Below are positions 1-58,766 of a stretch of 58,766 bases of DNA, piece by piece. This DNA comes from Bacteroidales bacterium. Its GTDB lineage: Bacteria; Bacteroidota; Bacteroidia; Bacteroidales; Muribaculaceae. Positions within the stretch are counted from its first letter, which is position 1. Each line of letters begins with the position of its first letter. Under the pieces are notes generated by a model. The model saw only the letters and a list, made by a program, of their open reading frames with translations, did no database searches and was not told the DNA's origin. Both the position numbers and the translations under genes were made by a program. The stretch is from positions 1-58,766 of the forward strand of contig JAUNPQ010000006.1 in the NCBI GenBank assembly GCA_030536615.1. Reading direction: 5' to 3'.

Positions 1-22
1 TTGTGACTTAAAAATCAATCAT

Positions 23-1579
23 ATGAGCGAAATGAATGTGCTGCCTGCGGGCTATGTGCTGCGTGGACCTGAACTGACCTATAGGATAATCTCCGTGCTG
101 GGCCGCGGCGGCTTCGGCATCACCTATCTGGCCGAGGCCACCGTACGTGTGGGCAATGTGTCAATGCGCGGACGTTTCGCCATCAAGGAGCATTTCATGA
201 GCGGTGAGTGCGAGCGTGAGGGTGAGTCAATGCGCGTGGTGTGCTCCAACCCCGTGCGTGAACGCGTGCAGAATTCGCTCAAGGATTTCATCTCCGAGGC
301 CCGGCGCCTGCACAAAGTGGGCGTGGATCACCCCAACATTGTCAGGGTCAATGAGGTGTTTGAGGCCAACGGCACGGCCTACTATGTGATGGAGTGTCTG
401 GAGGGAGAGCCGCTGAGCGCCTATGTGAAACGGCGCGGGCCACTGGCGGAGAGTGAGATGCTCGCCATCATGCGTCCTGTTGTCGACGCCGTGCGCTACC
501 TGCACTCTGCGCGCATGACCCATCTTGACATCAAGCCGGAAAACATCATGCTGACGCACGACGAGAATGACGCCCTGCGGCCCGTGCTGATTGACTTCGG
601 TCTGGCCAAACACTATGACAAGGACGGCCGCCCCACATCAACCATCAACATCCTCGGCTGCTCCGACGGCTATGCCCCTATGGAGCAGTACGCCGGCATC
701 ACCACATTCTCTCCGGCGGCCGACTGCTACGCTCTGGGCGCCACCATGTGGTTCTGCCTCACCGGCAAGACTCCTGCAAAATCGACCGCGTTGCGCGACG
801 GTCAGCTCGCCGCCACCATCGCAGGCCGTGCATCGGACGAGATCCTCTCCATGATTGATTCCGCCTGCCGTGTCAACCAGTATGACCGCACTTTCCCCGG
901 AGCCACCGGTGGCGCGGACGCTGAATCCAGGAAGCAGCTACCCCGCCTCAAAGAGAAGCCATTGGCAACCTCTTCCACATCGACAAAGCTTGTTGACAAA
1001 CCCCGCCGTCGCTTTCCCGTGCGCATTGTCGCCGTCTGCGCGGTTGCCATCGCTTTGATTGTCGCTGCCATCCTTGCCCTCCGCAGCTGCGACTCCGCAC
1101 CCACGGTGGCCGAACAAATGCCGCAGATGGATAACCCGATGCCGCATTTTTCCACTTCGCCCATCGACATGGCGCTATGTGCCGAAGGTCCCGACGGCTA
1201 CGTCTACATCACCGCCGACCAGTGGAAAGAGCTTTCCAAATCGCAGAAATCCTCCTTCAAGCCCCGCGGCGTCTACCTTGCCGCCGGCAACTTCCTCGTC
1301 GAGCTCCGCGACAAAGAGAACGGTAAAGGGATGGACTGGGATGCGGCAATGAAATACAATCTCCCCTCCAAAGAGCAAGGGCGGATATTCTGTGATAATA
1401 ATACTGCATTGAATAATGCCCTGCGTGCCTTTGGCGGAACAGAGATGGATGAGTGGTATTGGACCAAAACGGAATATGGTTCTTCCGGCGCGTGGACCGT
1501 TTATATGAATCATGGTAACGTCTACAGCTTCAGCAAGACAAATACATTCAGGGTTCGCGCAGTCGCTCCCGTGCCGTGA
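23..1579 (+). CDS. Membrane-anchored Hanks-type Ser/Thr protein kinase with C-terminal Lcl_C/DUF1566-like domain
   Basis: A 518-residue protein with a complete eukaryotic-like kinase core: glycine loop GRGGFG (residues 27-32), ATP-binding lysine in AIKEHF (K55), catalytic loop HLDIKPEN (D169) and DFG (D191). An APMEQY sequence takes the place of the APE motif. After a basic linker comes one hydrophobic segment (about residues 335-353), then a domain of about 150 residues ending in WTKTEY...AWTVYM...FRVRAVAPV, the style of Lcl_C/DUF1566 domains. The inferred topology is kinase inside, C-terminal domain outside, so it may act as a receptor kinase; ligand and substrates are unknown. ATG at 23 is the first start in frame, and a second ATG lies at 32. 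The adjacent Fic protein is convergent, so this gene is not in its operon. Kinase assignment is secure; the C-terminal domain name is less so. Confidence 0.9.
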   Translation: MSEMNVLPAGYVLRGPELTYRIISVLGRGGFGITYLAEATVRVGNVSMRGRFAIKEHFMSGECEREGESMRVVCSNPVRERVQNSLKDFISEARRLHKVGVDHPNIVRVNEVFEANGTAYYVMECLEGEPLSAYVKRRGPLAESEMLAIMRPVVDAVRYLHSARMTHLDIKPENIMLTHDENDALRPVLIDFGLAKHYDKDGRPTSTINILGCSDGYAPMEQYAGITTFSPAADCYALGATMWFCLTGKTPAKSTALRDGQLAATIAGRASDEILSMIDSACRVNQYDRTFPGATGGADAESRKQLPRLKEKPLATSSTSTKLVDKPRRRFPVRIVAVCAVAIALIVAAILALRSCDSAPTVAEQMPQMDNPMPHFSTSPIDMALCAEGPDGYVYITADQWKELSKSQKSSFKPRGVYLAAGNFLVELRDKENGKGMDWDAAMKYNLPSKEQGRIFCDNNTALNNALRAFGGTEMDEWYWTKTEYGSSGAWTVYMNHGNVYSFSKTNTFRVRAVAPVP

Positions 1580-1598
1580 TCCTCGGCGAGGTAGACCC

Positions 1599-1634
1599 TT
1601 TTACACTTCAACCCTTTTGCGGATTAGTGTAAAA
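1599..1634. terminator. Stem-loop between convergent genes
   Basis: Perfect 9-bp inverted repeat TTTTACACT (1599-1607) / AGTGTAAAA (1626-1634) with an 18-base loop. It lies between the 3' ends of the kinase gene and the Fic gene. The A/T-rich stem gives a U-rich end in both directions, so it could serve as a weak bidirectional terminator. Confidence 0.4.
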
Positions 1635-1659
1635 TCGAAGTTGTTAAAAGCGAGAAGTA

Positions 1660-3147
1660 TTATTTGATTGATCTTTCAATAATTTGGAGTTTGGCTTGCG
1701 ACGGTTCTTCGTAGGCGTTGCAGGCCGCAAGGTAATTTTTCAGTTCGGTGAAGTCTGTACCATAGAGGTTGTCACTGAACTGATGTAGTTTGGTCATTAC
1801 GTTGATATACGCCATAGGGTCTTTGTGCCGGGTGAGTTTGCGCAATGCCAGAATATAATCCTCACGGAACACGGTCGGCACGATTATTCTTGACTGGTCG
1901 GCACGGACAAATTCGGCATTCATCATCACACGGGCAATACGACCGTTGCCATCGTTGAAGGGATGCACCTCGCTAATCATAAACATCATGAAAATTGCAC
2001 GCGCAAACGGATCGGTCAGAGCCGAATAGTATTTGAAGCCTTGTGAAAGTGTGCCTTTTACCAATTGGTAGTCTACGAATTCAGTCTGACCTGCACGGTT
2101 ATTTCTAATTTTGAAAACACCGGGATTCATGTGCGGTCGTCCTTCCAGCAATATTGTATGGCGATGGCTTAGAATTGCGAACAGTTCTTCAGGAGATGTG
2201 GGAACACGCATCATCTCGGCACGGTTGGAAAGTATCTTGAATGTGCCGAGAATATCGTGTGAGTCTTCATCGCGCCTCGGCATGGGTATTCCGGAGTCAA
2301 CGATTTCCTTCGCTTCCTCAATGTCAAACTCTGTACCTTCTATATAGTTGGAGAAATAGCTCTCAAAGAAAGAAAACAACCGGAACGAGTCCTCATCGGT
2401 ATTGCGGTTATTTCGTATTACAAAATAACGGTCTTTTATCGTATCAAATAAAATTTCAAATAGTTCAACCCGGTTCGCGTCAAACGGATTGCCGGCTGCA
2501 CGGGCTTTTGCCGAATCTGTGGACAATACTTTGGCATCGTGGGTTGACAGCAATGCGGATATGATGTTGTTTATTTTGGAAAATTCATCGGCCATATCTA
2601 ACTCGTTGGCAACTTCTCGCAACTCATCGCGGTACTGGTTCAGCCGTTCCTCACCTCCTGTCAGCAATAGTTGTTCCAGCTTGCTTTCAATTACTGCGAT
2701 AGGCATAACTCTTGATGCATCTCCTGATTTTCGGGACAACTGCATATTTTCAAGCATATAACGGTGTTCTCCTGATATGTGGATACCCATAAGTGGAATG
2801 TCATTTGCCGTAGCTTTCGGTCCTTTGACAAAATTGAGTATGATGCCCGGCAAGTCGGTGACACGCCGGGTCGTGGAGTTTGTCAGGAAGAAGTCGCCGG
2901 TAGAAGTCGGGCGCATCTCCTTTGCACTGCGATGACTGATCAAGGCGTTTGGATAACGGTATGCCAATATCTCAATAAGGTTCCGCCGTACTATATTTTC
3001 AGGGCTGTCAATCAAGTTGGTCGTGTATATACGGGGAGCCAGCTTGCGCAACTTTCCGTCTTTCTCCATTTTAGAAAGCACACGGGAAACATTCGGGTCA
3101 GACGAACCGAATATAATCTCTTTTTGGGTGTCAACTTTAACTGCCAT
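1660..3147 (-). CDS. Fic family protein with N-terminal AbiEi/DUF6088-like winged-helix region
   Basis: From ATG at 3147 this encodes 495 residues. The Fic signature HPFNDGNGR lies at about residues 395-403, with the catalytic His and the phosphate-binding loop intact, so AMP transfer (or another nucleotide transfer) to a protein target is expected. A SNYIEG sequence at residues 266-271 fits the (S/T)xxxE(G/N) inhibitory motif placed N-terminal to the Fic core in class II proteins, so the enzyme is probably self-inhibited. Residues 1-60 (VSRVLSKMEKDGKLRKLAPRIYTT) resemble the winged helix of DUF6088/AbiEi-type antitoxins, suggesting DNA binding. The frame stays open up to 3273, but a TAnnTTTG box at 3173-3180 sits inside that extension, so 3147 is preferred. 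It stands alone, with no separate antitoxin gene beside it. Confidence 0.88.
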   Translation of the reverse strand: MAVKVDTQKEIIFGSSDPNVSRVLSKMEKDGKLRKLAPRIYTTNLIDSPENIVRRNLIEILAYRYPNALISHRSAKEMRPTSTGDFFLTNSTTRRVTDLPGIILNFVKGPKATANDIPLMGIHISGEHRYMLENMQLSRKSGDASRVMPIAVIESKLEQLLLTGGEERLNQYRDELREVANELDMADEFSKINNIISALLSTHDAKVLSTDSAKARAAGNPFDANRVELFEILFDTIKDRYFVIRNNRNTDEDSFRLFSFFESYFSNYIEGTEFDIEEAKEIVDSGIPMPRRDEDSHDILGTFKILSNRAEMMRVPTSPEELFAILSHRHTILLEGRPHMNPGVFKIRNNRAGQTEFVDYQLVKGTLSQGFKYYSALTDPFARAIFMMFMISEVHPFNDGNGRIARVMMNAEFVRADQSRIIVPTVFREDYILALRKLTRHKDPMAYINVMTKLHQFSDNLYGTDFTELKNYLAACNAYEEPSQAKLQIIERSIK

Positions 3148-3240
3148 ACAAAAAATCACGATTAAGAGAATACAAAGGTACAATTTTTTGCGATTATAGC
3201 CCCGTGTTTTACAAAAAACTGCGATTAAAGAGAATTCAAA
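3148..3240 (-). promoter_or_regulatory. Fic promoter with three CGATTA repeats at about 31-bp spacing
   Basis: On the minus strand TACCTTTG (3180 to 3173) matches the Bacteroidetes -7 box TAnnTTTG and gives a 5' leader of about 20 bases before ATG 3147. No -33 TTTG was found at the usual distance. CGATTA occurs three times on the plus strand, at 3159-3164, 3191-3196 and 3222-3227, spaced 32 and 31 bases apart (about three helical turns). The outer copies sit in longer similar blocks of ACAAAAAA-N-CGATTA(A)AGAGAAT type (3148-3175 and 3211-3240). The arrangement looks like an operator. Confidence 0.5.
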
Positions 3241-3329
3241 TTGAGAGTTGAGAATTATTCCAGAAATATACAATGGCAGATGACCGCTGCCCCGTTGTTT
3301 GACTCAAGCCGGGATTGGAATTGTAAAAT

Positions 3330-3520
3330 TTAAAAGCAGAACGTCATCAACGACGTTCTGCTCTCCATTTCTCTTATGCTCTAAATACTTTTTATCTCTG
3401 ATTGATTGGTTCTGATATTGATTGGTTATCAGTTTTTTCGTTTAGGATAGATTCCTTTATATCTTGTCGTGCCTCTGCACGTGATTTATCTATGTAAGTG
3501 ATAATGATTGGTTTGATTTA
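3330..3520 (-). ncRNA. Possible small RNA of about 190 nt
   Basis: On the minus strand a TATCTTTG box (3533 to 3526) is followed by about 190 bases without a convincing ORF, then an 11-bp perfect stem-loop and a U/A-rich tail. The stretch contains AACCAATCA three times. A promoter-like box, no coding potential and a terminator-like end suggest an independent small transcript. No -33 element at the normal spacing was found and no known RNA family was recognised. Confidence 0.3.
3335..3362 (-). terminator. Perfect 11-bp stem-loop followed by T/A-rich tail (minus strand)
   Basis: AGCAGAACGTC (3335-3345) pairs with GACGTTCTGCT (3352-3362) across a 6-base loop. On the minus strand the stem is followed by TTTAAATTTT, as expected of an intrinsic terminator. 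No protein gene on that strand ends here, which is why a small RNA is proposed upstream. Confidence 0.6.
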
Positions 3521-3783
3521 CGATGCAAAGATAAGACGCGAATATTACAAATCGATTACAGTGTTAACACAATTAAATTACGGTATAAAATTTAACCTCG
3601 TTAACTTAATGCAATGGCACTGTTTAACTATTTTCGCCGTTAATATTGGGGAGGGTTAACTCTTTCGCCAATTTCATCTGTTTGATATCTTCTAAGGATT
3701 GTCTAAAAATTAGTTCGGAGTAATGTTGTTAGGGATAAAAGTTGGGACAAAGCTTAACACTTTCTGAATATTATAGACATCGA
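3363..3783. other. Intergenic stretch without a recognisable gene
   Basis: AT-rich DNA between the Fic promoter region and the promoter of the GYF_2 gene. Apart from the possible small RNA at its left end, no coding frame with family resemblance and no strong repeat was seen. Confidence 0.5.
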
Positions 3784-3786
3784 AAT

Positions 3787-3817
3787 TTTGGTTTGTGTCT
3801 ATTTTGTTGTAATTTTG
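3787..3817 (+). promoter_or_regulatory. Bacteroidetes-type promoter for the GYF_2 gene
   Basis: TTTG (3787-3790), a 19-base spacer, then TAATTTTG (3810-3817), a full match to the -33/-7 consensus of Bacteroidetes. The predicted leader to ATG 3984 is about 160 bases. The frame reading across this region (3788-4015) is judged spurious. Confidence 0.6.
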
Positions 3818-3983
3818 CCGAGCACACCATATATGGTTCCCTCCTTATTAAAGAGTTTAGCCACATATAATATATTATACATTGAAGAATCTTGTTTGTA
3901 TGCAATATCTCGGCTTGGGCCAGTTTTTTTTGACATTACGGCTATTATTTTAAGAATTTATAATAAGTTTAAATCATTTCTAT

Positions 3984-4637
3984 ATGAAATACTACGCTAT
4001 AATTGGCCATCGTAAAGTAGGACCGTCAACTCCGGGAGAACTCGCGATTCATGGTATAACCAATGACACTTATGTATGGTGCGAGGGTATGCCGTCATGG
4101 CAAAGGGCTGTCAATGTGGAGGATTTTAGAGGGCTATGCATTTCCACTGGGTCGCAATACACTTTTCCGTCCTCGCCCGCTATAGCTTATAGTAAAAAAA
4201 ACGCCCACAAACGAAAGCATAAAAAAATTATTGTTATAGTTTCCCTTATAGTGCTGATTTTGGGTGGTACTTCGATTGGCGGTTATTTTATTATTGATAA
4301 TATTCAAGAAAATATAAAGAAAGAACAAGATTTACAACGAGGTAAGCCAATTTATGATCAAGCCATGATTGACTATAATGCGGCTGTTATAGCATTAAAT
4401 GAATATATTGATAAGAATATTTTGAAAATGCAAAATAGTAACTATACCTGGGAATATAAATGCCGATACGAAGATGAGGAGAACAGGGATAGGCAAGAAT
4501 TATTGAAAAGGATAGAAAAGCCTAAAAAAGACGCAGAGTATTATTATAAAATCGGCGATAAGGGCGCCTTGATTGAAGCTGGAGAAAAATTAAGACGAGA
4601 ACGTTCTCTTTGGGAAGATAATGCGTCAAGAGAATGA
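3984..4637 (+). CDS. Membrane protein with N-terminal GYF_2 (DUF4339) domain
   Basis: A 217-residue protein. Residues 1-50 (YYAIIGHRKVGP...TYVWCEGMPSW) have the GYF_2/DUF4339 pattern, a small domain thought to bind proline-rich peptides. A basic linker (KKNAHKRKHKK) precedes one membrane helix at about residues 81-104. The remainder is highly charged and probably helical, with little similarity to any family known to me. The inferred orientation is GYF_2 in the cytoplasm and helical tail outside. It is AT-richer than the neighbouring two-component genes and convergent with them. Function unknown; proteins of this shape often occur as accessory membrane components. Confidence 0.75.
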   Translation: MKYYAIIGHRKVGPSTPGELAIHGITNDTYVWCEGMPSWQRAVNVEDFRGLCISTGSQYTFPSSPAIAYSKKNAHKRKHKKIIVIVSLIVLILGGTSIGGYFIIDNIQENIKKEQDLQRGKPIYDQAMIDYNAAVIALNEYIDKNILKMQNSNYTWEYKCRYEDEENRDRQELLKRIEKPKKDAEYYYKIGDKGALIEAGEKLRRERSLWEDNASRE

Positions 4638-4683
4638 TAAAATTTATGTGAATTCTAAGAATAATGTTTCTCTAACTGTATTC

Positions 4684-6150
4684 TCAGCGATAACTCCACT
4701 TGGGTAGGGTGAAAGTTATCTGGAAACCGGCATCGGGACGATTACTGGCTTTGACGGAGCCGCCAAAGGCGTTGATGGTGTTGTAGACAATAGCAAGGCC
4801 AAGTCCGGTGCCTCCGGTTTTGCGTGAGCGGCCCACGTCCACGCGGTAGAAGCGGTCAAAGATATGCTCAAGCGCTTCATCGGGAACGCCAATGCCATCG
4901 TCATAGAAGCAGAAGCGGTAGAATCCGGAGCCTGTTTCGCCAAGATATTCAAGGGTGCAGGTGGTGCCGCAGGAATAGTTGGCGGAATTCTTTGCCAGGT
5001 TCATGAGCATGGCTGTCAGCAGGTTGGAGTTGGCCCGTACATTTACTTCAAGAGGCAGATCAAAGGTGAACTCTATGTGCCCCAGAGCGCCTGACTCGCG
5101 TATGTCATAGGCAAATGTGTAGACCAGATCGTGGTAGTTTATGCGCTCGGTGGAGATAAGTTGCGCGCCTTCCTCGAGGCGTGTTATGGCTGAGACGTCG
5201 GCAATGAGATCCACAAGGCGGTTGGCGTGGTCACGCGCTTTGGTGATGAAGTGGTTACGTGTCTCCTCGTCAATGTCTGGCATTCCTACAAGAGTGTCAA
5301 GGTATCCTTTGATGACGCCTATCGGGGTTTTGAGTTCGTGGTTGATGTTGTTGGTGAGCTGGCGTTTCTGGAGCGACTTGTCCTCAATGGCGTGCATTGC
5401 CACTGAATGCTCCTTCTTGAGCTGTTTCATGGCATGCTGGCGTTCATTGTGGAGGGTAACGATCTGCCGGGCAATGTCTCCAAGCTCATCGTGGGGAAAA
5501 TCAACGCCGGGGGTGTAGTCGGGGTCTGTGGCTGATCTTTTGGCAAAGTCGCGGAGGATGTCTATGTTGCGGCTGAAGTAACGCGAGGAGAAGTATGTCA
5601 CTATTGTGAGCACAATCGCGACGATGAACATCACCGTCCACACTTCGTTGCGGTCACCGGCAAGATAATTGTTGAGAAGTTTGTCATCGGGGAGTGCCGA
5701 CACAACCATGCATGACCCGTCAGTGGATGCTGACGCATTGCAGAAAAACCGGCGTCCGCCAATGGTTATGATCTCGGCGTCAGGAGTTATTGACTTGGCT
5801 TCCAGACGGCGCCGGTCATCGCGGGTGAGCGATATGGGGCGGCCGGCGGCATCAATAACCTCCCAGTCATGGTTGTATATTGTGACAAGGATGTCGCTGA
5901 AAAGGGGGTGCTGCCGATAGTATTGCTCTATGAAATCAAGGAAATCGGCAAGTAATGAGGGGTTGGCACGGTCAATCTGTGAGACGACACGTCCGTTGAC
6001 AAGGTTGAGCTGGCCGTTCACGATCTCACGACGGAAATCGCGCTCGCGGATTATCTGCCATGAAGCCATGCAGACCATCACGAGCCACAATGTGAGGACC
6101 ATAGGCGCGAAAAGGCGCCACCTGTAACTAATTGGTTTCTTTAAAACCAT
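4684..6150 (-). CDS. Sensor histidine kinase
   Basis: A 488-residue two-component sensor. Two membrane helices (about residues 12-32 and 168-190) bracket a periplasmic sensing region of about 135 residues, followed by a HAMP-like linker. The H-box NHELKTPIG carries the phosphorylated H271; then come the N-box NLAKNSANYS, G1 DDGIGVPDE, F-box IFDRFYRV and G2 GTGLGLAI. It should autophosphorylate and pass phosphate to the response regulator encoded just upstream, whose stop codon it overlaps by 23 bp. ATG at 6150 is the only start giving the full first membrane helix. The signal sensed is unknown. Confidence 0.93.
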   Translation of the reverse strand: MVLKKPISYRWRLFAPMVLTLWLVMVCMASWQIIRERDFRREIVNGQLNLVNGRVVSQIDRANPSLLADFLDFIEQYYRQHPLFSDILVTIYNHDWEVIDAAGRPISLTRDDRRRLEAKSITPDAEIITIGGRRFFCNASASTDGSCMVVSALPDDKLLNNYLAGDRNEVWTVMFIVAIVLTIVTYFSSRYFSRNIDILRDFAKRSATDPDYTPGVDFPHDELGDIARQIVTLHNERQHAMKQLKKEHSVAMHAIEDKSLQKRQLTNNINHELKTPIGVIKGYLDTLVGMPDIDEETRNHFITKARDHANRLVDLIADVSAITRLEEGAQLISTERINYHDLVYTFAYDIRESGALGHIEFTFDLPLEVNVRANSNLLTAMLMNLAKNSANYSCGTTCTLEYLGETGSGFYRFCFYDDGIGVPDEALEHIFDRFYRVDVGRSRKTGGTGLGLAIVYNTINAFGGSVKASNRPDAGFQITFTLPKWSYR

Positions 6151-6844
6151 ATCCGAAGCCTTGACGGGTAACTATGCAGTTTCCATATTCGCCAAGTTTT
6201 TTGCGGAGGCGTGTGATGTTTGTGTCTATGGTGCGGTTTGAGATCACCACATCGCCGCCCCAGACCTTGTCAATTATCTCCTCGCGTGAATAGATGCGTC
6301 CGCGGTGAGTCAGGAAGAACAGCAGCAGGTCATATTCCGTGCGGGTGAGCTGTATGGGTTCGTTGTCGAGGCTGCATGTCTTTTTGTTGCGGTCAATGCG
6401 GAGGGTGCCATAGGTGATGTCTTCTTCAAAAATGGCTGTGTTGACGGGCTGCTCCTGTTTAAGCCGCTGTGAGAGTGACGCACGGCGCAGAACGGCGCGG
6501 ACGCGGGCTTTGACTTCAGGGATATTGAAGGGTTTGGTTACATAGTCATCAGCGCCGATGTTCAGACCCATCACCTTGTCATCCTCGCCCACAAGGGCTG
6601 AGCAGAATATGATTGGCTTGGCTTCGATAGCCGGCATGTTCTTGACACGGGCGGCAAAGTCAAATCCGCTCAGGCGGTCCATCATTATGTCAACAATGAA
6701 GAGGTCGTAGGGGGTGAGGTCCATGGCCAGGGCGTTTTCGGCGCTCAGGGCGATGTCCACGTCATAGCCCTCTTTGCGGAGGTTGAAACGGAGTATCTCG
6801 CAAAGGGCTTCTTCGTTGTCAATTACAAGTATTTTGGTTTTCAT
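6128..6844 (-). CDS. OmpR/PhoB-family response regulator
   Basis: A 238-residue regulator with a receiver domain (acidic pocket around D9, phosphoacceptor D52, conserved K104 in YVTKPF) and a C-terminal winged-helix DNA-binding domain (LTRTEYDLLLFF ... SNRTIDTNITRLRKKLG ... RGFGYGF). The conserved Ser/Thr of the receiver appears as S82. It is the first gene of a two-gene operon with the sensor kinase, and the 23-bp overlap suggests coupled translation. Its target genes are not evident; divergent korA across a 487-bp gap is a possible but unsupported one. Confidence 0.94.
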   Translation of the reverse strand: MKTKILVIDNEEALCEILRFNLRKEGYDVDIALSAENALAMDLTPYDLFIVDIMMDRLSGFDFAARVKNMPAIEAKPIIFCSALVGEDDKVMGLNIGADDYVTKPFNIPEVKARVRAVLRRASLSQRLKQEQPVNTAIFEEDITYGTLRIDRNKKTCSLDNEPIQLTRTEYDLLLFFLTHRGRIYSREEIIDKVWGGDVVISNRTIDTNITRLRKKLGEYGNCIVTRQGFGYGFKETN

Positions 6845-7331
6845 TGCAAGAGTATTAAGGGATGTTATGCCTCCATAGCCGGAGTCATGACCCGATGCTT
6901 TTTTGTTAAATCAATTTGGTTTTCAACATGTAAAAGTACAATAATTTTTATAAACATGGTCTTTGGAAAAGATAAAATCGGCCCGGCGTTGAGTTAAAAA
7001 ATATTAAAGTTATATAAATGCCCCCTGTACTTTACTATATGATATATGCCTATTTTCTATGATAAGCGGGCGATATGGAATTATTTGCAAGGATAATGGC
7101 GGGGTGTGGAACAATTTGTGAGCGATTGGCGCTTCGGTTCTGATGAATGTATAGTGTCAGGATTGCCGGGCCAATGAGTTCGTCGGGAAAGTTCCCCATG
7201 TCTTAATAAAAGCCGTAAATATGTAGTGCTATTGAAAAAAAGTATTAACTTTGCCGCGTGTTAAGGCATCCTGATTGTGATGTCTGTCTTTAATGCTGAA
7301 CCTTATATAATCAACCAGTCAGAATATATCC
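6845..7331. other. Divergent intergenic region, response regulator / korA
   Basis: A 487-bp AT-rich gap between divergent genes. It contains the korA -7 box near its right end. No clear TAnnTTTG box for the regulator operon, no coding frame and no strong hairpin were found. Confidence 0.5.
7246..7253 (+). promoter_or_regulatory. Putative -7 box for korAB
   Basis: TAACTTTG fits TAnnTTTG and leaves a leader of about 70 bases before the korA ATG. No TTTG was found 19-21 bases upstream, so support is partial. Confidence 0.45.
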
Positions 7332-9176
7332 ATGACAGAAAAAACGAACGTGAAAGTCCTCGACCGGGTGGTCGTGCGATTCTCAGGTGATTCCGGCGAT
7401 GGCATGCAGCTTGCCGGTAACATTTTCACCAATGTATCGGCCGGGGTGGGCAACCAGGTGTCCACTTTCCCGGATTATCCGGCTGAAATACGTGCTCCGC
7501 AGGGATCCCTCAGCGGTGTCTCCGGTTTTCAGGTGAGTATAGGCAAGGGCGTCTATACTCCCGGCGACCAGTGCGATGTGCTTGTGGCCATGAATCCGGC
7601 GGCACTGAAACAGAACATCCGTTTTCTGAAACCGGGCGGAGTGATAATAGTTGATATAGACTCATTCACGGCGCAGGATCTCAAGAAAGCACAATACATC
7701 ACAGAGGATGCGTTTACTGAACTCGGCATAACAAGTCAGGTTCTGCAGGTGCCCGTGACATCATTGACAAAGGCTGCGCTTGCTGATTCAGGCATGGACA
7801 ACAAGTCGATGCTGAAATGCCGCAACATCTTCACTCTTGGACTGGTCTGCTGGCTCTTTGACCGTCCGCTGCCGGCGGCAGAGAATTTCATACGCAACAA
7901 ATTCGCCAAAAAACCGGCGATTGCCGATGCAAATGTGAAAGTCATCAACGCCGGTTTTGACTATGGCCATAACATACATGCCGGAGTGTCGACCGTGCGC
8001 ATAGAGACCGAGGATCCCCGCCCCGGAATATACACGGATATTAACGGCAACACCGCCACGGCATGGGGTCTTGTGATGGCCTCGGAAAAATGCGGGCGTC
8101 CGCTGTTCCTCGGCTCATATCCCATCACACCCGCAACAGACATACTCCATGAACTGGCCAAGCGCAAAGATCTGGGAGTCAAGGCGTGTCAGATGGAGGA
8201 TGAGATTGCCGGCGTTTGCTCGGCGATAGGTGCATCATTTGCCGGCAATCTGGCTGTGACATCGACTTCAGGACCCGGTCTGGCATTGAAGAGCGAGGGT
8301 ATAGGCCTTGCCGTTATTGCCGAGTTGCCGCTTGTGGTGATTGATGTGCAGCGAGGCGGACCGTCAACGGGTCTGCCCACCAAAACAGAGCAGACTGACC
8401 TTATGCAGGCCCTTTACGGACGCAACGGCGAGAGTCCTGTTGCTGTCGTGGCTCCGGCCAGTCCCACTGACTGTTTCAAGATGGCTTTCGAGGCATGCCG
8501 TATAGCTGTTGAGCACATGACACCGGTGATACTGCTCAGCGATGCATTCATCGGCAACGGCTCAAGTGCATGGCGCATTCCCGATGATGATGAATATCCC
8601 GAAATCCGGCCCAACTATGTTCCGGAGAATCTGCGTGAGAGCGGATGGAAGCCCTATGAGCGCGATGCCGAGACACTTGTGCGCTACTGGGCTGTCCCCG
8701 GAACAGAGGGCTTGCAGCACCGGCTTGGCGGTCTGGAGAAAGACACCCGTACGGGCGCTATAAGCACAGATCCGGCCAACCATGAGAAAATGGTTCTGTT
8801 GCGCAGAGAGAAAATAGCACGGATAGCCTATGACATTCCTGAGCTTGAAGTGAACGGAGACGTCGGCGCAGATACACTTATTGTGGGCTGGGGGGGCACC
8901 TACGGACATCTGCTTACGGCATGCAACGAACTGAATGCTGCCGGCACACCGGTGGCACATGCACAGTTCCGCTACATAAACCCACTGCCCGCAAACACGG
9001 GCGATGTTCTGCGCCGTTACAAACGTGTGATAGTGGCAGAGCTCAACACCGGTATGTTCGCCGACTATCTCCAGGCCAAATACCCCGAAGTGGAGATACT
9101 GCGCATAAACAAGATCCAGGGCCAGCCCTTCCTTGTAAAAGAAGTTATGGACGGAGTCCTCAAATACATAAAATAA
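7332..9176 (+). CDS. korA: 2-oxoacid:ferredoxin oxidoreductase, fused gamma-alpha subunit (KorA type)
   Basis: A 614-residue fusion. The N-terminal gamma domain (about residues 12-195) starts with RFSGDSGDGMQLAG. The pyrimidine-binding alpha domain (about 235-440) carries GSYPITPATDILHELAKR and the TSTSGPGLALKSEG segment, and the C-terminal part (about 500-614) is the transketolase-C-like domain. With KorB it oxidises a 2-oxoacid plus CoA to acyl-CoA, CO2 and reduced ferredoxin. Domain order and the lack of a ferredoxin-type subunit fit the two-subunit 2-oxoglutarate enzyme common in Bacteroidetes; substrate is inferred from family. Lies 9 bp before korB. Reduced ferredoxin made here could feed the complex I encoded about 23 kb away. 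Confidence 0.9.
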   Translation: MTEKTNVKVLDRVVVRFSGDSGDGMQLAGNIFTNVSAGVGNQVSTFPDYPAEIRAPQGSLSGVSGFQVSIGKGVYTPGDQCDVLVAMNPAALKQNIRFLKPGGVIIVDIDSFTAQDLKKAQYITEDAFTELGITSQVLQVPVTSLTKAALADSGMDNKSMLKCRNIFTLGLVCWLFDRPLPAAENFIRNKFAKKPAIADANVKVINAGFDYGHNIHAGVSTVRIETEDPRPGIYTDINGNTATAWGLVMASEKCGRPLFLGSYPITPATDILHELAKRKDLGVKACQMEDEIAGVCSAIGASFAGNLAVTSTSGPGLALKSEGIGLAVIAELPLVVIDVQRGGPSTGLPTKTEQTDLMQALYGRNGESPVAVVAPASPTDCFKMAFEACRIAVEHMTPVILLSDAFIGNGSSAWRIPDDDEYPEIRPNYVPENLRESGWKPYERDAETLVRYWAVPGTEGLQHRLGGLEKDTRTGAISTDPANHEKMVLLRREKIARIAYDIPELEVNGDVGADTLIVGWGGTYGHLLTACNELNAAGTPVAHAQFRYINPLPANTGDVLRRYKRVIVAELNTGMFADYLQAKYPEVEILRINKIQGQPFLVKEVMDGVLKYIK

Positions 9177-9185
9177 GCCAAAGCC

Positions 9186-10205
9186 ATGCAAGAGACAAAG
9201 AATACATACACTGCCGCCGACTATAAGAGCGAGCAATCGGTACGCTGGTGCCCGGGCTGTGGTGACCATGCCATACTCAACACCCTTCACAAGGCCATGG
9301 CCGCCGTGGGAGTGCCGCCACACAAAACAGCGGTGATCTCAGGCATAGGATGCTCATCGCGCCTGCCTTATTATATGAATACATACGGATTCCACACCAT
9401 ACACGGACGCGCCGCCGCCATAGCCACAGGCTTCAAAGTGGCCAATCCGGAGATGACAGTGTGGCAGATCAGCGGGGACGGTGACGGCCTTGCCATCGGT
9501 GGCAATCATTTCATCCATGCCGTGCGCCGCAATGTGGACATAAACATGGTGCTGTTCAATAACAAGATATATGGTCTGACCAAAGGACAGTACTCTCCCA
9601 CATCCGCCCGTGGATTTGTGTCAAAGTCATCACCCTACGGCACAACGGAGGATCCCTTTATTCCTGCCGAGCTTGTGTTCGGTGCCCGCGGTAACTTCTT
9701 TGCCCGTTCAATAGACGTTGAACTGGCTACGTCTGTGGAAGTTCTCACCGCGGCCGCGCTTCACAAAGGGACCTCGGTTGTTGAGATCCTTCAGAACTGT
9801 GTGATTTTCAACAACGGCATACATAATCCCATCACAGACCGTTCAGTGCGCGCCGACAAGACCATCCATCTGCGACATGGCGAAAAAATGCTTTTTGGCG
9901 CCGACATGAACCGTGGTCTTGTGCAGGACGGATTCCTGCTGAAAGCCGTGACACTTGGTCAGGATGGATATACCATTGATGATGTGCTTGTTCATGACGC
10001 CCATACTCCTACAAATTTCCTGCACCAGCAGCTTGCAATGATGGACGGCGAGACCCTGCCGTTGGCAGTGGGCGTGATCCGCGACGTGCAGTCACCCACA
10101 TATGAGGCCGGAGTGAGCGAGCAGGTTGCAGCTGTGAAAGCGCGTAAAGGCTTTGACCGTCTGCGCGACATGATACTTGCCGGGGAGACCTGGGAAGTCA
10201 AATGA
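9186..10205 (+). CDS. korB: 2-oxoacid:ferredoxin oxidoreductase, beta subunit (KorB type)
   Basis: A 339-residue thiamine-pyrophosphate-binding subunit. WCPGCGDHAIL (from W21) and an IGCSSRLPYYMNTYGFHTIHGRA segment are typical, and GDGDGLAIGGNHF with NNKIYGLTKGQYSPTS forms the cofactor/Mg site. Together with KorA it makes the catalytic heterodimer. Length and motifs match 2-oxoglutarate-type beta subunits that bind a single 4Fe-4S cluster rather than long pyruvate:ferredoxin oxidoreductases. The stop overlaps the next ATG (ATGA), so a membrane acyltransferase is translationally coupled to it. Confidence 0.9.
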   Translation: MQETKNTYTAADYKSEQSVRWCPGCGDHAILNTLHKAMAAVGVPPHKTAVISGIGCSSRLPYYMNTYGFHTIHGRAAAIATGFKVANPEMTVWQISGDGDGLAIGGNHFIHAVRRNVDINMVLFNNKIYGLTKGQYSPTSARGFVSKSSPYGTTEDPFIPAELVFGARGNFFARSIDVELATSVEVLTAAALHKGTSVVEILQNCVIFNNGIHNPITDRSVRADKTIHLRHGEKMLFGADMNRGLVQDGFLLKAVTLGQDGYTIDDVLVHDAHTPTNFLHQQLAMMDGETLPLAVGVIRDVQSPTYEAGVSEQVAAVKARKGFDRLRDMILAGETWEVK

Positions 10206-11230
10206 CCGCTCAGGCACATAGGTCAGCGTCACTTGACATACTGAGGGTATTGGCATGTGCGATGGTTGTGGCCATGCACTCGCCGATGCCCTCGGCTTAT
10301 GCCGATGGCACATTTCTTGTGGCCTTGAGCTATCTGACCGCTCCGTGCATAGGACTGTTCTTTATGGTGAGCGGGGCGTTGCTTCTGCCGGTGAAGGGAG
10401 AGATGTCGGCGTTTCTGCGGCGCAGATTCGGCCGCATCCTTGTTCCGGTGCTGTTGTGGACGCTCCTATATGTGTGCCTGAAACTATGGTTTTCGGAGGA
10501 TGAAATTGACATTGCGAGAGCGTTGCTATCTGTGCCGTTCTCGCCACAAGGCAACGGAGTGCTCTGGTTCATGTACGCATTGACGGGACTTTACCTGATT
10601 GCGCCGGTAATAAGCCCGTGGCTGGAACGTTGCCGGGAGCATGACATCAGACTCGTCCTTCTCCTCTGGGGAGTGACACTTTTGTGGCCCTTGCTTGAGA
10701 ACTGGGTGGACATACGTCAGGATTGCACCGGAATGTTGTACTATTTCGGCGGCTACGGCGGCTATTTCCTATTGGGCTATTACATGCGCCGTTGGCCGGC
10801 GGCTCTGTCCGGAAAACTTCTATGGCCGTTGTGTGCTGTTGCATTGTGTGCTCCCTTTGTTTACAAGGTCTGCGGCATTGAGTGTGATTTTTACCGCGTG
10901 TTCTGGAATCTGTCTGTGTTTGTGGCGGTGATGGCCGCGGGTATATTCAAGGGAATAACAGCATTATGCCGCCTGACGCATGTGAGAGAGTCTGCGTTGG
11001 CGGCACAATTGTCAAAATGTACGTTCGGCATATACCTATGCCATATATTTGTTATGCGCTATGTGCTGTGGAAACTGCCGTTTATAGCCGGTATGGAGAG
11101 TTATGTGTTGCAGACCGTGACTGTTTTTGCGTTGACTTTTACCCTTTCATGGGCGTTGACGTGGGCCATGTCGTGGTTGCCGTTCTCATCGTGGATCATC
11201 GGCTGTCACAATGCATGCCAGAAGTCCTGA
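10202..11230 (+). CDS. Acyltransferase-3 family membrane protein
   Basis: A 342-residue polytopic protein with about ten hydrophobic helices. The start SLDILRVLACAMVVAMH, with a conserved His near the end of the first helix, and the later LWFMYALTGLYLIAP are hallmarks of the acyltransferase-3 (OafA/WecH-like) family, which moves acetyl or other acyl groups onto surface glycans or exported molecules. The substrate cannot be told. It overlaps korB by four bases although no metabolic link is obvious; both may simply share a promoter, with acyl-CoA supply a speculative connection. Confidence 0.83.
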   Translation: MTAQAHRSASLDILRVLACAMVVAMHSPMPSAYADGTFLVALSYLTAPCIGLFFMVSGALLLPVKGEMSAFLRRRFGRILVPVLLWTLLYVCLKLWFSEDEIDIARALLSVPFSPQGNGVLWFMYALTGLYLIAPVISPWLERCREHDIRLVLLLWGVTLLWPLLENWVDIRQDCTGMLYYFGGYGGYFLLGYYMRRWPAALSGKLLWPLCAVALCAPFVYKVCGIECDFYRVFWNLSVFVAVMAAGIFKGITALCRLTHVRESALAAQLSKCTFGIYLCHIFVMRYVLWKLPFIAGMESYVLQTVTVFALTFTLSWALTWAMSWLPFSSWIIGCHNACQKS

Positions 11231-11248
11231 CCGGTCACATATACAAAT

Positions 11249-11689
11249 TCAGTCATCGTAACGTAGGAAACGGCCGCTGAGATCAGTCTTGAACTCCACT
11301 CCGTCAGTGAGGCCGAAAGTGTAGCCGTTCCTGTCCTTGTCAACAGAGACAATTTTCTGCCCTTTGTGGTTGGCATTGACATAGCGACGTGTGAGTTCCG
11401 GGACAAGCTTCTCTGGAATAGCTTTTGATGCGCCTACCTCAATCTCTTTCCAGTTGCCTTTGCTGTCAAACTCCACTTCTGTGCCATCAGTGAGGATAAC
11501 CTCATAGTCAGTACCGCCAAAGGTCTTTTTGTCAATCTTGATGAGGTTGATCTTTGCTTTGAATGTGTTTGAGATAAAAGACTGTGCGGCCGCCGGAATA
11601 TCGGCAGGATTGCGGCTGTAGGTGTCGCGCGCTGAGGCGACAGTGGCAAAACTCAGCATAAGGACGAGGGCAATTATGAATTTCTGCAT
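11249..11689 (-). CDS. Secreted PepSY-like (DUF2874) protein
   Basis: A 146-residue exported protein with a signal peptide (KFIIALVLMLSFATVASA) and two similar halves: YEVILTDGTEVEFDSKGNWKEI and YTFGLTDGVEFKTDLSGRFLRYDD. This doubled beta-rich pattern is that of the PepSY-like/DUF2874 family common in Bacteroidetes, structurally akin to beta-lactamase-inhibitor-like folds. Its role is unknown; periplasmic binding or inhibition has been suggested for the fold. Monocistronic and convergent with the acyltransferase, divergent from the efflux operon. Confidence 0.8.
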   Translation of the reverse strand: MQKFIIALVLMLSFATVASARDTYSRNPADIPAAAQSFISNTFKAKINLIKIDKKTFGGTDYEVILTDGTEVEFDSKGNWKEIEVGASKAIPEKLVPELTRRYVNANHKGQKIVSVDKDRNGYTFGLTDGVEFKTDLSGRFLRYDD

Positions 11690-12114
11690 AAAAGTGGATA
11701 TAAGAATGTGTATAAATCAATGGAACAACGTTCAGACGAATGTTGTTGTATATTATAACCGAGGAATGCCTATAAAAGTTCTTTGTTGTGCCGATGATAC
11801 TGTACAAAAACATAAGTATTGTTCCAAAACGGAAATAATGTGGAATAAATTACCGCATTTTGGCATTTTTAACCATAAAATGCGTGTCGCAAAAGGGAAA
11901 TAATGTCTAATTTTGCATTCGCTGAAATGGAATCCTGAATATTATAGTGACGAGATGTAATTGCCCGGAGTAAAACGTTTCCTTTAGGGAAGGGATGCCG
12001 ATGGCGGCAGGCAGCCCGCAGGTTTCAGCGATGTTTGGCAACATGCTGTTTCATTTGTGACAGAACGGTGTAACGGCTATTAGACATAAAATAACGTAAC
12101 AATATATTAAAGAC
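11690..12114. other. Control region of the RND efflux operon
   Basis: A 425-bp divergent gap with structure. A 16-bp direct repeat with one mismatch, AAAA(C/G)GGAAATAATGT, occurs at 11826-11841 and 11891-11906, 65 bp apart. The right copy abuts the -7 box. An inverted repeat CGCATTTT (11854-11861) / AAAATGCG (11877-11884) lies between them. The leader from about 11922 to 12114 holds no recognised riboswitch or frame. Confidence 0.45.
11908..11915 (+). promoter_or_regulatory. Putative -7 box of the efflux operon
   Basis: TAATTTTG matches TAnnTTTG and follows a direct-repeat copy by one base. No -33 TTTG at the normal distance. The predicted leader is about 190 bases. Confidence 0.45.
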
Positions 12115-13305
12115 ATGAATTTCACAGGACAAATCATGAGAGCATTTTTGCTCGGTGTCGTGACTGTCGGTGCGGGGGCATTTGTGACCTCGTGCTCCGG
12201 CAGTGAGGAGAATTCCCAGCAGCAACAAGTTCCCAAAATCAAGGTTGAGACCATAGAGGCCACCACCAGTGAGCTCAGCAATTCTTTTCCTGCAATAGTG
12301 AAAGGTAAGAGTGATGTTGAAATCCGTCCGCAGGTGTCGGGATTCATCACTAAAGTGTGTGTTGACGAAGGACAGCGGGTGCGCAAAGGCCAGACATTGT
12401 TCCTGATTGATCAGGTCCAGTTTCAGGCGGCTGTTTCACAAGCCCGCGAGCAGGTGAATTCAGCTCAGGCCGCGGTGAACACCGCCACCAGTCATGAGCG
12501 CAACCAGCGCATGCTTTTTGATAAAGGAATAATCAGCCAGACACAGTGGCAGAATGCCGCCGACCAGCTTGCACAGGCCAAGGCCTCGCTCGCAGCGGCA
12601 CGCGCCGCCCTTACAAGCGCGCAGAAAAATCTGTCATATACGGTAGTGACCTCTCCTGCCGACGGTGTTGTGGGTGCGATACCCAACCGTGAGGGTTCAC
12701 TCGCTTCCCCGTCATCGGTACAGCCGCTGACCACAGTGAGTGACATCGATCAGGTATATGCCTATTTCTCACTCAACGAGAAAGATCTGCTTGACTTGAC
12801 CGATGCCGGCGCAAAGACACTCGATGAGGCATTGGCCTCGATGCCCGATGTGCAACTGCGCCTTGCCAACGGTACAGTCTATCCGCTCACCGGTCGTGTT
12901 GCAACCGTAAGCGGTGTCATTGACAACGCCACCGGGTCTGCAAGCGTGCGTGCGCTTTTTGACAACACCAACGGCATGCTGCGCTCAGGCTCCACCGGTG
13001 CGGTGATCATCCCTGTGTCCACTCCCAATGCCATTGTCATTCCCCAGAAAGCCACTTTCGAGCAACAGGAGAAACGGTTTGTCTATACCGTCAATGACAG
13101 CAATATGACTGTTGCAACCCCCATAGAGGTACTTGACATAAATGACGGTCAGACCTTTGTTGTCACCAACGGACTCAAACCCGGTGACCGCATTGTTGTG
13201 GAAGGTGTAGGCAACAGCGTGCGTGACGGCATGCCCATAGAGCCAGTCGATGCCAAGAGCGCTGCCGGCGCCCAACCGGCCCAGACCGCTCCGGCCGCAA
13301 AATGA
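12115..13305 (+). CDS. RND efflux periplasmic adaptor (membrane fusion protein) lipoprotein
   Basis: A 396-residue AcrA/MexA-type adaptor. A signal sequence ending in FVTSC gives a lipoprotein anchored at the Cys. A barrel-sandwich half (VEIRPQVSGFITKVCVDEGQRVRKGQTLFLID) is followed by a long helical hairpin rich in Ala/Gln, then the second half (SPADGVVGAIPNREGSLASPS), a beta-barrel and a membrane-proximal domain. It links the inner-membrane pump and outer-membrane channel encoded next. ATG 12136 (seven codons in) is an alternative start that gives a more compact signal peptide. First gene of a four-gene operon; the gap to the pump gene is 68 bp. Confidence 0.92.
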   Translation: MNFTGQIMRAFLLGVVTVGAGAFVTSCSGSEENSQQQQVPKIKVETIEATTSELSNSFPAIVKGKSDVEIRPQVSGFITKVCVDEGQRVRKGQTLFLIDQVQFQAAVSQAREQVNSAQAAVNTATSHERNQRMLFDKGIISQTQWQNAADQLAQAKASLAAARAALTSAQKNLSYTVVTSPADGVVGAIPNREGSLASPSSVQPLTTVSDIDQVYAYFSLNEKDLLDLTDAGAKTLDEALASMPDVQLRLANGTVYPLTGRVATVSGVIDNATGSASVRALFDNTNGMLRSGSTGAVIIPVSTPNAIVIPQKATFEQQEKRFVYTVNDSNMTVATPIEVLDINDGQTFVVTNGLKPGDRIVVEGVGNSVRDGMPIEPVDAKSAAGAQPAQTAPAAK

Positions 13306-13373
13306 AGATAGACGCAAAGCCTATATTCAGTCACATAAAGCTTATATATAGAAAACCAACAATATCTTAACAG

Positions 13374-16300
13374 ATGAAGTTAGATAGATTTATCAATCGG
13401 CCGGTGATGTCAACAGTCATCTCGATATTCATCGTGCTGCTGGGTCTGATCGGGCTTGTGTCACTGCCGGTGACACAATATCCCGATATAGCTCCTCCTA
13501 CCATATCGGTAACCACCACCTACACGGGTGCCAATGCGCAGGCCGTGCTCAATTCAGTCATCGCCCCGCTTGAGGAAAGTATCAATGGCGCGGAAGGCAT
13601 GACCTATATGGAGTCAACGGCCACCAACAACGGCTCGGCCACCATCACAGTGTACTTTGAGCAGGGATTTGACCCCAATATGGCTGCCGTGGACGTGCAG
13701 AACCGTGTTGCAAAAGCAACAAACCTGCTGCCTTCAGAGGTGACACAGGTGGGTGTGCTGACACAGAAACGTCAGTCATCCATGCTGTTGTCCGTGTCGT
13801 TGTATTCGCCGGATGGCACCTATGACGGACAGTTCCTGGACAACTATATGAAAATTAACGTCATCCCCGCCTTGCAGCGTGTCTCAGGTGTGGGAGATGT
13901 GATGTCATTCGGCGCTGACTACTCCATGCGTATATGGCTGCGTCCGGAAGTGATGGCACAGTATAACCTTATGCCCGGTGACATTTCCGCGGCTCTGGCA
14001 GAGCAGAACATAGAAGCAGCTCCGGGTTCATTCGGTGAACAAGGCAACCAGTCATTCCAGTATACACTGAAATATAAGGGACGTCTGACCACTGTCAAGG
14101 AATTCGAGGACATTGTTGTCCGTGCCAACAGCAATGGTGAGGTTTTGCGTCTGGGTGATGTGGCCGATGTTGAGCTTGGTCGTGTGCAGTACGGATTTGC
14201 CAATACTCTCAACGGAAAGCCCTCAACTGCGGCAATCGTTTTCCAGACCGCCGGCTCCAATGCCACACAGATCATCAACGACTGTCTGAAAGTCATTGAT
14301 GACATGCGTGCAGATCTGCCGAAAGGAATGGATTTTGCCATTCCGATGAACAACAATGACTTCCTTGATGCATCAATCCATGAGGTTATCAAGACCCTGC
14401 TTGAGGCATTCATACTTGTGTTCTTTGTGGTATACGTGTTCCTGCAGGATTTCCGGAGCACCCTCATCCCGGCCATTGCCATCCCGGTTGCGTTGGTGGG
14501 AACATTCTTCTTCATGAATCTGATAGGGTTCTCCATAAACCTTATCACTCTCTCAGCCCTTGTGCTTGCCATCGCCATTGTGGTGGATGACGCGATAGTG
14601 GTGGTTGAGGCCGTGCATGCCAAACTCGATGCCGGATACAAGAGCGCACGCCGCGCCTCAATTGATGCCATGGACGAGATTGCCGGTGCGCTGATATCGA
14701 TCACCTTGGTCATGATGCTTGTGTTCATCCCTGTGTCATTCATGCCGGGTACATCGGGAGTGTTCTATCGTCAGTTCGGTCTGACAATGGCCATTGCCAT
14801 CGGACTTTCCGCCTTGAACGCGCTGACACTTTCGCCAACATTGTGCGCGGTGTTCCTGCGTGGTTCCGATGACAAGAAAAAGAAACTCAAACAGCGTCTG
14901 GGTGAAGCATACGGCGAGGCCTACAAGACAATGGGCAAACGCTATGGCCGTTCACTGAAACTCAATCTGCCGCCGTTAGTGACAGGTCTGTTCCTGGTTG
15001 CCACCATCACATTCATGGTATTGGGATGGTATAATGACGGAAATACCGTGCATCTTGTCATTGGTATCTTATGCGCGGTAATAACTGTAATGGGCCTTTT
15101 CAGCGAACGCTTCCACAAAGGATTCGAGAAAGGATTCGGACGTCTGCTTAAACTTTACAATAAATTCACAGGATTCTTTGTGCGCCATAAAGTAACATCC
15201 TTCGCCATCGTGATAGCCTCGGTGGGTGTTCTTGTATGGCTTATGGGGCGTACACCTACCGCACTTGTGCCCACTGAGGACACCGGAGTGCTCTTTGCAA
15301 TGGTTGACATGCCCCCGGGCACATCGCAGGAGCGCACGGCAGAGGTGTGTGACAAACTTGATGCCGGATTGCTTAAAATTCCCGGAGTCCGTTATACTAT
15401 GAAGATAATCGGCTACAGTTTTATCGCCGGTCAGGGTCCCACATACGCTACATTCATCGTGAAGCTTGATCCCTGGGAAGAACGTTCCGAAGCTGAGAGC
15501 GTGGACAATGTGATAAAACAGGTGTATGGTCTTGCTGCCGCTATTCCGGATGGACGTATCGTGTCATTCGCTCCTCCGATGATATCCGGCTATTCTGTGA
15601 CAAACGGTTTTGAACTCAAGATGCAGGACAAGACCGGCGGTGATATCAACAATTTCTTCGCCGTTGTACAGGGTTTCCTGGCTGAACTCAACAAAGCGCC
15701 GGAAATCCAGATGGCATACACCACGTTCAATCCCACTTTCCCGCAGTATCAGGTGGATATTGATGCAGCCAAAGCCAAACAGGCCGGTATCTCTCCCCAG
15801 ACAATACTTTCAACGCTGCAGGGATACTATGGCGGTATGTATGTCAGCAACTTCAACCGTTTCGGAAAAATATACCGCGTCATGATGCAGGCAAATCCCG
15901 AGGCACGTGTCAGCCCGGAGACCCTCAACAACATCAAAGTACGTAACGGGTCTGAAATGGCGCCGATAACCAACTTTGTGACATTGAAGCGTGTATACGG
16001 TCCTGACCTTATGAACCGATTCAACATGTTTACCTCAATATCCGTATCCGGTCAGCCTGCTGCCGGCTATTCATCCGGTGAAGCTCTTGCAGCCATAGAC
16101 CGCATAGCCGCCCAGACACTCCCGGCAGGATACGGTTATGAATACTCAGGTATGACTCGTGAGGAATCCGGTTCATCAGGCAGCACCACAGCTGTTATTT
16201 TCGGCTTGTGCCTGTTGTTCGTATATCTGCTTCTATCCGCACAATATGAAAGTTATGTGCTTCCGTTTGCTGTGATACTGTCCATACCGTTCGGACTGAT

Positions 16301-16778
16301 GGGTACATTTATCTTTGCGGATATAGACGGAATATCCAACAACGTTTATCTGCAGATCGCGCTCATCATGCTTATAGGTCTTCTGGCCAAGAACGCCATT
16401 CTGATTGTGGAATTCGCGCTTGACCGCCGCCGTACCGGAATGTCAGTGGTCAACTCGGCCATTGCCGGAGCAAGTGCCCGTCTGCGTCCTATCCTTATGA
16501 CCTCTCTGGCGCTGATCATAGGTCTGTTGCCCATGATGTTCGCTCACGGCGTAGGCGCCAACGGTAACCGTGCGCTGGGTGCCGGTTCTATTGGAGGTAT
16601 GCTTATAGGTATGGTGCTTCAGGTTCTGATTGTTCCGGCCATGTTCGTGACCTTCCAGTATCTCAATGAAAAGATCTCACCCATAAAGTTCAATGATGAG
16701 GAAGCCGGCGGAACCATCGGCAAGGAACTGCAGCAGTTCGCTTCTGATGCCGAGGAGGAACAGACTCCTCAGAAGTGA
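13374..16778 (+). CDS. RND efflux pump, HAE1 (AcrB/MexB) family
   Basis: A 1134-residue proton-driven exporter with the RND layout: helix 1 near MKLDRFINRPVMSTVISIF, a large periplasmic loop, helices 2-6, an intracellular linker, then the repeated second half. Proton-relay residues are present: adjacent Asp pair in LAIAIVVDDAIVVVE (helix 4) and the Lys in LLAKNAILIVEFA (helix 10). HAE1 pumps export hydrophobic drugs, bile salts and detergents; bile or antimicrobial export is a plausible role in the gut, by inference. The gene is slightly longer than E. coli AcrB, mainly in the middle linker (about residues 500-590). It sits between adaptor and channel genes. Confidence 0.95.
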   Translation: MKLDRFINRPVMSTVISIFIVLLGLIGLVSLPVTQYPDIAPPTISVTTTYTGANAQAVLNSVIAPLEESINGAEGMTYMESTATNNGSATITVYFEQGFDPNMAAVDVQNRVAKATNLLPSEVTQVGVLTQKRQSSMLLSVSLYSPDGTYDGQFLDNYMKINVIPALQRVSGVGDVMSFGADYSMRIWLRPEVMAQYNLMPGDISAALAEQNIEAAPGSFGEQGNQSFQYTLKYKGRLTTVKEFEDIVVRANSNGEVLRLGDVADVELGRVQYGFANTLNGKPSTAAIVFQTAGSNATQIINDCLKVIDDMRADLPKGMDFAIPMNNNDFLDASIHEVIKTLLEAFILVFFVVYVFLQDFRSTLIPAIAIPVALVGTFFFMNLIGFSINLITLSALVLAIAIVVDDAIVVVEAVHAKLDAGYKSARRASIDAMDEIAGALISITLVMMLVFIPVSFMPGTSGVFYRQFGLTMAIAIGLSALNALTLSPTLCAVFLRGSDDKKKKLKQRLGEAYGEAYKTMGKRYGRSLKLNLPPLVTGLFLVATITFMVLGWYNDGNTVHLVIGILCAVITVMGLFSERFHKGFEKGFGRLLKLYNKFTGFFVRHKVTSFAIVIASVGVLVWLMGRTPTALVPTEDTGVLFAMVDMPPGTSQERTAEVCDKLDAGLLKIPGVRYTMKIIGYSFIAGQGPTYATFIVKLDPWEERSEAESVDNVIKQVYGLAAAIPDGRIVSFAPPMISGYSVTNGFELKMQDKTGGDINNFFAVVQGFLAELNKAPEIQMAYTTFNPTFPQYQVDIDAAKAKQAGISPQTILSTLQGYYGGMYVSNFNRFGKIYRVMMQANPEARVSPETLNNIKVRNGSEMAPITNFVTLKRVYGPDLMNRFNMFTSISVSGQPAAGYSSGEALAAIDRIAAQTLPAGYGYEYSGMTREESGSSGSTTAVIFGLCLLFVYLLLSAQYESYVLPFAVILSIPFGLMGTFIFADIDGISNNVYLQIALIMLIGLLAKNAILIVEFALDRRRTGMSVVNSAIAGASARLRPILMTSLALIIGLLPMMFAHGVGANGNRALGAGSIGGMLIGMVLQVLIVPAMFVTFQYLNEKISPIKFNDEEAGGTIGKELQQFASDAEEEQTPQK

Positions 16779-16818
16779 TTTCCGCAGAAACAAAATGTTG
16801 AAAAATAATATAACGACA

Positions 16819-18213
16819 ATGAAACTCAGACAGACAATATATGCCGCTATGGCCGGTGCTGTGATGCTGATGGCAACAGCCTCCTGCGGCATATACAAAA
16901 AATATGAGACACCCCGCAACACAGCTCTGACAGCAGCGTATGCTGAAGCACGCGCAGACTCGTCGACATATGACAAGGGCGCTTTCGGAAATCTTTTGTG
17001 GGAGGATGTGTTCAAGGATCCGGTCCTGGCTGACATGATCAACCGTGCATTGGCCAACAATACATCTCTTCAGGATGCCCGGCTGAATGTAGGCATTGCC
17101 CAGGCGCAGCTCAAAGGCGCGCGTCTGGCCTATCTGCCCTCGCTGAGCATCGCTCCCAACGGCACTGGTTCAGGAACAACACTGGCAGGCACAAGCTGGC
17201 AGTGGGCCTATCAGCTTCCGGCGACACTCAGCTGGGAAGTGGATATCTTCGGTAAGCTCCTCAACAGCAAACGCGGCGCTGCTGTGGCTGTTGAGCGCAG
17301 CGAGGACTATGCCCAGGCTGTGCGCTCGCAGGTTGTTGCAGCCGTTGCAAACTGCTACTACTCAATGGCCGCAGTTGAGTCACAGCTGAAACTGAGCCGC
17401 AGCACCGCCATGCTCTGGGAGAAGAGCGTGCAGACAATGCGTGACCTGAAAGACGGTGGCCGTCTCACCGAGGCAGCCGTGGTGCAGAGCGATGCAAATT
17501 ATCGTTCCGTGCTTGCACAGATCAATACTCTTGAGGTGACCCGCCATCAGCTTGACAACTCCATGTCGCTGCTGATGAATGTGATGCCTCAGCACTGGGA
17601 AGTGGCCGCCGATGCAACTCTGGAGATCCCTGACATATTTATGCAGGGTGTCCCGATGCAGTATCTGGCCATGCGCCCCGATGTCAATGCTGCCGAGCGC
17701 GATATGGCATCTGCCTACTACGCCACAAATTCGGCACGTGCCGCTTTCTATCCCGGCCTGACCATAACAGCCAACGGAGGCTTCACCAATCAGCTCGGAA
17801 CAATGATAAAGAATCCCGGCGAGTGGTTCTACAACATAGCCGGGTCACTCGTTGCCCCGATATTCTCACGCGGACAGAACATAGCACGCCTTGAGGCTGC
17901 CCGTCTCAACCAGAAGATAGCGCTCAACGCGTTTGAACGGACTGTGCTGAATGCGGCTGCCGAGGTCAGCAATGCCTTGACCGTGTATGAGAAAGCCGGC
18001 GAGAGAATGTCGCATCTTGACGTGCAGGTGGCTGATCTTGAGAAATCCGTTGAATACACCAATGATCTGCTTGTATATGCCGACGGCACCTATCTTGAGG
18101 TGCTGACAGCTCAGCAGAGCCTCCTCTCCGCCCAGATGAACCGCATAAACTGTGCCCTTGACCGTTCACAGGCCATTGTGAACCTGTATCAGGCCACCGG
18201 AGGCGGTCGCTGA
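16819..18213 (+). CDS. RND efflux outer-membrane channel lipoprotein (OprM/NodT family)
   Basis: From ATG 16819 this gives 464 residues beginning MKLRQTIYAAMAGAVML with lipobox TASC, so the mature protein is a lipoprotein. Two TolC-type repeats follow (LADMINRALANNTSLQDARLNVGIAQAQLKGARL ... LAMRPDVNAAERDMASAYYATNSARAAFYPGLTI), typical of trimeric outer-membrane efflux channels. An in-frame ATG at 16795 would add eight residues; the open frame back to 16693 overlaps the pump gene and is not credible. Completes the tripartite system with the two genes upstream. Confidence 0.93.
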   Translation: MKLRQTIYAAMAGAVMLMATASCGIYKKYETPRNTALTAAYAEARADSSTYDKGAFGNLLWEDVFKDPVLADMINRALANNTSLQDARLNVGIAQAQLKGARLAYLPSLSIAPNGTGSGTTLAGTSWQWAYQLPATLSWEVDIFGKLLNSKRGAAVAVERSEDYAQAVRSQVVAAVANCYYSMAAVESQLKLSRSTAMLWEKSVQTMRDLKDGGRLTEAAVVQSDANYRSVLAQINTLEVTRHQLDNSMSLLMNVMPQHWEVAADATLEIPDIFMQGVPMQYLAMRPDVNAAERDMASAYYATNSARAAFYPGLTITANGGFTNQLGTMIKNPGEWFYNIAGSLVAPIFSRGQNIARLEAARLNQKIALNAFERTVLNAAAEVSNALTVYEKAGERMSHLDVQVADLEKSVEYTNDLLVYADGTYLEVLTAQQSLLSAQMNRINCALDRSQAIVNLYQATGGGR

Positions 18214-18250
18214 CCCAAATGAATCTAACCGAACCTAAAACAGAATTGCC

Positions 18251-19042
18251 ATGATAAGTAAATCAGCACATGTGGATCCGTCGGCAAAAATAGCCGACAA
18301 TGTGACAGTCCATGCATTCGCCTATATAGATGCGGATGTGGAGATAGGCGAGGGCTGCGAGATAATGCCCTACGCATCAGTGATACGCGGCACCCGCATG
18401 GGACGCAACAACAAAGTGTATCAGGGTGCTGTGGTGGGTGCCGATCCGCAGGATTTCCGGTGGAAAGGCGAGCGCACCTTCTGCTATATAGGTGACAACA
18501 ATGTTATCCGTGAGCAAGTCATTATAAATCGTGGCATAACCTCTGAAGGCGGCACACGGATAGGTGACAAGTGTTTCATAATGGCTGAGACACATATAGG
18601 GCATGACAGCGTTATTGCCGGCCGCAGTGTGCTTGGCAACGGCGTTAAGATTGCCGGCTCTGTGACCATTGACGAATGTTCTATTCTTTCAAACGCGGTT
18701 ATAGTCAATGAAGGAGTGAACGTGGGCGAATGGGTGTTCATAAAAGGTGGCACACGTGTCTCAAACAATGTTCCTCCATTTGTCATCATGGCTCATAACC
18801 CCATTGTCTATTACGGTGTGAACGCAGTGCTCATGGCCAAGAAAAAGAACTTCACCGAAAGTGAGATTGACGATGCCGCCAAAGCTTATCGTCACATCTA
18901 TCAGACACAGACATCACTTTTCAATGCGCTGAAGCGCATTGAAGCTGACATTGAACCCGGACGCATCCGCGAATCTATTGTCAAGTTCCTGAATGACAAT
19001 AATCTTCGTATTGCAGGTGTGCCCTATTACGATGAGGAGTGA
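18251..19042 (+). CDS. lpxA: Divergent LpxA-family left-handed beta-helix acyltransferase
   Basis: A 263-residue hexapeptide-repeat protein with the LpxA C-terminal helical domain (FTESEIDDAAKAYRHIYQ). LpxA moves a 3-hydroxyacyl chain from acyl-carrier protein to UDP-GlcNAc at the start of lipid A synthesis. The catalytic-base equivalent is kept in HIGHD (H118; E. coli H125). Compared from memory with E. coli, other conserved positions differ: LAGH is IAGS, AVHQF is IVNEG, and NIEGLKRRGF is NAVLMAKKKNF. It is also not beside lpxD, lpxC or fabZ but closes the efflux operon, 37 bp after the channel gene. It may be a second LpxA with altered acceptor or acyl choice rather than the housekeeping enzyme. 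Confidence 0.78.
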   Translation: MISKSAHVDPSAKIADNVTVHAFAYIDADVEIGEGCEIMPYASVIRGTRMGRNNKVYQGAVVGADPQDFRWKGERTFCYIGDNNVIREQVIINRGITSEGGTRIGDKCFIMAETHIGHDSVIAGRSVLGNGVKIAGSVTIDECSILSNAVIVNEGVNVGEWVFIKGGTRVSNNVPPFVIMAHNPIVYYGVNAVLMAKKKNFTESEIDDAAKAYRHIYQTQTSLFNALKRIEADIEPGRIRESIVKFLNDNNLRIAGVPYYDEE

Positions 19043-19061
19043 TGCAAACAGCCTCTTAAGT

Positions 19062-19096
19062 AAAAGCCGGTCTCAGAGTTGTCTGGGCCGGCTTTT
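19062..19096 (+). terminator. Intrinsic terminator after the efflux operon
   Basis: AAAAGCCGG (19062-19070) pairs perfectly with CCGGCTTTT (19088-19096), 17-base loop, ending in T4 and followed by a T-rich stretch. The symmetry also allows use by the convergent peptidase gene. Confidence 0.7.
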
Positions 19097-19124
19097 GCTT
19101 TTCAGTTTATCGAAACTGAAAGTC

Positions 19125-20441
19125 TCATTCCCCTGTAAGATAAAGGATCAGTCGGCTCAGAGCCTGTTGGCAGGCGGGACAGAATGAGTCGATGTCATTG
19201 GTCCGCATGCGGCATTGGTCCGCAGGACGGAAAATGCCATGTGACGAATAACCACCGCCTTCATAGAGTCCAACCGGATAGAGTGGCACTGATTCAGGAT
19301 TGGCGGGAGTGGGAACCGGTGTTCCCTCCTTGATCAGATTTTCCCATTTGCCATTGAAATCCACGCGAGTGGTGATATTAGGCTCCCAAGGTTCTATGTC
19401 AAGGGGGTAGGTGTCAGTGAACACATCGTTGTCATAGAAATACTCATCGGCCAGGCCTCCGAAACTATGTCCGAATTCATGTACTACCACCGGCAGGAAA
19501 TAGGGATTTCCGGTATTGGTGAGGGTGTAGCTGTTGAAAATGCCTCCGCCGCCATAGACAGGTGTGTTGGCCAGAATGACTATGTGTTGATAGGGCGTCC
19601 CCGCAAGGGCATCATGGACCTTGAAGAGCGATGAAGTTGTCAGATAGCGGTCTGACAGGAAAGTGGAGAAATGGGAGCCGAAAGCAGTGTCTCGCCACAG
19701 ATTCTTTGCCGGTTGGGACACATCACTGTCTGTCGACGGGACGTCAACCGTGAAGAAATCAAACCGTTCGGCATAAGTGGTGAACGGCTCATGGCAGAGA
19801 ATAGCATCAACCGTGCGCTGCGCATAGATGTGAAAAGAGTCCATCTCACATTCACGGAATCCCTCCGGGAGTATGGCCACAGGAATTTTTGTGCCGGTGA
19901 ATGAGCCGGTGTGTACAGGAACACATTTGTATGGCGAATGAGCAAGTTCCCTCACCAGTATGTCCTGAGGGCTATAAGGCATTGTGTGTTCGGCGATGGT
20001 CTGATGGTGGCTGTTGTTGACTTTCAGCGAGATTATGGCTGAGCGTCTGGGCCGGGGCATTATGACCGGGCACTGGTATGCGCGGGCCACGGAGTCTCTC
20101 AGTTCAAGCCATTCACAATACAGTGATGAGAGTCCGCTTGTGTATATTGTGTCACCTGAAAGGGAATCAGTGACAGTGACATGTATATTCCCGGCCAGAG
20201 GATAGCGGTCAAGGCCGGCACGTGGTCCTGACCATCCGCTGAAAGTGCCAGTGCCGGATGTTGCTATTGAGGGCGATGCCGGAGTGCCGGCAAGAATATA
20301 GTCAACGCGCAGGGTGCTGTCGGCAAAAAGGCTGTCGAAAGGAGCGGATGAGCCACGGAGCGTGATGTTTAGGCTCAGGGCGATGGCTGACAGCAGCACG
20401 GAGCGACGCAAGATTTTTCTTAGGATGGCTGATATATTCAT
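19125..20441 (-). CDS. Secreted M64-family zinc metallopeptidase
   Basis: A 438-residue exported protein. The zinc site HEFGHSFGGLADEY is the M64 signature, with two His ligands, catalytic Glu and the Asp that follows in metzincin-like spacing. An N-terminal beta-rich domain (about residues 40-165) precedes the catalytic domain, as in other Bacteroidetes M64 peptidases. The founding member of M64 cleaves IgA, but the gut homologues have no established substrate. An uncleaved-looking hydrophobic start (LLSAIALSLNITLRG) serves as export signal or anchor. Its ATG overlaps the stop of the Lrp-type regulator upstream (four bases), so the two are translated together. Confidence 0.88.
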   Translation of the reverse strand: MNISAILRKILRRSVLLSAIALSLNITLRGSSAPFDSLFADSTLRVDYILAGTPASPSIATSGTGTFSGWSGPRAGLDRYPLAGNIHVTVTDSLSGDTIYTSGLSSLYCEWLELRDSVARAYQCPVIMPRPRRSAIISLKVNNSHHQTIAEHTMPYSPQDILVRELAHSPYKCVPVHTGSFTGTKIPVAILPEGFRECEMDSFHIYAQRTVDAILCHEPFTTYAERFDFFTVDVPSTDSDVSQPAKNLWRDTAFGSHFSTFLSDRYLTTSSLFKVHDALAGTPYQHIVILANTPVYGGGGIFNSYTLTNTGNPYFLPVVVHEFGHSFGGLADEYFYDNDVFTDTYPLDIEPWEPNITTRVDFNGKWENLIKEGTPVPTPANPESVPLYPVGLYEGGGYSSHGIFRPADQCRMRTNDIDSFCPACQQALSRLILYLTGE

Positions 20442-20914
20442 TCTGTTTTTTCAGGTATAATGGGAATTGGTGACTGGCGTTCAAATACGGTCTTGAATGA
20501 AACAATGGTTTCAGTGCGGGCCATTCTAAGATTCTGTAGGTCCTGAAGAATCTGCAACAGATGCATGTTGTTGCGGGCCAACAGTTTCACCAGAATGTCA
20601 TATTTGCCGCTTGTGTAGTAGCATTCAATGATTTCAGGAAAGTCACGCAGGCATTCAACCATTCTGGCATGTGATGACGGATCGCGGAGTATAAGTCCTA
20701 TGAACGCGCAAGTCTCATACCCAAGGGCGCCGGGGCTGACCACGCATTGTGAACGGATGATGACACCGTTTGCGGTGAGACGCTGAATGCGCTGATGGAC
20801 CGCCGCTCCTGACACCCCGCATTCGCGCGAGATTTCCAGATAAGGCATGCGGGCATTTTCCGTGAGCATCTTTAAAATGGACAGATCAAGAGAATCCAGT
20901 TGTTGTTTCGGCAT
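20438..20914 (-). CDS. Lrp/AsnC-family transcriptional regulator
   Basis: A 158-residue regulator with an N-terminal helix-turn-helix (LDLSILKMLTENARMPYLEISRECGVSG...VHQRIQRLTANGVI) and a C-terminal RAM ligand-binding domain (ETCAFIGLILRDPS ... YDILVKLLARNNMHL). Lrp-type proteins sense amino acids and often control their own operon. Its product precedes and overlaps the M64 peptidase gene, which suggests peptide or amino-acid supply as the shared theme. No clear promoter box was found upstream. Confidence 0.92.
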   Translation of the reverse strand: MPKQQLDSLDLSILKMLTENARMPYLEISRECGVSGAAVHQRIQRLTANGVIIRSQCVVSPGALGYETCAFIGLILRDPSSHARMVECLRDFPEIIECYYTSGKYDILVKLLARNNMHLLQILQDLQNLRMARTETIVSFKTVFERQSPIPIIPEKTE

Positions 20915-21076
20915 AGATATTTGATGATTGGTTTAAAACGGTAAGGAATTTTTACACAGGTTTAAAAGAAAAGGGAGAGATATGGATGCGAAATTAACAA
21001 AAAAAATCCATAGAATTGGATATGTTTGTAAAAAATATTTCATTTTTATGCCTTGCAAAAAAAATTGATGTGGGGA

Positions 21077-21109
21077 CTTGCAAATATCATATAAATACTG
21101 CTATCTTTG
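21077..21109 (+). promoter_or_regulatory. Promoter for the pRiA4b ORF-3-like gene
   Basis: CTTG (21077-21080), a 21-base spacer, then TATCTTTG (21102-21109): a near match to the Bacteroidetes consensus. Leader of about 65 bases before ATG 21182. Confidence 0.55.
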
Positions 21110-21181
21110 CGTCACCAAACATAACACTTCCGCCGCCGTGGTGTCACAGCCGGGCTTGCGGGAAAAAGAACAAGATGATAT

Positions 21182-21736
21182 ATGGTATTTAATTTTAGAT
21201 TGGTATCTGACGAAGTCGATAACTTCAAGCGTGAAATCCAGATTGATTCAGAAGCTACGTTTCTGGATCTGAGGGACGCTATCTGTGAGTCAGTGGGATA
21301 TGACAAAAACGAGATGAGCTCCTTTTTTCTTTGTGACAAAGGCTGGGAGAAGGAAAAGGAGATAACGCTTGAGGACATGGGAACGGACAGTGACGAGGAT
21401 GCTTATATAATGGAGGAATGTATCCTGTCAGATTATATTGATGACGAGGGACAGCGCCTCATGTTCACGTTCGATTACATAAATGACCGCTCATTCTTCC
21501 TTGAGATGAAAGAGATGATCACGGGCCGCGAGCTACGTGATCCCCTCTGCACATTGGCACTCGGCGCGGCTCCCAAGCAGTTTGTTGAGCCTGAGAACAT
21601 ATTTGAGAAGGCAAAGCCTGCAAAAGGCAAGCAGGCAACTCTGGATGATTTTGATGACCCGCTGTATGAGGAGGAAGGCTACAATCCTGATGAGTTTGAT
21701 GAGGAGGGCTTCTCCGAGTTGACTTTCGACGATTGA
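21182..21736 (+). CDS. Plasmid pRiA4b ORF-3-like (IS1096 TnpR-like) family protein
   Basis: A 184-residue acidic cytoplasmic protein. The N-terminus (FNFRLVSDEVDNFKREIQIDSEATFLDLRDAICESVGYD ... FFLCDKGW) matches the PF07929-type fold named after plasmid pRiA4b ORF-3; annotation pipelines often call it IS1096 passenger TnpR-like. Despite the name there is no resolvase motif and no transposon end nearby. The last 45 residues are very rich in Asp/Glu (LDDFDDPLYEEEGYNPDEFDEEGF). Function unknown. It has its own promoter and terminator, so it is monocistronic. Confidence 0.75.
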   Translation: MVFNFRLVSDEVDNFKREIQIDSEATFLDLRDAICESVGYDKNEMSSFFLCDKGWEKEKEITLEDMGTDSDEDAYIMEECILSDYIDDEGQRLMFTFDYINDRSFFLEMKEMITGRELRDPLCTLALGAAPKQFVEPENIFEKAKPAKGKQATLDDFDDPLYEEEGYNPDEFDEEGFSELTFDD

Positions 21737-21770
21737 GGTAAGCCAACAGTTACAGCGACAGGACTATATT

Positions 21771-21815
21771 GGCCGGCGGTCAGGCATTGTGCTCTGACTG
21801 CCGGCCTTTGCTGTG
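21771..21815 (+). terminator. Intrinsic terminator
   Basis: GGCCGGCGGTCAG (21771-21783) pairs with CTGACTGCCGGCC (21794-21806) over 13 positions with one G-U pair and a 10-base loop, followed by TTTGCTGTG. It ends the pRiA4b ORF-3-like transcript. Confidence 0.7.
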
Positions 21816-21900
21816 TTTCTGAGGCATCTGATGAGAACAAAGTGTGATGTGACGTGTTGAATATATACGTTCAACTGTCTGCCAATCCAAGGCTTTGTTT

Positions 21901-23364
21901 ATGACGCCTGATAAAGAAAATACATCATCCAGTTCATCAGGAAACACCCCGCAGATAGGCGATTCCCTGTCATCGAAGTATGAGAAGAAAGCTCAGGCAC
22001 CTTCTCAGGGACAGCCGTCGGCTTTCCGCAAGGCTCTTCTGTGGGGTCCGGGTGTGCTTGCCGGACTGCTGTCATCGCTGCGGTCACGGATAGGCGAGCA
22101 AGGGTTTATCTTTGTGATAGCGGTAGCCATCGGAGTGGTTACCGGCATATGTTCGGCGTTGCTGAAACTTATGATCGGAACTATGGCTGACGTGATGACC
22201 GGTGACTGGCGTGCGCCGTTCCTGCCGTGGATTCTGCTTGCCATTCCGGTGGCCGGCATAGTGCTGACAGGCCTTTATCAGCGATATATTCTGAAAATGC
22301 CTATAGATCACGGTGTGAGGCGTATAACACAGTCATTACAGGAGGGTGTATACAAACTTCCGTCAAAGCTTATGTATGCATGGATGGTTGCGTCAACTTT
22401 CACTCTGGGATTCGGCGGTTCGGCGGGTTCGGAAGGCCCGATAGCCTCAACCGGAGGCGCTGTGGGCAGCAATGTGGCGCGATGGGCCGGACTTCCGCCT
22501 CCGGCTGTGCGCGTTCTCATAGGCTGCGGTTGCGGGGCCGGTATAGCGGGTATCTTCAAAGCGCCGATAGGCGGCGTGCTTTTTACTCTGGAGGTGTTGA
22601 GGATGGAGATGAACACACTGACAGTGATGGCACTTATATCGTCATGTCTTGTGTCGGCTATGACGGCATATGTACTGTCCGGTTTTACTGTTGATCTTTC
22701 CTATCTGCAACCGGCACCATTTCATCCCTCCATGCTGTTATGGATTGTGGCATTGGGTGTTGTATGCGGACTTTATTCGGTGTATTATTCGCACATCATG
22801 AAAACCATGCAGACCGTCTATGGGCGCATCCGCCGTCCGCTGACACGCAATCTTGTCAGCGGAGGGATTCTGTCCCTGTTGCTGTTCGGATTCCCATGCA
22901 TGTATGGTGAAGGTTATGGCGTCATGACTGATCTTTTAAACGGAGATACGTCTGTGGTGGCACGTGGAAGCCTGCTGATGTCTCTGTCAAAGGAATGGTG
23001 GATGCCGCTTGTGGTGGCATCGGCGATTGTCGCTGTGAAAGCTTTTGCATGTTCGGCTACAAACTGTGGCGGGGGTGTTGCCGGTGATTTTGCTCCGACT
23101 CTTTTTGCCGGATGCCTGTTGGGATTTGTCTTTTCCACGTTTATGAATCAGGTGTGTGGAACAGATATCCCCGTGTCCGGTTTCGCCTTTATGGGAATGG
23201 CCGGTGTGATGGCGGGAGTGTGCCGTGCTCCGTTCATGGCCATCTTCCTGTGTGTTGAGATGTGCAATGGATTTGTGATGCTTTTGCCGATATTGATCAC
23301 CGCTGCTGTGGCCTTCGGGGTGGTGCGTATATTTGAGCCGGCGGCTCCCTACAGAACGCATTGA
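21901..23364 (+). CDS. ClC-family chloride channel/antiporter
   Basis: A 487-residue polytopic protein. The anion-pathway motifs are GFGGSAGSEGPIA (the gating Glu is kept; the common Arg of GREGP is Ser here), GGGVAGDFAPTLFAGCLLG (the GxFxP motif) and a hydrophilic N-terminus of about 45 residues. It moves Cl- or another anion, perhaps in exchange for protons, in the inner membrane. No CBS domains are present, so this is the short bacterial type. ATG 21901 is chosen; a TTG two codons earlier would also be in frame. Transporter versus channel mode cannot be decided from sequence. Confidence 0.9.
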   Translation: MTPDKENTSSSSSGNTPQIGDSLSSKYEKKAQAPSQGQPSAFRKALLWGPGVLAGLLSSLRSRIGEQGFIFVIAVAIGVVTGICSALLKLMIGTMADVMTGDWRAPFLPWILLAIPVAGIVLTGLYQRYILKMPIDHGVRRITQSLQEGVYKLPSKLMYAWMVASTFTLGFGGSAGSEGPIASTGGAVGSNVARWAGLPPPAVRVLIGCGCGAGIAGIFKAPIGGVLFTLEVLRMEMNTLTVMALISSCLVSAMTAYVLSGFTVDLSYLQPAPFHPSMLLWIVALGVVCGLYSVYYSHIMKTMQTVYGRIRRPLTRNLVSGGILSLLLFGFPCMYGEGYGVMTDLLNGDTSVVARGSLLMSLSKEWWMPLVVASAIVAVKAFACSATNCGGGVAGDFAPTLFAGCLLGFVFSTFMNQVCGTDIPVSGFAFMGMAGVMAGVCRAPFMAIFLCVEMCNGFVMLLPILITAAVAFGVVRIFEPAAPYRTH

Positions 23365-23378
23365 CACAATGATATACC

Positions 23379-23423
23379 AAAAGCAGCATGTCACTGATGG
23401 AGTGGGGAACATGCTGCTTTTGA
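23379..23423. terminator. Bidirectional intrinsic terminator
   Basis: Perfect 14-bp stem CAAAAGCAGCATGT (23379-23392) / ACATGCTGCTTTTG (23410-23423) with a 17-base loop, between convergent genes (ClC and Spy-like). The A4/T4 ends give a U tract in both directions. Confidence 0.75.
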
Positions 23424-23448
23424 CTAAAAATCAGTTTATTACTGTGCT

Positions 23449-23922
23449 CTATTTTTTGTGTGGATTATGCTTGCGACCGTGGTATTTGGCAAGGTTCATG
23501 GATATTTTGCGCTCAGCACCCTTGAGTTTCAGAAGCTGGCGTGGGGTGAGAACGTCGGCAAACTGGTCATAGTAGCGCAGTTCAATCTCCGCCTCTTTCT
23601 TTTTTTGTTCAAAGAGAGCGCGTGCCACAGTTGAGCATTCCAGATCCGATGCCTGCGCGTCGGCATAGGTTTTACGCTCAAGCTCACGCATTTCAGTGCC
23701 GAGTGCAAACAACTCGTCATCCATCTTGTCATACACGTCAAAGAACTTCTGCTCCTGCTCTTTTTTGAGGTCAAGTTCTTTGATGAACATGCGGTGTTTG
23801 TAATTTCGTATCTCCGCCAGTCCCTGTTGCACCTGTTCTTCGGAAAGTTTGGGCTGACGTTGCGCGGATGCTGTAATAGCAGCGGCAAGGATAGCTATGA
23901 TTATAAGTGCTCTGCGTGTCAT
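23449..23922 (-). CDS. Exported Spy/CpxP-like periplasmic protein
   Basis: A 157-residue protein with a clear signal peptide (RRALIIIAILAAAITASA) and an all-helical, charged mature part. FADVLTPRQLLKLKGAERK resembles the LTxxQ motif of Spy/CpxP chaperone-like stress proteins. Third gene of an operon with an ECF sigma factor and an anti-sigma-like membrane protein; only 11 bp separate it from the latter. A role in sensing or buffering envelope stress is inferred from this context. Confidence 0.72.
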   Translation of the reverse strand: MTRRALIIIAILAAAITASAQRQPKLSEEQVQQGLAEIRNYKHRMFIKELDLKKEQEQKFFDVYDKMDDELFALGTEMRELERKTYADAQASDLECSTVARALFEQKKKEAEIELRYYDQFADVLTPRQLLKLKGAERKISMNLAKYHGRKHNPHKK

Positions 23923-23933
23923 TGTCTATGCTT

Positions 23934-24410
23934 TTATTGAGGGAGAACCGGTGCATCAGGGCCTATGGAGTCTGCATCTGCCCCTGTATCTTCAAGATTC
24001 AGAAGACTGTCCCCAAGATTTTCAATGTCAATGCTGTCATTGAGCATGCTGTCATATATATCCCATTCCGATATGTCATCTATGACATAGTCTTCCACAA
24101 ATCGTTCATTGGAGACAGCGGTGGCAAGGGTGGGATTGTTCTCTATGCTGAGGGAATCGTCGGTTCCGGTCATCAGTGTGAACATCTTGAGCATACACCA
24201 TACTCCGGCAAACATGGCCGCCATATATACAAACGGTCTGACTGTCTGCCACAGGGAACGCCGTGACGGTGCCGCCGGCTTCTCCAGTTCGGGGCGCGGA
24301 GGCAATTGGGCCATCATGCGCCCGGCAAAATCCTCGAAGTAACCCTCCGGAACGGTGAAACCGTCCTGTCGGTTGATCTTTTCGAGTATGTTGTCAGTCT
24401 TTTCTTTCAT
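23934..24410 (-). CDS. Probable anti-sigma factor (single-pass membrane protein)
   Basis: A 158-residue protein. The N-terminus DGFTVPEGYFEDFAGRMMAQLP is a recurrent pattern in small Bacteroidetes proteins encoded after ECF sigma factors. One membrane helix lies at about residues 58-80 (VRPFVYMAAMFAGVWCMLKMF), leaving a short cytoplasmic part and an acidic periplasmic tail. No zinc-binding HxxxCxxC of ZAS-type anti-sigma factors is present. Position between sigma factor and Spy-like gene is the main support for the anti-sigma role. Confidence 0.6.
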   Translation of the reverse strand: MKEKTDNILEKINRQDGFTVPEGYFEDFAGRMMAQLPPRPELEKPAAPSRRSLWQTVRPFVYMAAMFAGVWCMLKMFTLMTGTDDSLSIENNPTLATAVSNERFVEDYVIDDISEWDIYDSMLNDSIDIENLGDSLLNLEDTGADADSIGPDAPVLPQ

Positions 24411-24508
24411 CAGAGCGGAGTTGTTTTTGAAGTCGTTTCTGTGTTTTTGACTTGGACTGTCGGTTTTGGTTTAATGCCGGATGTGAATTTTTTTCAGTGA
24501 ATGGGATG

Positions 24509-25069
24509 TTATTGGTGGTTAATGACGTATTTCTCGATTTTTTTAACGGCAAGATGGTATGAGGCTTTCAGCGCACCGACTGAGGTGCCGAGTATCTCGG
24601 AGATCTCCTCATATTTCATCTCGTCAAAGTATTTCATATTGAACACAAGCCGCTGTTTTTCCGGAAGTGTGAGCACGGCCTTGCGCAGAAGTTCCTGTGT
24701 GTGGTCTCCGTCAAAGTAGGTGTCGGCCTCGACCATGTTGGCAAGTGCCGATTCCTGATCGTCAAGGCTCATGGCATAGCGTTTGCGCTCACGCGCCAGA
24801 AAGGTGAGACTTTCATTGACGGCTATTTTGTAGAGCCATGTCCCAAGACGTGCGTCCCCACGGAAATATTCCAGATTCTGCCATGCTTTCATAAATGTGT
24901 TCTGGAGCAAGTCATTGGCGTCATCATGGTTTTGGACCATGCGGCGAATCTGGTGATAGAGAGGCTGGGAGTAGAGGCGGATCACCTCGCCGAAAGCATT
25001 GCGACACTCCGACGGCTGCTGGAGGCGTCGGATGAGATCTGTTTCATCGTGTCTGGTCTCGGCTGACAT
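24509..25069 (-). CDS. ECF-type RNA polymerase sigma factor
   Basis: A 186-residue sigma-70 family protein of ECF size. Region 2 is DANDLLQNTFMKAWQNLEYFRGDARLGTWLYKIAVNE; region 4 is LPEKQRLVFNMKYFDEMKYEEISEILGTSVGALKASYHLAVKKIEK. It directs RNA polymerase to envelope-stress or uptake promoters and is probably held inactive by the next gene's product. First gene of a three-gene operon; divergent from a TonB-dependent receptor gene about 200 bp away. Confidence 0.94.
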   Translation of the reverse strand: MSAETRHDETDLIRRLQQPSECRNAFGEVIRLYSQPLYHQIRRMVQNHDDANDLLQNTFMKAWQNLEYFRGDARLGTWLYKIAVNESLTFLARERKRYAMSLDDQESALANMVEADTYFDGDHTQELLRKAVLTLPEKQRLVFNMKYFDEMKYEEISEILGTSVGALKASYHLAVKKIEKYVINHQ

Positions 25070-25248
25070 TTATGTCGTGTCCTGTTTTATAATATAATGT
25101 ATTTTGGCCTTATTTTATTGTGTTCCCTGGACGTGAAATGTGATTCGTGACTGCGCAGACGCCCGGAGGAAAGCACGGACATTTGCAAATGTACGACAAA
25201 ATTGGCAGAATAGCCGCTCTTGATAGATGTTTTAACATGTTTTTTTAT

Positions 25249-25256
25249 TAATTTTG
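25249..25256 (+). promoter_or_regulatory. Putative -7 box of the TonB-dependent receptor gene
   Basis: TAATTTTG matches TAnnTTTG. Transcription would begin about 7 bases later, at or just before the start codon, giving a nearly leaderless mRNA with start at ATG 25266 or 25272. Confidence 0.45.
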
Positions 25257-25271
25257 CCACCCGTTATGTAT

Positions 25272-27494
25272 ATGAAGAATTTCACTGCGATATTGCTTGT
25301 GGCTGTCTGTGGGGTCACGGCCCGTCCCATGGATGCTGACAGTGCCGAATATGTGACTGAACTCCATGATGTGGAGGTGGTGGGCCTCAAGCAGATGCCT
25401 GATGATAATCTACAGCTCTCAACAGTGGTGGAGGGCAAGGCTATTGATGAATACCGTGTGCTGACAGTGCGTGATATGAGCGAGATAACTCCTAATTTCT
25501 ATGTTCCGGCCTATGGCTCGCGCATGACATCATCCATCTATGTGCGCGGACTCGGGGCGCGTATTGATCAGCCGGTGGTGGGACTCAATGTTGACAATGT
25601 GCCCTATCTGAACAAGGATAGTTATGACTTTGATCTTGTGGACATAAAAAGGGTGGAGGTTCTCCGCGGCACACGTGCCGTGCTGAACGGACGCAATTCA
25701 ATGGCCGGTCAAGTGAATATATACACATTGTCGCCATGGGATTTTCAGGGCTTCCGGCTGAAAGCGGAGTTCGGAAGAGCCAACAGCGCCAATGCCGCTG
25801 CCTCATGGTATGGACGCCTGAGTGGCAATCTGGCTACCTCCGTTATGGGAAACATAGCCATTACCGACGGTTTTTACAAAAATACGGCAAACCCCGGTGA
25901 TCGCGACTGCGGCCGTGAGCACCAGGGGACATTCCGCTGGAAACTCTCGTGGCATCCGGTCTCGCGGTGGTCATTGTCAAACGTAGCGAATGTAAGCGGA
26001 TATAAGCAGAACGGCTATCCGTATGAGCACCTTGCCACAGGCAAGATAGCATACAACGATACAACATTCTATCGCCGTTTCGGCTTCTCAGACGGTCTCA
26101 CTGTCAGCTATACAGGCAAAAGGATGATCGCCACGTCTGTGACATCTGTACAGTATATCGATGACAACATGACTCTTGATCAGGATTTCCGCCCGGAAAG
26201 CATATTCACGCTCACTCAGAAAAGGCACGAATGGGCGTTGACTCAGGATATTTTTGCAAAAGGCGTCCGCGATAGATATGAATGGCTGATCGGTGTTTTC
26301 GGCTTCTACAAACCCACGGATATGAAAGCTCCAGTGACATTTGGCGATGACGGTATCAGAACCCTCATAGAAAACAACGTCAACAGCGCACTGCCGCCCG
26401 GGATGCGTCTGCGCTGGGATGAACGGAGCATACTGCTTGGCAGCGATTTTAAAACCCGCGATGGCGGTTTTGCTCTCTACCACCAGAGTTCATATCGGCT
26501 TGGCGCTTTCACCTTCCAGGGAGGCTTGCGTTGGGATATAGAACATGTGGGGATGGACTATGACAGCCACACCAGCACATCGGCTACAATGGAGCGACAG
26601 ACTCCGGCAGGATGGATTCCTCTGGGAACAAGACCGATAGAAATAGATGACCACGGGCATCTCTCACAGACATTCAATGAACTTCTGCCTCAGGTCATAG
26701 TCTCTTACCGTGCCGGAATTGTCGATATAAGCGCATCAGCGGCCAAAGGTTACAAGGCCGGTGGCTATAATACACAGATGTTCAGCGATGTCCTTCTGCA
26801 GCAGATGATGGCCAGTATGGGGCAGGAAACGGATTATGATATTGATAAGATGCTCACTTACAAGCCGGAGCGGCTGTGGAACTATGAACTTTCCGCACAG
26901 ATTACTCCGACACATGGTAATTTCACGGCTGAGGCAGTCCTTTTCCTCATGAACTGCCGCAATCAGCAGCTGACGGTGTTTCCGGATGGCAACACCACCG
27001 GGCGTGCCATGACCAACGCCGGACGCACCCGCAGCTATGGCGTGGAGACCACTGTGCAGTGGAGTCCGGTAAACAGGCTGTCCCTGAGAGGGTCATATGG
27101 CTATACACATGCTGTGTTCACGCGCTACGACAACGGGCAGCAGAATCTGAAAGGGAAGCGGTTGCCTTATGCTCCGGCGCATACACTGTTTGCCGGTGCA
27201 GACTACACTTTGCCATTCACTTTCTGGGGCGTGACACCGTCTGTGAGCGCTGACGTGCGTGCCGTGGGCGATATATACTGGGATGACATGAACAGTGCCC
27301 GGCAACCTTTCTATGCTCTTCTCAACACTTCGCTGAATTTCACCCATCGGTTATGTTCCGTGAGCTTTTGGGGGACTAACATCACAAACACAAAATACAA
27401 CACTTTCTATTTTACATCAGTCGGGAATGTTTTTGTGCAGCGCGCCAATCCGTGGAGCGTGGGCGCAACACTGCGCATCAATTTCGAGCAGTGA
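25272..27494 (+). CDS. TonB-dependent outer-membrane receptor (no SusD partner)
   Basis: From ATG 25272, 740 residues: signal peptide (MKNFTAILLVAVCGVTA), TonB-box-like DVEVVG, plug domain (VRDMSEITPNFYVPAYGSRM ... YVRGLGARIDQPVV ... VEVLRGTRAVLNGRNSMAGQVNIYT) and a 22-strand-type barrel ending in VGATLRINFEQ. It lacks the N-terminal carboxypeptidase-like domain of SusC proteins and the STN domain of FecA-type signal transducers. It therefore probably imports a small ligand such as a siderophore, cobalamin or metal complex; the ligand is not identifiable. ATG 25266 is two codons upstream. The divergent ECF operon could regulate it, but no direct evidence is visible. Confidence 0.9.
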   Translation: MKNFTAILLVAVCGVTARPMDADSAEYVTELHDVEVVGLKQMPDDNLQLSTVVEGKAIDEYRVLTVRDMSEITPNFYVPAYGSRMTSSIYVRGLGARIDQPVVGLNVDNVPYLNKDSYDFDLVDIKRVEVLRGTRAVLNGRNSMAGQVNIYTLSPWDFQGFRLKAEFGRANSANAAASWYGRLSGNLATSVMGNIAITDGFYKNTANPGDRDCGREHQGTFRWKLSWHPVSRWSLSNVANVSGYKQNGYPYEHLATGKIAYNDTTFYRRFGFSDGLTVSYTGKRMIATSVTSVQYIDDNMTLDQDFRPESIFTLTQKRHEWALTQDIFAKGVRDRYEWLIGVFGFYKPTDMKAPVTFGDDGIRTLIENNVNSALPPGMRLRWDERSILLGSDFKTRDGGFALYHQSSYRLGAFTFQGGLRWDIEHVGMDYDSHTSTSATMERQTPAGWIPLGTRPIEIDDHGHLSQTFNELLPQVIVSYRAGIVDISASAAKGYKAGGYNTQMFSDVLLQQMMASMGQETDYDIDKMLTYKPERLWNYELSAQITPTHGNFTAEAVLFLMNCRNQQLTVFPDGNTTGRAMTNAGRTRSYGVETTVQWSPVNRLSLRGSYGYTHAVFTRYDNGQQNLKGKRLPYAPAHTLFAGADYTLPFTFWGVTPSVSADVRAVGDIYWDDMNSARQPFYALLNTSLNFTHRLCSVSFWGTNITNTKYNTFYFTSVGNVFVQRANPWSVGATLRINFEQ

Positions 27495-27803
27495 TAAGAC
27501 GTTTAAAAATCAGGTTCGATAGATACAGATGTGAAGTGTAAACGCTTCGCAGGTCTAACTATTTAGTGAAAAATACATCGGTGAATGGTTGAAATTCAAT
27601 TGCTTAAGAAGTTGCATGGTTAGAGGGCGTTAGCATCTGTTATTAAGCGCCCTTTAGACTTTGTGTCATGAAAAGAATATTTTTGCGTGAAATTTCGCAA
27701 AGATTGAACTTGTCAGCCGTTGTATATAAAGAAAGTAGAACGGCTGAATAGTTGTCTCATTAGTATTGAAAATATTAAAATTTCATAAAAAGCAGAAAAT
27801 AAG
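27495..27803. other. Intergenic region before the RHS gene
   Basis: AT-rich stretch holding a weak hairpin that may terminate the receptor transcript and no other recognised element. Short frames here look random. Confidence 0.5.
27624..27653 (+). terminator. Weak terminator-like hairpin
   Basis: AGGGCG (27624-27629) pairs with CGCCCT (27648-27653), followed by TTAGACTTTG. Stem is only six perfect pairs with an 18-base loop; position after the receptor gene is the main support. Confidence 0.35.
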
Positions 27804-27834
27804 TTTGAATTCATCCGTGGTCTATTTATATTTG
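27804..27834 (+). promoter_or_regulatory. Consensus Bacteroidetes promoter of the RHS gene
   Basis: TTTG (27804-27807), a 19-base spacer, then TATATTTG (27827-27834). This is a full -33/-7 match. The leader to the RHS start at 27994 would be about 150 bases and contains a 35-codon frame. Confidence 0.65.
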
Positions 27835-27875
27835 CAAAAAGAGCTAAAAATCTATCCTCCCCCTTGCTTCCCACC

Positions 27876-27983
27876 ATGAAAGACAAATGCAAAATATACA
27901 TTGATTCCTATCCGCGCGGGGTTTATCTGTTGAGTGTGTCAATGGAGTCATCCTCATCAGAGACGGTTCGTTTCACTTTATAG
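27876..27983 (+). pseudogene. 35-codon frame resembling the end of a type IX secretion sorting tail
   Basis: ATG 27876 to TAG 27983 would encode 35 residues ending YPRGVYLLSVSMESSSSE and VRFTL. This resembles the last strands of C-terminal type IX secretion sorting domains (kGvYlv.v...g......KfvL pattern). It lies ten bases before the RHS start. It may be a leftover 3' end of a deleted surface-protein gene, a leader peptide, or chance. A promoter-like box within the upstream frame argues against an intact longer gene. Confidence 0.3.
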
Positions 27984-27993
27984 CTATGATAAT

Positions 27994-30900
27994 ATGAAAG
28001 TTATGAGAACGGGCTATGGCATAGGCGTTAGGGTTGTTGTTCTTGTGGTGCTTTCGGGCTGGGCCCCGGTGGCAGGCGCGCTCGGGACGGACAATTATGT
28101 GCGGACGTGGGTTTATGGTGACAGCACAGGCACTGACAGCCGGGCAGTTGTGTCAACGGTCTATTATGACGGGATGGGTCGTGAGCGTCTCAGGGTGAGC
28201 GGGACACCGCAGCAGCCGGATGCATATACGTCAGTCAGGACGGATTACAATGGGCGTGGGCTGCGAGAGCGGATGTGGCTGGCTGTTCCCGGGGGTGAGG
28301 AAAACATTGATGCGGGGGTCTACAGTGCGGCGGCGAAGGCGTTCTATGGCGATGACATGCCCTATTCCCGGTATGATTACGAACCGGGTTCCCGTAACCG
28401 GGTGAGCGCGGAGTATGGTCCGGGCAAATACTGGGAGCGTCACGGGACGAGGTATATCCGTCACGGATGTACGCCATCGGGCGACAGCTGCCTGAAAGTC
28501 CTTGTGGACGATGAGGGGAATGTCTACACCGACGGCACGTACGCAGAGGGGAGCCTCCGGGTTCTGGAGAGCGAGGATGCCGACGGGCGCCGGCTGCTGC
28601 AGTTCCAGAACCGCACGGGCAAGACAGTTGCCGAGCGGCGACTGAAAGACGGTGTGAGTGCCGAGACCCGTTATGTATATGACATCTACGGGGATCTCCG
28701 TTACGTCCTCACCCCGACAGCCACGGCGCATCTGCCGGCCACGGGCACGGTTGATGCATCGGTATTGGAGAAATATGCCCAATGCTATACCTACGACGAG
28801 CACCACCGGCTACTCACGTCGCGTATACAGGGAGGCGGAGTCAGCGAATACGTCTATGACCGGTTCGGGCACGTGCTGTTCAGCCGTGATGCACTTCAGC
28901 GGGCCAACGGCGAATGGACCGTGACGCTGTATGATGAGAGGCTGCGGCCGGCCATACGTGGCACGGTCCGCATGTCGGCTGATGCCGTGGCGCTGCGCCG
29001 GCTCTACGCGGACTCCATCCTTGTTGCCGTATACTCGCCGGCCAACTCTGAATTCATGGCCTATGATGTTCCGGACGGTTTTACGGGCTTTTGGCCTGAG
29101 ATGGCGTGGTATTATGACGATTACCGTTTTATGGAGTCCACCAACAGCAGCCAGAAAACCATGTTCGAGGCCACGCGTTTTCCGGCCACGGGAAAGCTTA
29201 CGGGCACGGCCACGAAAACAGAGAACTCCGATCCGATATTCACGGTAATGCGCTATGATGCCCGCGGCAACATAGACCTTCTGGGCAAGTGGGACTGCTT
29301 CCTCAATGAATTCAGGCTGACCATAGCCACAGGCTATGATTTCACGGGGAAAGCCCTATGGCGCACGGAGACGTTGCAGGCCATGACAGAAGGGACAGTA
29401 CAGTGGGAGGACACGGCCCGTTTCAGCTACAGCTATGATGCCCTGGGCCGTCTTACCGAAGAAGAACTGTCCGTCAACGGCTCGGCGCCGCAGACCGTAC
29501 GCACCTGCGAGTACGATGGCGTGGGCCGTCTTGTCAGGGAGTGGCGGGGCACAGACGTTGAATACGGTTATGACATCCGCTCGCGTCTGACATCGGCCAC
29601 CTGCGCCGTCTACACCCATAATGTCAGCTATACTGCTGACGGCAGTGGCGGGGATGACACGGCCACACCGAGCTATACGATGGTCAATTCCACGACCGAT
29701 TCATGGCATGCCGACGACAGCGGTCTTCCCGGCTACAGCGTGACACTTGGCTACAGCTACGATGCGCTTGGGCGGCTGAAACAGGCGAGAGACAAAACGG
29801 GTAGCATATCAGAGCGGCTTGAGACCGACGCGGATGCAAACGTCGTTGCCGTGCAGCGCCACTACAAGGGAACCTGCGTGCAGGATGCCGTCCTTGACTT
29901 TGACGGCGAGGTGCCCACGTCAGTCCGGGACGTCTCCACCCCTTATTATCAGGATGCGGTGGGCCGTTTTGCCCCCGGAGAGTATGCCATGAGCCATGAC
30001 ATACTCGGGCGACTTGTATCCGACGAATCGCGACAGATAAAATCCGTCCGATACAGTCCGTGGGGGAATCTGCCCCAGAGAATAAAGCTTCAGAATGACG
30101 ACGAGGTCTTCAACACCTACCTGTCGGACGGCACACTGTTCAAACGGCGGTTCTGTTCCTCGCGTATCGTTACCGTCACCCGCGTCAATTCAAAAGGCGA
30201 CACCATCATCCGTCAGGTCAGCAGGCCGGTGGTTGACAGCCACGTCTATCTGGGCTCATTCGACTATGACTGGTATTACTCTCTCCGGCGCCTGAACACA
30301 TCCGTGGGATTCTATGACAGCCGGAGCCGCCAGCACTACTGGCATCTGACCAACAACCAGGGGTCGGTCATGGCCGTTGTTGACGGCAAGGGAAAAGTGG
30401 TGCAACGATCGGGTCTCTACCCCTCGGGGACACCCTTCGTGCTACCGGTGGACATCTCCGCCGACACCGTAAGCATGCGTCTTGGCGCTGTCAGCGACCG
30501 CCTGCACATCGGCAACCGTTGGCAGTCACACTCGGGTCTTAACTGGTATGACAACACCGCCCGCATGCACGACCCCCTCCTGCTCCGCTTCACCACCCAG
30601 GATCCCCTCGCCGGCAAATATGGTCCCGTTTCCCCATACTCGCACTGTCAGGCGAATCCCGCAAATCTCCTTGATCCGTCCGGCATGAGAATCATCGCCG
30701 ATGAATGGTCGCAACACGGGATAATGGACGGCTTCAGCGAGAACGAACAAAAATACATTTCTTTTGACAGTAAAGGCGTTCTGGACAAAGACCTTCTCGA
30801 AAAATGCAAATCCACGTCAAAGAACTTCGGGTATTTAAAGGAGTTGGCCCAGTCCGACTATGATATACGGGTTGAGAAAGCATACGAAGTAAAGAAAGCG

Positions 30901-31323
30901 ACGGGAATTGCCATAATGGGTTCCGATGATGCTGATTATAACAAGGGAGAGACATTAATGCCCGGTGTCTCGGTAAAGGATGCTCTTTCACCGGATGAAG
31001 ACATTCATGTATACACCAGTGGCCGTTTATCACTAAGGAGACGTGCTACAAATTTAGCTCATGAATTATACGGCCATGCCTCGTTCTTTATTAATGGCAA
31101 AAATCCAATACACGACGCTAATAAAACTGATTGTGACGTTGGTAAATCTGGTTTTACAGTATTTGGCAAGTTGACTAATTTAGAATTAGAAAATAGGATA
31201 TCAGAAGTAGAAACAGAAGCGAAATATAATTATGAGAATTTTAATAAAAACATCATATCCGAAAGCCTCAGATGGCTACAATTAAGAGCATTAGACTTAT
31301 ATTTGCCGTTGCCAAATGATTAA
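27994..31323 (+). CDS. RHS-repeat protein with C-terminal HExxGH (metallopeptidase-like) tip
   Basis: From ATG 27994, 1109 residues. A signal peptide (GIGVRVVVLVVLSGWAPVAGA) and an N-terminal DUF6443-like region are followed by YD/RHS repeats (e.g. YDALGRLTEEEL, YDALGRLKQARD) and the RHS core motif ending in the DPSGM boundary at residues 894-898. The remaining about 211 residues form a distinct, AT-richer tip. It contains AHELYGHA (H1023, E1024, H1028), an HExxGH motif like that of M49 dipeptidyl peptidase III, and an ExExEA segment about 43 residues later (E1071-A1076) that could give the third metal ligand. RHS proteins carry variable C-terminal toxins, so a zinc-peptidase toxin or a surface peptidase is proposed. 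The frame is open 20 codons further upstream, but the signal peptide favours 27994. Confidence 0.85.
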   Translation: MKVMRTGYGIGVRVVVLVVLSGWAPVAGALGTDNYVRTWVYGDSTGTDSRAVVSTVYYDGMGRERLRVSGTPQQPDAYTSVRTDYNGRGLRERMWLAVPGGEENIDAGVYSAAAKAFYGDDMPYSRYDYEPGSRNRVSAEYGPGKYWERHGTRYIRHGCTPSGDSCLKVLVDDEGNVYTDGTYAEGSLRVLESEDADGRRLLQFQNRTGKTVAERRLKDGVSAETRYVYDIYGDLRYVLTPTATAHLPATGTVDASVLEKYAQCYTYDEHHRLLTSRIQGGGVSEYVYDRFGHVLFSRDALQRANGEWTVTLYDERLRPAIRGTVRMSADAVALRRLYADSILVAVYSPANSEFMAYDVPDGFTGFWPEMAWYYDDYRFMESTNSSQKTMFEATRFPATGKLTGTATKTENSDPIFTVMRYDARGNIDLLGKWDCFLNEFRLTIATGYDFTGKALWRTETLQAMTEGTVQWEDTARFSYSYDALGRLTEEELSVNGSAPQTVRTCEYDGVGRLVREWRGTDVEYGYDIRSRLTSATCAVYTHNVSYTADGSGGDDTATPSYTMVNSTTDSWHADDSGLPGYSVTLGYSYDALGRLKQARDKTGSISERLETDADANVVAVQRHYKGTCVQDAVLDFDGEVPTSVRDVSTPYYQDAVGRFAPGEYAMSHDILGRLVSDESRQIKSVRYSPWGNLPQRIKLQNDDEVFNTYLSDGTLFKRRFCSSRIVTVTRVNSKGDTIIRQVSRPVVDSHVYLGSFDYDWYYSLRRLNTSVGFYDSRSRQHYWHLTNNQGSVMAVVDGKGKVVQRSGLYPSGTPFVLPVDISADTVSMRLGAVSDRLHIGNRWQSHSGLNWYDNTARMHDPLLLRFTTQDPLAGKYGPVSPYSHCQANPANLLDPSGMRIIADEWSQHGIMDGFSENEQKYISFDSKGVLDKDLLEKCKSTSKNFGYLKELAQSDYDIRVEKAYEVKKATGIAIMGSDDADYNKGETLMPGVSVKDALSPDEDIHVYTSGRLSLRRRATNLAHELYGHASFFINGKNPIHDANKTDCDVGKSGFTVFGKLTNLELENRISEVETEAKYNYENFNKNIISESLRWLQLRALDLYLPLPND

Positions 31324-31397
31324 CATGGATAAAAAGCATTTTATTAAGGCCTGAAATGCAATGAATTATAAACCGGAGTAAAACGAATTACGTTTAT

Positions 31398-32051
31398 ATG
31401 AAAAGAATTAGCAGAGGTATAATTATATGTGCGCTGGTATGTTTATTATTCTCCAGCGCCAAATGTCCGCGTGAGGATTTTGACGGAATTTACCATCATG
31501 GAATAAATAAATGGCTCGCAAATAAGGAAATATGCAATGATAAGGGTCTTGTTGAAGATACATTCCAGATTGGACGTCATGTGGTGGGGATATCGTTGCC
31601 TGAAAGATCAAAGATTTATATCGGGAAAAAACCAATGAGTGAAAATGGGGATAGAGTAGGTACGATATTTCTGGATACATTAATTTTAGAAAAATTAAAG
31701 AAAAAGGGATCCAGATATAGTATAGATAGCAATCTCTATATCTACATATCAGACATATCATTGGCATCATGCTGTGGCTTATCATCTGAACCGGATGATG
31801 TTATCAGGGTGTTAAAATCAGATACACTGCAAAATACATTTGTAATAAGGGTTCTAAAGACAGCGGACAGATATAACGTCCGGGCAGCTTCACCTAATTA
31901 TGGCATGTCGTTTGAAATAGATGTGGACAGCCTGAACTCTGTTGATTCAATGATAAAAATATATAAAACGATCAGAATCCTTCCGATGAGAAAATATGAC
32001 AACACAAAATCGGATCGGCCAAAAGGAGTCATAAACGTAAGACTTGAATAA
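31398..32051 (+). CDS. Small exported protein downstream of the RHS tip; candidate partner or immunity protein
   Basis: A 217-residue protein starting with a signal peptide (GIIICALVCLLFSSA). The following KC is not a canonical lipobox because Lys precedes Cys, so lipidation is doubtful. No family is recognised; the body is beta-rich-looking with two or three Cys. It is 74 bp after the RHS gene on the same strand and shares its AT-rich composition, as expected for a tip-specific gene. Being exported, it could protect against, or assist, a toxin acting outside the cytoplasm. The immunity role rests on position alone. Confidence 0.65.
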   Translation: MKRISRGIIICALVCLLFSSAKCPREDFDGIYHHGINKWLANKEICNDKGLVEDTFQIGRHVVGISLPERSKIYIGKKPMSENGDRVGTIFLDTLILEKLKKKGSRYSIDSNLYIYISDISLASCCGLSSEPDDVIRVLKSDTLQNTFVIRVLKTADRYNVRAASPNYGMSFEIDVDSLNSVDSMIKIYKTIRILPMRKYDNTKSDRPKGVINVRLE

Positions 32052-32207
32052 AATATGATTGCAGAGTTAAGATGCTGTTTAAAATAAGGAGCGCGCATAT
32101 TTCCGGTATATATTTGTGTTTGTTCTTTTGATGGGACTGAACGATCAGTTGGCTGAAAATGGCTGAAAAAACGTTAATGAAATTATGGTTTTTGCCGGAA
32201 AAAACAT

Positions 32208-32215
32208 TAACTTTG
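32208..32215 (+). promoter_or_regulatory. Putative -7 box of the nuo-atp operon
   Basis: TAACTTTG fits TAnnTTTG, about 77 bases before the nuoA ATG. No TTTG at the usual -33 distance. It is the only such box recognised ahead of the long operon. Confidence 0.45.
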
Positions 32216-32291
32216 CAAAAAATATGCGGTGACGAAGCGTTGCCGCGCCCATAATCCGTGACATAAACTTGTCAATATTAGTTGTTTACAT

Positions 32292-32672
32292 ATGATATCG
32301 TTAAGTATCTTCGGAATTACGAACAATGGTCTGTTGGCCGTTACGGCGGCGCTGACAGGTGCTGCATTGGTTTTTCTGGCGATGTGGATAGCCGGTCTGA
32401 TCAGCCCGCGCTCATTCAATCCGCAGAAAGAAGAGCCGTATGAATGCGGAATCCCTACCCGCGGCAAATCCATGTCCCAGTTCAGGGTGGGATATTATCT
32501 GTTCGCCATCTTATTCCTGATGTTTGATGTGGAGACAGTGTTCCTGTTCCCGTGGGCTGTCAAGATGCAGGCGCTCGGAGCACAGGGCCTTGTCAGCATC
32601 GCGATCTTTTTCGGAGTATTGGTCTTAGGTCTGGTCTACGCCTGGAAGAAAGGAGCTCTTGAATGGAAGTAA
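32292..32672 (+). CDS. nuoA: NADH-quinone oxidoreductase-type complex I subunit A
   Basis: A 126-residue membrane subunit with three helices and the conserved EEPYECG loop and FDVETVFLFPWA helix of NuoA. It sits at the junction of membrane and peripheral arms near the quinone site. It opens the operon and overlaps nuoB by 10 bases. Confidence 0.95.
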   Translation: MISLSIFGITNNGLLAVTAALTGAALVFLAMWIAGLISPRSFNPQKEEPYECGIPTRGKSMSQFRVGYYLFAILFLMFDVETVFLFPWAVKMQALGAQGLVSIAIFFGVLVLGLVYAWKKGALEWK

Positions 32673-33262
32673 CAACAAAATCAATGCCTTATGAGGCATT
32701 TAAGGATAACGAATATATAGAAGGTCTTGTAAAGGAACTTCAGGAATCGGGTACCAATGTGATTGTCGGCACATTTGACAAGCTAATTAACTGGGGCCGT
32801 TCCAACTCAATCTGGCCTTTGACATTTGCTACAAGTTGCTGTGGTATAGAGTTTGTGTCGCTTGGCGCAGCGCGTTTTGACATGGCCCGTTTTGGCTGGG
32901 AAGTTGCCCGTTCATCTCCCCGTCAGGCCGATTTCATGATGGTTGCCGGTACAATTGTGAACCGTATGGTTCCGGTGTTCCGTCGTCTGTATGATCAGCT
33001 CGCTGAGCCTAAATATGTTATAGCATGCGGTTCATGTGCCATTTCCGGCGGTCCGTTCCGCAAATCCTATCATGTGGCCAAGGGCATTGAAGATATAGTG
33101 CCGGTGGATGTTTTTGTTCCCGGCTGTCCTCCGCGTCCTGAAGCAATGATATACGGCATAATGCAACTATCGCGCAAAATAAAGGTCGAGAAATTCTTTG
33201 GAGGCGTCAACCGTCAGGAACGTCGCATAAAATTCTACGAGGAACACCCTGAATGCCAGTGA
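32663..33262 (+). CDS. nuoB: Complex I subunit B (N2 iron-sulphur subunit)
   Basis: A 199-residue peripheral-arm subunit. All four ligands of cluster N2 are present: adjacent C59-C60 in ATSCCGIEF, C125 within ACGSCAISGG, and C155 in PGCPPRPE. It passes electrons to quinone together with NuoD. The ATG lies inside nuoA. N-terminal residues 1-28 are a hydrophilic extension. Confidence 0.96.
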   Translation: MEVTTKSMPYEAFKDNEYIEGLVKELQESGTNVIVGTFDKLINWGRSNSIWPLTFATSCCGIEFVSLGAARFDMARFGWEVARSSPRQADFMMVAGTIVNRMVPVFRRLYDQLAEPKYVIACGSCAISGGPFRKSYHVAKGIEDIVPVDVFVPGCPPRPEAMIYGIMQLSRKIKVEKFFGGVNRQERRIKFYEEHPECQ

Positions 33263-33320
33263 TCAGGAAGGGCAACGACACTTCATATAATAACAAGCAT
33301 CAGCACAACAACTGAAAAAT

Positions 33321-34964
33321 ATGGCAAATCTGCTGAAAAAAATAGCAACGCAGTTCCCGGACGCCGTCATTGAGACGGATGCCGGCGGCAAAACCACCGT
33401 AAGCATCGCTGACCGCGACTGGAACGCATTGGCCCGCATGCTCCATGATGATCCCGACATGCCTCAGGATTTTCTGGTGACAATTGTGGGCATGGACTGG
33501 CCGGAAGGTCTGGGATGTGTATATGAGATGATGTCATCGGCTGACAGATCGGGCTCTGTCCTGGCAGTGAAAGTCATGTCTGTTGAACATGAAGGGAAAC
33601 CGATGATACACTCCGTTGCCGATGTCTGGGACATCGCCGTGTATTACGAGCGCGAAGTGTATGACTTTTTCGGCATCGTGTTCATAGGCAACCCCGATAT
33701 GCGCCGACTCTTCCTCAGCATAGACTGGAAAGGCTATCCTCTGCGCAAAGATTATGATGACAATCCGATATACAACCCCGTTTCCATTGAGAACGAGCGC
33801 CAGAGCGATGACACGGACATGTACGTGGAGGACAAGGACGGACGGATTGTAAAAACCACACGTCGCATATTTGAACCTGACGAGTTTGTGGTCAATATAG
33901 GTCCGCAGCATCCGGCCACACACGGTGTGCTGCGTTTCCGCACATCTGTTGACGGCGAGGAGATAAAGAAGATAGACGTGTATATGGGCTATATACACCG
34001 CGGCATAGAGAAACTCTGCGAAAACCTGACATATCCGCAGACGCTACACTTCATGGACCGTATGGACTATTTCTCCGCACATAACTACCATCACGCCCTG
34101 TGCATGCTCTATGAGAAAGCCGCCGGCATTGAGATCAGCCGCCGCGCACAGGTGATACGTGTCATGATGGACGAACTGAGCCGTATAGCCTCCCACTGCC
34201 TGTTCATAGGAACATACTGCATGGACCTCGGTGCTACGACAATGCTGTTCTATGCATTGCGCGTGCGTGAGCAGATCCTTGATATAATGGAGAAAACATG
34301 CGGAGCACGCATGACATTCAACTATGACTGCATAGGCGGCGTGATGCAGGATCTCGCGCCTGACTTCGTGGCCGACGTGCATGCTCTGCTTGATGTGCTT
34401 CCCAAAAACATCAAGGAATACAATAAGATATTCACCGGCAATGTGATTGCCCGCAACCGCCTTGAAGGCGTGGGCTATCTGAGCCTTGAGGATGCCAAGT
34501 CATGGGCCGTGTCAGGTCCTGCCGGACGCGCGTCGGGATGGGCATGCGACATGCGCAAATGGGCTCCATACAGCATCTATGACGAACTTGAATTTGACGA
34601 AGTGATAGCTCATGAGGGTGACTCCATGGCACGTTTCAAGGTGCGTATGCTTGAAATGGAACAAAGCGCGCGCATTCTGGCCCAGCTTGTTGACAACATA
34701 CCTGAGGGCGAGTACTGCGTAAAAGTGCCCAAAGTGCTTAAGCTCCCCAAAGGCTCATGGTTCCAGGTGACGGAAGGTTGCCGCGGTGCGTTCGGACTCT
34801 ATCTTGAAAGCGACGGAACCACCAAGCCTTACCGGCTCAAGATAGCGCCTCCATGTCTGCCATTGGCTGCCGTGGTTGATCATGTGACCCGTGGACAGAA
34901 AATCGCCGACCTTATAACAATCGGCGGCTCAATGGACTACATTGTGCCCGACATGGACCGTTGA
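33321..34964 (+). CDS. nuoC: Complex I fused subunit C/D
   Basis: A 547-residue fusion of NuoC (about residues 1-170; YEREVYDFFGIVF ... YPLRKDY) and NuoD (from about 185; FVVNIGPQHPATHGVLRFR). The HPATHG loop lines the quinone pocket. NuoCD fusion is seen in Bacteroidetes and enterobacteria. The NuoD part, like its relatives, descends from hydrogenase large subunits but lacks their Ni-binding Cys pairs, fitting complex I rather than a hydrogenase. Confidence 0.95.
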   Translation: MANLLKKIATQFPDAVIETDAGGKTTVSIADRDWNALARMLHDDPDMPQDFLVTIVGMDWPEGLGCVYEMMSSADRSGSVLAVKVMSVEHEGKPMIHSVADVWDIAVYYEREVYDFFGIVFIGNPDMRRLFLSIDWKGYPLRKDYDDNPIYNPVSIENERQSDDTDMYVEDKDGRIVKTTRRIFEPDEFVVNIGPQHPATHGVLRFRTSVDGEEIKKIDVYMGYIHRGIEKLCENLTYPQTLHFMDRMDYFSAHNYHHALCMLYEKAAGIEISRRAQVIRVMMDELSRIASHCLFIGTYCMDLGATTMLFYALRVREQILDIMEKTCGARMTFNYDCIGGVMQDLAPDFVADVHALLDVLPKNIKEYNKIFTGNVIARNRLEGVGYLSLEDAKSWAVSGPAGRASGWACDMRKWAPYSIYDELEFDEVIAHEGDSMARFKVRMLEMEQSARILAQLVDNIPEGEYCVKVPKVLKLPKGSWFQVTEGCRGAFGLYLESDGTTKPYRLKIAPPCLPLAAVVDHVTRGQKIADLITIGGSMDYIVPDMDR

Positions 34965-35061
34965 CAAAGAGAAGAGAGAATAAAATGGAAAAAGGCTGCG
35001 GACGGACAATTCATAACCACTGACAGCGACAAACAAATAAGACAACCGACAATCAATCATT

Positions 35062-36144
35062 ATGCAAGATTTCTCAGTCATCACCGATTGGATTCATAAT
35101 TTCCTGCTGAGCACCTGCGGACTTCCCGGGTGGCTGACGGTGACAATAGAATGCCTGCTTGTGGGTGTGGGACTACTGCTGGTATATGCTGTGCTGGCAC
35201 TGTTCTATATCCTTTATGAACGCAAAGTGTGCGCATGGTTTCAATGCCGTCTGGGCCCTAACCGTGTAGGCCCCTGGGGTCTGCTGCAGTCAGTGGCTGA
35301 CATGTTCAAGATACTCATCAAAGAGCTTATCCACCTCAAGAACATTGACCGTTTCCTGTTTGCGCTGGCTCCTTATCTGGTGCTTATCGCATCCATGCTC
35401 GCTTTCGGAGTGATGCCATGGGGCAACGGGCTGCAGGTCATAGACTTCAATATAGGCATCTTTTTCCTGCTGGCATGCTCTTCAATCGGAGTCCTCGGCA
35501 TACTTCTGGCCGGTTGGTCATCCAACAACAAATTCACCCTCATCGGCGCTATGCGTTCAGGCTCACAGATGGTCAGCTATGAGCTTTCAGTGGGCCTGTC
35601 TGTGCTCACCATGGTCTGCATGGCGCAGTCAATGTCAGTGGGTGATATCATTGCAAGTCAGGAACGTCTCTGGTTCATATTCTCAGGACATGTACCAGCA
35701 ATCATAGCTTTCATTGTGTTCCTGATTGCGGGAACAGCTGAAACAAACCGCGGCCCGTTTGACCTTCCCGAGGCTGAAAGCGAGCTGACAGCCGGGTACC
35801 ATACGGAATATTCAGGCATACACTTCGGCTTCTTCTACCTTGCCGAGTATCTGAACCTTTTCATCATATCAGGCGTTGCATCCCTGATGTTCCTTGGAGG
35901 CTGGATGCCGTTCCATATCCCCGGCTTTGACGGCTTCAACCACGTGATGGACTGCATTCCCGGCCTGATCTGGTTCCTGGTGAAATGTTTTGCTATAAGC
36001 TTCATCATCATCTGGTTCAAATGGACATTCCCGCGTCTGCGCATTGACCAGATGCTTAAACTGGAATGGAAGTACCTGCTTCCGATAAACCTGTTCAATC
36101 TGGTGCTGATGGCAGTAGTGATTGTTTCAGGCTGGACACTGTAA
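35062..36144 (+). CDS. nuoH: Complex I subunit H
   Basis: A 360-residue membrane subunit with about eight or nine helices. [25 protein letters not shown] and the acidic loop [21 protein letters not shown] are the quinone-channel signatures of NuoH. It is the last complex I gene before the ATP synthase block; only 50 bases without a hairpin or promoter box separate it from atpD. Confidence 0.95.
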
Positions 36145-36152
36145 AATATTAA

Positions 36153-37697
<1,545 letters not shown>

Positions 37698-37733
37698 TAG
37701 TTCCCATTATCATGCCATTAAACAGAAACGTCC

Positions 37734-37970
37734 ATGACACTGAAAATAATATCAACGACTGAGGTGGTTTTTGAAGGAACAGTCAGCGCCGTAATGCTGC
37801 CCGGCAGCATGGGGCGGTTCACTGTGCTTGAACACCATGCATCGTTGGTGTCCACACTCGCAGCCGGCAAGATCGTTTACCGGCTGCCGGACGGAACAGA
37901 AGATACCTATGCTGTTAATGGCGGCATTGCCGATATAGACAATAATGTTGTGTCAGTATGTATCTATTAA
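37734..37970 (+). CDS. atpC: ATP synthase F1 subunit epsilon (short form)
   Basis: A 78-residue protein containing only the beta-sandwich domain (VFEGTVSAVMLPGSMGRFTVLEHHASLVSTLAAGKI ... AVNGGIADI). The C-terminal two-helix domain that inhibits ATP hydrolysis in many bacteria is absent. Short epsilon subunits are common in Bacteroidetes, so this is not a truncation. ATP hydrolysis must be restrained by another means. Confidence 0.92.
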   Translation: MTLKIISTTEVVFEGTVSAVMLPGSMGRFTVLEHHASLVSTLAAGKIVYRLPDGTEDTYAVNGGIADIDNNVVSVCIY

Positions 37971-37983
37971 GCAGGGCATTGAA

Positions 37984-39159
37984 ATGAAGAAGATAGCACA
38001 TATAATTTTCACGGCGCTGATATTCATGGCTTTGTCGGTTCCGGTCCATGCCGAGTCAACTGTCCATGAGAAGACCGAGAATGAGGAGCATGCTCTTGAT
38101 CCGAAAGAGATCATATTTGAGCATCTCGGTGACGGCTATGGTTGGGAAGTGCCCTTCAATCATCACAAAAGAATTCCGTTGCCGGTGATTGTCAAGGTCA
38201 AGGACGGCGGATTCCACATCTTCATGTCAAGCCATCTTGACAATGGTGCCGAGTACACAACCGGCGGCTGCACTTTCCGTATTGCAGGCAAGAAAAGTCC
38301 CTACAAAGGGAAGGTGGTGCAGATTGTGGACGACAAGGAAGTGCCCACAACCATTGACATCAGCATAACCAAAAACGTTGCGGCGCTGTTGCTGAGCATA
38401 GTATTTGTCTCGTGGCTGCTGATATGGCTTGCACGTTTTCACAAACGCAACCCCAACAAGGCGCCCCGCAAAGGTCTTGGCTTCATAGAACTGCTTGTTG
38501 TCTTTATCTGGGACAGCGTGGTGAAGTCAACTTTAAAGGACAAAGCATACAAGTTCGCGCCATATCTGATGACAGTGTTCTTCTTCATCTTCGGCATGAA
38601 CTTGCTTGGACTTGTGGTGGTGTTTCCCGGAGGTGCCAATCTCACCGGCAACATTGCTGTCACACTTGTGCTTGCAGTGCTCACATTCCTGGTGACGAAT
38701 ATCTTCGGGACAAAACATTACTGGAAAGAGATATTCTGGCCCGATGTCCCCCTGTGGCTTAAGTTCCCTCTGCCCATCATGCCCCTGATTGAGATCTTCG
38801 GCATGTTCACCAAGCCGGCTGCTCTCACTGTGCGTCTGTTTGCAAACATGATGGGAGGACATATGATAGTGCTGGTACTCACACTGCTCATATTTATCTT
38901 CTCGGCCATAAACCCTGTTGCAGGAGGCGCCACCACCGTAGTATCAGTACTGTTCTCGGTATTCATGCTACTCATAGACGTCCTTGTGAGTTTCATTCAG
39001 GCATATGTGTTCACCATGTTGTCAACCATATTCATCTCACTGGCTCAGGAAAAGGAACACCATAAGGAAGAAGAGAAAGAGAAGAATGGTTCCACACCGG
39101 TATCATCGGCAGCGCCTGCCGTTCAGACAGTCGGCGCACAGAAAGTGAAATTGCACTGA
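37984..39159 (+). CDS. atpB: ATP synthase F0 subunit a with long N-terminal extension
   Basis: From ATG 37984, 391 residues: signal-like start (KKIAHIIFTALIFMALSVPVHA), a polar segment of about 110 residues, then the subunit a membrane domain with the essential Arg in ALTVRLFANMMGGHM. The C-terminus is hydrophilic and Glu/Lys-rich. E. coli subunit a has 271 residues; the extra N-terminal domain is known in Bacteroidetes and presumably faces the periplasm. The frame is open 13 codons earlier but would overlap atpC. No atpI-like gene separates atpC and atpB. Confidence 0.93.
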   Translation: MKKIAHIIFTALIFMALSVPVHAESTVHEKTENEEHALDPKEIIFEHLGDGYGWEVPFNHHKRIPLPVIVKVKDGGFHIFMSSHLDNGAEYTTGGCTFRIAGKKSPYKGKVVQIVDDKEVPTTIDISITKNVAALLLSIVFVSWLLIWLARFHKRNPNKAPRKGLGFIELLVVFIWDSVVKSTLKDKAYKFAPYLMTVFFFIFGMNLLGLVVVFPGGANLTGNIAVTLVLAVLTFLVTNIFGTKHYWKEIFWPDVPLWLKFPLPIMPLIEIFGMFTKPAALTVRLFANMMGGHMIVLVLTLLIFIFSAINPVAGGATTVVSVLFSVFMLLIDVLVSFIQAYVFTMLSTIFISLAQEKEHHKEEEKEKNGSTPVSSAAPAVQTVGAQKVKLH

Positions 39160-39218
39160 AAAGTATATGATATAGCTAACTGATAAGAAATATAAAAACA
39201 AATCATAAACCTCACTAA

Positions 39219-39470
<252 letters not shown>

Positions 39471-39483
39471 CTTATAACCGTCA

Positions 39484-39509
39484 GTCCCGTCATTACATAG
39501 TGACGGGAC
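39484..39509 (+). promoter_or_regulatory. Intercistronic stem-loop between atpE and atpF
   Basis: Perfect 9-bp stem GTCCCGTCA (39484-39492) / TGACGGGAC (39501-39509) with an 8-base loop and no U tract. Placed directly after atpE, it could protect the atpE 3' end or slow read-through, raising subunit c output over its neighbours. It is not a normal terminator because essential F0/F1 genes follow. Confidence 0.5.
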
Positions 39510-39531
39510 ACGGACAATAAAACAAAAAGCG

Positions 39532-40047
39532 ATGGATCTATTCAAAGCCGATTTCGGGCTGATGTTCTGGATGTTCGTGGGCTTCCTGATTCTCTTCCTC
39601 ATATTGTGGAAGTTTGCATGGCCCGTGATACTCAAGACCGTTGACAAACGCGCCGACCTCATAGACAAAGGCGTGGAATATGCCCAGAACGCCAAGATAC
39701 AGCTTGACAACGCGCAACAGCAGGCTGACCGCATGCTGCAGCAGACGCGTACCCAACAGGCCGAGATGCTTCGTGATGCGGATCGTATGAAGACTCAGAT
39801 CATTGAGGAGGCACGCGGCGCCGCGCAGAAAGAGGCCCAGAAAGTCATGGATGCGGCACGTCTGTCAATTGAACAGCAGCAGAAACAGGCCGAAAAGCAA
39901 TTTCGTGATCAGGTCAGCGATTTCGCTCTGAACATCGCCCGTAAAGTGGTCAGAAAGGAGATGGATGATCCCAAGGCTCAGTCGCAGTTGGTGAACACAT
40001 ATCTTGACGAGATTGAGAACAGCAACGACAAGAACGTAAAACAATAA
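39532..40047 (+). CDS. atpF: ATP synthase F0 subunit b
   Basis: A 171-residue peripheral-stalk subunit. One N-terminal membrane helix (GLMFWMFVGFLILFLILWKFAWPVI) is followed by a long charged coiled coil rich in Gln, Ala and Lys. It anchors F1 to F0 with subunit delta, whose gene follows after 15 bases. Confidence 0.94.
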   Translation: MDLFKADFGLMFWMFVGFLILFLILWKFAWPVILKTVDKRADLIDKGVEYAQNAKIQLDNAQQQADRMLQQTRTQQAEMLRDADRMKTQIIEEARGAAQKEAQKVMDAARLSIEQQQKQAEKQFRDQVSDFALNIARKVVRKEMDDPKAQSQLVNTYLDEIENSNDKNVKQ

Positions 40048-40062
40048 CAGCAGCGCAGCAAT

Positions 40063-40608
40063 ATGGATCAGGGACTTCTGCCACGGCGTTATGCAAAGGC
40101 ACTCTATAAGTTTGCCGTTGATGAGAACTGCACCAAGGACATATACCTGTTCATGCAGAACATTGACAACGCATACATGCACGCTCCGGGCCTTCAGACA
40201 ACGCTTGCCAACCCGTTTGTAAAACCTGCGGAAAAAATGACGCTTGTTGTCTCGGCTGCCGGTGATGCTGCGGCTTCAAGCAAGCCATTGGCGGATTTTG
40301 TCACACTTCTGATAAAAAACCGCCGTATAGGACTACTGCATGAAATTGCCTTGTCATATTGCCGGCTGTACCGCAAGGAGAACAACATCTACGGAGTGCA
40401 GATTGTATCTGCAATGCCATTGACAGAGCCTGATGAACAACGCCTCCGCAACCTTGTGGAGCGCCATCTTGGCGGTGCTTCCGCTGAATTTTCATTTGCT
40501 GTTGACCCCTCGTTGGTCGGCGGTTTCGTAGTAAACATTGAAAATGAACGTCTGGATGCGTCCGTTAAGAACGAACTTGAACAATTGCGATTGAACCTCA
40601 TAAAGTAA
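40063..40608 (+). CDS. atpH: ATP synthase F1 subunit delta
   Basis: A 181-residue subunit. RRYAKALYKFAVDEN at the N-terminus, LIKNRRIGLLHEI in the middle and VDPSLVGGFVVNIENERLDASVKNELEQL at the end match OSCP/delta. It links the peripheral stalk to the top of F1. Confidence 0.95.
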   Translation: MDQGLLPRRYAKALYKFAVDENCTKDIYLFMQNIDNAYMHAPGLQTTLANPFVKPAEKMTLVVSAAGDAAASSKPLADFVTLLIKNRRIGLLHEIALSYCRLYRKENNIYGVQIVSAMPLTEPDEQRLRNLVERHLGGASAEFSFAVDPSLVGGFVVNIENERLDASVKNELEQLRLNLIK

Positions 40609-40632
40609 ATTTCTCAAGCATAAAGACAAACA

Positions 40633-42210
40633 ATGATAAATCCCAGTGAGATTTCGGAAGTGCTCAAGCAGCAGCTTGAAAACGTCAACAGCCACGTTTC
40701 CTTTGAGGAAGTAGGCAAAGTCCTGGAAGTAGGCGATGGTGTGGCCCATGTATATGGTCTTGACAACGTCCGTGCCAATGAACTCGTGGAATTTGAGAAC
40801 GGAGTGAAAGGCGTTGCCCTCAATCTTGAGGAAAGCAACGTAGGTGTCATCCTGATGAACAACGTCAACAAGGTGACAGAGGGCATGAATGTGCGCCGCA
40901 CGGGTCAGATTGCATCCATTCCGGTGGGTGAAGGCCTGTTTGGCCGTGTCATCAATGTGCTCGGCGAGCCTATTGACGGCAAAGGACCCGTTGACGGAGA
41001 ACTTCTGGCAATGCCACTTGAGCGTAAAGCTCCCGGGGTTGTTTACCGTCAGCCCGTCACCCAGCCCTTGCAGACAGGTCTCAAGGCCGTGGACGCAATG
41101 GTGCCCATCGGCCGCGGACAGCGTGAACTTATTATCGGTGACCGTCAGATAGGCAAGACCGCCATCGCCATTGATACAATCATCAACCAGCGCCGTAATT
41201 TTGAGGAAGGGAAACCTGTTTACTGTATCTATGTGGCCATCGGCCAGAAAGCATCATCTGTTGCCGCACTGGTTGAGACACTTCGCCGTTACGGCGCTAT
41301 GGATTACACGGTGGTTGTCGCAGCGACAGCTTCTGATTCCGCTTCTATGCGCTACTATGCCCCCTTTGCAGGTGTGGCAATCGGCGAGTATATCCGCGAC
41401 ACCGGCCGCGATGCCCTGATTGTTTACGATGACCTCTCCAAACAGGCTGTGGCATACCGCGAAATATCACTGATTCTTAAACGCCCCTCAGGACGTGAGG
41501 CCTATCCGGGCGATATATTCTACCTCCATTCACGTCTGCTGGAACGTGCCGCCAAGATAATTGACAATCAGGAAATGGCTCAGAAGATGAATGACCTTCC
41601 CGAGGTTCTGCGTACACGCGTGCGTGGCGGCGGTTCCCTCACCGCGCTCCCCATCATTGAGACACAGGCCGGTGACGTATCGGCATATATCCCCACAAAC
41701 GTGATCTCAATCACTGACGGACAGATCTTCCTTGAGACAGCATTGTTCAACCGTGGTATACGCCCGGCCATCAATGTAGGTATCTCCGTTAGCCGTGTGG
41801 GCGGAAACGCGCAGATAAAATCAATGAAAAAAGTTGCCGGAACGCTCAAGATTGATCAGGCACAGTTCCGTGAGCTTGAGTCATTTACCAAATTCGGAGG
41901 TGACATGGATGCCGTGACCGCCCGCGTGATTGACAAAGGACGCAAGAACGAGCGTCTTCTCATACAGCCACAATACACACCTTGGCCTGTGGCTGAGCAA
42001 GTCGCAGTCATATATTGCGGTGTGAACGGACTGCTTGAAAACGTGCCTCTTGACAAAGTGGCCGAGTTTGAAAAGCAGTACATACAGTTGCTGCAGGCAC
42101 GCCACGCCGATGATGTCCTTGCAGTCATCGCACAAGGCAAACTGACTGATGACGTGACAGACAAAATGCGCAAAGCCGCCGCTGAGGTGGCAGACCGTTT
42201 CAAGGCATGA
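40633..42210 (+). CDS. atpA: ATP synthase F1 subunit alpha
   Basis: A 525-residue regulatory nucleotide-binding subunit. P-loop [13 protein letters not shown] starts at residue 169; [15 protein letters not shown] and [15 protein letters not shown] are conserved; the Arg finger segment is ISVSRVGG. Full length, with no signs of damage. Confidence 0.97.
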
Positions 42211-42267
42211 CACACATACCGGCAGACATATAAAAAAGAATAATTCAGGCAACAAGACAATCCAGAC

Positions 42268-43161
42268 ATGGCAACCCTCAGAGAACTAAAAGGACGAATC
42301 GGTTCAGTGGCGTCGTCGGAAAAAATTACCGGCGCCATGAAAATGATATCGTCGGCCAAGATGCACAAGGCCGAAAGTGCCCTGCACCGTCTTGTGCCTT
42401 TCCGCAGCCAGATAGAGACAATCATCGGCAATGTGCTGGGCAGTGACGCCACTTTCTCATCACCGCTGGTGTCTGAAAATGCCGAGGTGAAGCGCATGGC
42501 AGTGATTGTATGGGGCAGTGATGACGGCCTTTGTGGAGCATACAATGTGAACATCTGTAAAAGGCTGGTTGAATACCTCCGTGATTTGCGCGGTGCGCTG
42601 GGAGCAGCGGTGATTATAGATGTGATGCCTGTAGGCAAGAAAATAGCACGCATCGCAGACCATCTCAAAGAAAATGGTGTGAATGTGGTAGCGGCTCCTG
42701 ACGGTATTGATTCAAAAACGGATGGCACGGCTGTGAATGAATTTATGCAGACACTTGTCCGTGAATTTCTTGATGGCAGATACCAGCGCGTTGACACGTT
42801 GTATATGAAATTCTATAGCGCAGGCCGTCAGCGACCGGTTGCCTCACAGCTTCTGCCGGTGCTCCCGCAGACATTTGCTGAAGCCGGTGCCGGCAAAGCC
42901 ACCGGACGCCCTTATCTGTTTGAACCTGACCCAAACGCGATTTTCAACGCTGTACTGCCGCTATTCCTCATGGCAGTCATGCAGGACATATTCACAGAAA
43001 ACCGGGCTGCCGAGCAGGCAGCGCGTGTGATGGCGATGCAAAGCGCCAACGACAATGCCAAAAACCTTCTGGAGGACCTGCAGCTTGAATACAACAAACT
43101 CAGACAACAATCAATCACAAGTGAACTTCTTGACATTGTAGGCGGACAGGCAAGAGAGTAG
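42268..43161 (+). CDS. atpG: ATP synthase F1 subunit gamma
   Basis: A 297-residue central-shaft subunit. N-terminal helix ATLRELKGRIGSVASSEKITGAMKMISSAKM and C-terminal helix MAMQSANDNAKNLLEDLQLEYNKLRQQSITSELLDIVGG form the coiled-coil rotor. Last gene of the atp block; nuoI follows after 73 bases with no terminator or promoter box seen. Confidence 0.95.
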   Translation: MATLRELKGRIGSVASSEKITGAMKMISSAKMHKAESALHRLVPFRSQIETIIGNVLGSDATFSSPLVSENAEVKRMAVIVWGSDDGLCGAYNVNICKRLVEYLRDLRGALGAAVIIDVMPVGKKIARIADHLKENGVNVVAAPDGIDSKTDGTAVNEFMQTLVREFLDGRYQRVDTLYMKFYSAGRQRPVASQLLPVLPQTFAEAGAGKATGRPYLFEPDPNAIFNAVLPLFLMAVMQDIFTENRAAEQAARVMAMQSANDNAKNLLEDLQLEYNKLRQQSITSELLDIVGGQARE

Positions 43162-43234
43162 AGACCCACGCCTCCCACTGCAATCAATATAAAACCAATA
43201 AAGAACCAATCACCAAGCAACTCACATTTGTATA

Positions 43235-43933
43235 ATGAGTAGTGTAAAAGAATATTTCAGCTCACTCGGCAGCGGATTCAGCAGCCTTATAAAAGGACTG
43301 GCCGTCACCGGAAAAGAGTTTGTGACGCCCAAAATCACGGAGCGTTATCCGGAAAACCGTGAGACCCATGAGTGGGCCGACCGTTTCCGTGCATGTCTGG
43401 AACTTGTCTATGACAAGGACGGCAACCATAAATGTATAGCCTGCGGTACCTGCGAGCGTGTGTGCCCCAACGGAACAATCTCTCTTGAGACAAAAATGGT
43501 TGATACGCTCACCGGCAAAAAGAAGAAACTGGTCAAATACAGCTATGATCTGGGAAGCTGCACATTCTGCCAGCTGTGTGTGCAGAACTGTCCTACATCG
43601 GCTCTTGATTTCTCAAATGATTTTGAGCAGGCCGTATTCACACGCTCCAAATTGGTGAAACAGCTCAATTATCTGCCCGAAAAAGAAGAACCGGCGCCCA
43701 CTCCCGAGCAACTTGCTGCCGCCGCTGCCGAGCGCGAGGCTAAAATAGCCGCTGCCAAAGCCAAGGCTGCCGCCATGAAAGCCGCCAAAGAAGGCGCTGC
43801 CGCCAATGCTCCTGCCGCCGTAGCCAAGCCTGCTGCCACACCGGCAGCTCCCGCCATAGAGCCTGCGCAGACACAGGGCAATGACGCAACTCCTGCCGCC
43901 ACCAAGAATGACAATCCTGAAAATAAACAATAA
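43235..43933 (+). CDS. nuoI: Complex I subunit I (2x4Fe-4S) with Ala/Lys/Pro-rich C-terminal extension
   Basis: A 232-residue ferredoxin-like subunit. Two full 4Fe-4S motifs are present: CIACGTCERVCP and CTFCQLCVQNCP. The core ends near residue 155. The last about 75 residues are a low-complexity tail, first helical Ala/Lys/Glu-rich (AAAAAEREAKIAAAKAKAAA), then Pro/Ala-rich. Typical NuoI has about 160-180 residues. In complexes lacking NuoEFG this subunit is near the electron entry side, so the tail could help dock a donor; that is inference. Confidence 0.93.
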   Translation: MSSVKEYFSSLGSGFSSLIKGLAVTGKEFVTPKITERYPENRETHEWADRFRACLELVYDKDGNHKCIACGTCERVCPNGTISLETKMVDTLTGKKKKLVKYSYDLGSCTFCQLCVQNCPTSALDFSNDFEQAVFTRSKLVKQLNYLPEKEEPAPTPEQLAAAAAEREAKIAAAKAKAAAMKAAKEGAAANAPAAVAKPAATPAAPAIEPAQTQGNDATPAATKNDNPENKQ

Positions 43934-43939
43934 CGATAT

Positions 43940-44452
43940 ATGGACTCAGTTGGAAGTTTAATAATGTTTGCGATCCTGGCATTGTCTATGGTCGTATTCT
44001 CCGTGCTGGCCGTTACCACGCGTAAAATACTGCGTGCCGCCACATTCCTGCTGTTCACACTTTTTGCAACTGCGGGAGTCTATTTCAAACTTGATTACGA
44101 GTTTCTGGGAGCGGTGCAGATCGCTGTCTATGCCGGTGGTATAGTGGTGCTGTTTGTGTTCTCGATTCTCCTTACATCACATCCCGGCGATAACTCCGAA
44201 CGTCTGCACTCACGCCGGCGCACTCTCGGCCTTGTGGCTGCCATAGCCATGCTGGCCGTGGTGGGATGCTCCTTTATAGACCGCTGCGAACTGCTTGTGA
44301 AAGCTCCGGCGATGACGAACCCCGACATGGCTGTCATCGGAACAGAACTTGTTGATCCCGCCGCCGGACATTATCTGCTGCCATTCGAGGCCATCTCCGT
44401 GCTTCTGCTGGCATGCATAATTGGTGGTGTTGTTGTGGCCAGAAAACGTTAA
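43940..44452 (+). CDS. nuoJ: Complex I subunit J
   Basis: A 170-residue membrane subunit with five helices; RKILRAATFLLFTLFATAGVYFKLDYEFLGAVQIAVYAGGI is the conserved NuoJ helix 2-3 region. Starts 6 bases after nuoI, so translation is probably coupled. Confidence 0.94.
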   Translation: MDSVGSLIMFAILALSMVVFSVLAVTTRKILRAATFLLFTLFATAGVYFKLDYEFLGAVQIAVYAGGIVVLFVFSILLTSHPGDNSERLHSRRRTLGLVAAIAMLAVVGCSFIDRCELLVKAPAMTNPDMAVIGTELVDPAAGHYLLPFEAISVLLLACIIGGVVVARKR

Positions 44453-44464
44453 AACTCTGAAATT

Positions 44465-44806
44465 ATGGAATTTATATCAGACTTTCTGAACAATATAGAA
44501 ATCACGGCCCTGTGGTACCTCATTCCCAGTCTGCTGATGTTCTGCGCCGGCGTATATGGATTCATGACACGCAAAAACATGATTGCCATCCTCATTTCGC
44601 TGGAACTTATGCTCAATGCCGTTGATATCAACTTTGTGGTGTTCAACCGCTTCCTTTTCCCCGGACAGCTTGAGGGAATGTTCTTCACCCTCTTTGCCAT
44701 AGCGATTGCTGCCGCCGAGACAGCACTTGCCATAGCGATAATCATCAACATCTACCGGTCTGTCAAGAACGTTGATGTCACCACGCTTAACGAAATGAAA
44801 TTTTAA
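44465..44806 (+). CDS. nuoK: Complex I subunit K
   Basis: A 113-residue three-helix membrane subunit. Conserved membrane glutamates lie in ILISLELMLNAVDINFVVF and AAAETALAIAIIINIYR. They belong to the central proton-translocation axis. NuoK is usually about 100 residues, so the size is normal. Confidence 0.94.
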   Translation: MEFISDFLNNIEITALWYLIPSLLMFCAGVYGFMTRKNMIAILISLELMLNAVDINFVVFNRFLFPGQLEGMFFTLFAIAIAAAETALAIAIIINIYRSVKNVDVTTLNEMKF

Positions 44807-44812
44807 CGCGAA

Positions 44813-46783
44813 ATGGATATAACGACAACTTTGCCGGTATTGGCCCTGCTGATAATAGCCATACCGCTCTTCAACTTCCTGTGGCTCGGCATTGCCGGCT
44901 GCAAACTGCCCCACAAAGTGGCTGCCGCATTCGGTATACTTGGAATGGGCACATGCCTTGTGCTGGCCTGCACCATAGCCTATACGTACTTTTTCAGCGG
45001 CAACCCCGAGTTCCAGACGGTTCTTGCCGACGGCACAGTGGAGCGTCTGCACTACACCGTGTTCAACCAGACATGGCTCGCGTTCACAGACACACTGGTG
45101 ATAGATCTGGGTTTTTATCTTGACCCGATATCAGCCATGATGCTTGTGGTCATCACCACCATCTCATTTTGCGTCCATCTCTACTCATTGGGCTATATGG
45201 AAGGCGAGCGCGGATTTCAGCGTTACTATGCATTCCTGTCACTGTTCTCATTCTCGATGCTTGGCCTTGTGGTTGCCACCAACATCTTCCAGATGTATAT
45301 CTTCTGGGAACTTGTGGGTGCCTCATCCTACCTGCTCATCGGCTTCTACTACACAACGCCATCGGCAGTGTCGGCATCAAAGAAAGCATTTATAGTGACC
45401 CGTTTCGCCGATCTGGGTTTCCTGATCGGTATTCTGGTACTGTCATTCTACACAGACACCTTTGACTTTGCAACACTCACAGACAATCCGCAGGGAGCCC
45501 TGATGTCTACCGGAGGTGCCACCTTCATGGGCGCGTCAGTGCTCACATGGGCATTGGTGCTCATCTACATAGGAGGCATGGGTAAATCAGCCATGATGCC
45601 CCTGCACATATGGTTGCCGGATGCCATGGAAGGTCCTACCCCCGTGTCCGCGCTCATACACGCCGCAACCATGGTCGTTGCCGGTGTATTCCTCGTGGCA
45701 CGCATGTTCCCGCTATATATGCTTGAATATGCATCGACGGTGTTCATTGCCGTTGTAGGCGCAGCAACAGCGTTCTATGCCGCAGTGGTGGCCTGCACGC
45801 AGATAGATATAAAACGCGTTCTTGCATTCTCAACCATCTCACAGATCGCATTCATGATGGTGAGTCTGGGAGTGGCGTCGCTCGGACAAGGGGAAGTGTG
45901 CCACCACGGACTGGGATACATGGCCTCGATGTTCCACCTGTTCACACACGCCATGTTCAAGGCATTGCTGTTCCTGTGTGCCGGTGCGCTCATACATGCC
46001 GTGCATTCAAACAACTACACCGCCATGGGAGGCTTGCGCAAATATATGCCCATCACCCATATAACATTCCTTGTGGGCTGTCTGGCCATCGCCGGTATCC
46101 CGCCCTTCTCGGGATTCTTCTCAAAGGATGAGATCCTCTCGGCCGCTTACGCCTGGAGCCCCTGGATGGGAGTGTGGATGACAATTGTCGCCGCCCTGAC
46201 AGCATTCTACATGTTCCGCCTCTACTACATGATTTTCTGGTGGAACAAGCCCGACTATTCACATCACACGCCCCATGACGCACCCTGGAGCATGAGCACC
46301 CCGCTTGTATTCCTGGCACTGGTGTCATGCGTGGCCGGATTCATACCTTTCGGACATTTTGTGACATGGAACGGCTTGACCTATGACATACATCTTGACC
46401 CGACAATTGCCATCTCAAGCGTTGTCATAGCCATTCTGGCCATAGCTCTTGCAACAGTCATGTACCGCAAGGAGAACCCCCTGCCTGCACGTATGCGTGC
46501 TGCAATGCCATGCCTGTGGGAGTGGGCACATCACCGGTTCTATTTCGATGAACTCTACATGTTCGTCACACACAAGATCATATTCAACGGCATCTGCCGT
46601 CCCATAGCCTGGTTTGACCGTCACATCATTGACGGCACCATGGATGCTTTTGCCGCAATGACAAACAAAGCATCCTGGAGCATACGCGGCCTGCAGTCCG
46701 GACAGATCCAGATGTATGTGTGGATATACCTGATAGGCGTATTGATACTTGGAGCGGTTACAGCGGCCATAGTGCTGATATGA
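44813..46783 (+). CDS. nuoL: Complex I subunit L (antiporter-like)
   Basis: A 656-residue distal antiporter-like subunit with about 16 helices. MYIFWELVGASSYLLIGFYYT (key Glu), KSAMMPLHIWLPDAMEGPTPVSALIHAATMVVAG and the C-terminal lateral helix region are typical. It forms one of three proton channels with NuoM and NuoN. Confidence 0.95.
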   Translation: MDITTTLPVLALLIIAIPLFNFLWLGIAGCKLPHKVAAAFGILGMGTCLVLACTIAYTYFFSGNPEFQTVLADGTVERLHYTVFNQTWLAFTDTLVIDLGFYLDPISAMMLVVITTISFCVHLYSLGYMEGERGFQRYYAFLSLFSFSMLGLVVATNIFQMYIFWELVGASSYLLIGFYYTTPSAVSASKKAFIVTRFADLGFLIGILVLSFYTDTFDFATLTDNPQGALMSTGGATFMGASVLTWALVLIYIGGMGKSAMMPLHIWLPDAMEGPTPVSALIHAATMVVAGVFLVARMFPLYMLEYASTVFIAVVGAATAFYAAVVACTQIDIKRVLAFSTISQIAFMMVSLGVASLGQGEVCHHGLGYMASMFHLFTHAMFKALLFLCAGALIHAVHSNNYTAMGGLRKYMPITHITFLVGCLAIAGIPPFSGFFSKDEILSAAYAWSPWMGVWMTIVAALTAFYMFRLYYMIFWWNKPDYSHHTPHDAPWSMSTPLVFLALVSCVAGFIPFGHFVTWNGLTYDIHLDPTIAISSVVIAILAIALATVMYRKENPLPARMRAAMPCLWEWAHHRFYFDELYMFVTHKIIFNGICRPIAWFDRHIIDGTMDAFAAMTNKASWSIRGLQSGQIQMYVWIYLIGVLILGAVTAAIVLI

Positions 46784-46844
46784 TGCCCCGCAGAAACCAA
46801 TCATTAGACATAAATAATATTCTGACAGAAAAAACCAATCAACA

Positions 46845-48350
46845 ATGTTCAGCAATATACTGATATATTTTGTGGTGATACCCATAGTGATGCTCGGGTT
46901 GCTCGCCATATGTAAGAATATAAAGCAAATCCGCACAGTGGCTGTTGTGGGCAGCAGTGCGCTGATAGGGCTTTCAGTCTACCTTCTGGTGGGCTACCTG
47001 CAGCAGCGTGCCGCCGGCATAGACTCTCCCATGCTCTATGTGGACAGCTGGGAATGGTTCGCTCCGCTGCATATCCATCTGGCTGTGGGCGTTGACGGAG
47101 TGTCTGTGGCCATGCTCATGCTCTCAAGCATAATAGTGTTCGCAGGCTCATTCGCATCGTGGAAAATTGATCAGCCAAAGGCCTTTTTCCTGTGGCTGAT
47201 ACTGTTGTCCACAGGTGTGTTCGGCTTCTTCATCTCCATAGACCTGTTCACAATGTTCATGTTCTATGAAGTTGCGCTTATCCCCATGTACCTGTTGATA
47301 GGACTGTGGGGCACCGGACGCAAGGAATACTCGGCCATGAAACTCACACTGATGCTTATGGGCGGCTCGGCATTTCTGATGCTCGGACTTATCGGCATCT
47401 ACTACCACAGTGCCCCCGAGGGCGGTGAACTCACCTGGAACATCCTTGACATTGTTCGCAACGACTCCATAGCACATGGCTGGCAGAGCTTCCTTTTCCC
47501 GATGACATTTGTGGGCTTCGGAGTTCTGGGTGCCATGTTCCCCTTCCACACATGGAGCCCTGACGGTCACGCCTGCGCGCCTACCGCCGTGTCAATGCTC
47601 CATGCCGGTGTACTGATGAAGCTGGGAGGTTACGGATGTTTCCGCGTGGCAATCTACTGCATGCCCTGGGCTGCCAATGAACTTGCATGGATATTCCTCA
47701 TCCTTACAGGCATATCGGTTGTGTACGGTGCCTTCTCGGCATGCGTCCAGACAGACCTCAAGTACATCAACGCCTATTCATCGGTGAGCCACTGCGGCAT
47801 GGTGCTCTTCGCCATACTGATGCTCAACACAACAGCGATGACCGGTGCTGTTCTACAGATGCTTTCACACGGTCTGATGACAGCCCTGTTCTTTGCCCTC
47901 ATCGGTATGATATACGGACGCACGCATACCCGCGACATCCGTCAGATGGGCGGTTTGATGCGCATAATGCCATTCCTTGGAGTCTGCTACGTGATTGCCG
48001 GTATGGCATCGCTGGGACTGCCGGGCCTTTCAGGTTTTGTGTCAGAGATGACAATATTCGTGGGCTCATTTGAACACACCGACACATTCCACCGCGTGTT
48101 CACCATCCTGGCCTGCTCATCGATAGTGATCACCGCCGTTTATATTCTCCGCGTTGTGGGCAAACTCCTTTTCGGTGCGGTGCAGGACAAACATCACCTA
48201 CAGCTCACCGATGCCACATGGTGGGAGCGCCTTTCAACCGTGACACTCATAGTCTGCGTTGCGGCAATAGGATGCTTCCCCAACTTCTTTGCCGAACTGA
48301 TCAAATTCACCTTCTCGCCTGACATATTCGCGGCGATAGGTCTTCAATAA
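46845..48350 (+). CDS. nuoM: Complex I subunit M (antiporter-like)
   Basis: A 501-residue antiporter-like subunit with about 14 helices. FMFYEVALIPMYLLIGLWG carries the key Glu, and FPFHTWSPDGHACAPTAVSMLHAGVLMKLGGYG the helix 7-8 region with Lys/His of the proton path. Full length. Confidence 0.95.
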   Translation: MFSNILIYFVVIPIVMLGLLAICKNIKQIRTVAVVGSSALIGLSVYLLVGYLQQRAAGIDSPMLYVDSWEWFAPLHIHLAVGVDGVSVAMLMLSSIIVFAGSFASWKIDQPKAFFLWLILLSTGVFGFFISIDLFTMFMFYEVALIPMYLLIGLWGTGRKEYSAMKLTLMLMGGSAFLMLGLIGIYYHSAPEGGELTWNILDIVRNDSIAHGWQSFLFPMTFVGFGVLGAMFPFHTWSPDGHACAPTAVSMLHAGVLMKLGGYGCFRVAIYCMPWAANELAWIFLILTGISVVYGAFSACVQTDLKYINAYSSVSHCGMVLFAILMLNTTAMTGAVLQMLSHGLMTALFFALIGMIYGRTHTRDIRQMGGLMRIMPFLGVCYVIAGMASLGLPGLSGFVSEMTIFVGSFEHTDTFHRVFTILACSSIVITAVYILRVVGKLLFGAVQDKHHLQLTDATWWERLSTVTLIVCVAAIGCFPNFFAELIKFTFSPDIFAAIGLQ

Positions 48351-48374
48351 TTCTAACCAAGAAAGCAAACAGCA

Positions 48375-49853
48375 ATGGAATACTCTCAGTTTTTAGCCAT
48401 GAAGCAAGAAATAGGATTGCTTGTCCTTTTCTTGGTGGTATTCATCTATGATATTTTCATGCCCCGCAGTGCGGCAAAAGCGTTGCCGTGGGTGACAGCC
48501 GGGCTGATGACACTGGTCACGGTGGCCGGTTTCTTCCCGTGCCTGCTGGGCACCGCAGGTGCGGTGAGTGTTTTTGACGGCATGTACGTCAACTCGCCTA
48601 TTCTTGCCGCCATAAAGAACATACTCAACATCGGCGTTGTCATAGTATTGATACAATCTGTGAAATGGGCCAACAATGAGCTGATGGCCATGCGTCGCGG
48701 AGAGTTCTATGAACTTCTGCTGGTAACACTTTTCGGAATGTACCTGATGATAAGCGCCCGTCACTTCCTGGTGTTCATCATCGGTCTTGAGAGCGCATCA
48801 CTTCCACTTGCGGCAATGGTGGCTCTTGACAAAAACCGCTATGAAAGCCATGAGGCAGCTGTCAAATACATTCTCACCGCAGTGTTCTCATCGGCAGTGT
48901 TCATGATGGGACTTTCATTTGTGTACGGACTTAGCGGCTCGCTCTATTTCGGAAAAATATGTGAGGCTCTTGCAGGTCCGCAGTGCGCGCTGATGATAGT
49001 GTCACTCGCATTTGTGATTGCCGGCATAGGTTTCAAACTTTCACTTGTGCCCTTCCACCTCTGGACCGCTGATGTCTACCAGGGAGCACCCACCTCGGTG
49101 ACCTCCTACCTGTCAGTCATCTCCAAAGGCGCTGCAGCCTTTGCCTTCATGGTCATTCTGGCTCAGGCTTTCGGATGCCTCTATGAGGACGTGTGGGAGT
49201 GGATGCTCTACGCAATAATCATCCTCACCATCACCGTCGGCAACCTTTTCGCCATACGTCAGCGCAACATGAAGCGCTTTCTGGCATTCTCCTCAATCTC
49301 CCAGGCCGGCTATATAATGCTTGGTGTCATCGCCGCCAACGTGATGGGCACAACCGCCATGATGTACTACATTCTGGTTTACATCTTCAGCAACCTTGCC
49401 GCTTTCGGGGTGGCCGGCGCTGTGGAGAACCAGTGCGGCAAGATCTCTATTGATGACTACCGCGGCATGTCACGCTCAAACCCGCGTCTGGCATTCTGCA
49501 TGATGCTTGCCATGTTCTCACTGGCAGGCATTCCGCCCTTTGCCGGATTTTTCAGCAAATTCTTTATTTTCACAGCCGCGATCAACCAAGATTCGATTGC
49601 CATATATGTGCTTGTGCTCATTGCCCTCATAAACACAATCATCTCATTGTTCTATTATCTGCTGGTGGTTAAGAGCATGTACATCACACCCGGAGAACCG
49701 GTTGTGGGCCGATTCAAATCATCAGCCGGCGAGCGCATAGGTCTCATAATCACCGTGGCCGGAATTCTTCTGCTTGGTGTTGTCAGTCCCGTCTACAACT
49801 GGCTTGAGAACATAGCCTCATCATCTGAATTCCTCAGCTTGTTCGCACGCTGA
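48375..49853 (+). CDS. nuoN: Complex I subunit N (antiporter-like)
   Basis: A 492-residue antiporter-like subunit. FKLSLVPFHLWTADVYQGAPTSVTSYLSVISKGAA and FSLAGIPPFAGFFSKFFIFTAA are NuoN hallmarks. Last gene of the nuo-atp operon; a strong terminator follows after 28 bases. Confidence 0.95.
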   Translation: MEYSQFLAMKQEIGLLVLFLVVFIYDIFMPRSAAKALPWVTAGLMTLVTVAGFFPCLLGTAGAVSVFDGMYVNSPILAAIKNILNIGVVIVLIQSVKWANNELMAMRRGEFYELLLVTLFGMYLMISARHFLVFIIGLESASLPLAAMVALDKNRYESHEAAVKYILTAVFSSAVFMMGLSFVYGLSGSLYFGKICEALAGPQCALMIVSLAFVIAGIGFKLSLVPFHLWTADVYQGAPTSVTSYLSVISKGAAAFAFMVILAQAFGCLYEDVWEWMLYAIIILTITVGNLFAIRQRNMKRFLAFSSISQAGYIMLGVIAANVMGTTAMMYYILVYIFSNLAAFGVAGAVENQCGKISIDDYRGMSRSNPRLAFCMMLAMFSLAGIPPFAGFFSKFFIFTAAINQDSIAIYVLVLIALINTIISLFYYLLVVKSMYITPGEPVVGRFKSSAGERIGLIITVAGILLLGVVSPVYNWLENIASSSEFLSLFAR

Positions 49854-49881
49854 TTATAGACAGATAAATGTTAAAAAAGAG

Positions 49882-49912
49882 CACGCATCGTGAAAAGATG
49901 CGTGTTTTTTTT
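49882..49912 (+). terminator. Intrinsic terminator of the nuo-atp operon
   Basis: CACGCATC (49882-49889) pairs with GATGCGTG (49897-49904) over a 7-base loop, followed by eight T residues. This is the only strong intrinsic terminator seen between nuoA and this point. Confidence 0.9.
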
Positions 49913-50142
49913 GCCCCATGTGAAAACTTTTTAACTCTACGGCGGTTATAATCATAAAACAACACAAAAATATATTTAAACACAGATTCTTTAACACAAA
50001 CGTTTCAACATTTCAACACAGAGAATAAACTGACTTAAAATCTCACATTTCGCCGCCATACAATATGACACATTCCGTGTCCGGCGATTCAAAAATGCTC
50101 TAAAAAACAAAAAATAAAGTCTAACAAAACAAACCCACACAC

Positions 50143-51342
50143 ATGAAAAAGTCATTACTCATAGCAGGTGCCGGTGTATTAAGCCTTTTCGCCGCCCAGC
50201 CCGCCAGCGCACAGGAGACAGTCGTTGTCGAGGAAGAAAGTGTCGTAGTCACAGAGAACGTACCCTGTCAGACACATTATTATAGTACAGCCCGCGACAA
50301 CTGGTTCATCCAGATAGGTGCCGGCGTCAACGCTCCTTTCTGCGAGAATTTCCTGGCAAGCGACAAACAGAAACATCACCTGACTGTTGCCTACAATCTT
50401 GGCTTCGGTAAATGGATGAGCCCCTATCTTGGCTGGCGTATCAGCTTCCTTGGCGGCCCGCTCCACTGGGATTTCCGCAAGTTTGACAAGGCCAAATATG
50501 TCAGCGCCAATTTTGACCTGATGTGGGACATGTTCAACTCATACAGAGTCAACTCACGCCGCGTGTTCTCAATCGTACCTTTCGTAGGTCTTGGCGGAAC
50601 ATTTGTATGGGACTACAAAGGAGAGCCCGGAAACATCCTCAACAAACATCACAAAGTTAAGAGCAACCAGTGGTGTCTGCCCGTCAGCGTAGGTCTGCAG
50701 CTCCGCTTCCGTCTCTGCAAATATGTTGACTTCTTTGCAGAAGGCCGCGCCCAGTTCTATGGCGACAACTTTAACAACTATGCGTCAGGACAGCCCATTG
50801 AAGCCAATATCACCGCAATAGGCGGCTTCACCTTCAACATCGGCGGCAGTGACTTCCAGTCATATAACCCCTGTGACTATCTTGGCTACATCAACAGCCT
50901 CAACAATCAGGTCAACGACCTCCGCGGCGAACTCGCTACCACAGCCGCTGCACTTGCCGCCGCAGAAGCACAGCTTCCGTGCCCCGAGGTGGTTGTTGCC
51001 GAGGAGACTGTCACAACGCCCCTGCTGGCTACCGTCCGCTTCAAGATCAACAGCGATGTCATCCAGGACTACGAGAAAGTGAACGTCTACAACATCGCCG
51101 AGTGGCTCAAAGCCAATCCCACCCAGAATGTCACTATCGCCGGCTATGCTGACAAAGATACCGGTACCGCCGAGTACAACATGGCGCTCTCAAAACGCCG
51201 CGCCGAGGCTGTCCGCAGCGCACTTGTCAACGACTATGGCATCAATCCTGACCGTCTCTCCATCCAGGCCGAAGGCTCAGCAACCCAGCCCTATCCCGCC
51301 AACAATGACTGGAACCGCATAGTGATCTTCTCAAACAAGTAA
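50143..51342 (+). CDS. OmpA-family outer-membrane protein
   Basis: A 399-residue protein: signal peptide (KKSLLIAGAGVLSLFAAQPASA), an N-terminal beta-barrel with aromatic-girdle strands (about residues 45-250), a short coiled coil (SLNNQVNDLRGELATTAAALAAAEAQ) and a C-terminal OmpA domain (about 290-399) that binds peptidoglycan (FKINSDVI ... IAGYADKDTGTAEYNMALSKRRAEAV ... IQAEGSA). It is likely an abundant structural protein linking outer membrane and cell wall. The 289-bp upstream region is A/C-rich with no clear TAnnTTTG box. Monocistronic. Confidence 0.92.
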   Translation: MKKSLLIAGAGVLSLFAAQPASAQETVVVEEESVVVTENVPCQTHYYSTARDNWFIQIGAGVNAPFCENFLASDKQKHHLTVAYNLGFGKWMSPYLGWRISFLGGPLHWDFRKFDKAKYVSANFDLMWDMFNSYRVNSRRVFSIVPFVGLGGTFVWDYKGEPGNILNKHHKVKSNQWCLPVSVGLQLRFRLCKYVDFFAEGRAQFYGDNFNNYASGQPIEANITAIGGFTFNIGGSDFQSYNPCDYLGYINSLNNQVNDLRGELATTAAALAAAEAQLPCPEVVVAEETVTTPLLATVRFKINSDVIQDYEKVNVYNIAEWLKANPTQNVTIAGYADKDTGTAEYNMALSKRRAEAVRSALVNDYGINPDRLSIQAEGSATQPYPANNDWNRIVIFSNK

Positions 51343-51370
51343 ACAGTACATAATAATCAGAATACAGCGC

Positions 51371-51406
51371 GCAGGCGCCCCGCCGTTTCCAGGTCGGGGC
51401 GCCTGC
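51371..51406 (+). terminator. Strong GC-rich hairpin after the OmpA-family gene
   Basis: Perfect 12-bp stem GCAGGCGCCCCG (51371-51382) / CGGGGCGCCTGC (51395-51406) with a 12-base loop, 28 bases after the stop codon. There is no T tract, so it may stabilise the mRNA 3' end or terminate in a non-canonical way. Confidence 0.55.
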
Positions 51407-51969
51407 CCATTCAGGGGGACGTTCAAAGGTACGGCCCTCTTATCTCATGTTGAAATCAATATACATAAAGGATAGGCGTAATGGACCGTGTGCATATTCA
51501 ATGTGTCGATTCGGACCGGCGTTGGAAATGGCATAGGCTCGCTTGGGCGATTATGCAACATGAGAGTCGGAGTAGTTGCCTTGGAATCACAATGCGGTTA
51601 AAGAATGTTAATATATATATGGATTAAAGAAAATTTATATAATTTAGTGCCCGTAATGAGTGCACTTCCTTAGTATTTGTACAGACACCTTATGGCTGCA
51701 CAATGTACCGTAAAAACTAAAAGAAACTTAAACAGACTTATGAATGGAAATCTGATATTTCAGATGACATAAGGTAATCATGCATCGGCTCATTCCGTCA
51801 TCTTTATTGTCATAGAGATATAATGCGGAATCAGCTGTTGTCACTAATCCCGATAAAGAACTGACAAAAACAAACACAATAATCAACGGATCTGACAGCG
51901 CCATACTCCCGCACCTGACAGGAAATGCGTGTCTGTCATATCCAAAAAACAATCAACACAATCAACCTT
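51407..51969. other. Intergenic region before the SusC gene
   Basis: About 560 bp without a recognised gene. It should hold the promoter of the susCD locus, but no exact TAnnTTTG was found; TAGTATTTG near 51671 is one base too long. No regulator gene (hybrid two-component, SusR-like or ECF sigma) is adjacent. Confidence 0.5.
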
Positions 51970-54900
51970 ATGAGAAAACATCTATTAGTGACTCTGCTGT
52001 TGACTTGCGGAATGCCTTTCGGCGGACAGTTGTACGCTTTGGCAAATCCGGAACCTCAGTCGCAAGGTCAGGGGATGGAGACCATCAAAGGTACCATTCT
52101 CGATGAGAACAATGAACCTGTGATAGGTGCCAGCGTAACACCTAAGGGTTCTACAACAGGTGTGTCCACGGACGTTTTTGGTAACTTCGTCATCAAAGTT
52201 CCGGCCGGATCACAGCTTAAAATCACTACCGTGGGCTATAAGGACGAACTTGTAAAAGCCGTTGACGGCATGACAGTCTACATGCAGCCCACCACAGAAA
52301 TCCTTGACCAACTTGTGGTTGTGGGTTACGGATCACAGAAACGTGCAAACCTCACCGGCGCTGTCAGCACAGTCGATGTGGCCCGCACAATGGAGAACCG
52401 TCCTGAGACAGATATCTCCAAAGCACTCCAGGGCGCAGTCCCCGGTCTTACCATTCTCAACAACACCGGTAACATCACCGGCGGTCCCGTTGTCCAGATC
52501 CGTGGCGTCGGAACCCTTGCCACTTCAGGCGGCGGTTCACCGCTCTACGTTGTTGACGGTGTGGCTATGGATGACATCTCATTCCTCAATCCTGAGGAAA
52601 TCAAGGAGATCAGTGTCCTCAAGGATGCCGCTTCATCATCCATCTACGGTTCACGCGCTGCATTCGGTGTGTTGCTTATCACCACAAAATCAGGTGAGAA
52701 ACAGGATCGTGTACAAGTGAAATACACCAACAACTTCGGTTGGAGTCAGGGCGCTGTCCTCCCCAAGATCCAGAACACAGTCAACTCTCTTGAGGCTATG
52801 ATTGAGTCTGCCAAGATGCTTGGTGCTGACCAGGGTGAGTTCTTCGGGCAGTACTACACAGACATGCTTCCCTATGCAAAACTGTGGGCTCAGCAGAACA
52901 AGAAACCCATTGACACATATCGTGAACTCCGACCCTATCAGAGTCAGGACAATGTGGGCGATTACTACCTCACACCTCAGGGCGGTCTGCTGTCATATGC
53001 TGACTATGACATCAACTCAATCATGGTCAATGATGCCGCTCCCAGCAACTCACACAATGCATCAATCTCCGGAAGCACAGGCCGTGCAACCTACAATCTT
53101 GCATTCGGATACGCATCGCGTCAGAGCCTGTCCAAATTCAACCCTGACCGCGTGAAACGCTATAATGCCAAGGCTGACATCAAGATTGACGTTACCGACT
53201 GGCTGAGTGCAGGTGTGCGCATGAGCTACAGCCAGCGCGATATCCAGTATCCTAATGTAGGCTCAAACGTATGGGGTACTATCTGGCGCTTCCCCGGCTT
53301 CTATCAGATGCCCGGTTATACCGTTGTTGACGGCGAGGCTGCTGACTGGCGCAATGAAATCGCCTACCTCAAACAGGCCGACAACGTGAAGAGCCAGCGT
53401 CAGTACACACGCATCCAGGCGTATGCTCAGGCACAGATCATCAAAGGTCTCACTCTCAATGCAGACTTCACATATGCAACTTACAACCGTAACGATGCAT
53501 ACGCATATCTGCCCGTTTATTGTATTAACAACTGGTTCGGTCCGTACGGATATCCCACAGAATGTCTGACGTTGTCATCTTCAACCTCAACAAAATACAA
53601 TCAGAAGCAGAACCGTTGGTCTTTCAATGTATATGGCACATATGACCTGTCATTCAAAGACAACAACTTCAAGTTCATGCTTGGTAGCAACGTCGAGAAG
53701 AATGTTGAAGGCAATTTCCAGGCCCGTACAAAAGTACTTCTGGACGTAAATCTGCCCGCTCTCAATCTTTATGATGGAGATCTTGTAGCTCCCACCAACT
53801 ATGACGGACACTGGGCAACCGCCGGTTTCTTCGGACGTATCAACTATGACTACAAAGGCATCTATCTTGCCGAGTTCAATGGCCGCTATGACGGTTCAAG
53901 CCGCTTCCCGGCAGATGACCAGTGGGCATTCTTCGCCTCCGGTTCTCTCGGATACCGTTTCTCGGAAGAAGCATACTTCAAACCCCTCAAATCATGGTGG
54001 TCAAACGGTAAACTCCGTGCATCATATGGTGAGATCGGTAATGAGGCCATTGGTGAGAACATGTTTATCTCAACCATCACAGTGCGCCCCATTGACTATC
54101 TGAATCAGCGCACTGGTGTGCTCATCAACGCCGCTGCCATGCCCAGTCTGGTTTCAAGTAGCCTGACATGGGAGCGTATCCGCACCACAGACGTCGGCCT
54201 TGATTTGGGATTCCTCAACAACTCTATCAATGCATCGTTTGACTGGTTCCAGCGTGACACCAAAGACATGCTTGCTCCCGGTGTCCAACTCCCGCAGATC
54301 CTCGGTGCTCCAACTCCTTACGGCAACCACGGTTCACTCCGCACACGCGGCTGGGAACTCACACTTGGTTGGAACAAGTCATTCGGTGACTGGGATGTAT
54401 ATGCATCATTCAACATCGCAGACTCAAAGACAACCGTTACAAAATGGAACAATCCGACTATGAGCCTCACCAGCAACTATTCCGGTATGGAATACGGCGC
54501 AATCTGGGGTCTTGAGACTGCCCGCTACTATACAGAGGATGACTTCCAGAGAGGCGCTGATGGCGCATTCCTGAAAGATGACAACGGCGCGTTCATTCCC
54601 AAAGCCGGTGTCACAGACCAGCGCGGTATTGAGAACGGCTCGTTCCACTACGGCCCCGGTGACATCATGTATGTTGACCAGGACAAGGACGGCAAGATCT
54701 CCGGTGGCGAAGGTACTGTCAAAAACCATGGTGACGTTGTGAAGATCGGTAACAACCTTCCCCGCTATGAGTATGGCTTCCATCTTGGCGGTGCATGGAA
54801 AGGCATTGACCTTGACATCTTCTGCCAGGGCGTCGGCAAACGCGACATGTGGACTGTATCATCAATGGTTGTGCCTTTCACACAGGCTCCCAACGACCTC

Positions 54901-55338
54901 TATTACGACGGCATGGAGTCACACAACTCTGTCATCTACGATGCCAACTGGAACATTACCGGTTACAAAGTTGACCAGGGCAACACATACCCGCGTCTCT
55001 ATCCCGGCGGATATGCAGCAAACAACGTGCAGGGTATTGCTCTCAGCGGAACAAACAACTATATCCCCCAGAGCAAATATCTGCAGGATATGAGCTATCT
55101 CCGTGTCAAGAACATCACCGTGGGTTACACTCTTCCTTATGAATGGACATCCAAGGCATACATCCAGAAAGCCCGCATATACTTCTCCGGTGAAAATCTC
55201 TTCTTCATCCACCGTGGAAACAAAGGAATCGGCTTTGACCCCGAAATCGTGACCACAGAATGGAGCGGCGCCAATACCATCGGTCGTGCCAACCCCATTC
55301 CGCGCACATACTCTTTCGGTCTGCAAGTCACATTCTGA
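51970..55338 (+). CDS. SusC-family TonB-dependent glycan transporter
   Basis: From ATG 51970, 1122 residues: signal peptide (MRKHLLVTLLLTCGMPFGG), carboxypeptidase-like regulatory domain (IKGTILDENNEPVIGASVTPKG), TonB-box region (EILDQLVVVGYGSQKRANLTGAVS), plug (IRGVGTLATSGGGSPLYVVDGV ... LKDAASSSIYGSRAAFGVLLITTK) and barrel ending in SFGLQVTF. With the SusD partner it imports oligosaccharides across the outer membrane. The downstream GH43 gene suggests an arabinose- or xylose-containing glycan. The open frame begins 15 codons earlier, but the signal peptide fixes the start. Confidence 0.95.
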   Translation: MRKHLLVTLLLTCGMPFGGQLYALANPEPQSQGQGMETIKGTILDENNEPVIGASVTPKGSTTGVSTDVFGNFVIKVPAGSQLKITTVGYKDELVKAVDGMTVYMQPTTEILDQLVVVGYGSQKRANLTGAVSTVDVARTMENRPETDISKALQGAVPGLTILNNTGNITGGPVVQIRGVGTLATSGGGSPLYVVDGVAMDDISFLNPEEIKEISVLKDAASSSIYGSRAAFGVLLITTKSGEKQDRVQVKYTNNFGWSQGAVLPKIQNTVNSLEAMIESAKMLGADQGEFFGQYYTDMLPYAKLWAQQNKKPIDTYRELRPYQSQDNVGDYYLTPQGGLLSYADYDINSIMVNDAAPSNSHNASISGSTGRATYNLAFGYASRQSLSKFNPDRVKRYNAKADIKIDVTDWLSAGVRMSYSQRDIQYPNVGSNVWGTIWRFPGFYQMPGYTVVDGEAADWRNEIAYLKQADNVKSQRQYTRIQAYAQAQIIKGLTLNADFTYATYNRNDAYAYLPVYCINNWFGPYGYPTECLTLSSSTSTKYNQKQNRWSFNVYGTYDLSFKDNNFKFMLGSNVEKNVEGNFQARTKVLLDVNLPALNLYDGDLVAPTNYDGHWATAGFFGRINYDYKGIYLAEFNGRYDGSSRFPADDQWAFFASGSLGYRFSEEAYFKPLKSWWSNGKLRASYGEIGNEAIGENMFISTITVRPIDYLNQRTGVLINAAAMPSLVSSSLTWERIRTTDVGLDLGFLNNSINASFDWFQRDTKDMLAPGVQLPQILGAPTPYGNHGSLRTRGWELTLGWNKSFGDWDVYASFNIADSKTTVTKWNNPTMSLTSNYSGMEYGAIWGLETARYYTEDDFQRGADGAFLKDDNGAFIPKAGVTDQRGIENGSFHYGPGDIMYVDQDKDGKISGGEGTVKNHGDVVKIGNNLPRYEYGFHLGGAWKGIDLDIFCQGVGKRDMWTVSSMVVPFTQAPNDLYYDGMESHNSVIYDANWNITGYKVDQGNTYPRLYPGGYAANNVQGIALSGTNNYIPQSKYLQDMSYLRVKNITVGYTLPYEWTSKAYIQKARIYFSGENLFFIHRGNKGIGFDPEIVTTEWSGANTIGRANPIPRTYSFGLQVTF

Positions 55339-55364
55339 TTTACACCTAAAAACAAAGATTGAAA

Positions 55365-57110
55365 ATGAAAAAGTCAATTATATTAACAGCGGTGTCGCTG
55401 GCATGTGTGACCTTTGCCTCCTGCGACGATTTCCTCAACGATAACCGCTATCCGTTGTCCCAGCAGACCAATGATGCTCAATATTGGAACAACGAGGCCA
55501 ATGTCTCCAAGCAGTGCGAAGACCTATACCGCAATTTTGAAGGATACGGCGATGATGGCTATGGCCTGTTCTATTTCCAGACCCTGACAGACAACCAGGG
55601 CAGTGGTGTAGGCGGAGCTTTCACAAACTGGTCATATATCAATGTGCCGACATCAAGCAGTTTGTGGCAGGCTTCATATGAAGTTAAACGTCATTGCAAC
55701 GAGATAATTGTGAAAACAGATGCCTCCACACTTGCTGATGGCGTGAAGGCCAAGTATATCGGTATAGCACGCCTCATCCGTGCCATGCAGTATTATGAGC
55801 TTGTGCGCGCTTATGGCGATGTACCCTATACTGATAAAGTTCTTACTATAGATAGCCCGGAACTCTATGGCAAGCGCGTTGACCGCGATGAAGTCATGGA
55901 CAAAGTTTATGCTGACCTTGATTACGCTGCCAAGAACATCGGCAACGGAACCAAGACAACATGGAGTTCAGACTTGGCATATGCAATGATGTCAAAGATC
56001 TGCCTCTATGAGGGCACATACTGTAAATACCGCACAGTAGAGGAGAACTACAAAGCCGCTGATCCCGAGCGCGCGAAACGCTATCTGGGGTATGTTGTGG
56101 CAGCCGGCGATGTCCTGATGGGCAAAGGCTATACCCTTAACGGCGACTACCGTTCAAACTACAACTCCGTAAGTCTTGAGAATAACCCTGAAATGATATT
56201 CTACAAGGCATACAAGCAGTCAACTCTCACACACCAGACTATCCGTTACACTGTAGCATCGACAGTTGTTGCCGGTATATCAAAGGATGCTTTCGATGAC
56301 TTCCTTTTCAAGGACGGCAAACCCAAAGCTCTTACAGCCGAGAATACCGACGATGCCGGTGAGATCAAAGACAATTGTGTCGTTGGTGCAGGTGGAGAGA
56401 AAGGTAAGGTGCTTTCAATCCAAAAGCTTCTTGAAGTACGTGACCAGCGCCTCGCTGCAATCGTTGACACCGTGGTGTGCTACGGTACAACACAGGAAGG
56501 CATGACATACAGCCGTGCCGGTTCATCACAGCTCAGTTCGTCAACCGGTTATCTGGTGCGCAAATTTGACAACACAGAGATTCCTGTAAACTTCCGCACA
56601 GGCAACAACTACACATGCGCTCCGGTGTTCTGGCTGTCAGTTATCTATTGTGACTATGCAGAAGCAAAAGCAGAACTCGGCACACTCAATGACAATGACC
56701 TCAACAACACCCTCAACAAACTGTTTGCACGTGCAGGTCTGCCCGCACAGACTGTTGCAGGCATGAGTGCCATGACTGACCCCGCAAATGACATGAACGT
56801 AAGCAACCTCCTTTGGGAAGTTCGTCGTTGCCGTCGTTGCGAGACCATGCTTGACGATGATCTCCGCTACTGGGATCTCCAGCGCTGGCATCAGCTTGAC
56901 AAACTGGACACTCAGAAAAATCCGGACATCCGTCTGGGCGCCAACCTGAAGAATTCCGACGTTGCATTCAACGAGATGGAGGGTGACTATATGAAGGCAA
57001 TTCCGGGCAGCGAGCGTGTATACAACAAACGTGTATACCTCTATCCCATTCCTTCAGAGCAGATCTCAGACAGCAAGGGTGCTCTTGAACAGAACGCAAA
57101 CTGGAAATAA
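55365..57110 (+). CDS. SusD/RagB-family glycan-binding lipoprotein
   Basis: From ATG 55365, 581 residues. Lipoprotein signal with lipobox FASC followed by DDFLND. The SusD TPR-like helical scaffold is visible (YIGIARLIRAMQYYELVRAYGDVPYTDKVL) and the C-terminal VRRCRRCETMLDDDLRYWDLQRW and YLYPIPSEQI segments are family hallmarks. It forms the lid over the SusC barrel and binds the glycan at the cell surface. 26 bp after the SusC stop. A TTG two codons earlier is also in frame. Confidence 0.95.
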   Translation: MKKSIILTAVSLACVTFASCDDFLNDNRYPLSQQTNDAQYWNNEANVSKQCEDLYRNFEGYGDDGYGLFYFQTLTDNQGSGVGGAFTNWSYINVPTSSSLWQASYEVKRHCNEIIVKTDASTLADGVKAKYIGIARLIRAMQYYELVRAYGDVPYTDKVLTIDSPELYGKRVDRDEVMDKVYADLDYAAKNIGNGTKTTWSSDLAYAMMSKICLYEGTYCKYRTVEENYKAADPERAKRYLGYVVAAGDVLMGKGYTLNGDYRSNYNSVSLENNPEMIFYKAYKQSTLTHQTIRYTVASTVVAGISKDAFDDFLFKDGKPKALTAENTDDAGEIKDNCVVGAGGEKGKVLSIQKLLEVRDQRLAAIVDTVVCYGTTQEGMTYSRAGSSQLSSSTGYLVRKFDNTEIPVNFRTGNNYTCAPVFWLSVIYCDYAEAKAELGTLNDNDLNNTLNKLFARAGLPAQTVAGMSAMTDPANDMNVSNLLWEVRRCRRCETMLDDDLRYWDLQRWHQLDKLDTQKNPDIRLGANLKNSDVAFNEMEGDYMKAIPGSERVYNKRVYLYPIPSEQISDSKGALEQNANWK

Positions 57111-57151
57111 GCCGACATAGACAGCAAACGCTGTCAACGTCACGATATGAC

Positions 57152-57187
57152 AGAGAGGCGTGCCATCCCGGCACGCCTCTCTCTCTT
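57152..57187 (+). terminator. Terminator after the SusD gene
   Basis: Perfect 13-bp stem AGAGAGGCGTGCC (57152-57164) / GGCACGCCTCTCT (57170-57182) with a 5-base loop, followed by a pyrimidine-rich CTCTTATT tail. It separates susCD from the GH43 gene, which has its own promoter-like box. Confidence 0.7.
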
Positions 57188-57250
57188 ATTGAGGGGAAGC
57201 ATGAAATATTTAAGGACGTTGCCAATTGCCCGGGTGCATTGTAAAATTGT

Positions 57251-57310
57251 CGGAGAGATGGAGTATTTACGATTTTTTTTGCTTATTTTTGCAGGTGATC
57301 GGAGAGATGG
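57251..57310 (+). promoter_or_regulatory. GH43 promoter region with -7 box and flanking direct repeat
   Basis: TATTTTTG (57284-57291) fits TAnnTTTG. An exact 11-bp direct repeat CGGAGAGATGG lies on each side, at 57251-57261 and 57300-57310, 49 bp apart. No -33 TTTG at normal spacing. The repeats could be a regulator site. Confidence 0.45.
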
Positions 57311-57406
57311 TTCTCTTGTGCGGTCTGTTTATCCGGCGGCAACTTGCATACGGGAGTCAGATACAATAACATCAAATATAATATTAATTATCATATACAA
57401 AATCTT

Positions 57407-58766
57407 ATGATCAGAAAAACCTTGATTTTCATGATGCTCTTGTCAGGCATTGTTACGGCAAGCGCACATCTGGGCCTGAATCAGTATAAAAATCCTATTA
57501 CCGATGAGAATTGTCCCGACCCGTCGGTTCTGAAAGCTCCGGACGGGATGTACTATATGTCATCAGGCGAGCACATTTTCAAATCTCCGGATCTGACGCA
57601 CTGGGTGCATGCGTCGTGGGCTTTCGACGGTGCTCCCAGACCAAGTGACAATCTGGGTATAGAGGGCGATGTATGGGCATCGGACCTGAACTATATCAAC
57701 GGCCAATATGTGATGTATTTCTCTCTGTCAGTATGGGGTGGGGAGTGGGCATGTGGTATCTGTGTGGCGACATCGGACCGTCCCGAAGGACCATATAAAT
57801 GGCAGAAGAAGCTTTTTACAAGCTCGGAGATTGGTGTCAAGAACTCCATAGACCCGTTCTACATAGAGGACAATGGCCGTAAATATCTGTTCTGGGGCTC
57901 GTTCAACGGCATCTACGGTGTGGAACTTAGCAGTGACGGGCTGTCGGTGGTTTCCGGCAAGACACAGATAGCCGGCGCCGGCTGGCCAAATGGTATAGAA
58001 GGCACGTGCATATACAAACGCAACGGATATTACTATCTTTTAGGGTCGCGCGACACATGCTGCGAGGGACTGAACAGCAAGTATAATCTTGTTGTGGCGC
58101 GTTCCAGCAATCTGTTCGGCCCTTACACCAACAAATGGGGGTCATCGGCGATGTACAATTACTATGAACAGCTTGTTGTGGGTGATGACCGTGTGAAAGG
58201 GCCCGGACACTGTTCGGAAGTCATTGAGGATGACAATGGTGCCACATGGCTTATCTATCACGGATATCAGGTATCTGATGTAGATGCCGGCCGTGTGGCC
58301 TATCTGGCACCAATAACCTGGGAAAACGACTGGCCCGTGATGTCTCTGAGCACGCCTGAATACGGCACAAAGCCCGCCGTGTGGAATCTTGCCGGTGACG
58401 TACGGGAAAAGTATAACTTTTCGCGGCGCCGTGACAATATCGCGGCCAAAGGCTATGACGCCACCAAAATCACAGCATTCTGCTACCGCGACGGCAAGCT
58501 GTATTGTGTCTACGACTTCGACAAGATCATCATTCTTGACGCGCAGACCGCAAATCTGGTAGGCGAACTGCCCCTGAACGATGTTGTTGCCGGGGGCACG
58601 CGCCGGCTTTCCGGCATCCAGGAGTATTATGGATCCATAGTGGCGTCGAACTATGCGACAAACGGTCAGGAACTCAGGCTTTATGTGTGGGATGGCGACC
58701 GCGCGCAACCGCGTCTGTTCTTCTCCACGACTGACCTGCACGGGGCGAACGCTCTCGGTGAATCCG
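57407..58766 (+). CDS. GH43-family glycoside hydrolase with propeller-like C-terminal region (partial, runs off window)
   Basis: The gene is open to the window end: 453 codons are visible. A signal peptide (MIRKTLIFMMLLSGIVTASA) leads to a five-bladed-propeller GH43 domain. Candidate catalytic residues are Asp in ENCPDPSVLKAPDG (base), Asp in KNSIDPFYIED (pKa modulator) and Glu in NGIEGTCIYKR (acid). GPGHCSEVIED and LIYHGY are also typical. Closest in style to arabinan endo- or exo-arabinosidases of GH43; exact specificity is uncertain. After about residue 325 a second repeat-bearing region starts (KLYCVYDFDKIIILDAQTANL ... SIVASNYATNGQELRLYVWDGD), resembling DUF4623-like propellers. Start at ATG 57407 is the first that gives the signal peptide. 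Confidence 0.85.
   Translation, partial: MIRKTLIFMMLLSGIVTASAHLGLNQYKNPITDENCPDPSVLKAPDGMYYMSSGEHIFKSPDLTHWVHASWAFDGAPRPSDNLGIEGDVWASDLNYINGQYVMYFSLSVWGGEWACGICVATSDRPEGPYKWQKKLFTSSEIGVKNSIDPFYIEDNGRKYLFWGSFNGIYGVELSSDGLSVVSGKTQIAGAGWPNGIEGTCIYKRNGYYYLLGSRDTCCEGLNSKYNLVVARSSNLFGPYTNKWGSSAMYNYYEQLVVGDDRVKGPGHCSEVIEDDNGATWLIYHGYQVSDVDAGRVAYLAPITWENDWPVMSLSTPEYGTKPAVWNLAGDVREKYNFSRRRDNIAAKGYDATKITAFCYRDGKLYCVYDFDKIIILDAQTANLVGELPLNDVVAGGTRRLSGIQEYYGSIVASNYATNGQELRLYVWDGDRAQPRLFFSTTDLHGANALGES

Follow-up and report, generated by a model that had tools for sequence, protein, structure and literature searches.

ATP synthase genes nested within a headless complex I locus in Muribaculaceae and other family-level groups of Bacteroidales

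Gene content of the nuo-atp locus

The window (the whole stretch of DNA that was analysed, 58,766 nucleotides from a Bacteroidales bacterium) carries a run of 18 ORFs at positions 32292-49853, all on the plus strand, in the order nuoA-B-CD-H, atpD-C-B-E-F-H-A-G, nuoI-J-K-L-M-N. Each of the 18 obtained a nuo or atp identity in NCBIfam scans, and the ORF positions and names agree with the nuo-atp-nuo order of the original prediction. The first part of the run comprises nuoA (32292..32672), whose NuoA matches (best 2.5e-28) lie under the model cut-offs, nuoB (32663..33262; NF011391, 1.7e-105), which overlaps nuoA by 10 bp, a nuoCD fusion (33321..34964) matched by both NuoD and NuoC models, and nuoH (35062..36144; NCBIfam match). 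The last part begins with nuoI (43235..43933), which encodes a 4Fe-4S dicluster protein with a C-terminal tail rich in Ala, Lys and Pro, followed by nuoJ (43940..44452), nuoK (44465..44806), nuoL (44813..46783), nuoM (46845..48350) and nuoN (48375..49853), each with an NCBIfam match. The ten genes nuoA, B, CD, H, I, J, K, L, M and N are those of a headless (11-subunit-type) complex I without NuoEFG, a point absent from the original prediction. No gene for NuoE, NuoF or NuoG was found in the operon, and the NuoF domain PF10589, found in 7 of 14 controls, had no match in the genome (93.9% complete), in which NqrF is present.

Between nuoH and nuoI lie the genes for all eight bacterial subunits of an F1Fo ATP synthase: atpD (beta, 36195..37697; TIGR01039, 4.6e-231), atpC (epsilon, 37734..37970; 78 aa, with the beta-sandwich domain PF02823 only), atpB (a subunit, 37945..39159; another ATG, in frame and 39 bp further on, could also serve as the start), atpE (c subunit, 39231..39470), atpF (b, 39532..40047), atpH (delta, 40063..40608), atpA (alpha, 40633..42210; TIGR00962, 2.1e-226) and atpG (gamma, 42268..43161), with atpE, atpF, atpH and atpG identified by NCBIfam matches. 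In an alignment of the c subunit to the Na+ c ring 1yce, the positions that we take to bind Na+ in the latter were not conserved: Ile stands in place of Gln, Gly-Val in place of the two residues that follow the ion Glu, and Phe in place of Tyr. No rotary ATP synthase other than the nested F-ATPase was found in this genome, where PF00006 matched atpA, atpD and Rho only; the third match (G000:C12) had been considered as a second rotary ATPase and proved to be Rho.

Distribution and history of the nested order

We take S24-7, or 'Ca. Homeothermaceae', to be the same family as the Muribaculaceae. An F-type ATP synthase integrated within the complex I locus was described for S24-7 by Ormerod et al. 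2016 (PMC4936053), and the nested arrangement has thus been known for this family since 2016. The locus as reported there resembles that of the window, with 11 of 14 canonical complex I subunits, no NuoEFG and an integrated F-type ATP synthase; in the window, too, the genes of the F-type ATP synthase are enclosed by those of complex I. The subunit order of this inner block, beta-epsilon-a-c-b-delta-alpha-gamma, is exactly that of a minor atp transcription unit of Bacteroides and Prevotella (PMC5709465), a source whose main text has no occurrence of 'nuo' and so does not present the nesting by that name. No further report of the nested order was found among the matches listed in the open-licence PMC literature.

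The comparison of nuoH-nuoI neighbourhoods across the order, which the original prediction had proposed as a check, shows the nested order throughout the Muribaculaceae sample and in six further family-level groups. In the window's genus, atpG lies directly 5′ of nuoI in 23 of the 24 nuoI loci, the window's own among them, and the contig of the remaining locus starts inside nuoI. The Muribaculaceae sample (59 genomes, 30 genera) contains nuoH in 58 genomes, atpG in 57 and both in 56; in 53 of these 56, the two genes lie about 7 kb apart on the same contig and strand, and in the other three, contig ends interrupt the locus and the pieces agree with the nested order, which is found in every informative genome of the sample. 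Among the named loci, atpG-nuoI occurs in 38 of 44, with nuo contiguous in five and one locus (L076) cut. Outside the Muribaculaceae, the order sample gave 64 strong nuoH loci in 54 genomes (matches with E up to 1.4e-100; weaker matches, many of them possibly hydrogenase relatives, lie outside this count), of which eight are nested, 54 contiguous and two uninformative. The eight nested genomes represent six family-level groups (f22, f28, f60, f68, f88 and f109). That nuo is contiguous and atp lies elsewhere in the better-known Bacteroidetes, as had been asserted, is supported by the 54 of 62 informative loci in which nuoI directly follows nuoH and by Bacteroides fragilis, whose nuo operon, like that of the window, is without nuoEFG but consists of ten consecutive tags (BF638R_0850-0841), and so has no atp genes inside (PMC7002350). 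In the phylum sample (99 genomes, the window being the sole member of its order), strong nuoH matches (E up to 1e-90) were found in 89 genomes and atpG in all 99, and the coordinate lists, compared by eye, showed the nested spacing in the window alone. Only one other genome of this sample (G250) has nuoH near atpG (about 8.4 kb), and there nuoI comes directly after nuoH.

The assembly that holds the window is a draft of 114 contigs, which would leave room for an assembly or binning artefact, one of the cases that had been named as refuting the arrangement; the same order recurs, however, in many independent assemblies of the genus, named, family and order samples, among them a three-contig genome (G096) and contigs of at least 1.3 Mb (G049) and of 1.7 Mb (L043). 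We therefore reject an artefact as wildly improbable and regard the arrangement as real.

The 19 nested rows formed one clade in a Nuo protein tree of 33 rows (support 99/98), and the nested clade had an SH-aLRT of 99 in a tree of 63 rows, from which 13 loci (14-subunit type, or the uninformative L078 and L141) had been excluded beforehand, L094, L103 and L126 were removed as too short, and 33 of the 44 named loci and nine Muribaculaceae loci (L142-L150) were omitted. In the Nuo tree, the named rows closest to the window are L062 and L045 (Muribaculaceae) and L043 (Duncaniella), which places it in the Muribaculaceae. In the Atp tree, the branching of families inside the nested clade is the same as in the Nuo tree. 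The atp loci retrieved were a selection of 40, from 128 genomes with atpG. The nested atp clade (support 83/70) stands beside the free-standing atp locus of G186 (f106), a placement that the Nuo proteins reject (p-AU 0.0014, for a group picked after seeing an earlier result), which means that some transfer took place around the insertion. With rpoB, the nested genomes as one clade were not rejected (p-AU 0.49), and the nested rows form one side in only 32% of the bootstrap trees; the best tree places G191, which is without nuo and on a long branch, among the nested genomes. This tree does not include f88, as G168 gave no rpoB match.

The grouping of all 19 nested rows in one Nuo clade makes a single insertion of a ready-made atp operon the simplest history, and repeated independent insertions are not favoured by the Nuo trees. 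A complete atpDCBEFHAG operon would have entered a headless (NuoEFG-less) complex I operon once, between nuoH and nuoI and in the direction of transcription. This would have happened in a common ancestor that the Muribaculaceae share with six or more other family-level groups of the order, and the nuo-atp block would have been inherited jointly ever since.

Transcription signals in the window and across the nested clade

The gaps at the two junctions are those originally given, 50 bp for nuoH-atpD (36145..36194, plus strand) and 73 bp for atpG-nuoI (43162..43234, plus strand). In agreement with the claim that neither holds a terminator or TAnnTTTG box, both are without a hairpin, with fold energies near zero (-0.3 and -0.4 kcal/mol), and the box scan found no TAnnTTTG, which we take to be the Bacteroidetes -7 consensus, in the junctions or in the 250 bp before atpD or nuoI of the window. 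The strong terminator predicted 3′ of nuoN was recovered as a hairpin with a T run at 49882..49912 on the plus strand (16 pairs including the T run, -23.1 kcal/mol). The pattern scan gives this stem (49882-49904) for the minus strand alone. The stretch from the previous ORF to nuoA has two candidate TAnnTTTG boxes, TAACTTTG at 32208..32215 (plus strand) and TATATTTG at 32109, with no -33 element at the standard spacing in the 30 bp 5′ of either. Inside the 18-gene run, TAnnTTTG occurs twice, once within atpH (40107) and once within atpA (41196), and the pattern scan found a sigma70-like site scoring 11/12 at 37979, before atpB; the region has 34 sigma70-like sites compared to 24.1 in shuffles, and 18 terminator-like sites compared to 16.9.

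Across the nested clade, the median gaps of 53 bp for nuoH-atpD (n = 43) and 43 bp for atpG-nuoI (n = 47) resemble the internal gaps of the run, and there is no conserved promoter or terminator at either junction. TAnnTTTG with a -33 element was found at none of 43 nuoH-atpD and none of 47 atpG-nuoI junctions, compared to two of seven regions upstream of nuoA. Among 11 gene ends tested, nuoN was the only one with any terminator (9/39; 0/43 after nuoH and 0/48 after atpG). This score at nuoN, and a nuoA count limited to seven loci because gene-start detection missed some genes, make these weak controls.

The short gaps and the lack of a conserved box or terminator at the junctions, in the window as in the clade, favour co-transcription, and the 18 genes are likely to form one transcription unit that starts at a promoter 5′ of nuoA and ends at the nuoN terminator. 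Alternatively, the blocks could be adjacent yet separately transcribed, with an atp promoter at the nuoH end or junction and another for nuoI-N or a later part, in which case their expression would not be tied. Long operons commonly carry internal promoters, and lone TAnnTTTG boxes do occur at 2/43 nuoH-atpD junctions (0.4 expected) and 1/47 atpG-nuoI junctions (0.7 expected). However, the 250-bp stretches preceding atpD and nuoI are no richer in boxes than shuffles (3/45 versus 5.0 and 1/49 versus 1.9), these boxes have no -33 element, and the window itself has no box there, whereas the region before nuoA has a box in 4/7 loci (0.9 expected). In favour of separate transcription there is also an excess of boxes in the 250 bp before nuoM (10/47 loci, 4.2 expected; with a -33 element in one, 0.5 expected), and boxes occur before nuoL in 6/42 loci (3.9 expected), so that in some species transcription may also begin internally, towards the 3′ end of the run. 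The boxes within atpH and atpA and the sigma70-like and terminator-like sites of the window likewise count against a single unit. On balance, we consider separate transcription of the blocks improbable, and the combination of a nested insertion, its inheritance and a single 18-gene transcription unit is, with good confidence, the best explanation. The sole rotary ATP synthase found would thus be produced alongside the complex I expected to supply its protons.

Possible coupling of headless complex I and ATP synthase

The original prediction spoke of a proton pump and a proton-driven synthase encoded together. This is plausible, but the pump is one without the NADH module, and the headless NUO of B. 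fragilis is reported to show no NADH:quinone oxidoreductase activity (PMC7002350). A headless NDH-I without NuoEFG, with NQR present, is described for Prevotella bryantii and P. copri (PMC6560451), as in the present genome, and the authors raised the possibility of a Na+/H+ converter for P. bryantii. Applied here, headless complex I would be not a redox pump but a converter of the Na+ gradient made by NQR into a proton gradient for an H+-type ATP synthase, and joint expression with the ATP synthase would then be useful. The missing NuoF domain, the presence of NqrF and a c subunit without residues aligned to the Na+ ligands are consistent with conversion, but the retention of the 4Fe-4S protein NuoI and of the quinone-module proteins NuoB and NuoCD points to a redox function, and we regard a converter as rather unlikely.

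Speculatively, the insertion would have put the cell's only ATP synthase under the nuo promoter, so that in this clade headless complex I would have to reach ATP-synthase-like levels. The two would make up a proton circuit of their own next to the Na+ circuit of NQR, with headless complex I perhaps converting the Na+ into an H+ gradient, and a single polycistronic message might allow the two complexes to be assembled jointly; we hold this with little confidence. The chances are about even that the nesting is a neutral accident, a single harmless insertion retained since its breakup would cut an operon, with the coupling having no selective value. Such an accident is compatible with co-transcription. 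The single origin and joint inheritance suggested by the Nuo and Atp trees agree with it, as does the general stability of gene order within operons, but the presence of the nested order in every informative Muribaculaceae genome fits selection and mere stability alike.

If the 18 genes form one transcript, these gut bacteria could make no ATP synthase without making headless complex I as well. In B. fragilis, where nuo is contiguous, nuo is reported to be poorly expressed in anaerobic rich medium (PMC7002350), and nuo message levels in Bacteroides and Muribaculaceae would bear on whether complex I came to be used differently after the insertion. As a rare genomic change, the nested order could also mark a clade of families.

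Gene order in the window and its relatives

In the window, ORF calls and NCBIfam scans placed 18 ORFs on the forward strand (32292-49853), identified as nuoA, B, CD and H, atpD, C, B, E, F, H, A and G, and nuoI, J, K, L, M and N, exactly the order of the original prediction. The 78-aa AtpC (37734-37970) consists of the beta-sandwich domain alone, the C-terminal helical domain being missing. Upstream of the operon lies a 1129-aa ORF with DUF6443 and an RHS repeat (27934-31323), and downstream of nuoN (50143-57110) an OmpA-like protein is followed by a TonB-dependent receptor and a SusD family protein.

The nested arrangement is already known for Muribaculaceae (S24-7), since a passage of Ormerod et al. 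(2016; PMC4936053) reports an F-type ATP synthase within their complex I locus. Among the matches listed from the open-licence PMC literature, there was no earlier report of the spread to six more groups, the single origin or the junction analysis described below.

We examined whether the order could be an assembly artefact. Searching 41 genomes for NuoI yielded 24 loci from the window's genus, its own included; atpG lies directly upstream of nuoI in 23, and the 24th begins inside nuoI. In a family sample of 59 genomes from 30 genera, nuoH was found in 58, atpG in 57 and both in 56, and pairing their coordinates by eye showed that 53 of the 56 carry the two genes on a single contig and the same strand, separated by about 7 kb. 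The remaining three are cut at contig ends: in G045 two contigs together carry both junctions, while G087 and G095 have nuoH-atpD plus a separate atp piece, each stopping at contig ends. Genome G078 runs from atpD to atpG and then from nuoI to nuoL, and in G084 and G086 the contig stops just past nuoH. Among 44 named loci, 38 have atpG-nuoI, with nuoH-atpD also visible in 31 of these; one (L076) is cut, and nuo is contiguous in L071-L074 (two uncultured Bacteroidales records, Candidatus Cryptobacteroides avicola and Tannerella sp.) and in L077 (Alkalihalobacillus macyae). In the latter, the atp genes stop 1.5 kb upstream of nuo and are adjacent, not nested. The comparison of neighbourhoods proposed in the original prediction thus recovers the same order across genus, family and most named loci, which rules out an artefact.

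Spread and origin of the nested operon

In the sample of 149 Bacteroidales genomes, 54 genomes outside the family contributed 64 strong nuoH loci, which we examined. Of these, eight are nested and belong to six further family-level groups (two each in f22 and f28, one each in f60, f68, f88 and f109); in 54, nuoI directly follows nuoH, and two are uninformative. No second nested case was seen among 99 genomes of the phylum, whose coordinates were read by eye. One of these, G250, was examined further: a nuoH-nuoI pair lies downstream of its atp genes on the same strand, at a distance of about 8.4 kb (L225, L226), and tblastn detects no further nuo gene between the two or just after.

Outside the nested clade, 9 of the 40 atp loci examined are free-standing, complete atpDCBEFHAG operons, and most of the others are atpBEFHAG with atpDC not directly upstream. 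This agrees with a paper reporting epsilon-beta split from the other atp genes in 87.8% of Bacteroidetes, and a complete unit in Bacteroides and Prevotella (PMC5709465).

The 19 nested rows group as a single clade in trees built from NuoB, CD, H, L and M (SH-aLRT 99 with 63 rows; 99/98 with 33 rows), and their Atp proteins likewise form one (83/70). Both trees place f88 first, then (f60,(f68,f28)) beside ((f109,f22), Muribaculaceae), although some family branches are weak in the Nuo tree (66/42, 80/69) and the two trees agree only partly on how the Muribaculaceae rows are related. With rpoB (29 genomes), a single nested clade is not rejected (p-AU 0.49), but the best tree places G191, a long-branched genome lacking nuo, among the nested genomes, and the nested rows are held together in 32% of bootstrap trees. 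The nested atp is most closely related to that of G186 (f106; L155, L107; support 100/100), where nuo is contiguous and a complete atpDCBEFHAG operon stands free 11 kb off on the opposite strand, yet the Nuo proteins reject G186 joining the nested clade (p-AU 0.0014, the group having been chosen after the first Atp tree). Hence, one of the two operons was likely transferred near the time of the insertion.

Muribaculaceae NuoI (43235-43933 in the window; also L036, L043, L055, L062, L068) carries a C-terminal tail rich in Ala, Lys, Glu and Pro. The whole protein measures 232 aa in the window (across 41 loci the median is 209 and the range 88-295, the minimum being perhaps a wrongly cut ORF), and NuoI of eight loci from the other nested families has no tail (148-162 aa).

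Junctions and a probable single transcription unit

The window's nuoH-atpD and atpG-nuoI gaps are 50 and 73 bp, with no folding (-0.3 and -0.4 kcal/mol) and no TAnnTTTG promoter box; the predicted gaps and absence of signals were borne out by ORFs, folding and box scan alike. The strong terminator expected after nuoN corresponds to a computed hairpin of -23.1 kcal/mol, whose stem appears solely on the minus strand in the pattern scan (18 terminator-like sites vs 16.9 in shuffles). Two boxes precede nuoA (32109, 32208), neither with a -33 element at standard spacing, and two more lie within the atpH and atpA coding sequences. A sigma70-type scan, whose consensus differs from that of Bacteroidetes, gave 34 promoter-like sites vs 24.1 in shuffles, including one before atpB scoring 11/12.

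The junctions were compared over 50 nested sequences, made up of the window, 38 named ones and 11 drawn from the samples. The median gap is 53 bp for nuoH-atpD (21-128, n=43) and 43 bp for atpG-nuoI (6-114, n=47), resembling internal gaps (medians of 44 for nuoCD-nuoH and 50 for atpB-atpE). A box with a -33 element occurs at 0/43 and 0/47 of these junctions and a lone box at 2/43 (0.4 expected) and 1/47 (0.7 expected); before nuoA the respective counts are 2/7 and 4/7. The 250 bp before atpD (3/45) and nuoI (1/49) showed no excess of boxes over shuffles. Terminators follow nuoH in 0/43, atpG in 0/48, none of eight more genes tested, and nuoN in 9/39 (0.0 expected). Because of these gaps, boxes and terminators, a single transcription unit would be favoured. 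In the 250 bp before nuoM, boxes are in excess across nested loci (10/47 vs 4.2 expected), with none in the window's own stretch (46595-46844); some species may perhaps have an additional start there.

Probable coupling of the two complexes

As PF00006 matches in the genome are atpA, atpD and Rho, and nothing else, the nested F-ATPase is the sole rotary ATP synthase seen by this search. Its coupling ion would likely be H+, since the residues that coordinate Na+ in 1yce, a Na+ c ring, are not conserved in the aligned c subunit. The operon's complex I retains its quinone module and membrane arm but is missing the NuoEFG genes, and a domain search found no NuoF domain in the 93.9%-complete genome; NqrF, the one Nqr subunit searched, is present. 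In PMC7002350, NUO of B. fragilis, with the same headless make-up, is reported to have shown no NADH:quinone oxidoreductase activity, and the authors' scheme gives its donor as unknown. For Prevotella, a passage of PMC6560451 puts forward Na+/H+ exchange as a possibility. The natural reading is that the nested operon would supply a proton circuit from one message, alongside the Na+ circuit of NQR.
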